A DNA stretch of 64,000 nt from Fragilariopsis cylindrus CCMP1102 (lineage: Eukaryota; Bacillariophyta; Bacillariophyceae; Bacillariales; Bacillariaceae). Under the pieces are notes generated by a model that worked only from the letters and a program-made list of their open reading frames with translations, had not been told where the DNA came from and did no database searches. This document shows positions 1-64,000 of this stretch, one piece after another. Position numbers and translations under genes: made by a program. The stretch spans positions 62,001-126,000 of the forward strand of contig FMBT01000299.1 in assembly GCA_900095095.1 (NCBI GenBank), written 5' to 3'. Each line of letters opens with the position of its first letter. The first letter of the stretch is position 1.

Positions 1-262
1 GACGGACAAGGGACAGGCCTCTCATTGCTGCAGGCACTCGACTCTTGAAGTTGAGAATTGTTGGATCGCGAGGAAAACAACGGTAGAAAATGCATGCTTG
101 ACTTTCTACGTGAGATTACTCGCACGTCACATCAGTCACTACTGTACGTAATGTACAGTTATCAACAACGACAACCCTTTATTTTACAGAGACAAGACAT
201 CAACATTGATTGATCATATTCAACATTATCTAATATAAATACCCAAATAACCCTATCCCACC

Positions 263-891
263 ATGAAGACTTTTCAATTAATCATCTCATTTGCCCTGAT
301 TGCTGCCTCCATGGCTTTCGCACCAAACCAATCCCCTCAATGTAAGTCGAGTCGTTGTCAGCGAACAAGAAAACGAAAAACCGATTAGAAACGAATCAAG
401 GGAAAAACTCAGTTGTTCCGCTCCGATGACACGAAGATTTGTAGCGTTCCACAATTAATTGCATAAGTAATAGATATCGTTTTAATGTCGATACTCCTCC
501 GATTATCTGTCATTATGAATACATAAAAGAAAATAAATAATCAAGCCGACAGATCTAACGCAGTTCTCCTTAATTTTTCATAATCTTTCTTCTAATCATC
601 TTCTCCCTTGTTACTATCTTTTTTTGAAAATCTCTTATTTTAGTGGCCACTCTTGTCAAGGGAGCTGCTGCCTCAATCCCTGTTGCCGCTCTTGCTGCAC
701 CAGCCTTCGCCATGGACTCCATTGTTGAAACACTTCCATCCATTGATGTTTCCCTTCAAGTTCAATTCGGTGCTTATTTGGCCATTCTTCTTGGAACATT
801 CCTTCCTGTTTTATTCCTTGTTAACTTATACACCCAAACTGAAACACGTAAGGCTGGACGAGAAGATGCTGAAAATGGTGATGAATTCTAA
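263..891 (+). CDS. psbM: PsbM-like photosystem II subunit, nuclear-encoded, spliced (263-341, 644-891)
   Basis: Two exons (GT at 342, AG before 644) give 108 residues with phases that close. The N-terminus is a signal peptide ending in the diatom plastid-import motif AFAP. A second, alanine-rich hydrophobic stretch ending APAFA follows and looks like a thylakoid-transfer signal, so a three-part route to the thylakoid is inferred. The mature part is a single membrane helix (FGAYLAILLGTFLPVLFLV) followed by NLYTQTE, which resembles the PsbM pattern of a Pro-containing helix ending in a Tyr/Thr-rich edge. PsbM sits at the dimer interface of photosystem II; the gene is missing from diatom plastid genomes and nuclear in known diatoms. 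Another small PSII subunit is possible because such short proteins carry little signal. Confidence 0.68.
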
Positions 892-1305
892 GCTAGGAAT
901 AATCATGGGTCAACAGCAATCTGAACGGAAAACTATTTCTACTTATGAATACTAGATATATTTTTATATAAAAGCACTCCTTTTTTCCTGAGACAATTTC
1001 TCTCCTTCAACGTCAACATTGTTACGTTGGGATGTGCAGCAACCTTCAAAAGGAACAACTGACAGCAGACTAGTGGTCAATTGACAAACATAAACAGCAT
1101 TGGGTACATAATCTACTAGAGAATATTTTATGAAAAAAAAAGAAACTATGTTGTGCATCTTATCGATTATCTCGTTATTTAAATCAGTCATATCACGAGG
1201 TTCTTGAAACTACGGTTTTTCATAAAATGTAATCGTGTGTTCAATATAGATTAGACATAGACTAGACCTTGACAAGGAAAAAATGTTTCTAGTATAGGAC
1301 TATGC
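892..1305. other. Intergenic space between two convergent genes
   Basis: This 414-bp stretch separates the 3' ends of the PsbM-like gene and the GTPase gene. It is AT-rich and I see no coding or RNA signal in it; it presumably holds both polyadenylation regions. Confidence 0.6.
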
Positions 1306-3993
1306 TTAATTTCTTCCCACTCCTTTTCGTTTTTTCCCAGTTTTTGACTTAGTTGTCTTCCGCACTGCTTTTGATCCTGTGTAACGAGCAGCAACCTCCC
1401 AAATATCAAAAGGCATTAGAGGTGGTCGAACTGCGATTCCTATTCCTTTGGGAACACTAATCTTTAGCTTAACCTTACCAGCACCAGTAACTGCAATCCA
1501 TCCAAGTCCGGTTAAACTTATGTCAGCAGCAGCCTCTTTCCATCCAGCACCGTCAAGTTCAATGGTATGAGTATCGAATTCTCCTATTTCTGCCATTCTC
1601 TCTGGACCAGGTTCTAACGGTGGTGTCAATATTGTACCAGTGTGTTTCCTAACAAACTCATCAGCGCGACTAGAATCGGTTGGATGGAGTTTGATGTCGT
1701 TAGCGACGAAGAATGTCAAGAGGAAAGGTTTGCTGTCACCAATAACTTCAATCTTTGCAAGTCCTCCAATCAAGACACATTTTCCAGACGCAACCCGAAA
1801 GGTGATTGGTTCTACTTTCCTGCAAAAATATCAAAATAATAAAGCGTGTGTGAGTATAATGAATATAATCAAGAAAGCCAATAAGGAAGAAACAAGTACT
1901 GTTATGCCATTCATTCAGCGCATTTTAGTTAGTTTCAGTAAGAAGAATACAACTTACTTTTTAGGGCAGACAACTCTGAGCTCCTCTGGAGTGAGGAGCT
2001 GCGTAATGGTCCCAGGAACAAGAAGTCCCGGCGTATCGTATATATTCTGGCCATCACCAAGATCAATCTTGATGAATTTCAACGTAGTACCTGGCAAAGG
2101 AGAAGTTGTTAGTTCTCCTTTCTGCTGATTACGGTTTCCAGCACGTATTTTCATCGTGGGTTTTTCTTTTTTATCGCTGCTATTGCGGCTTAAAATATAA
2201 TTTATTAGAGTACTTTTTCCAGCATTCGCAGCGCCTACAACATATATATCGCCATTCACTTCATTTGCCAATTCTTTAGCCTTGTCTAACATGTCAGAGA
2301 TACCGTCGCCAGTCTTACAGCTAACTAAACGGACACTCCCGCCAACATTAGCAATCGAGTTGACACCCATGTATTCAAGCTCGCGTCGGACCCAATTTTC
2401 TATACGAAGCTTTCCCATCTGTGAAGGCATTAGATCAGCTTTATTTGCTGCTAATATCACAGGATTTTCACCAGCAATACCATCGAGTTCACGAAGAACA
2501 GATCCTCCAAAGTCAAACAAGTCGATCAAAGCAATAACTACAGCTGGTTTTTCAGAAATTGGACTGTAACAAAGAATAGCAAGAGGATAAGAAGAAGAAG
2601 AAAAGGAACAAAAACGGTTACATATCAAAGTGTTAGAACACCATCATATATACTAATCATTTATATTTATTCCTGGATCTGGAAACGCAATGCAACACAA
2701 TACAATACAATACAGCACAATTCGTTATCTTCGCGAATGTATAGTTTCTTACCTAAGGAGCTTCTGAAATTGTTCCTGTGATAGAGTTGGTTCATCGGTC
2801 CAACCCGGTCGTAATGAATCGTCGACCTTACCAGAATTCTGCAAACTGTGACAGCGCGCACAGATCACCTTTTTTCTTTTTTCCAATTCATTTAAATCCA
2901 ATCCAAGTTCTTCCACATATGCATCAATATCGATATTATCCAAATTATTAGCCTCATTATTTCCGTCCAAATCTCCTTTACCACTAGTCTGAATGAGATA
3001 TTCGATTTCATCATCTGAAGTCCATTCCGAAGATTCGGCTTTTTCTTTCAACTTCTGCATCTCTTCGACCTTTGATAGCTTAACTTGTACATCGAACTTC
3101 TCGTCCGGTAGATATCCAGGCTTTTGCTTGTTTCGTGCTTGGAAATCAGAACCGCATGCAGAACATGTCATAGCATTAGTAATAAGCGTGACGGTATTCT
3201 TACGACGAGTTTCATCATTTCCATAAAAGTTCTCCTCCTCTTTAAAACCTAATTTTGCCAAATGTTCTTTACTAGATCCCAGAGCAAAATCATCCAAACC
3301 TTCTGGAACAGAAACGTGACCTTTCACCATATCACGCTGAGCTTGTGCAATCCGAGCATCCATATCATCACCGTCGTCGGAATCTCCTCCAAAGTCCAGA
3401 AAGTCGTCATCATCATCGTCTAGATCTTCATTGTCGTCTTGAAAATCAGAATCTCTAGAATCTGTTTGAATTTCTGATAATATTGAATCTGGTACTTTGT
3501 CGGTATTTTCTTCCTTTCCACCTCCTTCTACAAAATCGCTCAGGTCAAAGTTGCTCTCATCAAACATATTATCATCGACAGTATCGTCTTCGTCATCATC
3601 AATAAAGTCGTCATCGTCGTCAAAGTCGTCTTCATCTATGAAATCATCTTCAAAGGTTGCATCCTCTGTCATACGTGACATAGATGAGTCGAATCCCTCT
3701 TTTATAGCGAGTTCGTCGAATGCTGCAGCTAGTAATTTACTTTTATCAGATGCACTTTTTGCCTTTTTTTTCGCAGACTTTAGATCATCCTTTGGACTAT
3801 TCTGGTCTTGATCAGACGACTGTGTAGACGCATAACGAATGTGATGATTAAAGCCACCAAAAGAACGAATACTACTGCTGAATGATGGCTTTAGATGTGT
3901 CGAAAATGATCCCGTGAATCCTCTAGTTCTCGAAACCAATCCCAACAAGGCCTGCAACGCCATTACAAAAACGCGTATAGAGAAAAATTTCAT
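1306..3993 (-). CDS. YqeH/NOA1-type circularly permuted GTPase (exons 3993-2753, 2563-1958, 1819-1306)
   Basis: Three exons give 786 residues if translation starts at 3993; the frame is open up to 4080, but the Met at 3993 begins a good hydrophobic signal and is preferred. Residues 277-280 (CSAC) and 378-381 (CARC) form the two Cys pairs of the YqeH treble-clef zinc finger. The GTPase motifs come in permuted order: G4 (NKAD) first, then G1 (GAANAGKS), the PGTT switch and G3 (DTPG), which defines this family. Members assist assembly of the small subunit of organellar or bacterial ribosomes. Roughly residues 114-211 are a very acidic Asp/Glu insertion absent from bacterial YqeH. The N-terminus suggests plastid or mitochondrial import; which of the two is not settled. 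It is convergent with the PsbM-like gene. Confidence 0.85.
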
Positions 3994-4668
3994 ACGTTTC
4001 GTTGTTTTGCCGTCGATTTCTTTTTTTTTTGGTAAAGGAAGAATTCTTTTCTGGCTCCCGGTAACTGTTCTACTTTTCAAAGATGGTATCTGCCTTTACA
4101 GGAAAATTTTGCTTGTCTTTCTACGACGGTAATTCTAAATTAGATTGGTGATATTTCGATTGATTCATCTCTTAATAAACATTCAAAATAATCCGATTGA
4201 TGTGTGTTTCTTGACCAGATTGAAAAGAACATCTTAGATTATTTTTTGATGGGTGGACAAGAGATTTTGAGACGTGCTCGTGCAGAAACTAAGAAATTCT
4301 ATTAAAAATGAAAAGATTCGAATATAAATAGTTTCTTTCCTCCTCCTCCACTCCGTACGATTTCACAGTTCAATATTTAAATAATGCTGTAACGGTAAAT
4401 GAAACTTCTCACAATGACACACACATATTAATTTTAAAAACTTATATTAAAGGCCAAGATCTTTCTACTTGTACGTTATCTGCTGTTGCCCCGGAGTATA
4501 AGTTCGACGACAAGTTACTTTGTAGAGAGAAACGATAAACTGCATCAAGACGTGGGTACCAGTACGATAGTAGCAAATTTACTATAGGAGATCATAAAAT
4601 AATAAGACACACGAGTTTTTTTTCGCCTTTCCAAAAGTTTATAATTCCTAAATTGATACGATTCTAAG
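3994..4668. promoter_or_regulatory. Divergent upstream region of the GTPase and LC8 genes
   Basis: About 675 bp separate the two start codons on opposite strands, so both promoters must lie here. No individual element stands out beyond general AT-richness and a T-tract just upstream of the LC8 start (4617-4623). Confidence 0.45.
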
Positions 4669-5067
<399 letters not shown>

Positions 5068-5743
5068 ACTATACAAGCATGGGGAGGGGTGGAAGAAATG
5101 TGTATATGTATGCACCAAATTACTTTACTGTATTAGAGAGACGACATTCAGGTGACTATATCACGACGCGCTTATACGTTTAGAAGCTGACTGTCAGGTC
5201 TTTGCAGAGATTAATTGTATCCTATCCAGATCTCATATTTGTGTTCTGAACCTGGATAGAGATTCTTGAAATTCGGAATTGATTTCATTTCAGGATTCTA
5301 TTACATTGTATTTATAGCTAGATATGTACTAGCCAATTCAGTATGTTCCTGTTCGGAAAGAATTTTTGTTGTCGAACACCCCTATAATTATTATAAAATA
5401 TCAAGTAATTAATAAAAACCCAAACGAAGCTTGGTTGTTCTAGTTGGTCTGGTTTAAGAGTTCCCATTGAAATTCGATATTTTGTAATGACAGCTAAAGT
5501 TATTCTGTTATTCTTTCGTTTCAGAGTTTCTAGTCTGTAAACAATACTAGGTACAATTGTATAGGAGGAGTTTTCTGGCTGTGAAATGGTTGGCACTTTT
5601 GTTTGCTGTGTTGTTCGTCTCATATATAGAATTGTTGTCTCTTATTAATTAATCAATTCATATATTAGCTATTCTATGTACTTTACTTGAAGGGCTTCTA
5701 TATATGCAATTTTGACCTCAATTGGAACCCAATGGAAAAATAT
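5068..5743. other. Intergenic space, LC8 and mitochondrial RNA polymerase 3' ends
   Basis: These 676 bp lie between two convergent genes. I find no convincing coding frame, RNA gene or repeat; the short frames present have no family features. Confidence 0.5.
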
Positions 5744-8700
5744 CTACTGGAAAAAATATGTTGCAGATTTGACTTCATTCAGATCCAAATTACCAAGTTC
5801 AGGTATATCAGGGAATACTAAATCTGGATATCTAAGCTCCCATGATTCCTTTAGATCCTGTAGGAGTGGTTTTGAATACAGTTCGACGAAAGAATCTCTT
5901 AGCGCCTCGTTCATTTCGTCAACATCACACGCATGTGTCCAAAACGAGTCGTGCACTGCTGAAAAAGTTAGGCCTCGCCGGTCCATTTCCAAAGCTGTCA
6001 TCAGCATGTGTGAAGAGTCTAATGAGTGAATATAATTTGGCGGAAATGCTGTACACTGCCGATTTTTGTGGACCTGTAGATCATCATTCTCGTCCACTAC
6101 AGTAACAGACTGCATGACAGTGACAACTGTCCGCGGTCGTCGCTGACGATATGGTTGAATAGCCGGGACTCCAATAGGTGAGATCCATGCAACCGGATGC
6201 CCGTGCTTTGAAATAAGTCGAGCGCAATCTGCTAACCATGTCTTCGTCTTTTTGGCACCTTGAAATAAGTCGCCCATTACTTCCATAGTTATGGTTGCCA
6301 CGTAACCAGCTGCACTGAAGACTTCCCTTTCCATTTCATCAATATCGTATCCTTTTTCTTCCAACTGATACAGAAAACGCACGATGTTAGAAAAAATCGA
6401 TGAACATACACAAAGTAAAACTATGTATAAACAAATATCAACTTACCTTTTCTTCTATCTTTTCTTGAATTTGCTGTCGAGCGCCGATATACGTCACTCC
6501 ATAAACACTTGTCATGACTGTTCGCTTCACTACACCACGATCAATCAGTCCGTTGATAAGTTTGGCGGCTTTGTTATTCTTCAGAGATTTCATTTTATTA
6601 CTATCCAGGGTATCATCATCATTATCGAACGCAACGTCCAACGCTGCTTCTTCTTTCACTCTTCGAATGACTTCGTGCATTACACCAACATAAACGTCTT
6701 CCGGACCATCACCCTCAAGAAGATTAACAGCCTTCCCACCTACGGTATCTCTTCCAATGGCAGCATAATGTTGAAGTCCATTACAGGAGCCATCCATGTG
6801 GACAGAAAGAGAGCACATGTATGTTTCAGGATTCCCCGAATCAATGGCACGAATAATTTCACGGCACGTCGCTAGACCCTGAAATGGGTCATCTAGTTCC
6901 ATCCACCATTTATTTCCCGAGAATGGATCTGCTGCACATTCCCTGACATTTTTCATATTGTCATCTACGAAATCAGAACGATCGTCGAATGACATTTTAT
7001 TCTTACCCGCAAAATTTGCGAGGTGCACCTTCAGCCAATAAAGTCCTCGTTTACCAAGAGGTTTTTCCTCTGAGAATGTAAGCATTCCCCGGCACAAGTC
7101 AGAGCCCACATTTGATAGGTGCGGAGGCACAGGATAGGCTCTACCCCGAAAGTCAAGGTTGTAAGGAAAGTATATTTTTTCGAAATCTTTGAATTTTTTT
7201 GCTTGGTTTAGTTTGAGTATTGCAGAACATCGGAGTGAACGAAGATCCATATTTTTCTGGAGAATTCTTTGACGTTTGGTTGTGCTATCTCTAAACGATT
7301 GAAGTGCATTTATTTGGATCTTATTCTCCGGATTTTCCTTATCAGCGTACGCTTCTGGATTAAATGATGCAGGATATATCGGTTCAGAAGGTATTTCAAA
7401 ATCTACCCTGGACGGAATATCTCCAATCGGGATATTATTTTCCCAGCAGTATTCACCAATTTCAAGTATTTCTTGGTTGATCTTCCATGACGTCTTTCCA
7501 AGTACATTCAAACCATCACAGACAGTTGATAGATCAGCATGCAGAAGGGCTTCTTTTTGGACATTCGAGCGATGCGTTCTCATCATTTCTACTTCAAGCC
7601 ATCGATAACCTCCAGTATTGGGTCCAGTCCAGGGTGAGGGAGGAACAATCATTGGCATATGTCGGGTAGTATTGGCAGCCCAAGAAAGATAATCATCCTC
7701 GAGAAACATTTTATGTAACCGGTCATGTATAGTGATAAATGATGTACTCTTAGTGTTATTATGTGACCATCTCTTTTCGACTCGAAATGCGGGTTCTTCT
7801 TTCCCGTTCTCGTTAACCTTTGTATGCTCTATAAGGATCGATAGAAGGGCTGCGCCAAGATGTGTCAGGTCGTCACTTGTCCATGTTTCCTCCCTTGTCA
7901 TCGCCTTTTTCGCTCTATTCATAGCATATTGAATTGATCGTTTATTTTTCCCCATTCCCATCCGCTTTAGATCCTCAAAGTAAAGTTTCAAATGAGAGGC
8001 ACTGAACGTCCACGTATCTATGGCGTATTCCGTAGTCTTTTCATCATCAGATCCACCCGACGACACGTCGTCGGCTGCATCCTCTTCGTCAGTGGGGTCC
8101 TCATCTGATGATTCATTGGATTTAGTTATATGATACCTTTCTTTGATCCTTCGTTGTGAGACAACTTCCATTTCTACTGCTGTTCCGATCGCTCGTGCCA
8201 TTCTTACTAAAGACATACCATCTTTGCCACGCTTTCCACCATTCAATAGTGCTTGAGTGATAGCCTCTTGTGATATTATTACTGCCATCTTATCAGGATG
8301 CAATGAGCAAAGAAATGGTCCATATCTATTACTGGCTCGTCTTTTATCCTGATTAGAAAGAAATTCTTTTTGTCTAATACTGATGGCATCTTGCAGTCCT
8401 TGGAACCATTGAACAACATGCCGTTGCATCAAACTCATTGAATCGAATGCCTTCCGATCTCTAGCTTTCTTTACCAATTCTTGATGTCGTATTACTGTTT
8501 CTCTTTGTGAAAAACATTCCAGCCATAGTTGCAACTTTTCAGGATCACCACCCACTTCAGGTGGTTTTAGAGGATCAAAATTTCGCAACATCTCCATAAC
8601 CGAAGTAGTACCTGTACTTGTACTACCATTATTAAACGAATCAGAATCATTTAAATTATTCGTTTCATGGGATGAATTAGTCTGATTCTCTTCGACAATA

Positions 8701-9266
8701 TAATCGCTGCTACTATTTTGTTCATTTTCCAAGTTAAAATCTCCTTCAATATTATTGTCTTCATTATTGAAAGTGGGATCCCATATAGTATCGATACCAA
8801 GTTCTTGATCAAGTGAATGTGAATTGTTATTGTTATTGCTGTGTATTGTCCTCAGCGGCTTATTAGTATTAATATTATTAGCATCTTCGTCGTTCTTATA
8901 GAAAATTTCATCTGGTAAAATTTGTGAAAAACATGCGTTGGTAAGATTTTCTATATCTTGATTTAGCAAAGACTCATCGTGCGCCGCTCCCGCCGAAGAA
9001 CTTGAGTAGCGAAAATTTGAATACGACACTGGTCTTATTCTGTTCAGTTGATTTATATATTTACAATTGTGATTGTGATTGCCATGTTGATTGCCAATGC
9101 GATTTTGAGTAGTTGCTGATGTCGTCGAAAGAACGTGGTCGTATTCATTGTTGGTTAAAAAAGTTGAGGACGAGAAAAATCGAGCAGACAATCGACGTCG
9201 TCGTCGTGCTGCTGCATCTACGCGTCCCTGACTTCGAGATAATAACACATTTAGCCTAGTATGCAT
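5744..9266 (-). CDS. Mitochondrial phage-type (T7-like) RNA polymerase (exons 9266-6447, 6364-5744)
   Basis: Two exons separated by an 82-bp intron encode 1,146 residues of a single-subunit RNA polymerase that transcribes the mitochondrial genome. The N-terminus is an Arg-rich presequence (RRRRRLSARFFSSS) followed by a long Asn/Glu-rich linker. The catalytic core is complete: the strand FPYNLDFRGRAYP; motif A with Asp825 in DGSCNGLQHY; motif B with Lys914 and Tyr922 in RGVVKRTVMTSVYG; and motif C with Asp1079 in HDSF. These correspond to T7 residues Asp537, Lys631, Tyr639 and Asp812. Asp/Glu-rich low-complexity stretches near residues 390-415 and 875-890 are unusual inserts. The gene is divergent from the plastid sigma factor. 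Confidence 0.95.
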
Positions 9267-9503
9267 TTCAAATTATTTACAACAATCCCTGCTCAATATG
9301 TACTATATATCATATATTGAGAAGCGATTGGCATGAGATTTTAGTATTGCTTTTACTTTAGTTTTTGTATGAATCAATCACGTTTTTTAAATTGTAATAG
9401 AAATTGTTGCCCGAAAAAGTTCTGTCAAGAAACGCCACGACAATGAAATGGTTGGCGACAATTTTTAATTGCCGCATTGCGCGACCATGAAACGTGAGTC
9501 AGT

Positions 9504-9568
9504 CGGGATTCGATTGATTCATTCGATTGATTGATTGATTGATGAACTTCATTCGATTGATTCATCAA
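9504..9568. repeat. (GATT)n / ATTCGATTGATT short repeats
   Basis: The block ATTCGATTGATT occurs three times, with a run of four GATT units between the second and third, interrupted by GAACTTC. Confidence 0.75.
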
Positions 9569-9602
9569 ATTCTAGGGTATTCATTCGCTCGGCTGTTTTG
9601 CA

Positions 9603-9610
9603 TGACGTCA
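9603..9610. promoter_or_regulatory. TGACGTCA palindrome, possible bZIP/CRE-type site
   Basis: A perfect 8-bp CRE-type palindrome lies about 340 bp upstream of the polymerase start and 440 bp upstream of the sigma factor start. TGACGT cores are known as CO2/cAMP-response elements bound by bZIP factors in a diatom carbonic anhydrase promoter. Function here is an inference; one 8-mer match is weak evidence. Confidence 0.3.
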
Positions 9611-10049
9611 TTGAATTGATTCTTCATTCCTGCCGCGTAGTGCCACATCATGCTTAATTCACGCACGACATGTCTTTAGTATCCCTTCTACTACCTTCAC
9701 GTGCCTAGAAACCAATCGGCCGAATCATCGATTCGTCACCGCTAAGGGGACGAGCCTTACGCATCATACTTTGTTCGAGTCAAAGAAAGTTACTGTATTC
9801 TTATCGTTGTTGCGTTGTCCCGAACAAAGAACAGATGGCTTCAGCATTGAATGAATCAGATTCCTTTTTTGTTATTTCAACTCGCCTTGCCCGAAAGTTT
9901 TATAAAACTATAGAATAGTCTAGCTTCTGACTCTATACAATAGCTTCTGTATTACATAGTCCAAGTCATATTTGATCAATCCAAAGCATCATAAATTGTA
10001 AGGTTGACAAGAGAAAAATCATTTATTTTACATTATTTGAACATCAAGA

Positions 10050-12376
10050 ATGACAATGACAATGACAGCTACGCCGACAACGGCAGCGACATCAGATAAC
10101 ACTAACTACAGAATTAATGGAAGAAAGAGATGCTTTCCAAACAAAGCTCAAAGAACGTTAAGAATAGCAACGGCTGTGACCTTCTCGGCATCATATTTAT
10201 TTGTGGTAGCTGTTGCCTTCCAACAGAATACTCTCTATTTTAATCATCATAACCACTGTCACAGCCAAAGCCAAAGCGAATCTAGTAGTAACAGTCACTA
10301 CTCTCGATTTTCTACGGCATCTCGAGTAATGACAGATCCAAATAATCTTGGTGTTAAAATTGAAAAGAATACTGTTAAGCGTTCTGATCGAGCAGCCTTG
10401 GAAGAATTGTATATCCTTTCTTCCTTGGCTGAGATAGCTCAGAATTCTACTACGATGGATATTACTACTACCAAGCAGACCACCAAGACAACACAAAGTA
10501 AGCGAAGATCTCTCCCCGGTCAAGTAATTGTTAAAAGTACAAGTACAAATACTGCTCGGGATACGACGGGTCGTGATAAAAACAAAATGCTCTCCTCCCC
10601 TACTATGTTTTCCAATACAAATAAACAAAAAATAAAACCGCAAAAGATTAAGATAAAGCAACAGCAACCTACTATATCCACTGTGACGACGATACAAAAA
10701 TTCAAGGGACTTAGTATTGGGCCACCCAATCAAAGAAATCGTAAAAAGAAGAGTCTCAGTAATAGTAACGATTCTCTCACCATTAATACAAAAAACTTTA
10801 TTCCACCATCGTCAGGTTCGGGTATTGGCGTGACCGAAAATAATAATGACGACGATGAATATATTCGTAACATACTACGGAAAAAGGAGGAGTCGTTTAT
10901 TCACGACGAAAAAACAGCTGAAAGGCAACAACAACTTTCAGTATCCTTATCGTCATCTATAGTGGAAGAAGAAGAAGAAAAAGAAGAAGATATATTAGCA
11001 TCAACAGCTAATACATACACAAAATCTTCATCTAAATATACTTCTCATTCTTCTACTATGCCTGGATTTATAGAGCGGACCAATACTAATAAACTAAAGG
11101 CATACCGCGATGGAATTAAAATAGCAGAACAACAGTCTGGAGAAAAAGTTGTTGATACGGCTGCTGCCAAGAAAAAACGGACACAGATAAATGGGAAAGA
11201 AATGTACAAGACTAGTGTATCGGTACCAGATAGTCTTATACAATTTGCCAATGAGATACACGAAGTGGATAGGATCACACCAAAGCAAGAAATTGATCTA
11301 GGTGAAAAGACACAGGAAGCAATCCGATTACAGAATATTTATGATCGATTAGCTGCTAACTTACAGAGAGAACCGACCGATGATGAATGGTGTGCTGCAG
11401 CAGGAAAATTCAACATGGAATCTATCTCACAAACTATCGAAGAAGGATTGCAAGCTAAAGACATCCTCGTTACGTCAAACTTACGTATGGTACAGGGTGT
11501 CGTTAACGTATATATCAGGAATGGTCTACAGGGACAATACAATGCCGGTGATCTGATGCAAGAAGGGATTTTGGTAAGTTCTCGTTTTATGTATGATGAA
11601 ATAGAACTGTCAGTAACGAGAGTTCAATTACAAACTTGTCTGAATATTTGATCTTGCTTATGGCTGTCTTTTATCTAACCTTTCTTCCTTTTCTGTTTGT
11701 ATTTGTACTATAGGCACTGATTCGGGCTGCTGAGAAATTTGACCCTAATAGAGGATTTAGATTTTCAACCTACGCCATGTACTGGATTCGATCAGCCATA
11801 AAGAGAGATCAATTATCCCAATCTCGTGTCGTTCCTGTCCCACAGCGGCTACATGAAAAGCACAAAAGAATGAACATAATAAAAAAAGATCTAAAGGAAT
11901 CATTGAATCGTCCACCCACCATGGCTGAACTTAGCAATGCGGTTGGTATGTCAGAAGTCCAGATTGAAAGATGTGAAGATGCAATAGCACAAAAATTCTA
12001 TTCTCTAGATCAAAAGATGGTGAACCGAATGAAACCAAACAATATTGGGGATAATGCCGATTCGATGCATTCCATAATTGAAAGTAAGACGGATGAAAAT
12101 GAACTTAGTCAGGACCAAAAGTTTCTTCGCGAAGACCTTTTAAAAGCACTAGATTCTCATCTATCAGAAGTGGAAGCTCGTATGATCATGTTGAGATTTG
12201 GGATGGACACGGAACAATCTACGTCAAAACGTGGAGGTCGAACAATAGGTGAGGTTAGCGATTTGGTTGGTCTTAAGCCTGATAAGGTACGGCGGACGAT
12301 AAATAGATGTTTGAAACAACTGCAGGTTTTGGTTGGTGATGATTTCAAATACTATAATCGCGACATAAATCTGTAA
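10050..12376 (+). CDS. Plastid sigma-70 factor (exons 10050-11573, 11714-12376)
   Basis: Two exons encode 728 residues of a primary-type sigma factor that would direct the plastid-encoded bacterial-type RNA polymerase. Region 2 runs from NLRMVQGVVNVYIRNGL through DLMQEGILALIRAAEKFD to FRFSTYAMYWIRSAI (regions 2.1-2.4); the intron falls inside it. Region 3 follows after VPVPQRL, and the C-terminal region 4 (LSEVEARMIMLRFGM ... RTIGEVSDLVGL) ends in a helix-turn-helix. The N-terminus has a basic stretch, a hydrophobic segment and VAFQQ, a plausible bipartite plastid signal, though the hydrophobic part starts about 45 residues in. Residues ~55-390 are a poorly conserved Ser/Thr/Lys-rich linker. 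It shares its upstream region with the mitochondrial polymerase. Confidence 0.92.
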
Positions 12377-12509
12377 TTTATTAGTAATAAGCCACGATAA
12401 TCTACTGCTCTACAATTTTCTCTCATATTTATAAGTAGCTAGAAAAATACTCGTACTGAATTAGTGTATTATTTTTGTGCTAATAGTAAGTTACACAAGC
12501 GTAATATCA

Positions 12510-14993
12510 CTATTCTTCTCCTTTGAAAACGAGACTACCATCCACCGCATAAACTGCAACATTCGGTGGCACCCCAATGTCTTCTCTAGATCTTGCTATT
12601 ATATCTTCCGCACTGAACCTGTAACAGCACATGAAAAATTGATTGGTTGTTAGAGACGTATGGAGATACTTGACAAGAAAGAAAGAGAAAAATCATTGCA
12701 GCACGTCGAATAAAAAAAGGAAGAGATAAAATTACCTGCACATTACTGATGTACCCGGAGAATGAAGGGTTAACGTAGGGTACAATTCTTCTTCGGCTGG
12801 TACAAGAAGAGGCAGAGTGAACGACGGTGGAGTAGCTCCTACTGGAACGTCTGGTAGTTTGGATGTTTGAGGATGCTGGTCTAGCCCCGTAGGAAGACAC
12901 GGGACATGTGGGCTGACTATACGTCCATTTATGTTGAATGTAATCGTCGCAGTAATCATAACACCGTCCCAAGTTTCAAAAGCACTGCTATCATCAAGAC
13001 AAACGAGGCAGCCAACAGTTTCTCGATCCCCAAAAGGAGTAATAGTCGGGTCTTGACCTACGCTACACCATTGCCCAGCGATCAAAATCTGTCCAGTGGT
13101 GCACAAGCCGACAGACCCCTTCCATGCTCCTACTAGTGTATTTGGAGGCATTTCCTTTGTTGACAATCCAAATGAGAGCGTCGCCATACTTGTTTGAGGA
13201 ATAAATCCTCCACCAGAACGTCCGAGCACAGTCATCTCAAAGTAGACAAAGCAATTTCGGAGGATGGGCACCATCGACCTCGAAGAACAGTAAAGAAGAT
13301 TACCAACTTTTGTAGCCACTGAATATTGAAAATATCGGTATGAGCAACAGTATAAAAGAAAGTTAGACATATCAGCATAAGGAAACGAAATCTTCCAACA
13401 TTCAGGGTTATAACGAACAGCACTCTTTCGTATAAGAAAAATAAATACAAACACACACATCATCGTCTTGTAAAAAACAAAACCTATCTTACCATGCTGA
13501 CCACAACTTAGATCTATCCCTGCGCTAGCATCATCTGCATCAAAGACAGCTAGACGTTTCCCCTCTGTAAGAGCGTGTGCCATTTCTCTTGTTCTTTCGT
13601 TACTGCTTTCAAGTCCATCATGAACACGGAGCTGATCTCTAGCCAGGAAGACAACATCATCCGCAAATCTGCTCCCTCTTTTCAAGACATGTGCTCGTGA
13701 GGCTGGAGTTGGAGGGAAAGATTGTGGCGTACACATAAATGGACCATCGAGCGGAGAAGAGGATGAAGAGGTTTCATTATAATCCCCGACGCTATCAGAA
13801 CCATCATTAGTCGTTGAGTCTTGCTTAAATGATTCCTGTAGCTTGACTGTTGCGACAAATGGACGCAAACTTACATCATAATGCATCATTCTTTGAACTC
13901 TCCTTTTTTCTTTACCAGTCAATCCACCATCATTGTCACCAATTTCGGTATATTTAATAACTCGTCCGGCTGAATTCAAGCTACTTAATTTTTTCAGTAA
14001 CTTTTGACTTAATGTTTTGTCTGCTGTTGAACGCGTCCGACGAAGATTTTCTTGTGATGAAAGCGAATGATTCTTGGCAGAAAGACGATTAAGCGCAATA
14101 GAGCTTGCAGAACCTACACCGGTAGCTACAGACTGTATACCTGATACAACAACTTCTGTCGTCTTTCCCATCATATTAAATGGTCTTGTGATGATCATAT
14201 ATGCAAAGCTCATCGGATTGAAGCGTGTAACTCCATCCCATACACTCCCTACAACATGAACAGAAGTTTGTATTGTCATCACGGTAATTCGAACGGTTGC
14301 AAAACTAAAATCCAAAGTCATTTCAATACATACATTACATGTATCCAATGCAATAGATAATGGTATGCTGTGTATTATTATCCCTTCGTAGTCTGGAATA
14401 TATATGTTTTCTTCGTCTGAACCGGTCGTTGTAGAAAGTTGTTCTTCCGTATTTTGATTATCGTTTTCATTCGAACATTGTTGTTGTTGTTGTTGTTGTT
14501 GTTTTTCTCTCGCTGATTCATAGGCTTCGAGACAAAAAGTTCGAAGTGATTTAGGATGAGAGAATATTACCTCAGCTAGTTTCTGATTAGCCCAAGATCG
14601 ACGTCTGTATCGATAGGAGGTGTCATCGTCCTCGTCGGTCACATCAAATTCGTCCGTTTCATTATCGCCTCCTCCTTGTTGACTTTGGAATTCATAATCA
14701 GGATTTGGTGTGATTTCTATCAGTGCAGGAGTTAATGGAATTGTTGCTTCTTCAGTTATTATTGTTTCTATAAGTATGTCAGATTTACTCGTGTTACTAT
14801 CATTTCTTATTCTATAATTATTATAGTAGGGCGTTGTTCTGATTTCGTTATAAGTAGTGCCTGATGAGCTTGTTCTGGTTTCAATGTCCTGTAAATCCAA
14901 ATTATCTATCATATCATCGTACATCCCATAGCTACTGGTACTTTCACCAGATTGCTGTTGATCCCAATTAGTATCTTGATGTGAATCTTCCAT
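12510..14993 (-). CDS. SPRY (B30.2-like) domain protein, function unknown (exons 14993-13493, 13318-12736, 12618-12510)
   Basis: Three exons give 730 residues with phases that close. The N-terminal 200 residues are acidic and carry a poly-Gln run coded by a CAA/CAG tract near 14481-14502. Roughly residues 200-310 form a conserved-looking, partly hydrophobic block with no family I recognise. The C-terminal third resembles a SPRY fold: FVYFEMTVLG, then a strand with SMATLSFGLS, a GAWKGSVGLCTTG turn, GDRETVGCLVCLDD, and ITFNINGRIV. SPRY domains bind proteins in many settings, so no reaction can be assigned. Intron 1 (13319-13492) is 174 bp, a multiple of three, and free of in-frame stops, so its retention would leave the frame open. 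Confidence 0.7.
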
Positions 14994-15390
14994 CTTAAAT
15001 TTCTATAATATATTCGTATTGACTAGCAAGCTAACAACTATCCAATAAATTATAAAGTATACGTGTAATAAAGATGTTAATTTTGTGTCCGGTGGTGTTC
15101 TGTGGTGATGTGATGTCGATGTAGGTCCTATGTCGATGTGCTGTTTATATTACAGGCAGGAAAATCCGCTGGCAGCACTTTGAACTTATGAGCGAAACTT
15201 TACGATACGATTGATGGATTTTCGCGTAATTGAAACATCATGCAATTCTTTATTTGAAGGCGTGCGCTGCTGTGCGCTGTGCGCAGTTTAAAATTTAAAA
15301 AAAGAGGAGTGAACAAACAATAAAATTATTTTATCATCACAATGGTCGTGGAAATAAATACTGCAGACATTATTGTGATATTATACTAAA
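14994..15390. promoter_or_regulatory. Divergent upstream region
   Basis: These 397 bp separate the divergent starts of the SPRY protein gene and the orphan Cys-containing gene. It has a GT-rich patch (15091-15135) and a GCGC-rich patch (15261-15290); nothing specific can be named. Confidence 0.4.
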
Positions 15391-16089
15391 ATGAATGTTC
15401 CAATCCTTCCCTACAATTACACTGACTCCACAGTTTGGTCGGGATCAGCAGTTTTCGAAAGAATTCAGCATTTCAAGGACTGCGGCGTCCCAGGGACCGT
15501 TGATGATGTATTCAACCAGTACGCGATCGCTGATGGATCTTGTCGTGCTGTCGGCTACGCAGGCTGTGGTTGCAGCTTCCTAAAGCATCCCGATAGAGTC
15601 CGTGCTGTCATTGAAGCAATCAAAGGCCTTCCTTCATCTGATGGACCATCAAACTTGGTTCTTACTGCTCAGAACGGTAACCTCCTCAATGTCTGCAACT
15701 CTGAATCTACAGAGTCAACGACTTTGGAAGATTACTACGATCCATCAGTTGTTAGCTCTTCCATTCAAAATTGGTGGAGAGCTCTCTGCAGCAAAGACTT
15801 TACTCCATTTGATCCAGCCTATCAACCTCAACAGCAGGCCGTAACCCTCGGTTTTCTCTGCAACACTTCCTGCAATGCAAACGATGAAATGTCTACCGGT
15901 GACTTCTTGAACCAGTTGAATATGGACATACACTTCACTGCATTTGCTGTTGATCAGATGTGCACTACTCAGAACATCAACTTCGAGCCTGAGACGACGT
16001 TCACAGGTATCGCTGCTCAGACCGAAAAACTAATGGGCCATTGTGGATGTGCTATAGATGGTGACGACGACGCAATATTATACAAATAA
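15391..16089 (+). CDS. Uncharacterised Cys-containing protein, 232 aa
   Basis: A single-exon frame from ATG 15391 to TAA 16089 has host-like codon use and an even, folded-protein composition. I do not recognise the family. It has no signal peptide or membrane segment. Cysteines recur in short clusters (GCGCSF near residue 59, FLCNTSC near 155, and GHCGCAI near 218), which could bind metal or, if the protein were exported by another route, form disulfides. The last residues are acidic (DGDDDAI). It is divergent from the SPRY gene and convergent with Alb3. Length, lack of introns and unbiased composition make a real gene likely. Confidence 0.65.
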   Translation: MNVPILPYNYTDSTVWSGSAVFERIQHFKDCGVPGTVDDVFNQYAIADGSCRAVGYAGCGCSFLKHPDRVRAVIEAIKGLPSSDGPSNLVLTAQNGNLLNVCNSESTESTTLEDYYDPSVVSSSIQNWWRALCSKDFTPFDPAYQPQQQAVTLGFLCNTSCNANDEMSTGDFLNQLNMDIHFTAFAVDQMCTTQNINFEPETTFTGIAAQTEKLMGHCGCAIDGDDDAILYK

Positions 16090-16455
16090 AGTAAGGATAC
16101 ATTTTCATGTAGTTAATTTATGATATGATATGATATTACTTTCGTTAGTAGAGCACTAGTTAGGAAAACCTTTACGTCTACTGAGCAGCTTAAGGTATAG
16201 CACTTTTCTCATACGATAGTATATTATACTATAGTGCCATTACGTAGTAATTGAAGATATAAAACATCAAATTCTAATAGGAGTTTTTTTTAACTACAAA
16301 CTCAACATAGTTTTAGCAATGAAAAAAAAAATGGTTACACTCTTGATTTTATGGTAAGGGTGGAGAGAAAGAAAAGTATTATGATTTACAAAAGATTGTA
16401 TATATTGATCGGAGGAATAACCATTGTGTATGTAAAGGGCGTTATTCTCTAGACT
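16090..16455. other. Intergenic space between convergent genes
   Basis: These 366 bp are AT-rich and hold no coding or RNA signal that I can see. Confidence 0.5.
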
Positions 16456-18051
16456 CTAATTCTTTCTTTTCTTCTTCTTCTTCTTCGTTCCACGCTGTTA
16501 TGATAAGAAATAAAATTAATCAGAAGAAAAAAGAATTAGCAACGATATATACTGACTTTTGGTCACAGAAACTAGTAGGAACAACTATTTAATAGACGTA
16601 CCTTCTTTGTTGACGCTTCACTGGATACGCTAGCCTGTGCTGAATCGTCTGAATCATCTTCAACAACCTCAGCATCGATGGCACCAGCAGAATTACCAGT
16701 AATTGGAGCGACACCATCACTTCCTCGAGCTTGAGATGTGGCCGATGCAAATCCATCGGGCTTCTCACGAATCGTAGGAGAAGGAGTGAATACATTGCTT
16801 TTTGGTGGTGTAACTACAACATCTGCAACCGATGCCGATGCCGATGCCATCGCAACTGGAGCGACATTTTTTAGATTGTTACGAATAAGAACGGTGGTGC
16901 CCGTGGTAACAACATTGTTTGTTACCCAGTAAACACATAAAGCAGAAGGGACATTCAAAGAAAACCAACCAATCATAAGTGGTAGAAATTTCAAAAATGC
17001 CGGTTGTGAATCTTTAGTTTCTGGAGTAGCCATCAATTCCATAGAGGCGAATTGAGAAAGGACCAATACAACGGGTAAAATCAAAAATTTAGCCGTGTCT
17101 GCCCATCCCAAAGATGGAACACCATTCACCCAGTTATCGAACAACCAGGCAGAACCCTTGGTAGGATCAGCTCCATATACAGGTCCTTCAAGACTAGGCA
17201 ACCACAAGAAAGCTTCGTCAAGTTTATTATTATTCGCAAGGTCTAGAACTGCACGATAAAGACCAATAAAAACTGGAATTTGAACAATACTTGGAATGCA
17301 ACCAGCAAGTGGATTGACGTTGTTCTCTTTATAGAGCTCAGCGATCTTCTGATTCATAACCTCTGGATTGCTTTGGTATTTTGCTTGTGTCTCTTTGAGG
17401 GTAGGTTGTAGTAACTGTGGGCGTAATATAGAATTATATGATAATCCACAAGAAAAGATAATTGTTAGGACAAAAGAAAGGAAAATTTGATATATGTTCA
17501 TGATTATGACGCAATTAAGGACACATAAGATGAAGAAAAGAAGGCAACAAAAATTCGCGTACCTGCATTTTCTGAGTGCTTTCCAGTTGAGCTTTTGTAA
17601 GAGGAAAGGTGAGCAATTTGATACTCAATGTCAAGACAATGATGGAAACACCCCAGGAATTACTGTCAAGTCCTACTGACATAAGTCCGGTATGGATCAA
17701 TTGAAGGAATTGCATGGTGGGTGCTGTCAAGAAACCAAACCAACCATTTTTACTCGCAACTTCTGCAACTTCCCCTACAGCGCCTGACGGATCAACAGAT
17801 TGAACAACATCAGCAGCCACAGCTCCAGCCGTACCTAAATCTGCGATGGACAACGTAGAAAAAGCATGTTGAATGGATTGGATCTGATTAGGGATGTCGT
17901 GTAGATTGGATGGATCCATTGGAGAAAAAGAACGGGCAGTGGATTGCCTACTGGCACCACTAAAACCGACAGGTGCAAAGGCATCTGTTATTCTTCCTGC
18001 ATTTCCCAAAAGCGCCAGTGACAGAGTTGTAAATTGGAAAGAAAACTTCAT
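16456..18051 (-). CDS. ALB3: Thylakoid membrane insertase Alb3 (YidC/Oxa1 family; exons 18051-17563, 17414-16602, 16494-16456)
   Basis: Three exons encode 446 residues; the last exon adds only 12 (RGT followed by a Lys/Arg run). The N-terminus is a signal peptide ending ITDAFAPVGF, the diatom plastid-import motif. The family core is clear: SWGVSIIVLTLSIKLLTFPL (TM), the cytoplasmic/stromal loop with LQPTLKETQAKYQ and LYKENNVNPLAGC, then IPVFIGLYRAV, FLILPVVLVLSQF and WFSLNVPSALCVYW. Alb3 inserts light-harvesting and photosystem proteins into thylakoids, in higher plants together with cpSRP43. The C-terminal tail is rich in Ala, Asp and Glu and ends in a strongly basic peptide. That peptide depends on splicing the tiny third exon; otherwise the tail ends within intron sequence. 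Confidence 0.93.
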
Positions 18052-19387
18052 GGTTTGGTATGTATTATTGAGAGAAAAGTTTAATCTCAGAAATCAAAAG
18101 CTGTCGTTTCAGGAAATCTTGTTCGAACGTAAAGTTGTCGGGTTTCCTATGAATGATAATGAACAGTAAAGTTACTGAATCAGAAAGACAAATCGAAATT
18201 GGTCGATCAAGAAGTTTTGTGAGTGTGTGAAAAGGTGATGTTAGAATAGCAATTCGCTCTGACTAGTACATAACGCGTAGGTGTACCGTACGGTAATGTG
18301 TATGTTGTTGTGTTCTTACAAACAGCAAATTATATGCATCAATCACTTTTTTTGACAGCCGCCACTTGGCCTTCAACAAAAGCTCATACGGGATTCATTC
18401 TCAAACCATGACTCATTTGGTTATGAGCCTGTAGACTTTTAGCTAATCCTGCTTCACGGTAGCACAGCATGTAGCAGTTGTGCACTTGCTATAATATAGA
18501 GTGATTTACTGCAACATATCATAGAGAAGGGATACTGTGCTGCTTTTTTGTTCTAACTGATACTCTTTGTCTGTATTAATATGCTATATATGTATGTTGA
18601 ACATCTCAAGCGCATGTTGTTCTTGTATTAAAAACATATTTTCAGATCAATAATTTCAATTGGGGGAAGTTATTGTTGGGCAGAGACAAGTTAGAATTAA
18701 TTATAGTGGTAAGGGCATATATGCCGCATGGTACACTCAATCTTGTTGCTGCTACTTTGCTAGGCTTGAATATTCTCACTGAAATGAATGATAGTATGCA
18801 ACCTTTGTAGCTAGTAACCTATCAGTGATTGATGCGTGTGTGAGTGGGGCAAAATTAACTTGATTAGGCTAAGCTTGAAGAGTTGTAAAAACACAAGGGT
18901 TAGACTATAATTCCCATGGTAATAAGCTCTAGTCTTTCATATATAGTTATCATAGAGAGAGAGAGAGAGACATAACAAAAGGAGAGTACAAACATTGGGT
19001 GTGATGAATCTCTGCGCCTGTTTGTATGTACAGTAGCGCTCCAGTCTACACGTGGAAAATTCGCGTTATTTTTTTACAATCCGTCGTAGGTCCACGTAAT
19101 TTAGCCACACAAATTTTTACGTCCGTTTTTGATCCCATCACGCACCCAAAATTCGATTGAAGAAATCAAACCCATCAAGGAACAGTCACAACAACTCTAA
19201 CAAGTTTCTCATTATATCACAACTTGTTCTACTTTTGTACAAAGCAGGACCAGATACAATTTCGTTGCCAGTATTGTCATATCAATCGATCTCCTTCTGC
19301 TAGTTCTTATTTATCTACCAGTATTTGAAATCATCACTAAGGAAACTAAAAGAATTGAATTAACGAAGTTAAGAATTATTAAAGAAA
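18052..19387. other. Intergenic region of 1.3 kb between divergent genes
   Basis: The Alb3 and Sec66-type genes diverge from here. I see no coding frame with family features. A short GA run (18955-18970) is the only repeat. The promoters of both genes must lie in it. Confidence 0.5.
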
Positions 19388-20487
19388 ATGACCGAAGAAA
19401 CTGTTAACGTAAACCCTGATGGTAGCACTACCTTCGAGGACGATGGTGCTGGTGCCGAGGGTACTGCTGGTGAAGATGGTTTTGATGGTGCTGAAGAAAT
19501 GATGGAAGAAGCAGTACAAGGCATAGACCCAGCAATCTACTTGTTAATTGCTATTGTTGTGGGAGGTTTTCTTTATTTCTTGTATAAACGTAGTTCTCGT
19601 TCTGAGGATGATGAATATTTTTCAAATTATGGAAAAGTGAGTGTTTATTATTTACATGTATATGATAGGATAGGACACAAGCCAGTACATAAAAGTACTA
19701 ACTGGGTTTGGTTTGGTTTGGTGTTATGATATAATGACAAAACCGAACGTATTGAAATGAAGATGAGAAAGAAAATCCCTACAAGACAAAACAATCATTC
19801 GTTTTTCTCATTCCTTTCATTTTTGTTTCCTTCTATTCATTTTTGTTTTATTGTATTCTATTCCAGTTCAATATCAAATTACCAGCGGAGGTAGATGAGT
19901 ACTATGCGGTCAAAGAAAAATGTATTAATGCAGGTTGGGAAGCTGGCAACCCACCGAAAGATAAATCAAGTGTTACTGGCCCACATCGAGTCATGGCTCA
20001 AGCGCTCATGAAACGAGCGATTGGGGACATCCCCATTGTGACTTTCATACAGAAGGAATCACCTGGAATGAACAAATTATATGCTCAATCTATGTGCTCA
20101 GTTAGTCAGTGGCGTGCATATCAAACTGCCGAGGCCGTTGTATCGACTGAAGTGGATGAAGTACGAAGTGAGGCTGATGAAATTGAACCCGGTTGGAGTC
20201 AGGTTATATGGAGACAAGCAATGCAATATCACAACATGCTAAAGCAAAAGCATGAAATGGAGGCAAAGCAGGTAATCGAAGCGGCTGCCAAGAGAAAGCA
20301 AGTAGAAGAAAAGGTAAATGAAGCAAAGATGAAAATTAAATCTGCTGAAGATGAAAAAACTTCTGGCGAAAAAATTGCGCAGGAACTAATCGCAGCCGAA
20401 GAGCGTGAAAAGGAAAGCAAAACAACATTTTCTTCTGAAGCTGGTGGTATGAAGAAGGGATTCCTAGAAAAGAAAAAGAAGAAATGA
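19388..20487 (+). CDS. Sec66/Sec71-type subunit of the Sec62/63 ER translocation complex (exons 19388-19636, 19867-20487)
   Basis: Two exons encode 289 residues. The N-terminus is acidic and probably lumenal or free, followed by one membrane helix (IYLLIAIVVGGFLYFLYK, about residues 52-69). The cytosolic part matches the Sec66 pattern: LPAEVDEYYAVKEK, ALMKRAIGDIPIVTFIQKE, a helix SVSQWRAYQTAEAVVSTEV, and the hallmark EIEPGWSQVIWRQAMQYHNM. In yeast this protein stabilises the Sec63 complex for post-translational import into the ER. The last 90 residues are a Lys/Glu-rich predicted coiled coil ending in a Lys run. A role at the plastid's outermost (ER-type) membrane cannot be excluded. Confidence 0.8.
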
Positions 20488-21374
20488 ATAAATAAAAAAC
20501 AACGAGTAACTAAGTTATCAACGGTGATTGCGAAAATAATAGTAGAAGTAGTTTGACTCACTTCATAGAAGAATATTTTCAGTTGTATTTATATTATTGT
20601 GATAAAAAGAAAGTAATAATCGGAGAGCATAATACCCCATACGTAGTAGATTTTCAACGATTTCAAAGTTTCCTTTTGTACTAAATATGAGTTAGTTGTC
20701 GTTTATAGAATCGAATACTTAACATGATTACTACGCTACATCATCAGTCAAATCGATTCGAGACCACAAACGAGAGAGAGACAATCGAACCGTCATAGAT
20801 TCTAAACCGTACACCTTGCTAGATACGTGTTACGAGAAGGCCAAAAATAGTTACACCTATTACAATTCAATTACATTTAGAGGAAAACCATAATATACTT
20901 CACTATGAATCAGCTTCACTAGTCAGGTAAGAAATTGATTACAAACTATTGCAATTCCTTATATATTCGTCAAACAACGAAGAGTACGCAATGTTGTTTG
21001 ATAACGCAACATAATATACATAAGAAGACATGAGAAGATAAGATTCCTAATTATTCTCAGAACAAAAAATATATTTTAAGGCAGGATATAACTTTGAGTG
21101 TCTTTCTTATGCTTGGGTCCTAGTCTTCAGCAAATGCACATATTGCTTTGTTCCTTGCTGCCACTTTCATAGTTAGCATTGTCATCTCAATATTCAACTA
21201 AGTTGAGTACGTGGGATAGATAGTCTTCCGTTTAAACGATGTTCTTTTTTTCTAAAGCATAGCCGATATGACTTACAACAGAAATTATACGTCATAGTCA
21301 CCACCTTTATCAGCATAATTGTATTCAAGATATATATATATATATATATATATATAACGTACATGCTACTATAT
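20488..21374. other. Intergenic space between convergent genes, with a (TA)13 microsatellite
   Basis: These 887 bp hold no supported gene. The tract 21331-21356 is a pure TA dinucleotide run just beyond the pyrophosphatase stop codon. Confidence 0.6.
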
Positions 21375-22523
21375 CTAAAAGGATATGCCATCTTCGTCAT
21401 CATCATTTTTCTGTTCATCAAAATGGTGTTCGTCCAAATTGGGAGCCATTAAACTCAAGGAGTTTTTCGATAGTTTCCTAACAAGTCCCTTCACTTCTTC
21501 GCCCAAATCAGCTGACATATTTCTCTCCTTCTCACCAGAGACCAAATCCTTCCAAGCATGATTGCACTCATCAATTACTGTCATTGCGTATGCTTTGTTC
21601 ATAAAACGTTCATCGAGGCCGAATGTGTTTGGGGGCTTTCCATCAGGGATCTTGTACGTACGATACCATTCGCGAATAGCGTCCAACAAACCAGGCAATT
21701 GCTCTTCGACATCTTCGATATCATTCATAAAGGGGGCCCATTTGTCGTCTTTATCAATAGTAATAATCTTCCAGTCGGCCTCACCTTCATCGATCATCAT
21801 CAGAACTCCAAGAACCTTAACAGGACGAACACCACCTACACCGCAAATTCTAGCTCCAATTTCACAGACATCTACCGGATCATTGTCACCTCGGCAACCA
21901 TCGGCATCAGGGTGGACAAAGGTCGGATCCTCCCATGTCTGAGGAAAGCATCCATAGTTAAAGAAGATATCACCTTTTTTGAACTGAATAATTATGCGAT
22001 TCAAAACTAAACGTTAGACATTTTCAATCTATATGGTACCGTCAAACAGGATATAAAATTCATTCAAGTTATTAGTGATTTACCTCGCGAAGTACACCCT
22101 TCTTCGTGTCTTGTTTGATAGGAGTAAAATCTTCGTCAGTGGCGATTTCATACTTTTTCCTGGTAAAAGAGAAACAGAAAAAGTGAGTATTCTAACATCT
22201 CAATCAGATACCAATATTATTAAGTATATTTACTGTACATTCATTTACCTTGTAAACTTAGGAATTTCACACACAAAGTTCAAGCAATCAGTCTTCTCGT
22301 TGGTTGCAGGATCAATATGGACAAGACTAACATCATGCCAAAGTGAAATAGTTTTCCCCTTATGATCACCATCACCACCATGCTTCGCGTGGACTCGATA
22401 TTCTAAGGTATTTTCTTCTCCCTCTTCGTGAAGATTAATATCTTTGTCAGATCCAAATGAATCGGAACGCTTGGGTGCCATCCTTGGCACGTCATCGTTA
22501 AGTGGTACCATTGATTCTTCCAT
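21375..22523 (-). CDS. Soluble inorganic pyrophosphatase, family I (exons 22523-22249, 22159-22084, 21983-21375)
   Basis: Three exons encode 319 residues. The enzyme hydrolyses pyrophosphate to two phosphates and so pulls biosynthetic reactions forward. The eukaryotic family I core is evident: KKYEIATDEDFTPIKQD, then FNYGCFPQTWEDP, the signature DNDPVDVCEIG with the metal-binding aspartates, VLGVLMMIDEGEADWKII, and WYRTYKIPDGKPPN. There is no clear targeting peptide; the N-terminal 25 residues (MEESMVPLNDDVPRMAPKRS) look cytosolic, but a second Met at residue 15 would give a shorter form. The 76-bp middle exon is in phase at both ends. Confidence 0.95.
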
Positions 22524-23056
22524 TGTGGCGAATTATTTCTTCTTTAGACTAGGAGTAAATTGATTCGTCTATACTACACTGTACGGTAATAAATGAGAAC
22601 TGTAGTAAGAATGCGTTGAGACTTTGACGAGAAACAATACACTAATGACTGATGACGACGACGCGGATAATGAGAACAATAAAACGTAAGATTTGCAGCC
22701 AAAAAGCTCTTCGAATCGAACGAGAATCTGTTATCTCATTAACAGTGACGTACTAGTACCGGTAGGAGTTTTCATTCGATTACCCACGAGATAAAATCAA
22801 TAACGGGCATAAATCTAAATCTGATAATTTGGGGGAGACGATTTTCTCGATTTCTATAGTATCATAATTTTTTCCGTGCTGACAATTATGATATCTAAGT
22901 ACAGTGCGTACTATGTGGTTGTTATAAATGAACAAGATGTATTACATATACAGGAATGATTAGATATCTAAGTACTATGTTGTTGTTATAAATAATGAAC
23001 AAAATTCTCATATACAGGAACTATTAGATAGGATTCAGTAATATAATCACTCTCTC

Positions 23057-23098
<42 letters not shown>

Positions 23099-24188
23099 CC
23101 TAGGCAATATATATGGTGCATACGCAGTTTGAATAGAGATTTTTTCTTCCACCGTTTCTTCGAAAGCTTCACGTTGTACTGTAATTGAAATTGTTTATAT
23201 ATATGTAATTTATTTTGAGTCTTTTTGATGTTTCTGATTGTTTTGGACTTAACTTTCCCAAATTGAGGCAACATAAAAACCTCTGTCGTCACCGAAAGTG
23301 TGGTCCTCGATTATTACATGTCGACCCCTACCAGCAGGAGAAAAATCGATCACATCAACATATCTTCTTGTTCTTCTTCTATTTTTTTATAGATCTTTTT
23401 ATAAGATGATACGATCGAATTCCAAACAATCCGATCAGGAATGTACCGCAATACATGAATAAGAAATTTTGGAAATTTTTCCAGAATATTTCCGAATGAT
23501 AAACGAAACTCCGTTACCGTCATATCATCGTTTTGTTTATGCTGAATATTGGTTTCTGGTATAATTGATTTTTTTGATCTCTCGTCGACGGCGCGTTTTG
23601 GAAAGAGAATCAATTATTGAAACTGGGCGAATGTGAGGTGCCTGTTCTTGATTCTAAAAATTATTCGATTCAATGGCTGATTGTACAAATCGGGACGAGG
23701 AATTCTTTTGCCTAGACGCACTTTCGAATTTGAGTTATAAAAATACAAAATACCTCCATATTATTGAATATCCTGCTAGTATCTCGCATGGACAGAAGTC
23801 GTAATAATGGATATAATGCTATTCCGCTGCTATTTCCGTGGATTTTACAATAAACATAAAGCCTACTTTTATTTATTTTCTTTGTTAAGACTTTTTTCTA
23901 TTAATCTCGCAAAAACTCACACTTTTCGTATGTGTTTATTTTTTGTTTTTCGACAAATATTTGTGTATACCAATATATACAACTTCGTATATCATTATTC
24001 ATTTTACACCTATATACATTCATGTATATTCTTATAAAAATTCCCCCTAATTTGAAATATAATTATAACTTACCCCCCCCCTAACAGTCCGATTGCTTTA
24101 GAACAATTATACTTTTACATTTTACTTTCTTTCTTTTTCTTCCTTCTTTCCTTACATCCGTTCTTTAACAACTACCAATGTCTCCAAC
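22524..24188. other. Intergenic region of 1.7 kb, no supported gene
   Basis: The region is AT-rich with a compound (CT)n(TA)n microsatellite (23050-23098), two near-repeats of a TAGATATCTAAGTAC-type phrase around 22890-22980, and a C-run at 24074-24082. Short frames such as 23350-23613 on the minus strand have no family features and are not called. Confidence 0.55.
23050..23098. repeat. (CT)n(TA)n compound microsatellite
   Basis: About 20 bases of CT units run directly into 27 bases of TA units. Confidence 0.9.
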
Positions 24189-25475
24189 ATGCCCACCATG
24201 CCCACGACCCCCACCAACAATAACAGTAACATCCCCATTGTCGCCGACGCCGAAGCCGACGCCGACCGTCAACAGCAGCAGCAGCAACAACAACAACAAC
24301 CGTTACCGCCTATGCTACCACCGTTACCGCCTATGCTTCAACAACTGCTGGACATACATTGCCATCTCACAAACCAACCCTATCTGCTGCCCGATCACCA
24401 ATCCCCCTCCATTCCGTTGCCGTCATGTGTCGCTGTCCTCGTAGAACCAAAAAGGTTCAACAGATCTCGAACCCAAATTTTTTACATTCTTGACTCTCCT
24501 TCACGACGTCTTCAATTTCCTACCATATATTTGATTGGTAGTACCGGAAACTTATACAAAGTTTCATTTCACATATCAGGTGTACGCTGCAACTGCCCAG
24601 ACACTGCCACATTCTGCAAGCACGTACTTTTTATTTTATCTGTATCCAGGTTGATGACATCGTCCAGGAACACGTTCTATTTGAACATGGAATCCACGAT
24701 AAATCAACTCCAAACTGTCGATTTCTCAAACAGCATGGTGGATGCGACAACAAACTCGATTTGCTGCCACAGCATCAACCTACCTTGCACTGTTTGTCGA
24801 GATCCCATGCGCCGTGAATTTTTGATATGCAGCAAATGCTTCGGTGTTTCCCATAAAACATGCGCAAAACGCCAAATTGAAACTCGATGTGGATACGAGA
24901 ACAACGGCCCGAAGTCCTTTCCTACCCCTACACTATGTTTTTTGTGCCACAGGCCTTGGATGCCCTTCACCGTTGGATGCAGCGGTAAATACCGTAATCT
25001 GTCCATGGTATTAAAACATTTCAAGTATCCTCTAGCAACTATTGGGGCGTCGGCGGGGCAAAATCTTGATCACTCAGCCCATTGTTGTCCCTCTTCCGGC
25101 AACCATAAAAGCAACCACAACAGCAACCACAACAGCAACCACAACAGCAACCAAAACAGCAACCAAAACAGCAACCAAAACAGCAACCAAAACAGCAACC
25201 AAAACAGCAACCAAAACAACTTCGACAACATCCAGTTTCAATCATCATCTACCCTATCGTCATCTACCGTGAACCGGACTGGTGGCTTCCAGCGACCGAA
25301 CGATGGTCTAGACTCCGCCAAAAGGACATTAACTTATCCGTCGCCTGAACAAGGTGACTCAGCCTCCCCTATTACTGCTTCATCAGTCACTCAGTCTCGG
25401 TCTCCTGAGTCTCCTCCATTCGGAAACTTTGTTAGCCAGCGTACAGGGAAACGACCTAAATATGAATCTCATTGA
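24189..25475 (+). CDS. SWIM + RING-CH-like zinc-finger protein, probable E3 ligase
   Basis: An intronless frame of 428 residues. After a Gln/Pro-rich start, residues ~88-150 match SWIM E3 proteins: an Arg-spaced lead-in, FPTIYLIGSTGNLYKVSF, then the SWIM ligands Cys134, Cys136, Cys143 and His145 (CNCP..CKH). Residues 200-253 carry the spacing C200-C203-C214-C217-H222-C225-C250-C253, a C4HC3 RING-CH/PHD arrangement. SWIM plus RING is the layout of MEX/ZSWIM2-type ubiquitin ligases, so that role is inferred. The C-terminal part has about ten SNHN/SNQN tetrapeptides coded by a 12-bp minisatellite, then a Ser/Pro-rich tail ending GKRPKYESH. The start at 24189 is the first Met of the frame. Confidence 0.72.
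   Translation: MPTMPTTPTNNNSNIPIVADAEADADRQQQQQQQQQQPLPPMLPPLPPMLQQLLDIHCHLTNQPYLLPDHQSPSIPLPSCVAVLVEPKRFNRSRTQIFYILDSPSRRLQFPTIYLIGSTGNLYKVSFHISGVRCNCPDTATFCKHVLFILSVSRLMTSSRNTFYLNMESTINQLQTVDFSNSMVDATTNSICCHSINLPCTVCRDPMRREFLICSKCFGVSHKTCAKRQIETRCGYENNGPKSFPTPTLCFLCHRPWMPFTVGCSGKYRNLSMVLKHFKYPLATIGASAGQNLDHSAHCCPSSGNHKSNHNSNHNSNHNSNQNSNQNSNQNSNQNSNQNSNQNNFDNIQFQSSSTLSSSTVNRTGGFQRPNDGLDSAKRTLTYPSPEQGDSASPITASSVTQSRSPESPPFGNFVSQRTGKRPKYESH
25108..25217 (+). repeat. 12-bp coding minisatellite (SNHN/SNQN repeats)
   Basis: About nine units of AGCAACCA[CA]AAC lie head to tail and in frame, so copy-number change would not shift the frame. The first units code SNHN and the later ones SNQN. Confidence 0.9.
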
Positions 25476-26224
25476 ATACTGGAACACGTTGATAGCCCAA
25501 TTATTCTATCATTAATTTTGGTGGACCTGTATTCAACAACATCCCTAGATCCTATACCTTATCATATACATGCGCGCAACAATTATGTAGTTCATTTTTT
25601 CTCTCTCCCTACACGGACTTCTTCGACCTTCAGTATACTATATATATATACATATATATATATGCACTTATCGGTATTATGCAACGACGGGACATCACAC
25701 CAACGTTATCATCATTTTTCTTGGTTTAAATCAACGCGTTTGTAGACGCGACAGAAGGAATACATATTATCTTTAAACCAAAAATGATATATAATAAATA
25801 TTATACTATAAATTGTCTTCTATAGTGTGTTCGATTGATTTTATTCCCTTCCATACATCTGACTTGGCATACTAGTACTTAGAATTGTCACTGCGACATG
25901 ACGGCGGACGAAATGTAATTTCAGGGCTATGTATTTTTAAAAGTTGTGTGTTTTCTTTATCAAATTTAAACAACATATATATATGCCCTTTTTTAAAATT
26001 GAACTCCATTATTAGGAAAGAAAAAATCAAAAATCAATTTGCGCGTAACAATGCACCAACAATGCAGAAGACATAGCCTAGCGTACAATGTACTCGAGAG
26101 ATGGATGGTTTGTTTATCTCACAAAATAACATGGTACTGAATTAAAAAACCTTTTTAAAAACCGAAAAATCATTACTTCGGAAATCCTTACTTCACAACC
26201 CTTTACGCTACTACTGTATTAACA
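25476..26224. other. Intergenic region between two co-oriented genes
   Basis: These 749 bp are AT-rich, with a short TATATA block (25640-25664). No gene is supported. It contains the terminator of the SWIM gene and the promoter of the RPA1N-type gene. Confidence 0.5.
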
Positions 26225-27625
26225 ATGAGTTTCGAACACAGCCAAATTTCGTTTTCACCACCGATTACGACATTCGAAGACAGCCAACTTTTGCTAACAT
26301 CCAATGCAGTATCCAAATTAATGGAACCAACCAGTGATTCTGTTATCAATATTCGACTAACTTGCCAGGTATTGAACATCAAACAACTCAGCATGGAAAC
26401 CGGTCCTGATCGTTATAAACTAATCCTGAGCGATGGATCTCATTTCGTCGATGCAGTGCTAGCGTATAAAGCAAACTGGATTGCGACCAAACTTGACTCA
26501 AATGACATTGTGGAAATTGTACAATACAATTCTGTTACTACCAACACAGATAATCTTATTTTCATCCAAGATTTGGTAATCAAACAAGCTGACCTCGCGA
26601 TGGTAGGCAACCCTTCTCCATTTGTACCTACCGAAGAAATCAAATTAGATGCATACGATGATTTGAGCGATGACCAAACCTCACCCACCCCTACTGCTAC
26701 CTACATTCATCAAGAGCACACAATCATTGACGACTGGATCATTCTGACAAACGGGTCAGTCCACGGAATTGTAAGAGAAGACACCATTCCGGATGGTCAA
26801 GGTTCTTCGACTATAACCACGTCTACTGTCGCATCTTTTTGTTGTCCTAGCTCTTTGACAATCAATGATGAATCAGATTTTGATGCCATCAACGTTCTAA
26901 ATTGTTTAGTCACCATCACTGGATCCTGTTATCAACTGGGTTTCAAAAATGTCAGCTGTTATTGGGAAGAACATTTTAAGCATCATCAGAACAATCTAGC
27001 AGAATTGTCTAATTCACCAGAAAAGTTCCGGACCAAAATCGTTGCTGTTCATGATTATGCGTCACACGTATTCATGGGTACATTCGTTGATGAGGAATGG
27101 CACAACGGCAAACATGAAATGATGGTGGAATTGGATATTGATGTAGAATGCGGTTCTGGAGTTGTTCGAGGTGATTGCGTGGTAGGATTGGATAGTCTCG
27201 CATACACTCAGTCGCGCAGTTTGTATCGTTTTCTCTATCCAGAGACTGTTTCAGATAGAGAAGGACCCCATGTAACAGGAGATCGAGTGGCTTTGATTAT
27301 GTTTGGACAGCTCACGGAAAAGGGAATCACAGAAGATAGGGATGAATACTATCGCATCTCATTCGACGATTATTTCTCGTATCCAATTGAGGCGCAATTC
27401 CCCACAGAGGAAGTATCTTGTATGGTAGACTTATTTTCTAAGTTGCAACATGTTACTGGAGTTAGAAGGTCTGGATCAATCGGGCACTTGGCTGAAAGTT
27501 TCCCTCCAATTGCAATTGGGCATATGGCAAAGCCTGCACTGCTAAAACGGCCATTGATTCAGAACTTGACCACCACCGTTGACCAATCTCAGCAGGAGTG
27601 TATTCCTAAAAAGAAAAAGGTATGA
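26225..27625 (+). CDS. RPA1 N-terminal-domain (RPA70N/DBD-F) protein lacking the DNA-binding OB folds of RPA1
   Basis: Residues ~21-131 match the RPA1 N-terminal OB fold: LTSNAVSKLMEP, CQVLNIKQLS, RYKLILSDGSHFVDAVLA, a strand with NDIVEIVQYN, and DLVIKQADLAMVGNP. In RPA70 this domain recruits checkpoint and repair proteins rather than gripping DNA. The remaining 335 residues do not show DBD-A/B/C or the Cys4 zinc ribbon of RPA1; they look folded but are unfamiliar. The end, IPKKKKV, is a classical nuclear localisation signal. The stop lies within AAG|GTATGA, a possible splice donor with a good acceptor at 27778-27779, so an additional 3' exon cannot be excluded. Total 466 residues. Confidence 0.72.
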   Translation: MSFEHSQISFSPPITTFEDSQLLLTSNAVSKLMEPTSDSVINIRLTCQVLNIKQLSMETGPDRYKLILSDGSHFVDAVLAYKANWIATKLDSNDIVEIVQYNSVTTNTDNLIFIQDLVIKQADLAMVGNPSPFVPTEEIKLDAYDDLSDDQTSPTPTATYIHQEHTIIDDWIILTNGSVHGIVREDTIPDGQGSSTITTSTVASFCCPSSLTINDESDFDAINVLNCLVTITGSCYQLGFKNVSCYWEEHFKHHQNNLAELSNSPEKFRTKIVAVHDYASHVFMGTFVDEEWHNGKHEMMVELDIDVECGSGVVRGDCVVGLDSLAYTQSRSLYRFLYPETVSDREGPHVTGDRVALIMFGQLTEKGITEDRDEYYRISFDDYFSYPIEAQFPTEEVSCMVDLFSKLQHVTGVRRSGSIGHLAESFPPIAIGHMAKPALLKRPLIQNLTTTVDQSQQECIPKKKKV

Positions 27626-27820
27626 TTGTATGATTGTAGAGTAACTATATTTATTAGAAGACCCTAGTGTAACAGTGAATATTTATCAGATGACCTTAGT
27701 GAAACAGTTAATGGTTCTAATTTTAATTATAGTGATGTGTTATATATATATGTACTTCTTATCTATTCTTCATTTTAGGATCTGCACGCATCGATCGATG
27801 ATGTTGTGGTTTCTGTTCTT

Positions 27821-29369
27821 CTATATTGTGATTTCCGTATTTACAATGGTTTTTTCTGTGTAATTTTGGTATACTCTCGGTATCGACGTTATAAGCGCTT
27901 TGCTACCATCCACATTTGGTATGTCTACTAACATTGCCTTTTCGTCTGGCAGTATACAAAGCGGATGTGATCTGTGCTGATTCTTATACGCAACCGGCAA
28001 TAACTTATCCCGGCGCCTCTTCGAGCAGTTTTTTGGCACGTCTATTGCCGCAACATAGGTCCCATCATTATTTGAAAAAACGATGATATCATTGTTTCTT
28101 CTAGGGCTGAATAATATCTTTCGACCAAACGTTTCAGGATATTTGTCGAATACGGCCACCTCTACGAGGTGGATCTTAGCACTAGTATCCTCATTTCTCC
28201 TCATTACAACAATTTTGTCGGGGTCTCTATATTGGAGGGCGAACGTTGTTCCACTGTTCGAAACATATATTGACGAAACTCTAGGCTTTTTGCAGTCGAA
28301 TCTACTCTGGTTCCGTTCAGCATATCGTGAACAGGTTACTCCTCTAATATTACTTACTCCATCATTTTTTAGGGGGGGGTGGGGGATTTTATATTTGTAC
28401 TTCCAGAAGATCAACTCAAGTGTTCCTAAGGTCTCACTACTCACATTCCTGGATCCTGTAAAAACAATTTCGTCTGTCGTTTCGGAAAAAACCATCGATC
28501 CATGAAAGCGAAGCGTGCCAAATGTATATGTATTTATAACTTGGCCTCCATCACCGATTTTTCTTATAGATATCTCTTCGCCCCTATCATTGGTCAGCTC
28601 CGCCTGTCACTATATACTTTGAAGAAAAGCAAATTGTGTTTCCCAATCCCATTGGGCAGCGCCCTCTCATAAACTCCTTGCGGCGATGTTCGAGTATTCT
28701 AACAAATTGTCCGTCAATAATGTAAATGCTCATCCTATCTCGCATTGCAAATTTACAACGTTGTTTAAAATTTGCACCACCACCCAAATCGAATTGTGTA
28801 TTGTGGCTTCCTTGTGGGTGTGGATCAAATACGACTACATCGGTAAAATCGTGCACCCTGACCGGTCCATAATCAGTCCACGCTGGGTCCAGTACTTTCG
28901 ATGCCACGTATAACTTTTTGCTGGAAATCATCAGTCTTCTCCAGTCCTTGTTCCTTAAGAACGAAGCGATATGAGCAACACATTCAACCATCGCTGCGTG
29001 TACTGGTTCCGGCAATGCCCCACCCCTCACTCGGATGTCATCATTCTCTTGCTGCTGCTTGCTTTTCAGCCTTTCTAATTCTACTTCATGCTTTCTTTTC
29101 AGCTTTTCTATTTCTCCTTCATGTATGTTCTCTTTTATAGACAATTCTAATTCTAATTGAATTTTTTTTTTCTCTTCCAAATCTGGACCCATTAATTCAC
29201 TGTCATTATCTAATATGATAACTTGTTGTGGTTGTGGACCTATAAAAAAAACACTGTCACCATCCCTATCGGCTAGGGTCAGGAACCCATCATCATCCTC
29301 ATCGTGGTCCCTTTTGCTACGATCATCACCCTCATCGTGGTACCTTTTGTTACGATGAGGATTATTCAT
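27821..29369 (-). CDS. F-box-like + beta-propeller-like protein, reading frame broken once
   Basis: The upstream frame (29369-28587, 260 residues) has an acidic N-terminus, a predicted coiled coil (ELSIKENIHEGEIEKLKRKH), and an F-box-like stretch (VECVAHIASFLRNKDWRRLM..SKKLYVASK). Strands with YIVTGGADQ and TICFSS suggest a WD/Kelch-type propeller. Just before 28587 the frame changes: the neighbouring frame continues the same kind of protein (DRGEEISIRKIGDGGQV) through to 27821, giving about 225 more residues from the Met at 28495. A one-base shift near 28600 or an assembly error explains this best. F-box proteins are substrate adaptors of SCF ubiquitin ligases; that role is inferred. A CCCCCACCCCCCC tract at 28371-28385 is another slip-prone site. 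Confidence 0.5.
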
Positions 29370-30372
29370 GATGGCAATTGTGTGTATGGCGATTGTGTGT
29401 ACGTGTGTTCGTGTGTGTGTGTGTGTGTTTGTTTGTTTGGTTGTTTACACAAAAAAGTGGATTTTTTTGATATGACAATACTGTACCGCCGTACTTCAAC
29501 TACAGTAGTAAGTAGTAAAGCAGCAGTACACAAGCAGAAGGTTGAGTCGGGTATAACTATACTGTATTTGTAGTTTATATACTCAAACAATCCAAGACCA
29601 CCAAGTATGAGATACCGATATGGATCGGGTCGAGCGATGTGAACTAAACTAGAGGTCGTGGGTTCGATACCACCCTAGTTCGGGTCCCGCTCAACCAACC
29701 ACAATTCGGGACTTACAAAACACGGAACCACCTTCTGGACTTGATGCGTCTTCCGACGCACATGACCTGTTGGCGGGACCGACCAAAGTTAATAAACCAT
29801 CGATGAGGACGTGAGAAACAACACGAACTAACTTGACGGGCTTAACATGATATAATATTCGGGAATGATGCTTGACTCCTCGTTACTGCCATTGGAACCT
29901 TTTGTTTTTTTCGGTGACCAAAGTTTTGTACGTTTTTTATTTCAGAGCTGTTTTTTATATTCTACCCTAATTAATTAATTATCACTCCTTCCTTGCTTCA
30001 CGATTTTAGTCCCACTTACTATCACCCTCCTTTTATCTTGTTAAAAACGTGTTGATTCCTTACTTCAACAAACTCATTTACGTTTCGAACTGATACTCTT
30101 TCCGTTTTTCTTTTTTGTGTCCCCAGTAATGTCGCGGTATGTATTCAATCTACCTGTTTCTTTTACAAACCACTCCGAATATCCCTTGACTTTTGCAGTG
30201 AGTATCTGAATGTTCAAGTATTGAATTGATAGGCTATTGTTATATAGCGTGATAATACAAAAATTCTTCTTTCTTTTATTCTTGACAGTAGCTCATAAAA
30301 CGTTGTTTCGAACATATTGAAACCTTAAATCCTTTACTCTTATTATAATCCTATTCCTTTATTACTTTTGCC
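29370..30372. other. Intergenic region of 1 kb
   Basis: It starts with a GT-rich simple repeat (29393-29445) directly upstream of the F-box-like gene, then holds the SINE-like block at 29620-29860. The rest (29861-30372) is AT-rich with no supported gene. Confidence 0.5.
29620..29860 (+). mobile_element. Possible tRNA-derived SINE
   Basis: An A-box-like string (GGGTCGAGCGATGTG, 29627-29641), similar to the Leu/Ser tRNA type, is followed 20 bp later by a consensus B box (GGTTCGATACC, 29661-29671). This is the internal promoter layout of RNA polymerase III genes. The segment cannot fold as a normal tRNA: acceptor and anticodon arms do not pair. It continues into unrelated sequence with a perfect TGCGTC-TTCC-GACGCA hairpin (29745-29760). 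This matches a SINE head and body, but a single copy, an undefined 3' end and no visible target duplication leave it open. Confidence 0.4.
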
Positions 30373-30780
30373 ATGTCTCCTTTTAGATCTCCCAAGTCTC
30401 CCAGTACTCCTGCTGCTGTCCATCGCATCGAAAGTAAGGTGAAGATTGCAATGGATAAAACTTCTTTATCTGCGGCTAAAGCCTCTCGGGTACTCCATGA
30501 TGAACAAGCTGACTATCATTTTGTCCAAAAAAATTCATCCACGGCTAAAGCCTTTCGGGTATTCCATGACGCTCAAGCTGTCTATCATCTTGCTCAGGCT
30601 CAAGCTTCTGCTGATGAAGAAGCGGCTCTTGACACTAAAATCCGTGCACTTGAAAGTGCTGCTGTTCTTGTAGCTGATATGACTGCGCTTGAGGAGGAAG
30701 CCAATCGTAATATTTTAGGTTTAAATATTAGTAGTAATGGAGAGAAGGAAAAGAAACCGTGGTATAGATTTGGATTTTAG
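30373..30780 (+). CDS. Small helical protein with an internal duplication, unknown function
   Basis: A 135-residue frame begins with a Ser/Pro/Lys-rich, histone-tail-like stretch (MSPFRSPKSPSTPA). Two related blocks follow: AKASRVLHDEQADYHFVQKN and AKAFRVFHDAQAVYHLAQ, about 24 residues apart. The remainder is Ala/Glu-rich and predicted helical, ending KKPWYRFGF. There is no recognised family. It lies 91 bp upstream of the left direct repeat of the two-gene unit. The DNA of the duplicated blocks also matches closely, which suggests a recent internal duplication. Confidence 0.45.
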   Translation: MSPFRSPKSPSTPAAVHRIESKVKIAMDKTSLSAAKASRVLHDEQADYHFVQKNSSTAKAFRVFHDAQAVYHLAQAQASADEEAALDTKIRALESAAVLVADMTALEEEANRNILGLNISSNGEKEKKPWYRFGF

Positions 30781-30871
30781 AGGAAATTTAAAATCTTACA
30801 ATGTATTCAGTTGTTAATGTTAGTAAAAGTATCTACTTATAATAATAAATTAACCTTTTAAATCATATATT

Positions 30872-31230
30872 TGTATATTTAAAAGAATTGCTTGTATTAT
30901 CTATCGTACACAGTTGGTTGATTCATTCATCAGTGAAGACTGGACGTTCGATTAGTTATATTAGTTAGTTACTATTTTGGTTCTGCAAACAGTTGTTTGT
31001 TAGCTACCCTCTTTATCATTTTTAAAATATTTGTTTTGCTTGTCGAAGTAGTGATTTGGTTGAAATGTTTTAACATTTCTTCAATTTCTGTTTCGGTACC
31101 ATACGATTGCCCCTCCTTTTTGTAGCCATCGTTGCATGTTTTTGTACATTAAACATGAACTCCACCATCTGCTCTCTCAAATCAGCTCTATCAAACCATA
31201 CCTCCCTAATTATTTCAATCATTACTGACA
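30872..31230. repeat. Left long direct repeat of the two-gene unit (359 bp)
   Basis: This segment recurs at 35939-36305 in the same orientation. The copies differ only by a 7-bp tandem duplication and one extra T in the right copy, as far as I can compare by eye. The repeat begins TG and ends CA. Its first 60 bases correspond to the 3' end of the dioxygenase coding sequence, and its right part to the 3' end of the zinc-motif gene, which is intact at this copy. Confidence 0.9.
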
Positions 31231-32805
31231 TACTCGTTTCCTGTACATCTGGGTCGTACATTTCGTTATATTCTTGTGGACTACCACTCCAAAATAGGAT
31301 ACAGCGAACGCAGTTATTTAAAATTCCCGAACCACTGTGAATTATACTTCCATTTATTCTGGTGTATGTAAGTGTTGGTGCATTACTAAGGTGTGCAGAT
31401 TCGTAGTGGAAGTATTTTTGCCACTCAATCGCTTTCAATGACGCATCAGGAGGTATCATTGTCTGAAATAGCTGGCCGTATCCTTGGTGACTTATCATTA
31501 TACCAACACGTGTTTCAGGATCAATTTTATTAATAAGGTTAATCAACTCTTCTGCTTTCCCTACGGTATTCCATTTCTTACACACTCCCCCGGCTTTTAA
31601 CAATTCACATAACTTATCTATCGAATTGACTTTCTCACGAGAAGTCACGCGATATGCAATAGTGCTGTCCACATTATTGGATAAAATTAGGGCAAACTGG
31701 GCTAGCGGCGTTGCTAGATCCAGATGTTTCTCTTGCTTTCCGGAGTTTTTTGTTAGGATTAGCGAGAACGAACCATACTTCATCGTCTTTCCCTCTCTTT
31801 TATTGTCCATGTCTGATGTTTGTTTTGCGTATTGAATAATTTCCTTCATCCATTTCGCTGTCAGCTTGTATGTTCTTTCTATTTCCCGCCAGCATTCGTT
31901 TCCTCTCAATTTCCATCCGCATTCTGTGTGTAGATCTTGTACGTACTCTGAAGTTACCCCAATTTCGATTCTATCACTCTGTATTTTTCTAGCACCCCAT
32001 TTCGTATTAGCACTACCGTTTTCTACCAGATTACAGATTTCCTGCCAGTTCTCGTTTAATGTTCGGTCGATTGTACGACAGTAATTTAAAATTTTATATT
32101 TTTTTTTGTCATTGTAGGATCCATCCCTCTTTCTTATTCCTTGTAGCACCTTTTGTCTGGAACGCTATAGCAAAAGCTAAATTTATTTCCATTATTCTCA
32201 ACAAAGCCACTTTCGAAGTGGTTGTATTTTCTTATTGGACACGTCTTTTCCTCCGGTTCTTGTCCTCCCCTTATATCACCTCTGATCAATGTTGTACTGG
32301 TTTTATTTACATCCTCACTGTTAGAAATTTTTGTTTCATAATGCTTTTTGATTGAACTGCATCTATCAAAGTGCTCGCAGAGAGCACGGATTCTATTGAA
32401 TGCCTTTCCGCAGAAACATGAATATGCGTACCAATCCTTATCAGTCTTGATAACTAGATAACGTTTTCCTTTGTGCCACCCGAATCTCGGTTTTGAATTC
32501 ATGGAAGCAATCATGGGCGGTGTCAAACCCAGATGGATGTATTCGTAGAGTTTATTTGTTTTCAGCTCGTTGGAAGTACGTTCCGATTCATTGTCCTGAC
32601 AATCATCTACATGGGGGCATATTTTTGTAGAGTTGTTGCTGATAAGACCACAGCGGTAACACACATAGTACATGCCTGGTGTGCAATACGGAGCTGGCTT
32701 ACCCTCACAATCAGTGTATAAACCAAAACTCGTGCTGTCACCTGCAAATAGTTGAGCGATCTTGTCTTTGTCTGTAATGGGATCAACGTTGTAACAAGCA
32801 GCCAT
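31070..32805 (-). CDS. Unknown protein with two copies of a novel zinc-type motif; two overlapping frames
   Basis: The start frame (32805-32134, 223 residues) carries the pattern C-x(1,2)-C-x10-C-x-H-x3-C twice: Cys49/52/63, His65, Cys69 and Cys130/132/143, His145, Cys149. This spacing suggests metal binding and I know no family with it. The next frame (32149-31070, about 360 residues) overlaps by 16 bp in a different phase and continues as an even-composition, folded-looking protein containing GVMISHQGYGQLFQ-like and RCILFWSGSPQEYNE stretches. So this is either one gene with a frame break near 32140, or two genes. No splice pair that I tried restores phase. It is divergent from the dioxygenase gene, with which it shares a repeated upstream region. 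Confidence 0.55.
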
Positions 32806-32837
32806 GGTTTATAAAATAATGACAAAGTTATGGCTAT

Positions 32838-32871
32838 TTATGTTGTTTGTTTGTTTGTTTGTTTGTTTGTC
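32838..32871. repeat. (TTTG)n microsatellite
   Basis: About eight TTTG/TTGT units lie just upstream of the zinc-motif gene. Confidence 0.9.
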
Positions 32872-32908
32872 AACACAAATACAACGTAAGGCCAAAATTC
32901 CAATAAGC

Positions 32909-33600
32909 AATTGTCTGCTAGGATTGCATGGACTGTCTTAATTATGCATGGGCCATTTGAAGAGAAAGACGACAGGCCTGTCGTGTTTTGTAGCTTTGTG
33001 TGGCAATTAACACGATCCAAATATCGTTTTTTTGAACGTAATTCTGACGTAGTTAACAGTACGTACTTTTCTGTAATTATTTGGTAGCTAATCGTATATC
33101 GTGTTATTTAAGGTGGGTTGAAAATTATACTTAAATCAAAATTCCGAGTAGGAATTGTCTACTTAACCCAAAATTTAAGTAGCCATGGTAATTGTCTGCT
33201 AGGATTGCATGGGCCATTGAAGAGAAAGACGGCAAGCCTGTCGTGTTTTGTAGCTTTGTGTGGCAATTAAGACGATCAAAATTTCGTTTTTTTGAACGTA
33301 ATTCTGACGTAGTTAACAGTACGTACTTTTCTGTATTATTTGGAAGCTAATCTTATATCGTGTTATTTAAGGTTGGCATTCGTATTATTATCTACTTAAG
33401 CCAAATTTTCCGCTAGAAGAATTGCATGAGCCATTTGAAGAGAAAGACGACAGGCCTGTCGTGTTTTGTAGTTTGTGTGGCAATTAACACGATCCAAATT
33501 TCGTTTTTATTTACGTAATTCTGACGTAGTTAATAGTACGTGCTTTTTTGTAATTTTTTATTAGCTCATCGTATTGTGTTATTTTAGGTGGGTTGATAAT
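32909..33600. repeat. Three diverged tandem copies (about 220-260 bp) in a divergent promoter
   Basis: The block AGAGAAAGACGRCARGCCTGTCGTGTTTTG begins at 32961, 33221 and 33439, giving spacings of 260 and 218 bp. Each copy continues through CACGATC/ACGATC, TCTGACGTAGTTAA and a final GTGTTATTT..GG. Each carries a TGACGT core (33045, 33305, 33522); copies 1 and 2 have the perfect palindrome AGTACGTACT (33058 and 33318), and copy 3 a degenerate form. The array fills the whole space between the two divergent genes, so it probably contains their promoters. Confidence 0.85.
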
Positions 33601-33670
33601 AGTAACTTACTTAGTACAGAAAGAATCAGATATCTTCTTGTTAGTAACCGATATCTTCTTGTTAGTAACC

Positions 33671-35995
33671 ATGGTTCTGGATGAATACATACAGGGTGAG
33701 TGCAACATACATCCTTATTCTATTCTCCAGAATGTTTTGGTGGAATGTTCATTTGTTAGTGATGATTTGATTGTACACCCCTTTGCCAACTCTCTGTACT
33801 CGAAAGAAAAAGCTTACATACAAAAGGTATGCGATACACTTTTTTTCTTGTCGGTATTACATGACGAACGATTGGACGAGAAAGAAGACCGATCTTTGCC
33901 ACACCCTCTTCATTTGATTTTTCGGAAAGGAAGGATTGCCAACCAACTAGAGTATAGAGAGTGGACAAGATTTTCGGTCAAGACGATTTTCTTAGATCTA
34001 AAAAAACATATTAACGATAGTAAAGTACACGGTCTTCAGCAGGTTGAGATAACATGGACCTCATGCCGTCGTCATCTGACTTTTTTTTTTGAAGTCTTCT
34101 ACTGGTATGTATCAAATGTGGTGGATCAAAAAAAATATTTCACTGTTGGTAATGATTGTAGCACAGGGAAAAGAGTTGTATATCTGCGAGATCGGAACAA
34201 AAAACAATTTACTGATCTCACCCAATGGTACGGCAAAATGTCTCACTATATGTATACACTCCTGCGACGAACCACATCATCTTCGATACGCAACTGGGAA
34301 AAAAAACACACCAACTTCGATGCTTTTATTGCAGCATCAGAGAGTATAAACAACGATGCCTCGAAAAATACGAACTCGTGTGACAATTCGGACACCAATT
34401 CAGGTGACGATTCGGACAACGATTTCGGTGGATCTGCGTCGGAAAAATTAGAAAACGATTTGAATACCAATTCATCGAATGAAAAAGCCACCGAAAAATC
34501 TAACAAAGATTCGGATGACGATTCAAATGAAAAGTCGGATGACGATTCGGATGACGATTCCGATTCGGATGACGATTCCAGAAAATCCAAAAGCAATGGA
34601 ATAGCCACTGAAAAATCGGATGAAGAATCAGATAGCGAATTGGATGACGATTCGGATGATGGTTTAGAAAGATCAAAAAGCGATGGAATAACCACTGTCA
34701 AACCGAACGTACATTCGGATGACGATTCCAGAAAATCAAAAAGCGATGGAATAGCCACTGAAAAATTGGATGAAGAATCAGATACCGGTTTGGATGACGA
34801 TTCGGATGATGCTTTAGAAAGATCAACAAGCGATGGAATCAAAGATTCAGAGGACGATTTTGATGAAATATCCGATTCGGATATCGATGAAGTATCTAAA
34901 ATAGAGCAAAAAAGTGTCAACGGCGATGACGATTCAGGCATAATCTCTGATAATCACTACTGGAAAAATAGCGATAAAGATACAGATACTGAATCGGGCA
35001 ATCGTGATCAGGATCCGATAAGGAAGCGTCACGAGTTAATGAATTATGCAAGAGCACGATACAACGACAATATGTGTTCAAAAATAGAAGAGGTAATAAC
35101 CAAAATAGATGATTGTAAGTCAACCATTCACGATATAAACGACGAGAAAAGATACGTTGATATGTGCACTGGATTCCATACTTATTTGAAAGGTAAAATC
35201 GTTGGTAAAATGAAGTGGGGTTCCACCAAAGAAAAACAAGAACAAGTCCAGTCTTCCGATGTTGGTATAGTACAGAAACAACTTTCATACCGAAGTAGTA
35301 AAGTTCCAATTGGTCACGTGTTAGCAATGAACGGAAGCTTCATTGGACAGGAATTGATACAGGATATATACAATTTTGTTAACAATCACGGAATGATTTC
35401 TCGGGGTGACTTCTTCAGCAGCTCAGATCCCAAACATGGATATGTATCCTATGCGTCGACTGTTCACCCAACAGTATTTTCATATTCCGATGGGACGAAA
35501 AAGATTCCTGCTGTTCCTCTACCCCCGGCGATCGCCGTATTATTAGCATCGGTACAAGAACAAATACTAGACACGCAATTTGAATATATGAATTCGAGGT
35601 CGACCGATCGATCGAGACCTATCCATCGAACTTTCTTTAATGGTGTGCAAATACAGGTAGGTGGTGGCTTTGGTCCTCATTCAGACCGAAGCCCAGACAC
35701 TTGCTATCCCGATTCTAACAACAATCCTTCAGGAGACCCAAGATTTCCCCATGTAAACGAGATGCAGGTCGTTACTGTCGGTTTTGTCTTTGATAAGGAT
35801 GGTAAGATAGTTCAACGGAAGGATGCTGGGCGATGCGAGATTGTCTGGATGGACAAAAACAACGAAAAAGAAGAGCTTAACCAAATTCTTACAGAGCAGA
35901 TTTTTCTACATCTTCAGATGCACAATATTCAGGAACGATGTATATTTAAAAGAATTGCTTGTATTATCTATCGTACACAGTTGGCAGTTGGTTGA
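33671..35995 (+). CDS. 2-oxoglutarate/Fe(II) dioxygenase-like protein with long acidic repeat region, 774 aa
   Basis: The start at 33671 (ACCATGG) is chosen over the open frame beginning at 33593, which lacks ATG; a 21-bp direct repeat sits immediately upstream. Residues ~1-220 are an unfamiliar folded region. Residues ~235-425 are Ser/Asp-rich with internal repeats (GIATEKSDEESDSELDDDSD type). The C-terminal ~180 residues fit the double-stranded beta-helix dioxygenases: FNGVQIQVGGGFGPHSD gives the metal ligands His670 and Asp672, His751 (QMHNIQ) is a fitting third ligand, and Arg761/Arg768 (KRIACIIYRT) fit the 2-oxoglutarate-binding strand. AlkB-like demethylation or hydroxylation is inferred from motif spacing only. 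The last 18 codons lie inside the right direct repeat. Confidence 0.65.
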   Translation: MVLDEYIQGECNIHPYSILQNVLVECSFVSDDLIVHPFANSLYSKEKAYIQKVCDTLFFLSVLHDERLDEKEDRSLPHPLHLIFRKGRIANQLEYREWTRFSVKTIFLDLKKHINDSKVHGLQQVEITWTSCRRHLTFFFEVFYWYVSNVVDQKKYFTVGNDCSTGKRVVYLRDRNKKQFTDLTQWYGKMSHYMYTLLRRTTSSSIRNWEKKHTNFDAFIAASESINNDASKNTNSCDNSDTNSGDDSDNDFGGSASEKLENDLNTNSSNEKATEKSNKDSDDDSNEKSDDDSDDDSDSDDDSRKSKSNGIATEKSDEESDSELDDDSDDGLERSKSDGITTVKPNVHSDDDSRKSKSDGIATEKLDEESDTGLDDDSDDALERSTSDGIKDSEDDFDEISDSDIDEVSKIEQKSVNGDDDSGIISDNHYWKNSDKDTDTESGNRDQDPIRKRHELMNYARARYNDNMCSKIEEVITKIDDCKSTIHDINDEKRYVDMCTGFHTYLKGKIVGKMKWGSTKEKQEQVQSSDVGIVQKQLSYRSSKVPIGHVLAMNGSFIGQELIQDIYNFVNNHGMISRGDFFSSSDPKHGYVSYASTVHPTVFSYSDGTKKIPAVPLPPAIAVLLASVQEQILDTQFEYMNSRSTDRSRPIHRTFFNGVQIQVGGGFGPHSDRSPDTCYPDSNNNPSGDPRFPHVNEMQVVTVGFVFDKDGKIVQRKDAGRCEIVWMDKNNEKEELNQILTEQIFLHLQMHNIQERCIFKRIACIIYRTQLAVG

Positions 35996-36305
35996 TTCAT
36001 TCATCAGTGAAGACTGGACGTTCGATTAGTTATATTAGTTAGTTACTATTTTGGTTCTGCAAACAGTTGTTTGTTAGCTACCCTCTTTATCATTTTTAAA
36101 ATATTTGTTTTGCTTGTCGAAGTAGTGATTTGGTTGAAATGTTTTAACATTTCTTCAATTTCTGTTTCGGTACCATACGATTGCCCCTCCTTTTTGTAGC
36201 CATCGTTGCATGTTTTTTGTACATTAAACATGAACTCCACCATCTGCTCTCTCAAATCAGCTCTATCAAACCATACCTCCCTAATTATTTCAATCATTAC
36301 TGACA
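35939..36305. repeat. Right long direct repeat of the two-gene unit (367 bp)
   Basis: Direct copy of 30872-31230, also TG to CA. It contains the end of the dioxygenase gene and then an isolated copy of the last ~85 codons of the zinc-motif gene on the minus strand. The flanking 5-bp sequences (ATATT left of the left copy, AGATC right of this one) do not match, so there is no simple target-site duplication. Confidence 0.9.
36046..36305 (-). pseudogene. 3'-terminal fragment of the zinc-motif gene
   Basis: It codes for the C-terminal stretch SVMIEIIREVWFDRADLREQ..EFMFNVQK seen in the complete gene at 31070, then stops matching at 36305. The frame on the minus strand runs on into the antisense of the neighbouring acidic gene, which has no meaning as a protein. 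It is a by-product of the repeat. Confidence 0.8.
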
Positions 36306-37437
36306 AGATCGAAACGTCGTTGCTCCTCGAGTCATCGCCGATGGCGAAGAAATTATCGTAGATGGCGAAGAAATTGTCGTAGACGAACAGCAGGGTGATG
36401 TTCTCGTAAACGAAGAAGTTATCGTTGATGCTCGAGTCATCGCCGATGGCGAAGAAATTATCGTAGACGAACAGCAGGGTGATGTTATCGTAGACGAAGA
36501 AGTTATCGTAGACGAACAGGAAGATGACGACGAAGAAGAAGAAGAAGAGTACATCACCGACTTTGACACTACAACAAACGATGTCCGTTTTTCTGAAATT
36601 CAAGTGTATCGCAACACTGTATTCACAACTATTCTTGATAATATCAAGAACGAACATTATTTGAATAAGAAGGAGAATTCTTTAATCGCTGTAACTGATC
36701 GTCAACTAGTCATATTTACTAATCAAGTATACGAAATAACAAAAGGGGCTGGGATGCGATTCCTTATTGCAGTGGCCGAAATTTTGGGTGTAACTAATTT
36801 TGTTACAATGGCGGAAGAAGATATCATGCCAAGAATTGAAGTTGCTTTAAGAGAGGTCTTCTTTTCCGACGATAACGACGTTCCAGTCCAAAACGTCGAA
36901 GCTGCAGTCGTTCAAGATCGAAACGTCGTTGGTGGTGGTGATGGTGATGGTGATGGAGATGCGGTACAAGGTGGTATTGAACCACATAACCTCTTATTGT
37001 TAAATCAACAACCAGTCGTTGATGTTCCAGTCCAAAACGTCGAAGCTGTAGACGAACAGCACGGTGATGTTATCGTAGACAGAGAAGAAGAAGAAGAAGA
37101 AGAAGAAGAAGAAGAAGAAGAGTTCAACGCCGATGATGACGTAGAACTTATCGTAGTGGGTCATACAACACCGGTGGCAATACGAACAGCTTCAGTAGTT
37201 ACACCAGATAATAATGGAGACAATGAGGTCGACGGCGTCAACAACGACGACGAGGTGAACGAAATAGCTATCGTCAACGTTGAAGATCTTGTATCTGAGC
37301 AGGACGTACTTGGATTTAAAAGTGTGTGCGAAGCAATCAAGCAGACTGTTGGCAGTAACGTCATTGTAGAAGCAGCTGATTTTGGAAAGTTTCATAAGGA
37401 CAATGGTTCAGATGATTTATCATTCACTCCTCTCTAG
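36306..37437 (+). pseudogene. 5'-truncated acidic repeat protein
   Basis: The plus-strand frame is open from the edge of the right direct repeat to the stop at 37435-37437, but has no in-frame ATG until 36753, so its natural start seems lost. It reads as Val/Asp/Glu-rich repeats (VIADGEEIIVD, DEQQGDVIVDEEV), then a more regular block (VFTTILDNIKNEHYL .. MRFLIAVAEILGV), then a second repeat zone with a poly-Glu run and DEQHGDVIVD. The phrase QDRNVV occurs both at the very edge and again near 36918-36935, in DNA as well as protein. Family unknown. A short form from 36753 could still be made. Confidence 0.5.
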
Positions 37438-37746
37438 AGTGTGTCCAGGAATCTAATTAACTGACAGTTGCCGGAGATAGCTCCGTATTTGCAGCTGATT
37501 TTGGAAAGTTATATATATAAGGTTTATCATTCCGTCTCTAGTTTATACTTGATTACGCATCATGGTCGAATCCTCGGATGACCAACGGGATTCATTGTCA
37601 TCTTCTACTTTTTGAAATATCACAACAATTATACTAAATATATATATATTACTATTAACATTACTATTAAAATTATTTCCTGAATGAGTTGATTATCTAC
37701 ATTAATGCCTTCTTGTGTTTTTATTGACGTGCATCCATCAGAACGA
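37438..37746. other. Intergenic space between convergent genes
   Basis: These 309 bp are AT-rich and hold a partial repeat of GCAGCTGATTTTGGAAAGTT (37376 and 37491), copied from the end of the upstream frame. No gene is seen. Confidence 0.5.
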
Positions 37747-38247
37747 TCATTCAAATTCAGCATCTTCAGAGTCGCTGTCGCTCTCTGCATCACCGTCACC
37801 ATCAGACATCATAGGGGTATTGAGATCGTGAATTCTGTTGAGGAAATCCATCCTGTCGTGTAGTGCAGCTTCCCTCTTCTTCTCCCACACATACTTGGTC
37901 TTTTTCCTTTTACGGCGCTTTGCCTTTTTGGTAGCTTGATTCCAGAAGGTGCTCCAGGTATTTTTCCTTTCGATCGTTGCCATGTCGTGATTCTGATGTT
38001 CCTTGGCTTCCGCAATGACTTCTTTTTGGTGGTCAATAATCAACTTGAATGTACCAGGATCCATGAGCGACCCACTCTTGATTCTTTTAACATGCTTCTG
38101 CTTCTTCCAGCTACCGACCTTTATTGATTTTGGTACACGGCGAATGTATGATTGGACACGAACAGTATCGGAGGCTGCCAATGTCATGCCTTTAATTTGA
38201 GCTGACACTTCTTGCTCTTGCGTTTGCGTGATAGTTGGTGGTTCCAT
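37747..38247 (-). CDS. Small basic protein with acidic tail, unknown function
   Basis: A 166-residue single-exon frame from ATG 38247. Residues ~35-130 are Lys/Arg-rich, including TKKAKRRKRKKTKYVWEKKR, which could act as a nuclear or nucleolar localisation signal and nucleic-acid contact. The last 20 residues are a run of Asp, Glu and Ser (DGDGDAESDSDSEDAEFE), a typical CK2-type acidic tail. I do not recognise the family. It lies just upstream of the 3' end of the triple-C48 gene on the same strand, separated by about 510 bp, so the two are transcribed separately. Confidence 0.55.
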   Translation of the reverse strand: MEPPTITQTQEQEVSAQIKGMTLAASDTVRVQSYIRRVPKSIKVGSWKKQKHVKRIKSGSLMDPGTFKLIIDHQKEVIAEAKEHQNHDMATIERKNTWSTFWNQATKKAKRRKRKKTKYVWEKKREAALHDRMDFLNRIHDLNTPMMSDGDGDAESDSDSEDAEFE

Positions 38248-38757
38248 TGTTTAAGATATAGTTTCTATTTTTATGACCAGTTTATAACGGTCTTTTTGAA
38301 AGCGAAATATGGAAATAAAAAAATTACACGCAAAAGTGCGGTCAAAACGAACTGAAGAAATCTTTCCTAATAATGGATTATGGTCGCGGTTAATTCAAAT
38401 TGCTACTGGACATGATCGCGCGCACAAAATCATTTAATACGTGAGGGTTTTAGCAATAAGATTGTTAGAAGAAAACATCACGCAATACTGTAGAGTCAGT
38501 TTAAACAAAAATACAAAAGCATAACGGAATATGGTCGCGTATTGAATAGTGATTCGTGCATAAAGGTTCAGATTTAGTCCTTTTCTTATCATTGTCTTGA
38601 ACATACACCAGTATTCGCTACAGTTGACCTCAAGAGAGCGTAGGAACTAATACGATCCTATCCACATACTCGTTTAAAAAAATAAATAGAGGAATATAAT
38701 CGTATAATATATCTATCTATTTTACAACGAAGTGCTTTCTATATTAATGACTACCCA
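38248..38757. other. Intergenic region between co-oriented genes
   Basis: These 510 bp carry no supported gene or repeat. They include the upstream region of the small basic protein gene and the 3' end of the C48 gene. Confidence 0.45.
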
Positions 38758-41700
38758 CTATTTTCTGGAAAGCGCTGCTACCAGCTCAATAAACTTTTTG
38801 TACTGTGACCGCATCTTGTGAACGTACCTCTGGTCAAATTTGAAATGATCCGAGTCAGTAATCTGCATCTTGAATCCCTCTTCATCTAGACATGGCGGGT
38901 TTCCCTTCAGAATAGGAAAGTCAATAAGATTATCTAGCGATCTGAATGTAGCAACAGCGTATTTCAAGCTGAAGATGCCACAGTCATAACCATTCTTTTG
39001 TCTCGCTCTAATCGGATTGAGCACATGCATAGTTTTGGCAGAAAACGCTCCTATTCTTCCATGAATGCGGTTCCATTCTGCATTCAGCCATGAATAAATC
39101 CTACTCTCGACATTACGCACGTCACCACCCAACGAATCAAAGTATAGCAAAATAGGCATTAAGGAACAACTGCTGTCCTCACGCGATATGCTCCCAAGAT
39201 TAAGCAAGATTACATGTGACCAGTGTAAATCTTTAACAATAGGAATAAAGAGCGCCCGCTTCTTGAAAATATCTATTGTTTTTGTAAATGTAGACGATTT
39301 TGAATTCCAACTTTCTCCCATCAACGAGGTATATAGATATGACGAAAATACATGAGCATCAGCACGATTGCTATCTGATATAGCCATCATCAAAAAAAAA
39401 TCAACCAAAGTATCGTTTAGCCATTGTCCAGCCAATAAACCACAAAAGTCGTTCACCTTCACAACGATCGGTCGGTCACTACTCGCCGTCTTATCTGGCA
39501 CCCAGTTAGCAAATTCTTCCAGGCCAGACTGGTCACATGCCACTTTTATCTGATTAATCTTTTCACTATCAAAAGGATGAGATATGAGTACATCAGAACT
39601 ATTTTTGTTACCTGTAAACTTTGACCTTTTTTTCGGATCAATTTTTGTTCGTCTTTCATACAAACCCTCCAAATGATCCAACAACGGGGCAGCGATGCAT
39701 TTGAATGACACAATTTTATTAATACGAATGAATTCAATTCCAAAATCTTGTTGAAGATCGAAGCTATCTCGAGAACACCCAAACTCGATCACCAGGATCG
39801 TAGTATCTGAAACTGAAGGTGGAAAGTCAATTTTTGTTTTGAAATCTAACTGCTCAATATCTGCAACAGGAACTTTGAAGGAACAAAAGCTTTCGATGCG
39901 CGTTTGCTTAGTGCAATCATCAAAGTTGACTTCGCCATAAGCATCACTCATGAAGAATTTGGTATCGGTGACGCTCTCAACGTCAACTTTAAGCACCGGA
40001 TGCCTCCTGGTTTTACCAGGAGCGTGGTCGATCTTTAGATAGCTATATCTTCGGTTATATGTGACTTCAAATTCACCCTCATGAACATGCTTGCCAATCG
40101 AATACCTAAAGATGGTATACTGTCGTAATCTCGATATTTCTTCGGTGCTGTCGATTTTAGAATTGTTGGTGTTATCTTCTGGAGGAGAAGACCTCGAAGC
40201 CTTGCGCATTGGCGAATCAGGTGTTGTAATTTTTCGTTTATTACTTGCTGGAGTTTTGATTTGGGTGGGACCTCCACTACTGTTGCTAATATAAGAGTCC
40301 AGTTCAGCACCATCCAACGGCAACATCTCCTGAAGTTTATCAGTACAATCTTGTTTTAACGCTTTCAAGAATTTAGCTTGACGAATAAGAAAAGTTGCAG
40401 CATTGGCTTCGCCCCCATCACGAAGTGTTAGGTCATCGAGAGTTGCACCGAACCGAAAACTAGGCGAAAAATACATGTCTCTCTTCCTAAGGCTGTATCC
40501 ATCCTCTAGTATCACCTGTTGCTTTTCTGCATCAATACGGACTATTTTTGATGATTTAAATTCCTTTGGTGGCGCATCGTAGTGGAAGTACCGAATCGTA
40601 TCACCACATGATAGTTCGGTCAAAACTGCACCATTCTTCCTATGTTGTTCCATCTCACCATCAGAGATATACATATATGACGTAACAGAGGAGCCGTCGT
40701 CGTCGACAATGTCTGATTCATTACCTCCTTCCGAACCAATGTTCGCATGGTTGTTTTTAGTCATGTTGATATCGTCGTTGTTGGGGCTCTTCATGTCCTT
40801 GTTATTGGCGCTGTTGCTACCGTTATTGGTATCGTCGTTGTTGGTCATGCAGCTCCCGTTGTCGTCCAAATCATCTGCGTCACTTTCGTCACTGGATTTT
40901 TTCTCCGGCAATTCATTCCTCTTCTTTATTCGAACCGAAATATTGTAAATGGCGGAAAAAAGTACTAATAAATCTTTCATTATAAACAAACATGTATCTA
41001 GAGCACTACACTCCGTGATAATATCTGAAAAAGTTTCTTTAGTATTTTTTGCACTCCTTCGACCGCTAAGTTTGCTTTCGCCTTTGAAGTTTTCATGTAC
41101 CACATTCTTGTACACAATAGCAATATACATGATGAGATAATACCCACTTTCAAATGTACTAGTCTGCTTGCGAACAGGTATAGAATAATGGGGTAGGTTA
41201 CCACGATGAAATATGATATCATGGAACGGACTTGACTTGGGGGGCAACCCTTTCTTTGAGGGCAACCCTTTCTTTGAGGGCTTTTGCATCTTTTCGTTCT
41301 TGTCTTTCTGAATTATGGTGTTAAGGAGACCACGCACATTTTGAGCCCATTCTATCGTGCTATGTCTATAATTACTACCACTGTCGAAGTGGTATATGCC
41401 TGGAGAAGATTTAACTCTCTGTGGATCTTCCCACAGAGAAGATAAATTGAATACAAACATAACGGAGTAGTGACCGCCTCGCCATATCGGAAAAGCAATA
41501 CATTCGTACGATAAAAGTGAGGATAATCGAAAATATTTCGGGAAACGTTTCTGAAGCATCGGCCATTCCGTACTCCCCAAATCTAGTACCGATCTTCTAA
41601 CCGGAAAGAATCGCCTTTTTTTACTATCCTCGTCCCGCATTATCCAGTAAGATGCCATATCGATCATCGAGTCGGTGGCCCATGCAGCACGAAGTGCCTC

Positions 41701-42543
41701 GGTAGAACTGCTTCTTTGCCTAGTGACATTTTGACATCGTCCTTCTGATGATGATTGTTCATAAAGACGGATAGCTTTTTGAATTCTTGTAAAGCCCTGA
41801 TAATCAAAATCTACCTCTTTGAAATTGTGTGTACGATCTGCAGAATTGTCACCAGTAGAACCCCGTAATTCTTCCGTCGAGAGTATAGATCCAACAAACT
41901 TCCAGGTGGAGAAAAGTGTTTTATCGGCGTCAGGGGTACCTTCAGCAACAATGGGGAATATAATTGTTGCATTTTTATCTGTAAATTCTTTTCGCAATTG
42001 ATGTAAGTTCAATCCTAGAGTCTCTCGAATGTATTGACGACCGGTGATGACAAGTTCAAATTCAGAAAATACTTTCAATCGTTCATTCATAAAACTCAAA
42101 TCCTTCTTCAAAATACATAATGCTACTGTATGTCTGATATGTTCGCTCATCACGAAATGTTGACTGATTTTCCTAATCATTGAAAGAGTTTGGTCCAAGT
42201 CGCCTGAATAGAATACGGCAAATATATACATAAAAACACAGACAAATACACCACAATCACTAATCGTTTGTACCGGACAAGGAGGCCATTCGACGGTCCA
42301 GTCTTTGTGTGGTTCTTCGTGGCTGATATACTTTTTGAGAAATGCAGGAACGGCTTTGGTATAGAAAATCCGACGCAGTTGATGGTTTTCATCTAGCGAT
42401 GTATCCAACATAATGACGCGGCCTGATTCCGTTAAAACAATACACAGAATCCAATGTTTAGGACGGACACAATATATTGGAATCGAAAATATTCCTGGTG
42501 CAATTCCAACAGCGTTAGGCTTAGGACCATTCTCAAACGTCAT
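38758..42543 (-). CDS. Large protein with three C48 (Ulp1/SENP-like) cysteine peptidase modules
   Basis: The frame is open from 42615 to 38758; 42543 is its first ATG (1,261 residues). Numbering below counts from 42606, 21 residues earlier. The C-terminal module is a full Ulp1 domain: GQWLNDTLVDFF, His1128 (HW), Asp1157 (YFDS), Gln1203 and Cys1209 (QKNGYDCG). The N-terminal module also keeps a full set: His51 (HW), Asp68, Gln113 and Cys118 (QTISDCG). The middle module has His379, Asp408 and Gln481, but ESG at 486-488, so Ser replaces the nucleophile. An acidic Asn/Asp linker and a region that may be a chromatin-type reader lie between. Such enzymes remove SUMO or related modifiers. TTTTTCCACTAG right before the open frame looks like a splice acceptor, so a 5' exon may be missing. 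Confidence 0.78.
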   Translation of the reverse strand: MTFENGPKPNAVGIAPGIFSIPIYCVRPKHWILCIVLTESGRVIMLDTSLDENHQLRRIFYTKAVPAFLKKYISHEEPHKDWTVEWPPCPVQTISDCGVFVCVFMYIFAVFYSGDLDQTLSMIRKISQHFVMSEHIRHTVALCILKKDLSFMNERLKVFSEFELVITGRQYIRETLGLNLHQLRKEFTDKNATIIFPIVAEGTPDADKTLFSTWKFVGSILSTEELRGSTGDNSADRTHNFKEVDFDYQGFTRIQKAIRLYEQSSSEGRCQNVTRQRSSSTEALRAAWATDSMIDMASYWIMRDEDSKKRRFFPVRRSVLDLGSTEWPMLQKRFPKYFRLSSLLSYECIAFPIWRGGHYSVMFVFNLSSLWEDPQRVKSSPGIYHFDSGSNYRHSTIEWAQNVRGLLNTIIQKDKNEKMQKPSKKGLPSKKGLPPKSSPFHDIIFHRGNLPHYSIPVRKQTSTFESGYYLIMYIAIVYKNVVHENFKGESKLSGRRSAKNTKETFSDIITECSALDTCLFIMKDLLVLFSAIYNISVRIKKRNELPEKKSSDESDADDLDDNGSCMTNNDDTNNGSNSANNKDMKSPNNDDINMTKNNHANIGSEGGNESDIVDDDGSSVTSYMYISDGEMEQHRKNGAVLTELSCGDTIRYFHYDAPPKEFKSSKIVRIDAEKQQVILEDGYSLRKRDMYFSPSFRFGATLDDLTLRDGGEANAATFLIRQAKFLKALKQDCTDKLQEMLPLDGAELDSYISNSSGGPTQIKTPASNKRKITTPDSPMRKASRSSPPEDNTNNSKIDSTEEISRLRQYTIFRYSIGKHVHEGEFEVTYNRRYSYLKIDHAPGKTRRHPVLKVDVESVTDTKFFMSDAYGEVNFDDCTKQTRIESFCSFKVPVADIEQLDFKTKIDFPPSVSDTTILVIEFGCSRDSFDLQQDFGIEFIRINKIVSFKCIAAPLLDHLEGLYERRTKIDPKKRSKFTGNKNSSDVLISHPFDSEKINQIKVACDQSGLEEFANWVPDKTASSDRPIVVKVNDFCGLLAGQWLNDTLVDFFLMMAISDSNRADAHVFSSYLYTSLMGESWNSKSSTFTKTIDIFKKRALFIPIVKDLHWSHVILLNLGSISREDSSCSLMPILLYFDSLGGDVRNVESRIYSWLNAEWNRIHGRIGAFSAKTMHVLNPIRARQKNGYDCGIFSLKYAVATFRSLDNLIDFPILKGNPPCLDEEGFKMQITDSDHFKFDQRYVHKMRSQYKKFIELVAALSRK

Positions 42544-42956
42544 TTCCCGCAAACCGTGTAGTAACTGTTCGTGGGAATATTTTTTTTCGGTAATCAAAAA
42601 TCTCAAATCGCCCAGGACCTTCTCCTTCTAGTGGAAAAACACACTCTTTTCGTTTGGAATAATTTAAAACGCGCACCTTTGTTTACACATCTACTAAAAC
42701 AACTAGTACTAAATCTACGTAGAAACTACGTAGAAAACTTTTGTCAACCTTTCAATTTGAGGTATCGACCATGGTAATCATGTCTAATACTATCCAAGCA
42801 GGGTGGAATTTTGACAACATTGATAGCATAGTCGATGAAATATCTGTAGGGACCAACTCAAGTTACAAAAAGATTGAAAATACGAGGAAAAATGATGGAG
42901 AAATGATTTTAGCAAAATCTGCAACATACCAGACGACAGACTATTTGAACTAGATT
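42544..42956. other. Region between the C48 gene and the LINE
   Basis: It contains the probable intron or promoter of the C48 gene and an unexplained plus-strand frame ending at 42951-42953 (from 42774: MVIMSNTIQAGWNFDNIDSI..). That frame may be 5' sequence of the LINE or an interrupted host exon; I cannot decide. TACGTAG occurs twice in tandem at 42715-42732. Confidence 0.35.
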
Positions 42957-42970
42957 TTACACCAACCAGC

Positions 42971-44598
42971 ATGGCAGAAGGAGACAAGGAAAGAGAAACA
43001 GGTACAGACAAAGCACAAGACAATGGAGAAGACGATGACAATAACAACGACACAAACGGACAGAATAACGGCAACAGAGAAGAAAATGGAAAAGAAAAAG
43101 ATAAAAACAAACAAGATGATGAAAACAAACCAAATAACGACGACAGAAACAGAAACAACAGTAGAGGTAACGAAAGCGGAGGAAGAGGAGGAAGAGGAGG
43201 CAGAAGAGGAAAATCGGAAAGGAAACAAACACCAAGAACAGAGTGGGAAACATATGACTTCTCAATAAGTTTCAATCCAAAAACCATGATAAACAAAAAC
43301 CCAGACGCAGAGTTCCAAGCAGTACTATCAGAGATAATGAAAAAGTCTCCAGGAGTTACATTCCACCCAACCAATGAAGACATGTTCCCTAAACCGAAAC
43401 CATTTACAACCATCCAGGAATACCCACAAAATGAAGCTGCGTTCAAAGACTTCTTTGAGGTATATGCAAACAAAGGACTAACGACATATAGAATATTTCT
43501 AAAAGCAACAATGCAATATAATGAATTGGACTTAAGAAACAGCTTATTAAATTATCTGCGAAGCAATAACCTATGGATGTCGAGCGACTTGATATCAGAA
43601 AATGTGGATGAAATGATAGGATACATCAGCTACGGACATGACAAACTAGTGTGGAGACCAGAATGTGAAAAGAAGATCAACAACGGTATACAAGCACTAA
43701 TTCAAAGCGACTCTGTATCAGAGGCACTAAAATTCAAAATAGAAGGATTAAAAAAAGGAATACATGTAAGAGTAGCAGCTGGAACATTCAGAGGAGGGAC
43801 GAAGAACGATCCAGTAATGTGTGAAGGACTAGTCCTGAGGACAACAAAAGCACAGGCGAGAGCAGCTATAGAATTATTAGGACTAATGGATGAAAATATA
43901 CTAGGACCATTCTATGGAATCGTACCCCGAGGGATAGACAAAGAACTAGGACCAAAAATGTATGGAGATCTACTAAGAGCAAACAATGATATGTTAAACA
44001 CACTGCGATCAATAGCAGTAGTAAACTGGCCAGAAGAATTATTTCTAGATAAATATAACTCAGCACCAGATGTAGCAGGCACCATGGCAATGAGAATAGA
44101 TAACTTACTATTGAATGTATGGAATTGTGTAGCAATTGAGAAAACGACCGACACAACAACAAAAGGAAAATATCTATTGATCTTCCAAGAAAAAGATATG
44201 GAGAAAGCAAAGATATCCATAGGAAACCTCATCGAAGCATTTGGAAGGAAGGGTGGCCGACCAACTGCAAAGATAGCACTAGCAAGATACCATGAATTTC
44301 CGGAATTCGATAGCATTCAACGAGTATCGCAATCAGTACACTCAAAGGGACTAAGATTGCGAGCAATGCTAGAAACAGCAGCAGCACAAAGAACAACAGG
44401 AACACCAAAGAAAGCGCCTCAACAGAAATTTCACTTTCATATTGACAAAGAACTGCAAACCAACTTACCAATAACAACACAAAAGTCGTACATCAATGCA
44501 GCTACAAATCAGAAAAAGTTAACGATAGTACAAACTCCACCGGCAAAGCTGCAACCGATCATACGTCAATTGACACACCCAATAACACAAGGAACGAC
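42971..44598 (+). CDS. LINE ORF1, first part (nucleic-acid-binding/gag-like)
   Basis: It starts MAEGDKERETG, has a Glu/Lys/Asn-rich low-complexity lead, then an RGG-type basic patch (GGRGGRGGRRGKSER). A folded region of about 350 residues follows (FSISFNPKTM.., LVWRPECEKKINNGI, VRVAAGTFRGG). RGG boxes bind RNA, fitting an ORF1 protein that coats its own transcript. The frame now runs on into the copia LTR, which supplies a 57-residue tail and stop at 44770. The start Met is the first in frame after the host-like sequence. Confidence 0.75.
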
Positions 44599-44834
44599 TA
44601 TTGAATTACTAACGAACGCCGACAGACCAAGCGCGCGCCCACATTCAAATAGTAGAACAATCACGCCGGACAAGAGAGCTGTTACAACCAGCCAGCCAAA
44701 CCGCTTACTCAACAGGCTTGACAGCCTCAGCAAAGCACTCAAGCAGAGCTTAGTTGGAACAATAGCATAGGCTCATTAATCGTTTAGAACAACCTTTACA
44801 AACACTACTAACTTCGCCTACTTAGCTCTTAACA
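44599..44834 (+). repeat. 5' LTR of copia element 1
   Basis: It matches 50122-50357 over its full 236 bp by eye. It carries an open frame in the sense direction (IELLTNADRP..LVGTIA) that ends both the LINE ORF1 fragment and, at the other end, the pol frame. Confidence 0.93.
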
Positions 44835-44920
44835 GTTCTAAACAATATTGTCGCAGGACAATAAACTAGGTAATACAAGTACATCTCCAGGGATAACGTA
44901 CAGTAACAACAACAAAGACA

Positions 44921-46213
44921 ATGACATCATCGTCGAAATTTGACTACGACCTATCCGGAATTGACCGGATTGATGGCATCCCAACTGTGGGTCAGACACT
45001 TACGTTCCAGAGACAACTAGCAACCATCCAAACCAGTTACACATGCAAATACGAACATGCTGGAGCCCATGGATGGTCATGGATCATGTGCGACGATGCA
45101 CACTGGCTGGCAAAAAGAGGAATCACCACCTTGGTAGCAACCCCAACTGAACCCGGACCGTATACAGGAACCACACATACCCACAAATTCAAGTACCAAC
45201 TCGACGTCAAGAACTACGACGAGTACAAGGAACACTTACGTAACAGCCTAAAAGCATTTTCAACATGCTTCACTGAAGGGTTATTCATCGACTTGGAAAC
45301 GGATGGACAAATCATCGGCTACAGCCCAATGCAAATCTACACGCACATCAAGACCAACTTCCTCCTACCAAGAGACATCTCTCGGGAGATCACCAAAACC
45401 AGATCGGATCTCAAAGTAGCATACAACCCCGATGATATCGTTCAAATATACTACAAAAGCATCCAAACATCAAAGCTTACACTAGCAGCATTGGGTGACC
45501 CGGTCACCGAAGTGGAGATCATGAGGTGTGCATTTGAAACATTCGAAGTACAATCCGACCTCAAGGAAGCATGCCGAGAGTGGGACAGACAAGCTGCACC
45601 ACCCACATGGGCAAGAATGATGGTACACTTCAGTATTGAAATTCAAAGAAACCGAACTGACCCATCCAAACTCAAATTACAAGGAGAAGCAAATGCAGTA
45701 CTCAAACAGGTAGAGCAGCAAGAAGAAAAGCAACGCCTACAATCGGAATGCATGGTAGCACAAACAGATACAATCAATCGTCTACAAGAACAACTAACAG
45801 CTGTACAGTACGAACAACAAGCCAACGGAGCAGCAAGTGTCAATGGATCCTTACCCGGACGGATCCCAGCATCGATTTCAACAGGATTGACACAAGAATC
45901 AATGGAAGCCATGTTCAAGAAATGGACAGCCACACAGGCAGCAGGTGCGCCAGCAACAGATCGAATGACGGGCAAGGAGAGGAAGAAGAAAAAGTTTGGT
46001 GTAAACTTTATTGAAAACGACTTACCAAATGCTGAACGCTCCAAGCGCAGATACCCTAACTCAACCAACTACTGCTCGCCCCATGGATATGATATTTCCC
46101 CTGACCACGACAGCAGCAACTGCAAGAAGCGAAATGCCAACCACAACGAGGCAGCCACCATCACAAACATGTTAGGTGGTGTCACTACAAACTGCTTCCA
46201 TCACAACGCATGA
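44921..46213 (+). CDS. Gag-like protein of copia element 1
   Basis: A 430-residue frame between the 5' LTR and pol. It has a helical, retrotransposon-gag-like middle (YDEYKEHLRNSLKAFSTCF, LPRDISREITKTRSDL) and a Gln/Glu-rich coiled-coil segment. The C-terminus is rich in Cys and His (YCSPHGYD..HDSSNCKKR), resembling the nucleic-acid-binding end of algal copia Gag. It is set in a separate frame from pol, 12 bp upstream of the pol frame's opening. Confidence 0.75.
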   Translation: MTSSSKFDYDLSGIDRIDGIPTVGQTLTFQRQLATIQTSYTCKYEHAGAHGWSWIMCDDAHWLAKRGITTLVATPTEPGPYTGTTHTHKFKYQLDVKNYDEYKEHLRNSLKAFSTCFTEGLFIDLETDGQIIGYSPMQIYTHIKTNFLLPRDISREITKTRSDLKVAYNPDDIVQIYYKSIQTSKLTLAALGDPVTEVEIMRCAFETFEVQSDLKEACREWDRQAAPPTWARMMVHFSIEIQRNRTDPSKLKLQGEANAVLKQVEQQEEKQRLQSECMVAQTDTINRLQEQLTAVQYEQQANGAASVNGSLPGRIPASISTGLTQESMEAMFKKWTATQAAGAPATDRMTGKERKKKKFGVNFIENDLPNAERSKRRYPNSTNYCSPHGYDISPDHDSSNCKKRNANHNEAATITNMLGGVTTNCFHHNA

Positions 46214-46225
46214 TGGTGTGGGGAG

Positions 46226-49200
46226 GTGAATAGTATAAAGTTAAATCAAAATAAATTAATTAAAAATGAATTAACACAATACAACCCATCTTCGCGTACA
46301 AAACACATGTCATATGCAGCAGCAGTAACAAGCAATAGTAATAGTAAACTGATCAACCTAACCGCGAGACTACAGCCGATCACTCACAACATACCACAGG
46401 GCCATCCAGATACAGCAGCAACAGGAACATTCCTAGCCAAAAAGCACAGTACACTAGGAACGACAATGCACCATGAACAATTCGGGGTCCTATGTGCGAA
46501 TAATACCACAATGAACTCAACCACAACCAGGCAATTGAATCTCTCACCACACCTACCGGCCATTGCACAACAAGGACATGCGTTCAAGGAAATGGACAAG
46601 TCACTCGTCTCGGTACCAGTACTGTGTGACGCTGGCTGCCAAGTACTATTTGGAGAACACAACGTACAAGTAATAAGGAATAACAAAGTCATCATTGAGG
46701 GTGATCGCGACGCAGTAACAAACCTATGGCTCATACCACTTGAGAACAACAACAACAACAAGAAAAAGCAACCGCAATCCGCATATATACAACTACAACA
46801 CTCGGCCAACAGTGCATACAGGCAAAAATCAGCAGCACACCTACAAGCATTCCACCATGCATCGCTAGGAGCACCAGTCGTTACTACACTAATCAGAGCA
46901 ATCAACAATAACTGGCTAACCTCATTCCCAGGACTAACAGCGGATGGCGTACGTAAACACCTCCCGAAATCAATTCAAACCACTATGGGACACATGCACA
47001 AAGTCAGACAGAATATTCGATCAACAAAAGAGGTAACAGATAAGGAAATAATGGAAGAAAACAAAGATGAAACAGATCCATCCGAAGACTACCTACCACC
47101 TCGCACCATCGACAATAGAGACCACATCGTACAGATTACAGCAATCAAGTTTGCAGATCTAAAAGGCATGACGTCCAGCGACCAAACAGGAGCATTTCCA
47201 CATACATCAGCAAAAGGAAATAGATATGTGATGATAATGGAGGACAGCGACACAGGAGTAATACTAGCCACAGGAATCACATCTAGAAAGAAGGAACACT
47301 TATTAGAAGGATTCAAGACGATGCACGATACACTCAAGAAAGCTGGCATCAACCCAATCATACACAGAATAGACAATGAATTCTCAACAGATCTAATCGA
47401 AGAAATTGAAGCAAGAGGATTAGCATACCAAATAGCACCACCTGGTAATCATCGTACTCTCCCAGCTGAACGCTCTATCCAGACATTTAAAAATCACTTC
47501 GAATCCACTCTCTATGGGTGTGATCCTGGATTCCCAAAAAATCAATGGGATAGACTGATAGACATTGCTGTGATAACGTTAAACATGCTCAGAGGATCAC
47601 GTATCAACCCTAAGAAATCAGCATACAATGAAATATGGGGTAACTTCGACTTCAACAAAACACCACTAGCACCACCTGGCTGCCTAGTTGTAGCACATGA
47701 AAGACCACAGGACAGAGGCACATGGGCTGAACACGGAGTGAAAGGATACTTCATCGGTCCAGCAAAACATCACTACAGAAATTATGAGGTCTACATACCA
47801 ACAACAAGAGGAGTGAGAACAACAGATACAATCGAATTCTTTCCAAAACATGTACAAATGCCATTAACATCATCAGAAGATAGACTAGCAAGTGTAACAG
47901 AAGATTTAGTAGCAATACTAAAGGAACCACACCCACCAACACCTTTTCTCAACCAAGGAACAAAAACGAATGACGCCATTAACAGATTAAGTGAAATATT
48001 CACACCTCGACAACGGAATGAGGCAGCTACAAGGGTGGCAGGGCAACAGGAAGGCCAACACCAACACTTTAATACGAACCGAGTAGCTACAAGGGTGGCA
48101 TTACCAACAATCGAAGAGAATGAAATCGGAACAGTAATCAAAAAGAGATACAAAAATGCAATCCAAACTGGGGAGGTTACCCACTACCACACAAATGAAA
48201 ACCTATACTTCATCAGCTATGAGAACGGAGACAACGAAAAGATCAGTCAACGACAACTGAACATGTACAGATGCACAGATACTGATAGAGATACGACAAG
48301 ACGGATCACCAGACTACAAGCACGCCTAAACCAGGCAAATATGGCAAAACAAATGGGCAAATCAGGTGCCAGAACAGGAGCAAGACTACCAGCTCACTTT
48401 GCAAACGCGGTATTCGATGAAGACACTGGAAAAATGCTAGATTACAAGCAATTAATCAACCACAACAAGAAGGAAACAAGAGAGTGGTGGCAACAATCCT
48501 CTTCAAACGAATTCGGAAGGCTCATGAAAGGTGCAGGACGCAACAAAGATGGAACACAACGAGTAACAGGATCTGACACGTTCCACTTCATCCACAAAAA
48601 CAACGTACCACAAGACAAGAAGGTAACGTATGCACGGTTTGTCTGTGACATACGACTACAGAAAGATGAAATCAATCGTACAAGACTAACGGTAGGAGGT
48701 AACCTCTTAGAGTATGAAGGAAAGACAAGCACCGAATCAGCAGGCCTAGAAACAATCAAAATACATCTCAACAGTACAATATCAACACCGGGCGCACAAT
48801 ATGCAGCAGCTGACATTGGGAACTTCTACACAAACTCAAAACTAAAAACATCCGAGTACATGAAAATTCATATCAGCATGATTCCACAGGAAATAATCAA
48901 CGAATACAATGTAATGAAGTTAGTCACCATAGATGGATACGTATATGTAGAAATAACTGGAGCAATGTATGGACTAGCACAGAGTGGACGCATTGCAAAC
49001 CAAGACCTCCAGAAACACCTAGCAAAATATGGATACTACCCAACACGAAGAACGCCAGGACTATGGAAACACAAAACAAGAAAAATCAACTTCACACTTG
49101 TAGTTGATGACTTTGGCATAAAATACACCAACAAGAATGATATTGATCACTTAATTGATGCAATCAAAGAAAAATACCCAATAAAAATTGACTGGGAAGG

Positions 49201-50293
49201 ATCCAAATACATTGGCATTGATCTGAAATGGGACTATACCAAACGAGAAGTCACACTATCAATGAAAGGATATGCAACAAGAGCATTAAAGCAATTTCAG
49301 CACCCTACACCATCCAAACACCACTATGGACCAACCAAGTACATACCCCCGGAGTATGGAAAAAAGATCCAATACGAAACAGAAGATATGTCACCAGTAT
49401 TAACAGACAAACAAAAGAATCACATACAGAAGGTCTGTGGAAAGTTCCTATACAACGGCCGAGGGGTGGACATGACACAACTACACTCACTCAATGAACT
49501 AAGCATCCACGCCCCAACAGCAACGGAAGACACCCAAGCAGCCCTCATCCTATTCCTCAACTACATTGCCAGCAACCCTGATGCAACCATAATCTACAGA
49601 GCAAGCGACATGATACTATCGTGTGAAAGTGATGCAGCCTACCAAGTAGCACCAAAGTCAAGAAGCAGAGCAGGTGGGTACACATACCTAGGAAATAAAG
49701 CAGGAACTCAATTCAACGGACCAATCCATGTACTAGCAAAAATAATCAAGGCAGTAATGGGATCAGCAGCCGAAGCTGAAGTTGCAGGCCTATACATGAA
49801 TGCACAAGAACTAGCGCCAATGCGAACAACCCTGGAAGAACTAGACCATCCACAACCACCTACACCATTAAAAACTGACAACAGCACAGCAGATGGGATC
49901 ATGAACAAAACAATCAAACAAAAACAAAGCAAGGCAATGGACAAAAGATTCTATTGGCTGCAAGACAGAGTTGAACAAGGACAATTCAATGTATTCTGGG
50001 CACCAGGAAAACACAATTTAGCAGACTACTTCACCAAATACCATTCACCTGCCACACACAGAAAATTAAGACCTATATATACATATATAGAAGGTAAAAG
50101 TCCAACGACATTGCAAGGGTGTATTGAATTACTAACGAACGCCGACAGACCAAGCGCGCGCCCACATTCAAATAGTAGAACAATCACGCCGGACAAGAGA
50201 GCTGTTACAACCAGCCAGCCAAACCGCTTACTCAACAGGCTTGACAGCCTCAGCAAAGCACTCAAGCAGAGCTTAGTTGGAACAATAGCATAG
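46226..50293 (+). CDS. Pol polyprotein of copia element 1 (PR-INT-RT-RH)
   Basis: About 1,350 residues. In order: an aspartic-protease-like patch (VPVLCDAGCQVLFGE); integrase with HRIDNEFSTD and AERSIQTFKNHFES; an Asp/Glu-rich linker; reverse transcriptase with VCDIRLQKDEINRTRLTVGG, ADIGNFYTNS, YGLAQSGRIAN and the VVDDFG box; and RNase H with CESDAAYQV, EAEVAGLYMNAQE and GKHNLADYFTK. The frame ends inside the 3' LTR. Confidence 0.88.
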   Translation: MNSIKLNQNKLIKNELTQYNPSSRTKHMSYAAAVTSNSNSKLINLTARLQPITHNIPQGHPDTAATGTFLAKKHSTLGTTMHHEQFGVLCANNTTMNSTTTRQLNLSPHLPAIAQQGHAFKEMDKSLVSVPVLCDAGCQVLFGEHNVQVIRNNKVIIEGDRDAVTNLWLIPLENNNNNKKKQPQSAYIQLQHSANSAYRQKSAAHLQAFHHASLGAPVVTTLIRAINNNWLTSFPGLTADGVRKHLPKSIQTTMGHMHKVRQNIRSTKEVTDKEIMEENKDETDPSEDYLPPRTIDNRDHIVQITAIKFADLKGMTSSDQTGAFPHTSAKGNRYVMIMEDSDTGVILATGITSRKKEHLLEGFKTMHDTLKKAGINPIIHRIDNEFSTDLIEEIEARGLAYQIAPPGNHRTLPAERSIQTFKNHFESTLYGCDPGFPKNQWDRLIDIAVITLNMLRGSRINPKKSAYNEIWGNFDFNKTPLAPPGCLVVAHERPQDRGTWAEHGVKGYFIGPAKHHYRNYEVYIPTTRGVRTTDTIEFFPKHVQMPLTSSEDRLASVTEDLVAILKEPHPPTPFLNQGTKTNDAINRLSEIFTPRQRNEAATRVAGQQEGQHQHFNTNRVATRVALPTIEENEIGTVIKKRYKNAIQTGEVTHYHTNENLYFISYENGDNEKISQRQLNMYRCTDTDRDTTRRITRLQARLNQANMAKQMGKSGARTGARLPAHFANAVFDEDTGKMLDYKQLINHNKKETREWWQQSSSNEFGRLMKGAGRNKDGTQRVTGSDTFHFIHKNNVPQDKKVTYARFVCDIRLQKDEINRTRLTVGGNLLEYEGKTSTESAGLETIKIHLNSTISTPGAQYAAADIGNFYTNSKLKTSEYMKIHISMIPQEIINEYNVMKLVTIDGYVYVEITGAMYGLAQSGRIANQDLQKHLAKYGYYPTRRTPGLWKHKTRKINFTLVVDDFGIKYTNKNDIDHLIDAIKEKYPIKIDWEGSKYIGIDLKWDYTKREVTLSMKGYATRALKQFQHPTPSKHHYGPTKYIPPEYGKKIQYETEDMSPVLTDKQKNHIQKVCGKFLYNGRGVDMTQLHSLNELSIHAPTATEDTQAALILFLNYIASNPDATIIYRASDMILSCESDAAYQVAPKSRSRAGGYTYLGNKAGTQFNGPIHVLAKIIKAVMGSAAEAEVAGLYMNAQELAPMRTTLEELDHPQPPTPLKTDNSTADGIMNKTIKQKQSKAMDKRFYWLQDRVEQGQFNVFWAPGKHNLADYFTKYHSPATHRKLRPIYTYIEGKSPTTLQGCIELLTNADRPSARPHSNSRTITPDKRAVTTSQPNRLLNRLDSLSKALKQSLVGTIA

Positions 50294-50357
50294 GCTCATT
50301 AATCGTTTAGAACAACCTTTACAAACACTACTAACTTCGCCTACTTAGCTCTTAACA
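50122..50357 (+). repeat. 3' LTR of copia element 1
   Basis: Same length and sequence as the 5' LTR; it is followed directly by the ACGAC target duplication. Confidence 0.93.
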
Positions 50358-50362
50358 ACGAC

Positions 50363-50975
50363 ACCAACATCACAGCTGACAACAACACAACAAGAAGCAA
50401 TGACAGTAGCTACAAACCACTCAGGACTATCGATCGACCAACAGACAATAACAACAATGATGACTCATATGACGCAGATGTCAACTCAGTTCAAAGAAAT
50501 GGAGACAGACAGAATAATCCGAGAAGACAAGAATGAAATGAAAAGACAAGAGCGTGAAGACAGAATTGAGACAAAAAGACAAGAGCGAGAAGCCAAAGCT
50601 GAAGAGAAAAGATATGAAAGAGAGGCAAGAATGGAAGAGAAAAGATTAGAAGCAGAAACAAAACTGTACACAGTTCTGCAAACAATGATGACAATAACAG
50701 TGAACAAGAACAACAATCAAGACAACAACCAAAGCAAAGAATTAATACCAGATGAATTAACGACAGGAAAAACTGATGTAACTAGTGCACTGACAACGAG
50801 TATCATAACAACATCAACACAATCAACCAAACGATCACAAGCTGAGCTATCCAACAACAACGAAGAAACAGAAATGAAAGACGCAGAAAACGGAGAGGAG
50901 CAGGCAGACGAAGAAGAAGCACTGAAGACTAAAAGAAACAAAACAATAGAACAAACGGAACAAGAAGATGAAATA
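50363..50975 (+). CDS. LINE ORF1, middle part (coiled coil)
   Basis: This piece of the LINE lies between the two copia elements. It has an Arg/Glu/Lys heptad-like stretch (about residues 40-80: REDKNEMKRQEREDRIETKR type), a predicted coiled coil as found in LINE ORF1 proteins that trimerise. It ends in an acidic segment (NGEEQADEEEALKTKRNK). Its frame is in register with the piece ending at 44598. Confidence 0.75.
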
Positions 50976-51788
50976 TGTTAAATTATACATAGTACTCAAG
51001 CGTAGGAGTCATATGTCGTACATAAGCCCCGCGGAGTAGAAATACAAGCGCGATCAGATTAGTGAGTGAGAATGCACGTGTATGCATTATTGAGATAAAA
51101 GAGAACCGAAAGTTAGCTAAAAGCCAACATCGTACTGTTGGAGTTGAAGTGACTGTCGAAGCAGTTGTCGAAGCAATTGGAACCGAGCGCAAATAAGAGA
51201 AGTGCTTAGGTATATTTATACAAATCGGAACACGATTAGGAAGAGTGTCCGAATACATAGAACACGATTATGAAGAGTGTTATACATATGGAAGTCGAAC
51301 AGATGTCGATGTCCACCTTTGAACCGCTAATGCGATATATATGCATTGAGGCGAAGTGAGTTAGGAACAGAAAGTTGTATGCAGGGTTACTGGAAACCGC
51401 AATACTAAAATACGAAGAAAAGAGCAGAATTACCTCGATTACGAGAAATGAACAATTACTGTCTTTTATTGTTGAGAAATTGTAATAACCATAGACTAAT
51501 TAAACAAGTGTGTTAATAACAACTTTTGCGTTTGAACATATCGTTGTCTGGAAAGATAATAGAAATATCTACATTTACAGAGTGAACATTGTTCGGAAGG
51601 ACTTTCAGCATTCTAAAAGGGAGAGTATCCTGGTAGAACATCGCAACCAGTCTATAAGAATCGAGAGTATCTTTTCTTACCGTCATAACATAATCTTACA
51701 AGACCGAAGAGTAAGATTGTCTGAATATCAAATCCTATTTGATACTGAACCCGTTTCAACAATCATCGATTGTTTGTGAAACTTATCA
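50976..51788 (+). repeat. 5' LTR of copia element 2
   Basis: It begins TGTTAAATTATACATAG and ends ACTTATCA; it is matched by 59576-60388 over 813 bp. Short frames inside it occur identically in both copies and are not genes. Confidence 0.93.
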
Positions 51789-51985
51789 GATTAACAGTCG
51801 CAATTCTATCCTATAGAACTGCTGATCAACTTCCTTTGATTTCATTTTGAACATCAAGAGGACCGGAGATCCAATTAAATTTAATTGATATTATTGAATT
51901 AACGATCTCGAAAGAAGTCTAAATACAATATACTCATACCTCAAGTCTTACCGAATAAGCAACTAGAGAAGTCATTCAACTGTGA

Positions 51986-54900
51986 ATGAATCAAGAAGAA
52001 GAAAAAGAAGGAACAGCTAATAATCCACTACCCAGCACAGGAAGTGATAATAGCGATAGTCCATCTTATTCTTACTTGTCGGCAGCCAGCCTATCGCCAA
52101 TACCCGAAGCGTCGTTCGACAGCTCTACTCCTCCAAGAGAAGATCCAGGTCTACTGACACCTTTGCGTCAAAGTAATACCTCTCCAAGGTCCGCGAAACC
52201 ACTCAAGAGAAAGCAGCAATATCTATCGACGAGAGGAGAAACAGAACCTGAAGCGAAACTAGATCATAACAACAGCGCTCTAAGCGGCTCTAGTTCCGGC
52301 GATTCAACAGATTCTGCTATACCCAGCTTGGATTCATATCTAGCAGACCATCAGATCAAATCTATTGTCTCGAAAGAAACAACAAACGACCCAGAGGAGA
52401 GTATCGAAGGAAACGACGATAACAACAAAGGAACAAGCCCACCTGATCCTTCAGATCCTCAAGACCCATCCGATCCACCTGACGATCCGTCGAAGACTAC
52501 AATGCCGTCCACTCGAACAACACCCACGGTAGCGACAACTGCTATAGTTCAAAAGGATCTAGAACATCTGTTAGTAGACATCATGGCACTTAAGCTCACA
52601 GATTATGTCTCATTAGCACTCCACCGTCAAGGATGTCGTTCCTTTGAAGATTTCTGTGTATTAGACGAAATCGACACAGACACTCTTCAATACGATACGG
52701 TAGATGGTATTTCTAATACGATTAAAGCAGAGCCATGTAATTCGACAGACAGGAAGAAGATCAAGCGAGCTGTTGCCTACTGCGCATTTCGTGAAAGTGA
52801 TGCATCAGATGTTGAGAGACGTAATCCAACAGCATGGGTTACCGCTGATTACTCTACATGGTGTAGAACTGGATATCCTGCCTGGCTTATCACACTCTCG
52901 AATGCAGCGTCAGTAACCTCATCTTCGGGAACGAGTGGTAGCTCAGCTGGTACTATCTTTTTACCTAAAAGCCAATTAGAAAAGGACCAAGATGCATTGC
53001 TTGTTAGCTGGAATAGAAGCCCAAGAGATATTGCTAAATATCCACATATCAAGGATGATGTAGGTTACGGAGAATGGTTTATCAAGATGAAACGGCAATT
53101 GAAGGCTGATCGATTATGGCGGGTAGCAGCACCTAATTGGACAATTGCTAAGAATTGCAGTACAGGATCCGATACAATTTTAGCCGAACTTCAGCTAAAC
53201 TATTTCGAACAGATCCTAGCTGCAGTTCTTCAGAATCCCGAAGGTAAAGGTTTACTAACCACACATCCAGAAGATTCACTTTATGTATGGAAAAAGCATG
53301 AGGAACATCAGACGTCATCTGATTCTGCAATGCAAGGTACACATCTCTTGATGAATAAGATAATGTCTTTAACGATTACTAAGTTCGATACAAGATACGA
53401 ATTTCTCATTTCGTTCCAAGAATGTGCTGACAAGTATGACAAGATCGCAAGAAAGCCTCTCGACGAAGAGTTTAAGATTATGCTTCTTCAAAAAGCTACT
53501 AATCCTGATGTCGCTCTTTCCAATAGTTGGGTACAAAAGACAGAAGCAAAGAGAGCCAATGCGTTACCTGGTGCACCTACTGCTGTTTCATATACGGAAT
53601 ACCTAAAGTTCCTAATGCAACAATCAAAGGTACACGATTTGAACACTCCATTCAAACGGCCAACTCGCCATGCGCATCAAGCTGAATCATTTTACAATGA
53701 TAATGACAACGGCGTTATCGACGGAGAAGACGATGGTACTAGTGATTTCATTGCAAATATGTCCATTTCTGGTGAAACTATGAGCAATGAACAAACGGTA
53801 CTCGCCTTCGCCGCTTATCAACGCAACCGTCCGCCACCTCGTCCTCGAGATCCAGAAGCTGATATCGACCAAGCAATCTACAGCAAGTGTTCTAGGGAAT
53901 TTCGCATTGCATGGAGCAAGGAGCCAACGGATATCAAGAAGCAGATTCTTAAACAGAATAACAACAAATCTCCTAAGCAAGGTGCTAAGAAGAATAGTGA
54001 ATTAGCTGTTTACATGGGTCAGTCTGAAGGCTACGAAACAGATACATCTGCATATTCAGAAGCTACGTACGGATACGACGCTGATGACAATGACGATCAA
54101 TCTGTTATTGAAGCTACCGAGCTAGTTGCAAATGCAGCAAGAAGACGCCCCAATGGAATCCTCAAGAAGAAAGATCTTCCAAAGAAGACCGATCTACCAA
54201 TTGCTGATCCACGAAGAATGCTGTCCAATAGATCTACACCATTAATCGGAAAAGATGGAAATATCACTGGACATCTCACGTATACAGCCTCTATGGCAGT
54301 AATCCGTCACCGATTCGATCAAGTCGATTCTTCGCAAGCAGTTTCCATCGAAGATAACTATGTCATATCCGTCAATGCAACCAAATTCTTTGATGAACCG
54401 CTTGCATTAATGGACGGAGGCGCTAATGGTGGAATCGCAGGCAGCGATATGAGAGTTATGTCATACAACTCGGACGGACGACGTGTTAATATTGGCATTG
54501 CAGGTGATCATCAAATGACGGGCAAGAAACTCGGTACCTTTTGCGCTGTGATCGAAACTCGATTCGGACGTGTTCTAGCAATATTCCATCAATATGCTCA
54601 TGTACCCGAACAAAGACGATCCATCCATTCAAAATGCCAATTTCAAGCGCATCACAACCTAGTTGGTGATACAGCGACAGCCTATGGCGGTCTTCAACGC
54701 ATCGATACAGCAGATGGGTATCAACTACCTTTAACTATTCGAGCAGGATTACCATACATCCGTCAAACGTATCCCACCGACGCTGATATGAATCTTCCAC
54801 AAGTACAATTTACTTCACCTTCTCAATGGGATCCCAATCTTAATGATGATAACCGTACATCAGAAGAAATGATACGAACATTTCCTCCTATTCCTAAAGA

Positions 54901-57900
54901 AGCCATCGATAACTTCTATGATGAATATGGAAGAACTAACTACGAATATTTACAAAAGCGTGTAAATAAAACCGTTGAGATTGAACCTGACGATGATGAC
55001 AGTGTTGGTACTATGCCCGGTTTACAAGATCGAGCTCGAGAAGATTCCTCAAGTGATGATGATAGTGTTGTGGAACATATCAGACCATCTACCTCAATTG
55101 AATGGAATGTTCCAATCGATGACTCCAATGGGGAGAAAATTGAATGTCCTCGACTTAGGAAAAGTAAGCTCAAACGTCGTATTCGAATCAAAGAAAAACG
55201 ACTCAAAGCTGCGTCCTCTAAGCAAGAACTGACTGACAAGAAAATATCTGCTTCTAAAGCTAATGATTTACCAATCCCAATTATTGATAACATGGGCAAT
55301 AATAAGGAATCATCTACAATGGTAGACGGTATAAAATTCTTTCCGGCAGAACGTAATTCGACTTGCACCGACATTATTGAGGACAATAATATCGAAGATT
55401 TGAACGATCAAATATTTTATGACTCCACTGAAGTACTTCATGATCCTAACATCTTTGTTGACACTGTATCCGACACAGCGTATCTAGATGACATGTCGAC
55501 GCCTCGACCTACGGAGCACGAGTACTGGGAAGACTTTCTATCAAATGAAGTCACTCAACGTCTTATTTATCAAGGCATCATTGATTCCTGTGAACAATAT
55601 GACATCAACGCTAACGATATAGCTTCTGTAATGACGCCTCTCAAGCCAAGATATTCGGTACCTACACCGATTGACTACGAATCCAAACGGAAATATTTTG
55701 CACATCTACCGGCAGATATTATTAGAAATACCTTTAAGAATACAACGCAAAATATGAAGCTGCCTCCATCTACGAACCTGCACAAGATGTTCAAGTCACC
55801 TAATCCTTCTGCAAACCTCAAACGTCGAGACGAAGCTGATGCAACTGACATGATCTATTCAAATACACCTGCTATAAATGGTGGTGAGAAATGTGCTCAT
55901 ATCTTCGTTGGTAAAAAGTCAAAACTAACTGATGCATACAAGGTTAAAAATGGTTCTTCTGAAGAGTTTCTAGAAAGCCTACAAGATCGAGTCCGTTATC
56001 GAGGATGTCCTACAGGATTAGAAGCAGATAATGCTCCTATGTACCGCGGTTGGAAAAACTCACGATATCTCCGAGATATATGTATTTCCCAGTGGCAGTG
56101 TGAATCGAAATATCAGCATCAAAATTACGCTGAAAATCGATGGCAAACTGTCAAGCGGTACACTAACCGAGTCATGGATCGCAGCGGCTGCCCTCCTTAC
56201 ATTTGGTTTCTAGCATTATCGTATGTCATCTTCTGCCTCAATCATTGTGTTGATCCTATGCTCGGAGATGGAACCAAAAGTCCTTTGCAAATCGCGACAT
56301 TCCAAATGACCGATATTAGTCCTCTGCTGTACTTTTATTTTTGGGAACCTGTTTATTTTCTTCTCGACGAAAAAGAACGAAAGTTTCCAGGAAAATCAAA
56401 AGAATGCAGAGGCCATTGGGTAGGAGTATCAGAACACATTGGAAACAAGATGACCTACAAAATCATTACAGATGATACTGGAGAAGAAATTTGCCGATCT
56501 GCCATACGTACTGCACGGGACACTACGATGAAGAATCTACGCGAAGATCCAATCACGATTGATGATAACCTACTCAACGTAGAAGATATCATTTCTCCAG
56601 CAGAAGAAATTGCAAATATCAAGTTAAAAGAAGTAACCTCGGGAGATACTTTTAACAATTTTGATACTACAGCAATATTAAAGAACATCGACGACCAACT
56701 ACAAGAGGAACTGAAAGTAAAAGCAAAAGCTAAAGCTCATCAACTACAAGAAGAAGCGGATGACTACTTTTTTGATTCAAATGAACAGCAAACTGGTCAT
56801 TTTAACACAGCACCTCCTGTTGTCCCCGTTAAGTCGTCGCTGCCCAAACGTTCATCTACTACCAAGTCGAAACATGTAAAACCTAAGAAATTACGCGACT
56901 TACATCCAAAAGATCCAAGTAGAGGAAAAGGAACACGTAGTAGTAAACGTTTGCGAGATATGAACATTCATGCAATGAATGCACTCATGACTAACGAAGA
57001 ACAGGACCTTCCGTTATCAACTAGTCGCCAACAAGAACATGTTACGGATATCAACCATCCCACCAACCCACGGCCATCACCTCTAACCCGTCAACAGGTT
57101 CTGAAAAATCGTGATACGCATATCACCGAACAAGAAGATCAATTTGTCTATCTACGAGAAAATGGGGAGAATGAAAATCCTATATGGCAAGAATTTGAGT
57201 TTCCTCTCGAAGACGAAAATGGTAACGCGGTAATCGGAGAAGACGGCAAACCGATGGTAATAATAGCACCTCCACCAAGTGACCTAGTAGGAAGAGTATT
57301 TCTAACCAAACCAGACGAGAGAGGTGAAGTTAATCGAGCACGAGTTGTAGAACTTATCAAGAACTTCGACGGCGAAGTAGAGAAGAATCAAGATCTAATC
57401 AGGTTCAAGCTTAACTATGATCACAGTTCCCAAGAAGATATCATGTCTTACAACGAGATTCTAGATTACATCGAAAGAGAAGAAAACAATGAAGACGGAC
57501 ATCATTGGAAGTTTCGTACTATATTAGGACACGTGCATACTCCTGTGGGACACAAGGAAAGAATGGGGAGTGACTATAATGTCAAGACGGCTTGGGAAAC
57601 TGGAGCAGTTTCGGTTGAACCATTGGACTTCCTTGCTAAGGATATCCCAGTTGACCTTGCTATATATGCCAAGAAACACGACCTACTTGAATTGGAAGGA
57701 TGGAAACGCTTTAAAAGAATTGCTAACCGAGATCAGCATATTCGACGACTTGTGAAACAAGCCAAGCTACGTTCCTTCCGTGTTACTCCGAAGTACAAGT
57801 ATGGATTCTCTATACCACGTAATTACAAGGAGGCCCTTGAATTTGACGAAAGGAACGGAAACCATAAATGGCAAGAAGCAAATGTACTGGAACATGCGCA

Positions 57901-59581
57901 ACTAACCGACTATGCAGTATTCAAGAATAAGGGCAAATTCAACGAAGCAAAGATACCAGAAGGATATCGAAAGATTCAGGTTCATACTATCTTTGATGTG
58001 AAACACGATGGCAGACACAAGGCTCGAGTTGTAGCTAATGGTAACCTAACGGATGTACCTCTTGAATCTGTTTACTCAGGTGTTGTTTCATTACGTGGCT
58101 TACGTACATGCATATTCTTAGGAGAGCTGAACAACATGACTCCATGGGCTACTGATATTGGAAATGCTTATCTTGAAGCAAAGACCACAGAAAAGGTATG
58201 TATCAAAGCAGGGCCAGAATTTGGGGAGCTACAAGGAAACCTTCTTATCATCGATAAGGCTCTTTACGGACTACGACTTAGCGGAAAAGCTTTCAACATT
58301 TTGCTATCTGACTGTCTACGAGACCTAGGATTCTTTCCATCTAAAGCCGAGTCAAGTATTTTCATGAGAAAATGTCCCACAAGAGATGTGTACGAATATG
58401 TGGCCACATATGTCGATGACCTATGCATTATTATGGAGAACCCTTTAGAGTTCCTTGAGCAGCTGTCGTCAGCACCGTACAACTTCAAACTGAAAGGTTC
58501 AGGAGAAGTTAACTTCCACTTAGGATGTGGATTTGAAAGAGACTCTGATGGAGTTCTATGTATGAACCCAGGTCGGTACGTCGATAAGATGGAAGATGCC
58601 TACAAGCAAGTCTTCAAGGAATTGCCTAAACAGAAGTACAGATCGCCGTTAGTAAAAGGAGACCATCCAGAGCTTGATACAACTGCATTCCTTGACCAAG
58701 ACGGAATTGAGATATATCAATCATTAATAGGAGCTATGCAATGGGCAATCTCTATAGGACGATGGGATATTCAATCGGCAGTAATGACCTTATCAAGTTT
58801 CAGGGCTCAACCAAGAAAAGGACATCTTGAAAGAATCAAACGTATCTACGGATTCTTATGCAAGTTCAGGCATTTCAAACTACGCTTTCGAGTTGATGAA
58901 CCAGATTATTCCGGTACTCCACCAATGCCACCTTACGATTGGAGCCATTCCGTATATGGAAACCCAACTGAAGACATCCCTAAAGATGCACCGCCTCCAC
59001 TGGGAAAACGAATCGTTTTGACCCATTACTTCGATGCAAATCTAATGCATGACGTACTCTCCGGAAAGGCAGTTACAGGCGTAGTTCATTTCTACAACAA
59101 GACTCCAGTCGATTGGTATTCCAAGAAACAATCTACTACAGAGACTGCAACATACGGATCTGAATTCCTAGCATGTCGAACTTGTTTCGAACAGATCATT
59201 GATCACCGACAGTATCTACGATACCTTGGAGTACCAGTGGGTGAGGAAGACTACGCATGGGGAGACAATGATGCTATGATTAATAGTGCAACCATACCTG
59301 ACGCAAAGTTACATAAACGACATAACATTCTGTCATTTCACTTTGTTAGAAGCTTAATTGCAAGTGGTTTCATTAATCTACAACATATCAAATCGGAAAG
59401 TAATATCGCGGATATACTTACGAAACATTGGGGTTACCAAAGTACTTACGAGTTGATCCGTCCAATCTTTCATTTTGGAGGTAACACGGCCGCGCTGTAT
59501 TTTGATGATACATTAGAAGTCGATCGATACATTACTCAATCAGAGTTAGATGAAATCGTCACGATCAATGGGGAGTGTTAA
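51986..59581 (+). CDS. Gag-pol polyprotein of copia element 2, 2,531 aa in one frame
   Basis: The first ~600 residues are Gag-like, with a Pro/Ser/Asp-rich start. Then come a protease-like patch (LALMDGGANGGIAGSD), an integrase core ending GLEADNAPMYRGW and QNYAENRWQTVKR, and a long linker rich in Lys. Reverse transcriptase follows (FDVKHDGRHKARVVANGN, WATDIGNAYLEAK, ALYGLRLSGKAF, YVDDLCI), and then RNase H (VDWYSKKQSTTETATYGSEF, ESNIADILTKHWG). The stop codon falls on the first bases of the 3' LTR. Single-frame gag-pol implies processing by the element's own protease. Confidence 0.9.
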   Translation: MNQEEEKEGTANNPLPSTGSDNSDSPSYSYLSAASLSPIPEASFDSSTPPREDPGLLTPLRQSNTSPRSAKPLKRKQQYLSTRGETEPEAKLDHNNSALSGSSSGDSTDSAIPSLDSYLADHQIKSIVSKETTNDPEESIEGNDDNNKGTSPPDPSDPQDPSDPPDDPSKTTMPSTRTTPTVATTAIVQKDLEHLLVDIMALKLTDYVSLALHRQGCRSFEDFCVLDEIDTDTLQYDTVDGISNTIKAEPCNSTDRKKIKRAVAYCAFRESDASDVERRNPTAWVTADYSTWCRTGYPAWLITLSNAASVTSSSGTSGSSAGTIFLPKSQLEKDQDALLVSWNRSPRDIAKYPHIKDDVGYGEWFIKMKRQLKADRLWRVAAPNWTIAKNCSTGSDTILAELQLNYFEQILAAVLQNPEGKGLLTTHPEDSLYVWKKHEEHQTSSDSAMQGTHLLMNKIMSLTITKFDTRYEFLISFQECADKYDKIARKPLDEEFKIMLLQKATNPDVALSNSWVQKTEAKRANALPGAPTAVSYTEYLKFLMQQSKVHDLNTPFKRPTRHAHQAESFYNDNDNGVIDGEDDGTSDFIANMSISGETMSNEQTVLAFAAYQRNRPPPRPRDPEADIDQAIYSKCSREFRIAWSKEPTDIKKQILKQNNNKSPKQGAKKNSELAVYMGQSEGYETDTSAYSEATYGYDADDNDDQSVIEATELVANAARRRPNGILKKKDLPKKTDLPIADPRRMLSNRSTPLIGKDGNITGHLTYTASMAVIRHRFDQVDSSQAVSIEDNYVISVNATKFFDEPLALMDGGANGGIAGSDMRVMSYNSDGRRVNIGIAGDHQMTGKKLGTFCAVIETRFGRVLAIFHQYAHVPEQRRSIHSKCQFQAHHNLVGDTATAYGGLQRIDTADGYQLPLTIRAGLPYIRQTYPTDADMNLPQVQFTSPSQWDPNLNDDNRTSEEMIRTFPPIPKEAIDNFYDEYGRTNYEYLQKRVNKTVEIEPDDDDSVGTMPGLQDRAREDSSSDDDSVVEHIRPSTSIEWNVPIDDSNGEKIECPRLRKSKLKRRIRIKEKRLKAASSKQELTDKKISASKANDLPIPIIDNMGNNKESSTMVDGIKFFPAERNSTCTDIIEDNNIEDLNDQIFYDSTEVLHDPNIFVDTVSDTAYLDDMSTPRPTEHEYWEDFLSNEVTQRLIYQGIIDSCEQYDINANDIASVMTPLKPRYSVPTPIDYESKRKYFAHLPADIIRNTFKNTTQNMKLPPSTNLHKMFKSPNPSANLKRRDEADATDMIYSNTPAINGGEKCAHIFVGKKSKLTDAYKVKNGSSEEFLESLQDRVRYRGCPTGLEADNAPMYRGWKNSRYLRDICISQWQCESKYQHQNYAENRWQTVKRYTNRVMDRSGCPPYIWFLALSYVIFCLNHCVDPMLGDGTKSPLQIATFQMTDISPLLYFYFWEPVYFLLDEKERKFPGKSKECRGHWVGVSEHIGNKMTYKIITDDTGEEICRSAIRTARDTTMKNLREDPITIDDNLLNVEDIISPAEEIANIKLKEVTSGDTFNNFDTTAILKNIDDQLQEELKVKAKAKAHQLQEEADDYFFDSNEQQTGHFNTAPPVVPVKSSLPKRSSTTKSKHVKPKKLRDLHPKDPSRGKGTRSSKRLRDMNIHAMNALMTNEEQDLPLSTSRQQEHVTDINHPTNPRPSPLTRQQVLKNRDTHITEQEDQFVYLRENGENENPIWQEFEFPLEDENGNAVIGEDGKPMVIIAPPPSDLVGRVFLTKPDERGEVNRARVVELIKNFDGEVEKNQDLIRFKLNYDHSSQEDIMSYNEILDYIEREENNEDGHHWKFRTILGHVHTPVGHKERMGSDYNVKTAWETGAVSVEPLDFLAKDIPVDLAIYAKKHDLLELEGWKRFKRIANRDQHIRRLVKQAKLRSFRVTPKYKYGFSIPRNYKEALEFDERNGNHKWQEANVLEHAQLTDYAVFKNKGKFNEAKIPEGYRKIQVHTIFDVKHDGRHKARVVANGNLTDVPLESVYSGVVSLRGLRTCIFLGELNNMTPWATDIGNAYLEAKTTEKVCIKAGPEFGELQGNLLIIDKALYGLRLSGKAFNILLSDCLRDLGFFPSKAESSIFMRKCPTRDVYEYVATYVDDLCIIMENPLEFLEQLSSAPYNFKLKGSGEVNFHLGCGFERDSDGVLCMNPGRYVDKMEDAYKQVFKELPKQKYRSPLVKGDHPELDTTAFLDQDGIEIYQSLIGAMQWAISIGRWDIQSAVMTLSSFRAQPRKGHLERIKRIYGFLCKFRHFKLRFRVDEPDYSGTPPMPPYDWSHSVYGNPTEDIPKDAPPPLGKRIVLTHYFDANLMHDVLSGKAVTGVVHFYNKTPVDWYSKKQSTTETATYGSEFLACRTCFEQIIDHRQYLRYLGVPVGEEDYAWGDNDAMINSATIPDAKLHKRHNILSFHFVRSLIASGFINLQHIKSESNIADILTKHWGYQSTYELIRPIFHFGGNTAALYFDDTLEVDRYITQSELDEIVTINGEC

Positions 59582-60388
59582 ATTATACATAGTACTCAAG
59601 CGTAGGAGTCATATGTCGTACATAAGCCCCGCGGAGTAGAAATACAAGCGCGATCAGATTAGTGAGTGAGAATGCACGTGTATGCATTATTGAGATAAAA
59701 GAGAACCGAAAGTTAGCTAAAAGCCAACATCGTACTGTTGGAGTTGAAGTGACTGTCGAAGCAGTTGTCGAAGCAATTGGAACCGAGCGCAAATAAGAGA
59801 AGTGCTTAGGTATATTTATACAAATCGGAACACGATTAGGAAGAGTGTCCGAATACATAGAACACGATTATGAAGAGTGTTATACATATGGAAGTCGAAC
59901 AGATGTCGATGTCCACCTTTGAACCGCTAATGCGATATATATGCATTGAGGCGAAGTGAGTTAGGAACAGAAAGTTGTATGCAGGGTTACTGGAAACCGC
60001 AATACTAAAATACGAAGAAAAGAGCAGAATTACCTCGATTACGAGAAATGAACAATTACTGTCTTTTATTGTTGAGAAATTGTAATAACCATAGACTAAT
60101 TAAACAAGTGTGTTAATAACAACTTTTGCGTTTGAACATATCGTTGTCTGGAAAGATAATAGAAATATCTACATTTACAGAGTGAACATTGTTCGGAAGG
60201 ACTTTCAGCATTCTAAAAGGGAGAGTATCCTGGTAGAACATCGCAACCAGTCTATAAGAATCGAGAGTATCTTTTCTTACCGTCATAACATAATCTTACA
60301 AGACCGAAGAGTAAGATTGTCTGAATATCAAATCCTATTTGATACTGAACCCGTTTCAACAATCATCGATTGTTTGTGAAACTTATCA
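59576..60388 (+). repeat. 3' LTR of copia element 2
   Basis: Same length and sequence as the 5' LTR by eye; it is followed by the AAATA duplication and then LINE sequence. Confidence 0.93.
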
Positions 60389-60393
60389 AAATA

Positions 60394-60585
60394 GTAGATG
60401 ATGATGACATGAACATAGATCATGCACAACAAAATGCAATCAACAAACAAGATAAACAGCCAACAACAGAAACAGTAATGATGAACACAGACACAAATAC
60501 AAGCTCATTCGCACAAGACTTTAATAATCAACAATTCAAATCGAAAACGAACACTCCACCATGGCAGGGAGTGTCTAAACAATAA
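60394..60585 (+). CDS. LINE ORF1, last part
   Basis: It reads VDDDDMNIDHAQQNAINKQ and onward to the stop at 60583-60585, in register with the piece ending at 50975. Low-complexity Asn/Gln/Thr. Together the three parts of ORF1 amount to about 810 codons. Confidence 0.65.
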   Translation, partial: VDDDDMNIDHAQQNAINKQDKQPTTETVMMNTDTNTSSFAQDFNNQQFKSKTNTPPWQGVSKQ

Positions 60586-60766
60586 AGGCACTTCAACAAC
60601 CTTACTACAGCACAAGCATGATGAAACAACAAAGGATAATACAAAAGAACAAACAAAAGCAAAAGAAGAAGAAACGACAAGAGAAAAATCAAGTAGCATA
60701 ATAGAACAATTAACTAGAACAACAACAGCATTCATACCAATAAAACTAATAAAAGAAAGATCTAAA

Positions 60767-63700
60767 ATGAACAAAACAGAAAACATTAGAAATAAGAAAG
60801 AACCATTAACACTGGAAACAAGACTAAAAATCCTTAAAGAGGCAATAACAAAACTTAAATCAATCAGCACAGACAGAAAAGACAAAGAAGATAAGAGCAA
60901 TGAAGAAATACGAAGAGATGAAGCAGAAATAGAAATACCAGAACTCGTTAGTAGATGGAATGGACAGGATGACGATGACAGTGATGATGAAGACAATGAA
61001 GACATTACCAACGTGCCTGACCTACAAGATAGGGATAGAGAGGACAGCGATAGTGAAAGCGACAACGAGGAGGAGGATGACGAACAAAATGAGTATACCC
61101 TCATGGATAGTGAGGGCGGATCCAACACATTTGATGACCAAACATCACCAATAATGAAACATAACCTCACAGAACATGAGGATGAACCAACTATTTGCAA
61201 GAATCGACCAGCCTTGGAAAAGTGGCTTAACCCCACAGAACATGAGGGTAAATCCACCACCACAATTGAAGAGGACTTATATTTTGAGTCAAGCGACGAT
61301 GAAGATGAAGAAGAAGAAGACGTTCAGATTATTAATAACAACAATAGCGAAGTAAATGAAACAGAAACAACAACAACAACACCAATGATAACAACACCGA
61401 AGAAGATGAATATAACACAAACAAATATGCCATTTGGTCATATATGTGATAATTCAGCGATCGATAATACACCATACATAAGAGTATACTGCCAAAATGT
61501 GTGTGGAATATATGATAGAGATGGCATAGGACTAGATTCAGCGTTCAAAGAAATAAAACATGCAGGAGCTGATATATTTACATTCAACGAAACACATGGA
61601 GACGAATCAAATCCTTTAGCAAGAAGAGTAACAAGAATGTCAAAACAACGAATGTGGAGAGATAACAATGAAGACTGCAAAATAATCCATTCATCATCAA
61701 CAGCACCAGTACTAAACTTCACAAAACCTGGAGGAAATATGGTAGGAATAACAGGACCACTAGTAGGCAGAATAAGAAGCACTATTACAGATCCGTACGG
61801 AAGGTGGTGTGGGTACACATTGATAGGAAGGGATAACAAAGAAATAATGGTGATTACAGCATATAATGTATCACAATACAAGAATGCCAATGTAGGAGAA
61901 GACACCTTATTCAACCAACAGATAGCTTTATACAAACTAAAGAACATTAGAGACCCAGATCCAAAGAAAATATTCATTGAAGACCTAACAACACTGGTAA
62001 AGAAAGCGAGATCGGAAGACAAAGACATAATATTGACAGGTGATTTCAATGAATTAGTAGGAGATGATCCCAACGGAATGGTTAAAGTACTCTCAGCAGG
62101 AGGACTTACAGATGCGCACAGTTACCAACATGGTATAATAGATATTACAACGTATACAAGAGGAGTTAAAAGATTAGATTATGTATTTGTAACACCAAGA
62201 TTAGTTGAACACATAATACGGAGTGGATATGAACCATTCCACGCAAGAATTGCATCAGATCACAGAGGATACTTCGTCGACTTTGCATTAGCAGGATTTC
62301 TAGACCGACAACTACCATCAATTTTCTCAGCAACATCACGGGCAATCAGAGGGACCCACCCAAGTAACATTACAAAGTATGTGGAATACCTTGATGACTT
62401 CCTAAAAGAAAAAGACATCTATAGAAAAGTGAAAGAACAAAAATATTACTATGACAAAAACAAGTTGGAAAAATTAGACAAGATAATAACACAAGGCATG
62501 CTCCAAGCTGAAGACCAGTGCAGAATTCACCATAGAGAACCATGGACAAAGGAAGTAAATGAAGTGATGACAACAGCGAATATCCTGAGAATCCTTGTAT
62601 CAAGTCTGAAGAACAATATTGATTGCTCAAAACAAATACAACAAAAACAACTATTACTACAGAAAGTTATAAAAATACCTGAGACATTAGTGGAAGCATC
62701 GAAGGCACTGGGAGTAGCACAAAAGAAATGTAGAAAACTAATCAATGATAATAGAAACAAGACAACGTCAATCGGAGAAGAACAAGAAGCAGCTTATGTA
62801 GCAATGAATCCAGAAATAGATGCCAAACGAGCTGCACAGATATTTCAGAGAGCAAGAGACACAAAGCAAATGATGTCTGAACTACCATCCAAGATGAACT
62901 GTCCGGGGGGCTTATCTGCTGTACGTGTACCACTGCCGAAGGAAGGAATCGAGATCGAGTATTTAGCAATAACCGATGGACCAACAATAGAAACAGTAAT
63001 ACTAGAAAGGAATATAAGACACTTCAGGCAGGCAGAATTCACACCACTAGCAACACCAGAAGTGATACGAATGATTGGATTTGGAGCAGATACGAAACTA
63101 GCAGAACAAATACTAGATGGTACCTGTGATCCAACTGACATAACAGATGACGAATGGTCAAGATTTCTATTAACATCGATGAAAAGGCACGCAAATGAAC
63201 TAAAAATAGAAATTACAACAGAAAAAATGATGAATAAATATAAAAGATGGAAAGAAAGAACAAGTACATCACCCTCAGGCAGGCACCTAGGACATTATCA
63301 TGCACTATTCAGACCACTAAAGGCAAAGAATGACAAAGATAGAGAAAGACTTGAAGGAATAAGATCCGACATAACTGAAATGCATGCTGGAATGCTACAG
63401 ACAGCGTACGACAATGAACATGTCTATTCACGATGGGAATATATATTGACGTGTATGCTAGCTAAAGAACCAGGAATACCAAGAATACACAGACTACGAG
63501 TGATACACTTATATGAATGTGATCTAAACCTGATGTTTGCTCTCTTCTTCCGAGAACTGGATCAACACTGCGAAGACAACAACCTAATCAATAAAGGAGT
63601 ATATGGATGTAGACCAAACAGAAGAGCAACAGATCCAGTATTTGTGGATGTAACGCAAAACGAAATGGCAATGGTAACAAGAACACCACTGGTGAAATTC

Positions 63701-64000
63701 AACAATGATGCAACAGCGTGTTTTGATCGAATACTGGTCCACTTACTAAGTCTATGCCTACAGTCATATGGAATGCCAAAGAAATTAACGAAAATATTTG
63801 GGGAACTACTACGAGTAGCAAGATATGCAATCAAAACAGGAATAGGGATATCAAAAGAAACATACCAACATTCAGACGAATCACCAGCTTTCGGATCAGG
63901 ACAAGGCAGCGCAGCCTCAGCACAAGGATGGGGGAAACTAGTATCACTACTATTTGACATACATGATAAGTACGGACATGGCTGCAAATATGAAGATCCA
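60767..64000 (+). CDS. LINE ORF2: APE endonuclease + reverse transcriptase, open at window end
   Basis: The first in-frame ATG after the end of ORF1 is 60767; the frame itself is open further left and overlaps the end of ORF1, so translational coupling or another start is possible. The first ~220 residues are acidic and variable (DDDDSDDEDNED, DEEEEEDVQ). An apurinic-type endonuclease follows: YIRVYCQNVCGI, IFTFNETHGDE, DIILTGDFNE, RLDYVFVTPR and SDHRGYFVDF carry its expected Asn, Glu, Asp and His residues. After a long linker comes the reverse transcriptase: RHLGHYHALF, GVYGCRPNRRATDP, the catalytic strand VKFNNDATACFDRI, and SGQGSAASAQGW. The second catalytic Asp pair lies beyond the window. 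It nicks target DNA and primes copying of its RNA. Confidence 0.88.
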   Translation, partial: MNKTENIRNKKEPLTLETRLKILKEAITKLKSISTDRKDKEDKSNEEIRRDEAEIEIPELVSRWNGQDDDDSDDEDNEDITNVPDLQDRDREDSDSESDNEEEDDEQNEYTLMDSEGGSNTFDDQTSPIMKHNLTEHEDEPTICKNRPALEKWLNPTEHEGKSTTTIEEDLYFESSDDEDEEEEDVQIINNNNSEVNETETTTTTPMITTPKKMNITQTNMPFGHICDNSAIDNTPYIRVYCQNVCGIYDRDGIGLDSAFKEIKHAGADIFTFNETHGDESNPLARRVTRMSKQRMWRDNNEDCKIIHSSSTAPVLNFTKPGGNMVGITGPLVGRIRSTITDPYGRWCGYTLIGRDNKEIMVITAYNVSQYKNANVGEDTLFNQQIALYKLKNIRDPDPKKIFIEDLTTLVKKARSEDKDIILTGDFNELVGDDPNGMVKVLSAGGLTDAHSYQHGIIDITTYTRGVKRLDYVFVTPRLVEHIIRSGYEPFHARIASDHRGYFVDFALAGFLDRQLPSIFSATSRAIRGTHPSNITKYVEYLDDFLKEKDIYRKVKEQKYYYDKNKLEKLDKIITQGMLQAEDQCRIHHREPWTKEVNEVMTTANILRILVSSLKNNIDCSKQIQQKQLLLQKVIKIPETLVEASKALGVAQKKCRKLINDNRNKTTSIGEEQEAAYVAMNPEIDAKRAAQIFQRARDTKQMMSELPSKMNCPGGLSAVRVPLPKEGIEIEYLAITDGPTIETVILERNIRHFRQAEFTPLATPEVIRMIGFGADTKLAEQILDGTCDPTDITDDEWSRFLLTSMKRHANELKIEITTEKMMNKYKRWKERTSTSPSGRHLGHYHALFRPLKAKNDKDRERLEGIRSDITEMHAGMLQTAYDNEHVYSRWEYILTCMLAKEPGIPRIHRLRVIHLYECDLNLMFALFFRELDQHCEDNNLINKGVYGCRPNRRATDPVFVDVTQNEMAMVTRTPLVKFNNDATACFDRILVHLLSLCLQSYGMPKKLTKIFGELLRVARYAIKTGIGISKETYQHSDESPAFGSGQGSAASAQGWGKLVSLLFDIHDKYGHGCKYEDP

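Follow-up and report, generated by a model that had tools for sequence, protein, structure and literature searches.

Two divergent genes ending inside near-identical direct repeats in Fragilariopsis cylindrus: a possible mobile or circular unit

The DNA analyzed here, a 64-kb stretch from Fragilariopsis cylindrus (the window), looks like algal nuclear DNA, with apparent introns and what look like organelle-type genes visible by eye. Self-comparison of the window returned 14 repeat rows, three of which stand out: the LTR pairs of two Copia elements and a pair of direct repeats of approximately 360 bp (R) that bound a unit at positions 30872-36305 (Table 1). The unit has the form R-body-R and carries two divergent genes, a zinc-motif gene on the minus strand and a second gene on the plus strand, both of whose 3′ ends converge inside each R. 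The left R contains the tail of the complete zinc-motif gene together with an end stub of the plus-strand gene, the right R contains the tail of the plus-strand gene together with an end stub of the zinc-motif gene, and both genes cross the R edges unbroken. The body occurs once, R being the only doubled part, and a second copy of the body, even as a diverged protein, was not found in the 64-kb window. The gene map bears out the arrangement proposed in an earlier note on this DNA, namely, a divergent pair between repeats that each hold both 3′ ends tail to tail. The layout given there of a complete zinc-motif gene at the left with a plus-gene stub, and the reverse at the right, stands as well, except that the zinc-motif gene is read in two overlapping frames rather than a single one.

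Table 1. Positions of the unit, its genes and repeats, and neighboring features in the window
Feature	Position	Strand	Description
R, left copy	30872..31230	.	359 bp, TGT...ACA; 3′ tail of minus-strand zinc-motif gene and plus-gene end stub
R, right copy	35939..36305	.	367 bp, TGT...ACA; 3′ tail of plus-strand gene and zinc-gene end stub; 7-bp tandem insertion, T6
Zinc-motif gene, first frame	32137..32808	-	224 aa as listed; ATG at 32805; no family match at cut-off
Zinc-motif gene, second frame	31073..32164	-	364 aa; one frame off the first; runs into left R
Region between divergent gene starts	32809..33670	.	Three related copies of ~180-200 bp: 32945-33125, 33190-33384, 33404-33600
Plus-strand gene	33671..35995	+	774 aa; ATG at 33671; last codons in right R
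Left-flank small reading frame	30373..30780	+	Complete; ends 91 bp before the unit
Right-flank reading frame	36304..37437	+	Begins at R edge; first ATG is codon 151 (36754)
Copia 1	44599-50357		LTRs 44599-44834/50122-50357, 236 bp, 100%; target duplication ACGAC
Copia 2	50976-60388		LTRs 50976-51788/59576-60388, 813 bp, 100%; target duplication AAATA

The genes end differently in the two R copies. In the right R, the plus-strand gene stops past the 7-bp insertion and the zinc-gene stub ends 50 bases further, at 36046; in the left R, 114 bases separate the stop of the plus-gene stub, at 30955, from the zinc-gene stop at 31070. The plus-gene product terminates in YRTQLAVG in the right R and in YRTQLVDSFISEDWTFD in the left stub. 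Compared with the complete zinc gene at the left, where the T run has five residues (T5), the right stub, with six (T6), extends the zinc tail by 33 codons. The longer open tails, that of the plus gene from the left R and that of the zinc gene from the right R, have stops 16 bases apart by hand count. In each R, the complete gene has the shorter form of its tail and the stub has the longer form. When the zinc-tail stretch was shuffled, only 70 of 5000 versions stayed open for 50 codons, which points to the longer zinc tail as the probable older form. The tail frame changes may be real or may be sequencing errors in base runs. Because R carries both tails, each gene is closed by a stop codon in the linear R-body-R arrangement, and the same would hold for a circle or array of R plus body.

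The reading of the zinc-motif gene in two overlapping frames indicates either a frameshift or an unrecognized intron; the frame change is spanned by 26 GT-AG pairs of fitting length, none of them convincing by eye. The first frame contains cysteine/histidine motifs discernible by eye (CxxC and CxC...HxxxC). The PDB sequence searches covered the second zinc frame and the plus-strand gene; for the second zinc frame, 39 of the 41 listed rows were integrases or integrase-containing chains. A role as an integrase was considered from the match to HIV integrase (best E 0.046) and was rejected as chance, since the rows represent one family, came from one of three PDB searches, and align H with the catalytic D of integrase. 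This residue also counts against the zinc-motif protein as a divergent transposase. The single-sequence structure model of the second zinc frame was too poor for its fold to be judged (mean pLDDT 33.5).

The plus-strand gene product comprises an N-terminal part, an acidic repeat stretch, and a C-terminal part in which an HxD...H...R motif was noted by eye. The dioxygenase-like label of the earlier note stays at the level of this motif: no match to a 2OG oxygenase was obtained in Pfam, NCBIfam, or the PDB sequence searches, the latter giving no match of note for this gene. A single-sequence structure model of the C-terminal part (mean pLDDT 32.0) was unusable for fold assignment. In the NCBIfam search, the lowest E value, 0.0067, came from a clumping-factor adhesin model aligned to the acidic repeat stretch.

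More generally, neither protein has a Pfam match at the cut-off or a match of note in PHROGs or NCBIfam. For the frames tested between the R copies (the two genes and pieces), Pfam and NCBIfam profile searches returned no match to gag, pol, integrase, or transposase, in agreement with the earlier observation that the unit has no polymerase, gag, or transposase. Searches for relatives covered viral, phage, and prokaryote collections, where absence says little about algae: four protein queries of IMG/VR gave 2, 1, 2, and 5 pattern stretches and prokaryote species genomes gave 12 and 4, none of which was confirmed; a 21-base stretch of R gave 0 in IMG/VR; and phage records held no relatives of the plus gene or second zinc frame. 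Rfam returned no match at the gathering score for positions 29000-38500, and ARAGORN found 0 tRNA genes in the window. Foreign origin by codon usage was considered and set aside, as the five gene pieces of the unit (-0.036 to 0.022) fall inside the range of 12 other window genes (-0.111 to 0.074); a codon score that placed four of the five pieces below the three flanking genes scored was discarded, as it mixed in amino-acid content.

The region between the divergent gene starts contains a 16-bp palindrome in each of its three copies (at 32969, 33229, and 33447), perfect in two and with 2 mismatches in one. With up to 3 mismatches allowed, the palindrome has 3 matches in the window, compared to 0.07 expected from shuffles. 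Since the three stretches are copies of one another, the palindromes appear to be one site multiplied and not three independent sites. Outside the unit, the right-flank reading frame looks cut at its 5′ end, and joining the left and right flanks does not restore a start for it. For these two reasons, target DNA seems to be missing, meaning either that there was no clean insertion into the present neighbors or that the site changed later. Further out, the gene at 26228-27625, about 3 kb left of the unit, matches the replication factor A N-terminal domain (E 4e-9), and a Ulp1/C48 peptidase domain (E 4e-20) occurs in a large minus-strand frame at 38761-42627, among frames lacking family matches.

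The R pair itself is nearly identical. Self-BLAST of the 64-kb window aligned the two copies in direct orientation with 0 mismatches and 2 gaps (E 7e-180), confirming the 359/367-bp direct repeat with TG...CA ends described previously; the gaps correspond to an extra 7-bp tandem copy in the right R and to T5 in the left R versus T6 in the right R. Barring gene conversion, 0 substitutions in 359 sites place the 95% upper bound of divergence at 0.8%. Both copies start with TGT and end with ACA, which is the only inverted repeat between the two ends of an R copy. At two random points in the window, TG..CA would occur by chance with a probability of 0.0046 (~1 in 220) and TGT..ACA with a probability of 0.0004 (~1 in 2300). 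These edges help to discriminate among readings because a mobile unit has specific ends and a broken circle or array has arbitrary ones, and they favor specific edges, with the caution that TG..CA is no strict mark in this window, where the aligned LTR of the Copia element at 44599 begins with TA. Just inside the R copies, 31231-31255 and 35914-35938 have a weak inverted similarity, CAGATG...CAGGAA(A)CGA, but between 12 and 167 of 4000 random pairs do equally well under the various lengths and scorings, and 99 of 5000 under an earlier scoring; it is only suggestive. The five bases outside the unit are ATATT at the left and AGATC at the right, so that no target duplication surrounds it, as had been noted before.

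Two Copia elements with perfect 5-bp target duplications lie 8 and 15 kb from the unit, separated from each other by a gap of ~620 bp. Both bodies match RVT_2, a reverse transcriptase family. Given two nearby elements with 100% identical LTRs and such duplications, a Copia integrase has probably been active here recently, the domain matched being the reverse transcriptase and not the integrase catalytic domain. The polyprotein of the element at 44599-50357 (46310-50120) also matches a PTM/DIR17-like Tudor domain (E 1.2e-6). One reading frame (42896-44770) enters the LTR of the first element and another (50349-50981) that of the second, as if older genes had been split. In a Nitzschia, Copia is reported as the commonest LTR type (PMC13149256).

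Five readings of the locus were weighed, and the weights assigned to them are judgements rather than computed values. Preferred, tentatively and with somewhat less than even confidence, is a reading in which 30872-36305 represents a single copy of a mobile unit that is non-autonomous and bounded by long terminal direct repeats. We infer an enzyme, mobility, exchange, and other copies of the unit in the genome. The TGT...ACA ends would be recognized, and the unit inserted, by an enzyme encoded outside it, the simplest candidate being an integrase from an LTR retrotransposon resident in the genome. Exchange between two copies would then yield a unit with its left end from one insertion and its right end from a second, removing the DNA between the copies along with the matching target duplications. 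Counted in favor of a mobile unit are the 0 substitutions in 359 aligned bases, the exact TGT/ACA ends with their low chance frequencies, and the two Copia elements nearby. As in an LTR retrotransposon, R is a long terminal direct repeat with TG..CA ends. The right-flank frame without a start also fits, because loss of the DNA between two copies would leave such a frame. The missing target duplication, real as it is, is less of an oddity than the earlier note had made of it, since in Phaeodactylum tricornutum five elements with LTRs >99% identical and no target duplication were read as products of exchange between copies (PMC2806351). In plants, unequal recombination is likewise described as giving intact elements without duplications (PMC7251063). 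Against exchange, the passages of the diatom report that treat Thalassiosira record no such recombinant (PMC2806351).

Other features count against an LTR element. The target duplication is absent and there is no match to gag or pol; the sequence that follows the left R is coding, with no TGG-type primer site evident by eye, a site likewise not evident in the two Copia elements; and the unit has no clear polypurine tract by eye, the purine stretch there being weak. Transcripts from the divergent gene starts would not span from repeat to repeat. Finally, the genes cross the R edges, which an LTR element does not need: such crossing is natural in a circle or array and requires a special history in an LTR element.

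This last observation speaks for a chromosomal origin, in which a head-to-tail array of the gene pair was cut by rearrangement at both ends, or a longer array was shortened during assembly to little more than one unit, with TGT/ACA being accidental. Collapse of such arrays by assemblers is possible, and both genes running unbroken over the R edges with close, convergent ends is as expected in a repeated unit; broken ends also agree with the absence of a target duplication and with the start missing from the right-flank frame. Set against this origin are the low chance frequencies of TGT..ACA and TG..CA edges and the single body in the window, and an array is judged to be unlikely, if worth serious consideration. 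A tandem duplication with later loss, previously offered as the plain alternative, is not so plain, requiring one duplication and two deletions by the geometry of the map. A simple tandem duplication was rejected, as duplication of a divergent pair doubles the body and not the junction, whereas here R alone is doubled. Tandem duplication of a convergent pair was also rejected, as the complete outer genes would both have to be lost, with edges falling at TGT and ACA.

The earlier note had read the unit as just over one lap of a two-gene circle. The circular redundancy that it recognized holds, and a little over one lap describes the geometry correctly, but this geometry is not specific to a circle, as any element with long terminal direct repeats is alike. 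A circular two-gene episome or virus-like genome of ~5.07 kb, of which just over one lap was inserted through end joining or through exchange with a repeat already in place, is consistent with the absent target duplication and with the ambisense genes, their closely spaced convergent ends, and the one large divergent intergenic region with its three palindrome repeats, a layout resembling that of small circular genomes. The nonamer origin of circular Rep-encoding ssDNA viruses is NANTATTAC, with the core ANTATTAC. This core occurs 17 times in the window, and 0 of the 17 lie inside 30872-36305. No replication protein was recognized in either protein by Pfam, PHROGs, or NCBIfam, no relative was confirmed in IMG/VR, and the TGT..ACA edges would be left unexplained, such that this origin is regarded as improbable.

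A more speculative proposal, put forward as a long shot, is that the locus represents an undescribed eukaryotic mobile unit in which the convergent gene ends are the terminal repeat. Its 5.07 kb would encode both proteins in full as a circle, as linear R-body-R, or as an array; the palindromic divergent region would be a control or replication site, and the zinc-motif protein would be the unit's own mobility or replication factor. In a non-exhaustive search of open-licence papers, no unit was seen with a terminal repeat made up of the convergent ends of the two genes it carries.

Duplication of R at contig joining, an assembly or haplotype artefact, is very unlikely. Differences of the kind left by unpolished long reads count for an artefact: the R copies differ in indels alone, including one within a run of T, and the reading frame of the zinc gene shifts by one base. 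On the other side, the flanks are unique and different, the 7-bp insertion is in one copy only, and the TGT/ACA edges are precise. Least credible of all is a KolobokP-like DNA transposon that has long direct repeats at its termini and whose divergent transposase would be the zinc-motif protein. The cysteine/histidine motifs and the described KolobokP layout speak for this reading (direct repeats of ~450 or 660 bp enclose an internal region, and arrays form in which units have a repeat in common; PMC9587614), but it is opposed by the lack of a transposase family match in Pfam and NCBIfam, by TGT/ACA rather than RR/YY ends, by the absence of a TTAA duplication, and by TGT as the sole inverted repeat. 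The R-body-R geometry itself is not diagnostic, because LTR elements and KolobokP, as described there, have the same layout (PMC9587614).

If other copies share the TGT/ACA edges, the unit would represent a family of mobile units whose terminal repeats overlap coding sequence on both strands and which encode two proteins without a family match in the libraries used. Such a family would provide a testable case of a two-gene unit whose genes are intact in every topological form. If they do not, the unit would be a useful example of a broken or collapsed array that mimics an LTR element.

Among known systems, the circular ssDNA viruses of diatoms (Bacilladnaviridae) are of a size like that of the unit and share its circular logic; in contrast to them, the unit has no recognized replication protein or nonamer core. 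An integrated fragment of a circular ssDNA virus in a diatom genome is described as a piece of a rep gene flanked by a LINE-type target duplication (PMC8613185). For Cryptons, too, a circular intermediate has been proposed, but their terminal direct repeats are only 4-6 bp long and are accompanied by a tyrosine recombinase, of which the unit has no match; some Cryptons encode a C48 peptidase, as in the Ulp1/C48 frame at 38761-42627 (PMC3212892). KolobokP, reported from animal phyla, resembles the unit in that direct repeats a few hundred bases long enclose an internal region, and in the circles and repeat-sharing arrays proposed for it. In contrast, KolobokP has inverted ends of 11-18 bp, RR/YY termini, and a DDD/E transposase (PMC9587614). 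By eye, the unit has no TTAA duplication, no RR/YY ends, and no 11-18 bp inverted repeats within each R, and it has no transposase match in Pfam or NCBIfam. In Retand LTR retrotransposons, some of which are non-autonomous, antisense genes and tandem repeats also occur in an LTR-bounded unit; the antisense frames of Retand lie between pol and the 3′ LTR, whereas in the present unit there is no pol match and the genes enter the repeats (PMC11963269). Compared to the diatom CoDi/Copia copies that lack target duplications, the unit has no gag or pol match and no evident primer site, and its two divergent genes end in the repeats; what it shares with them is near-identical terminal direct repeats and a missing duplication that is explained by exchange between copies (PMC2806351).
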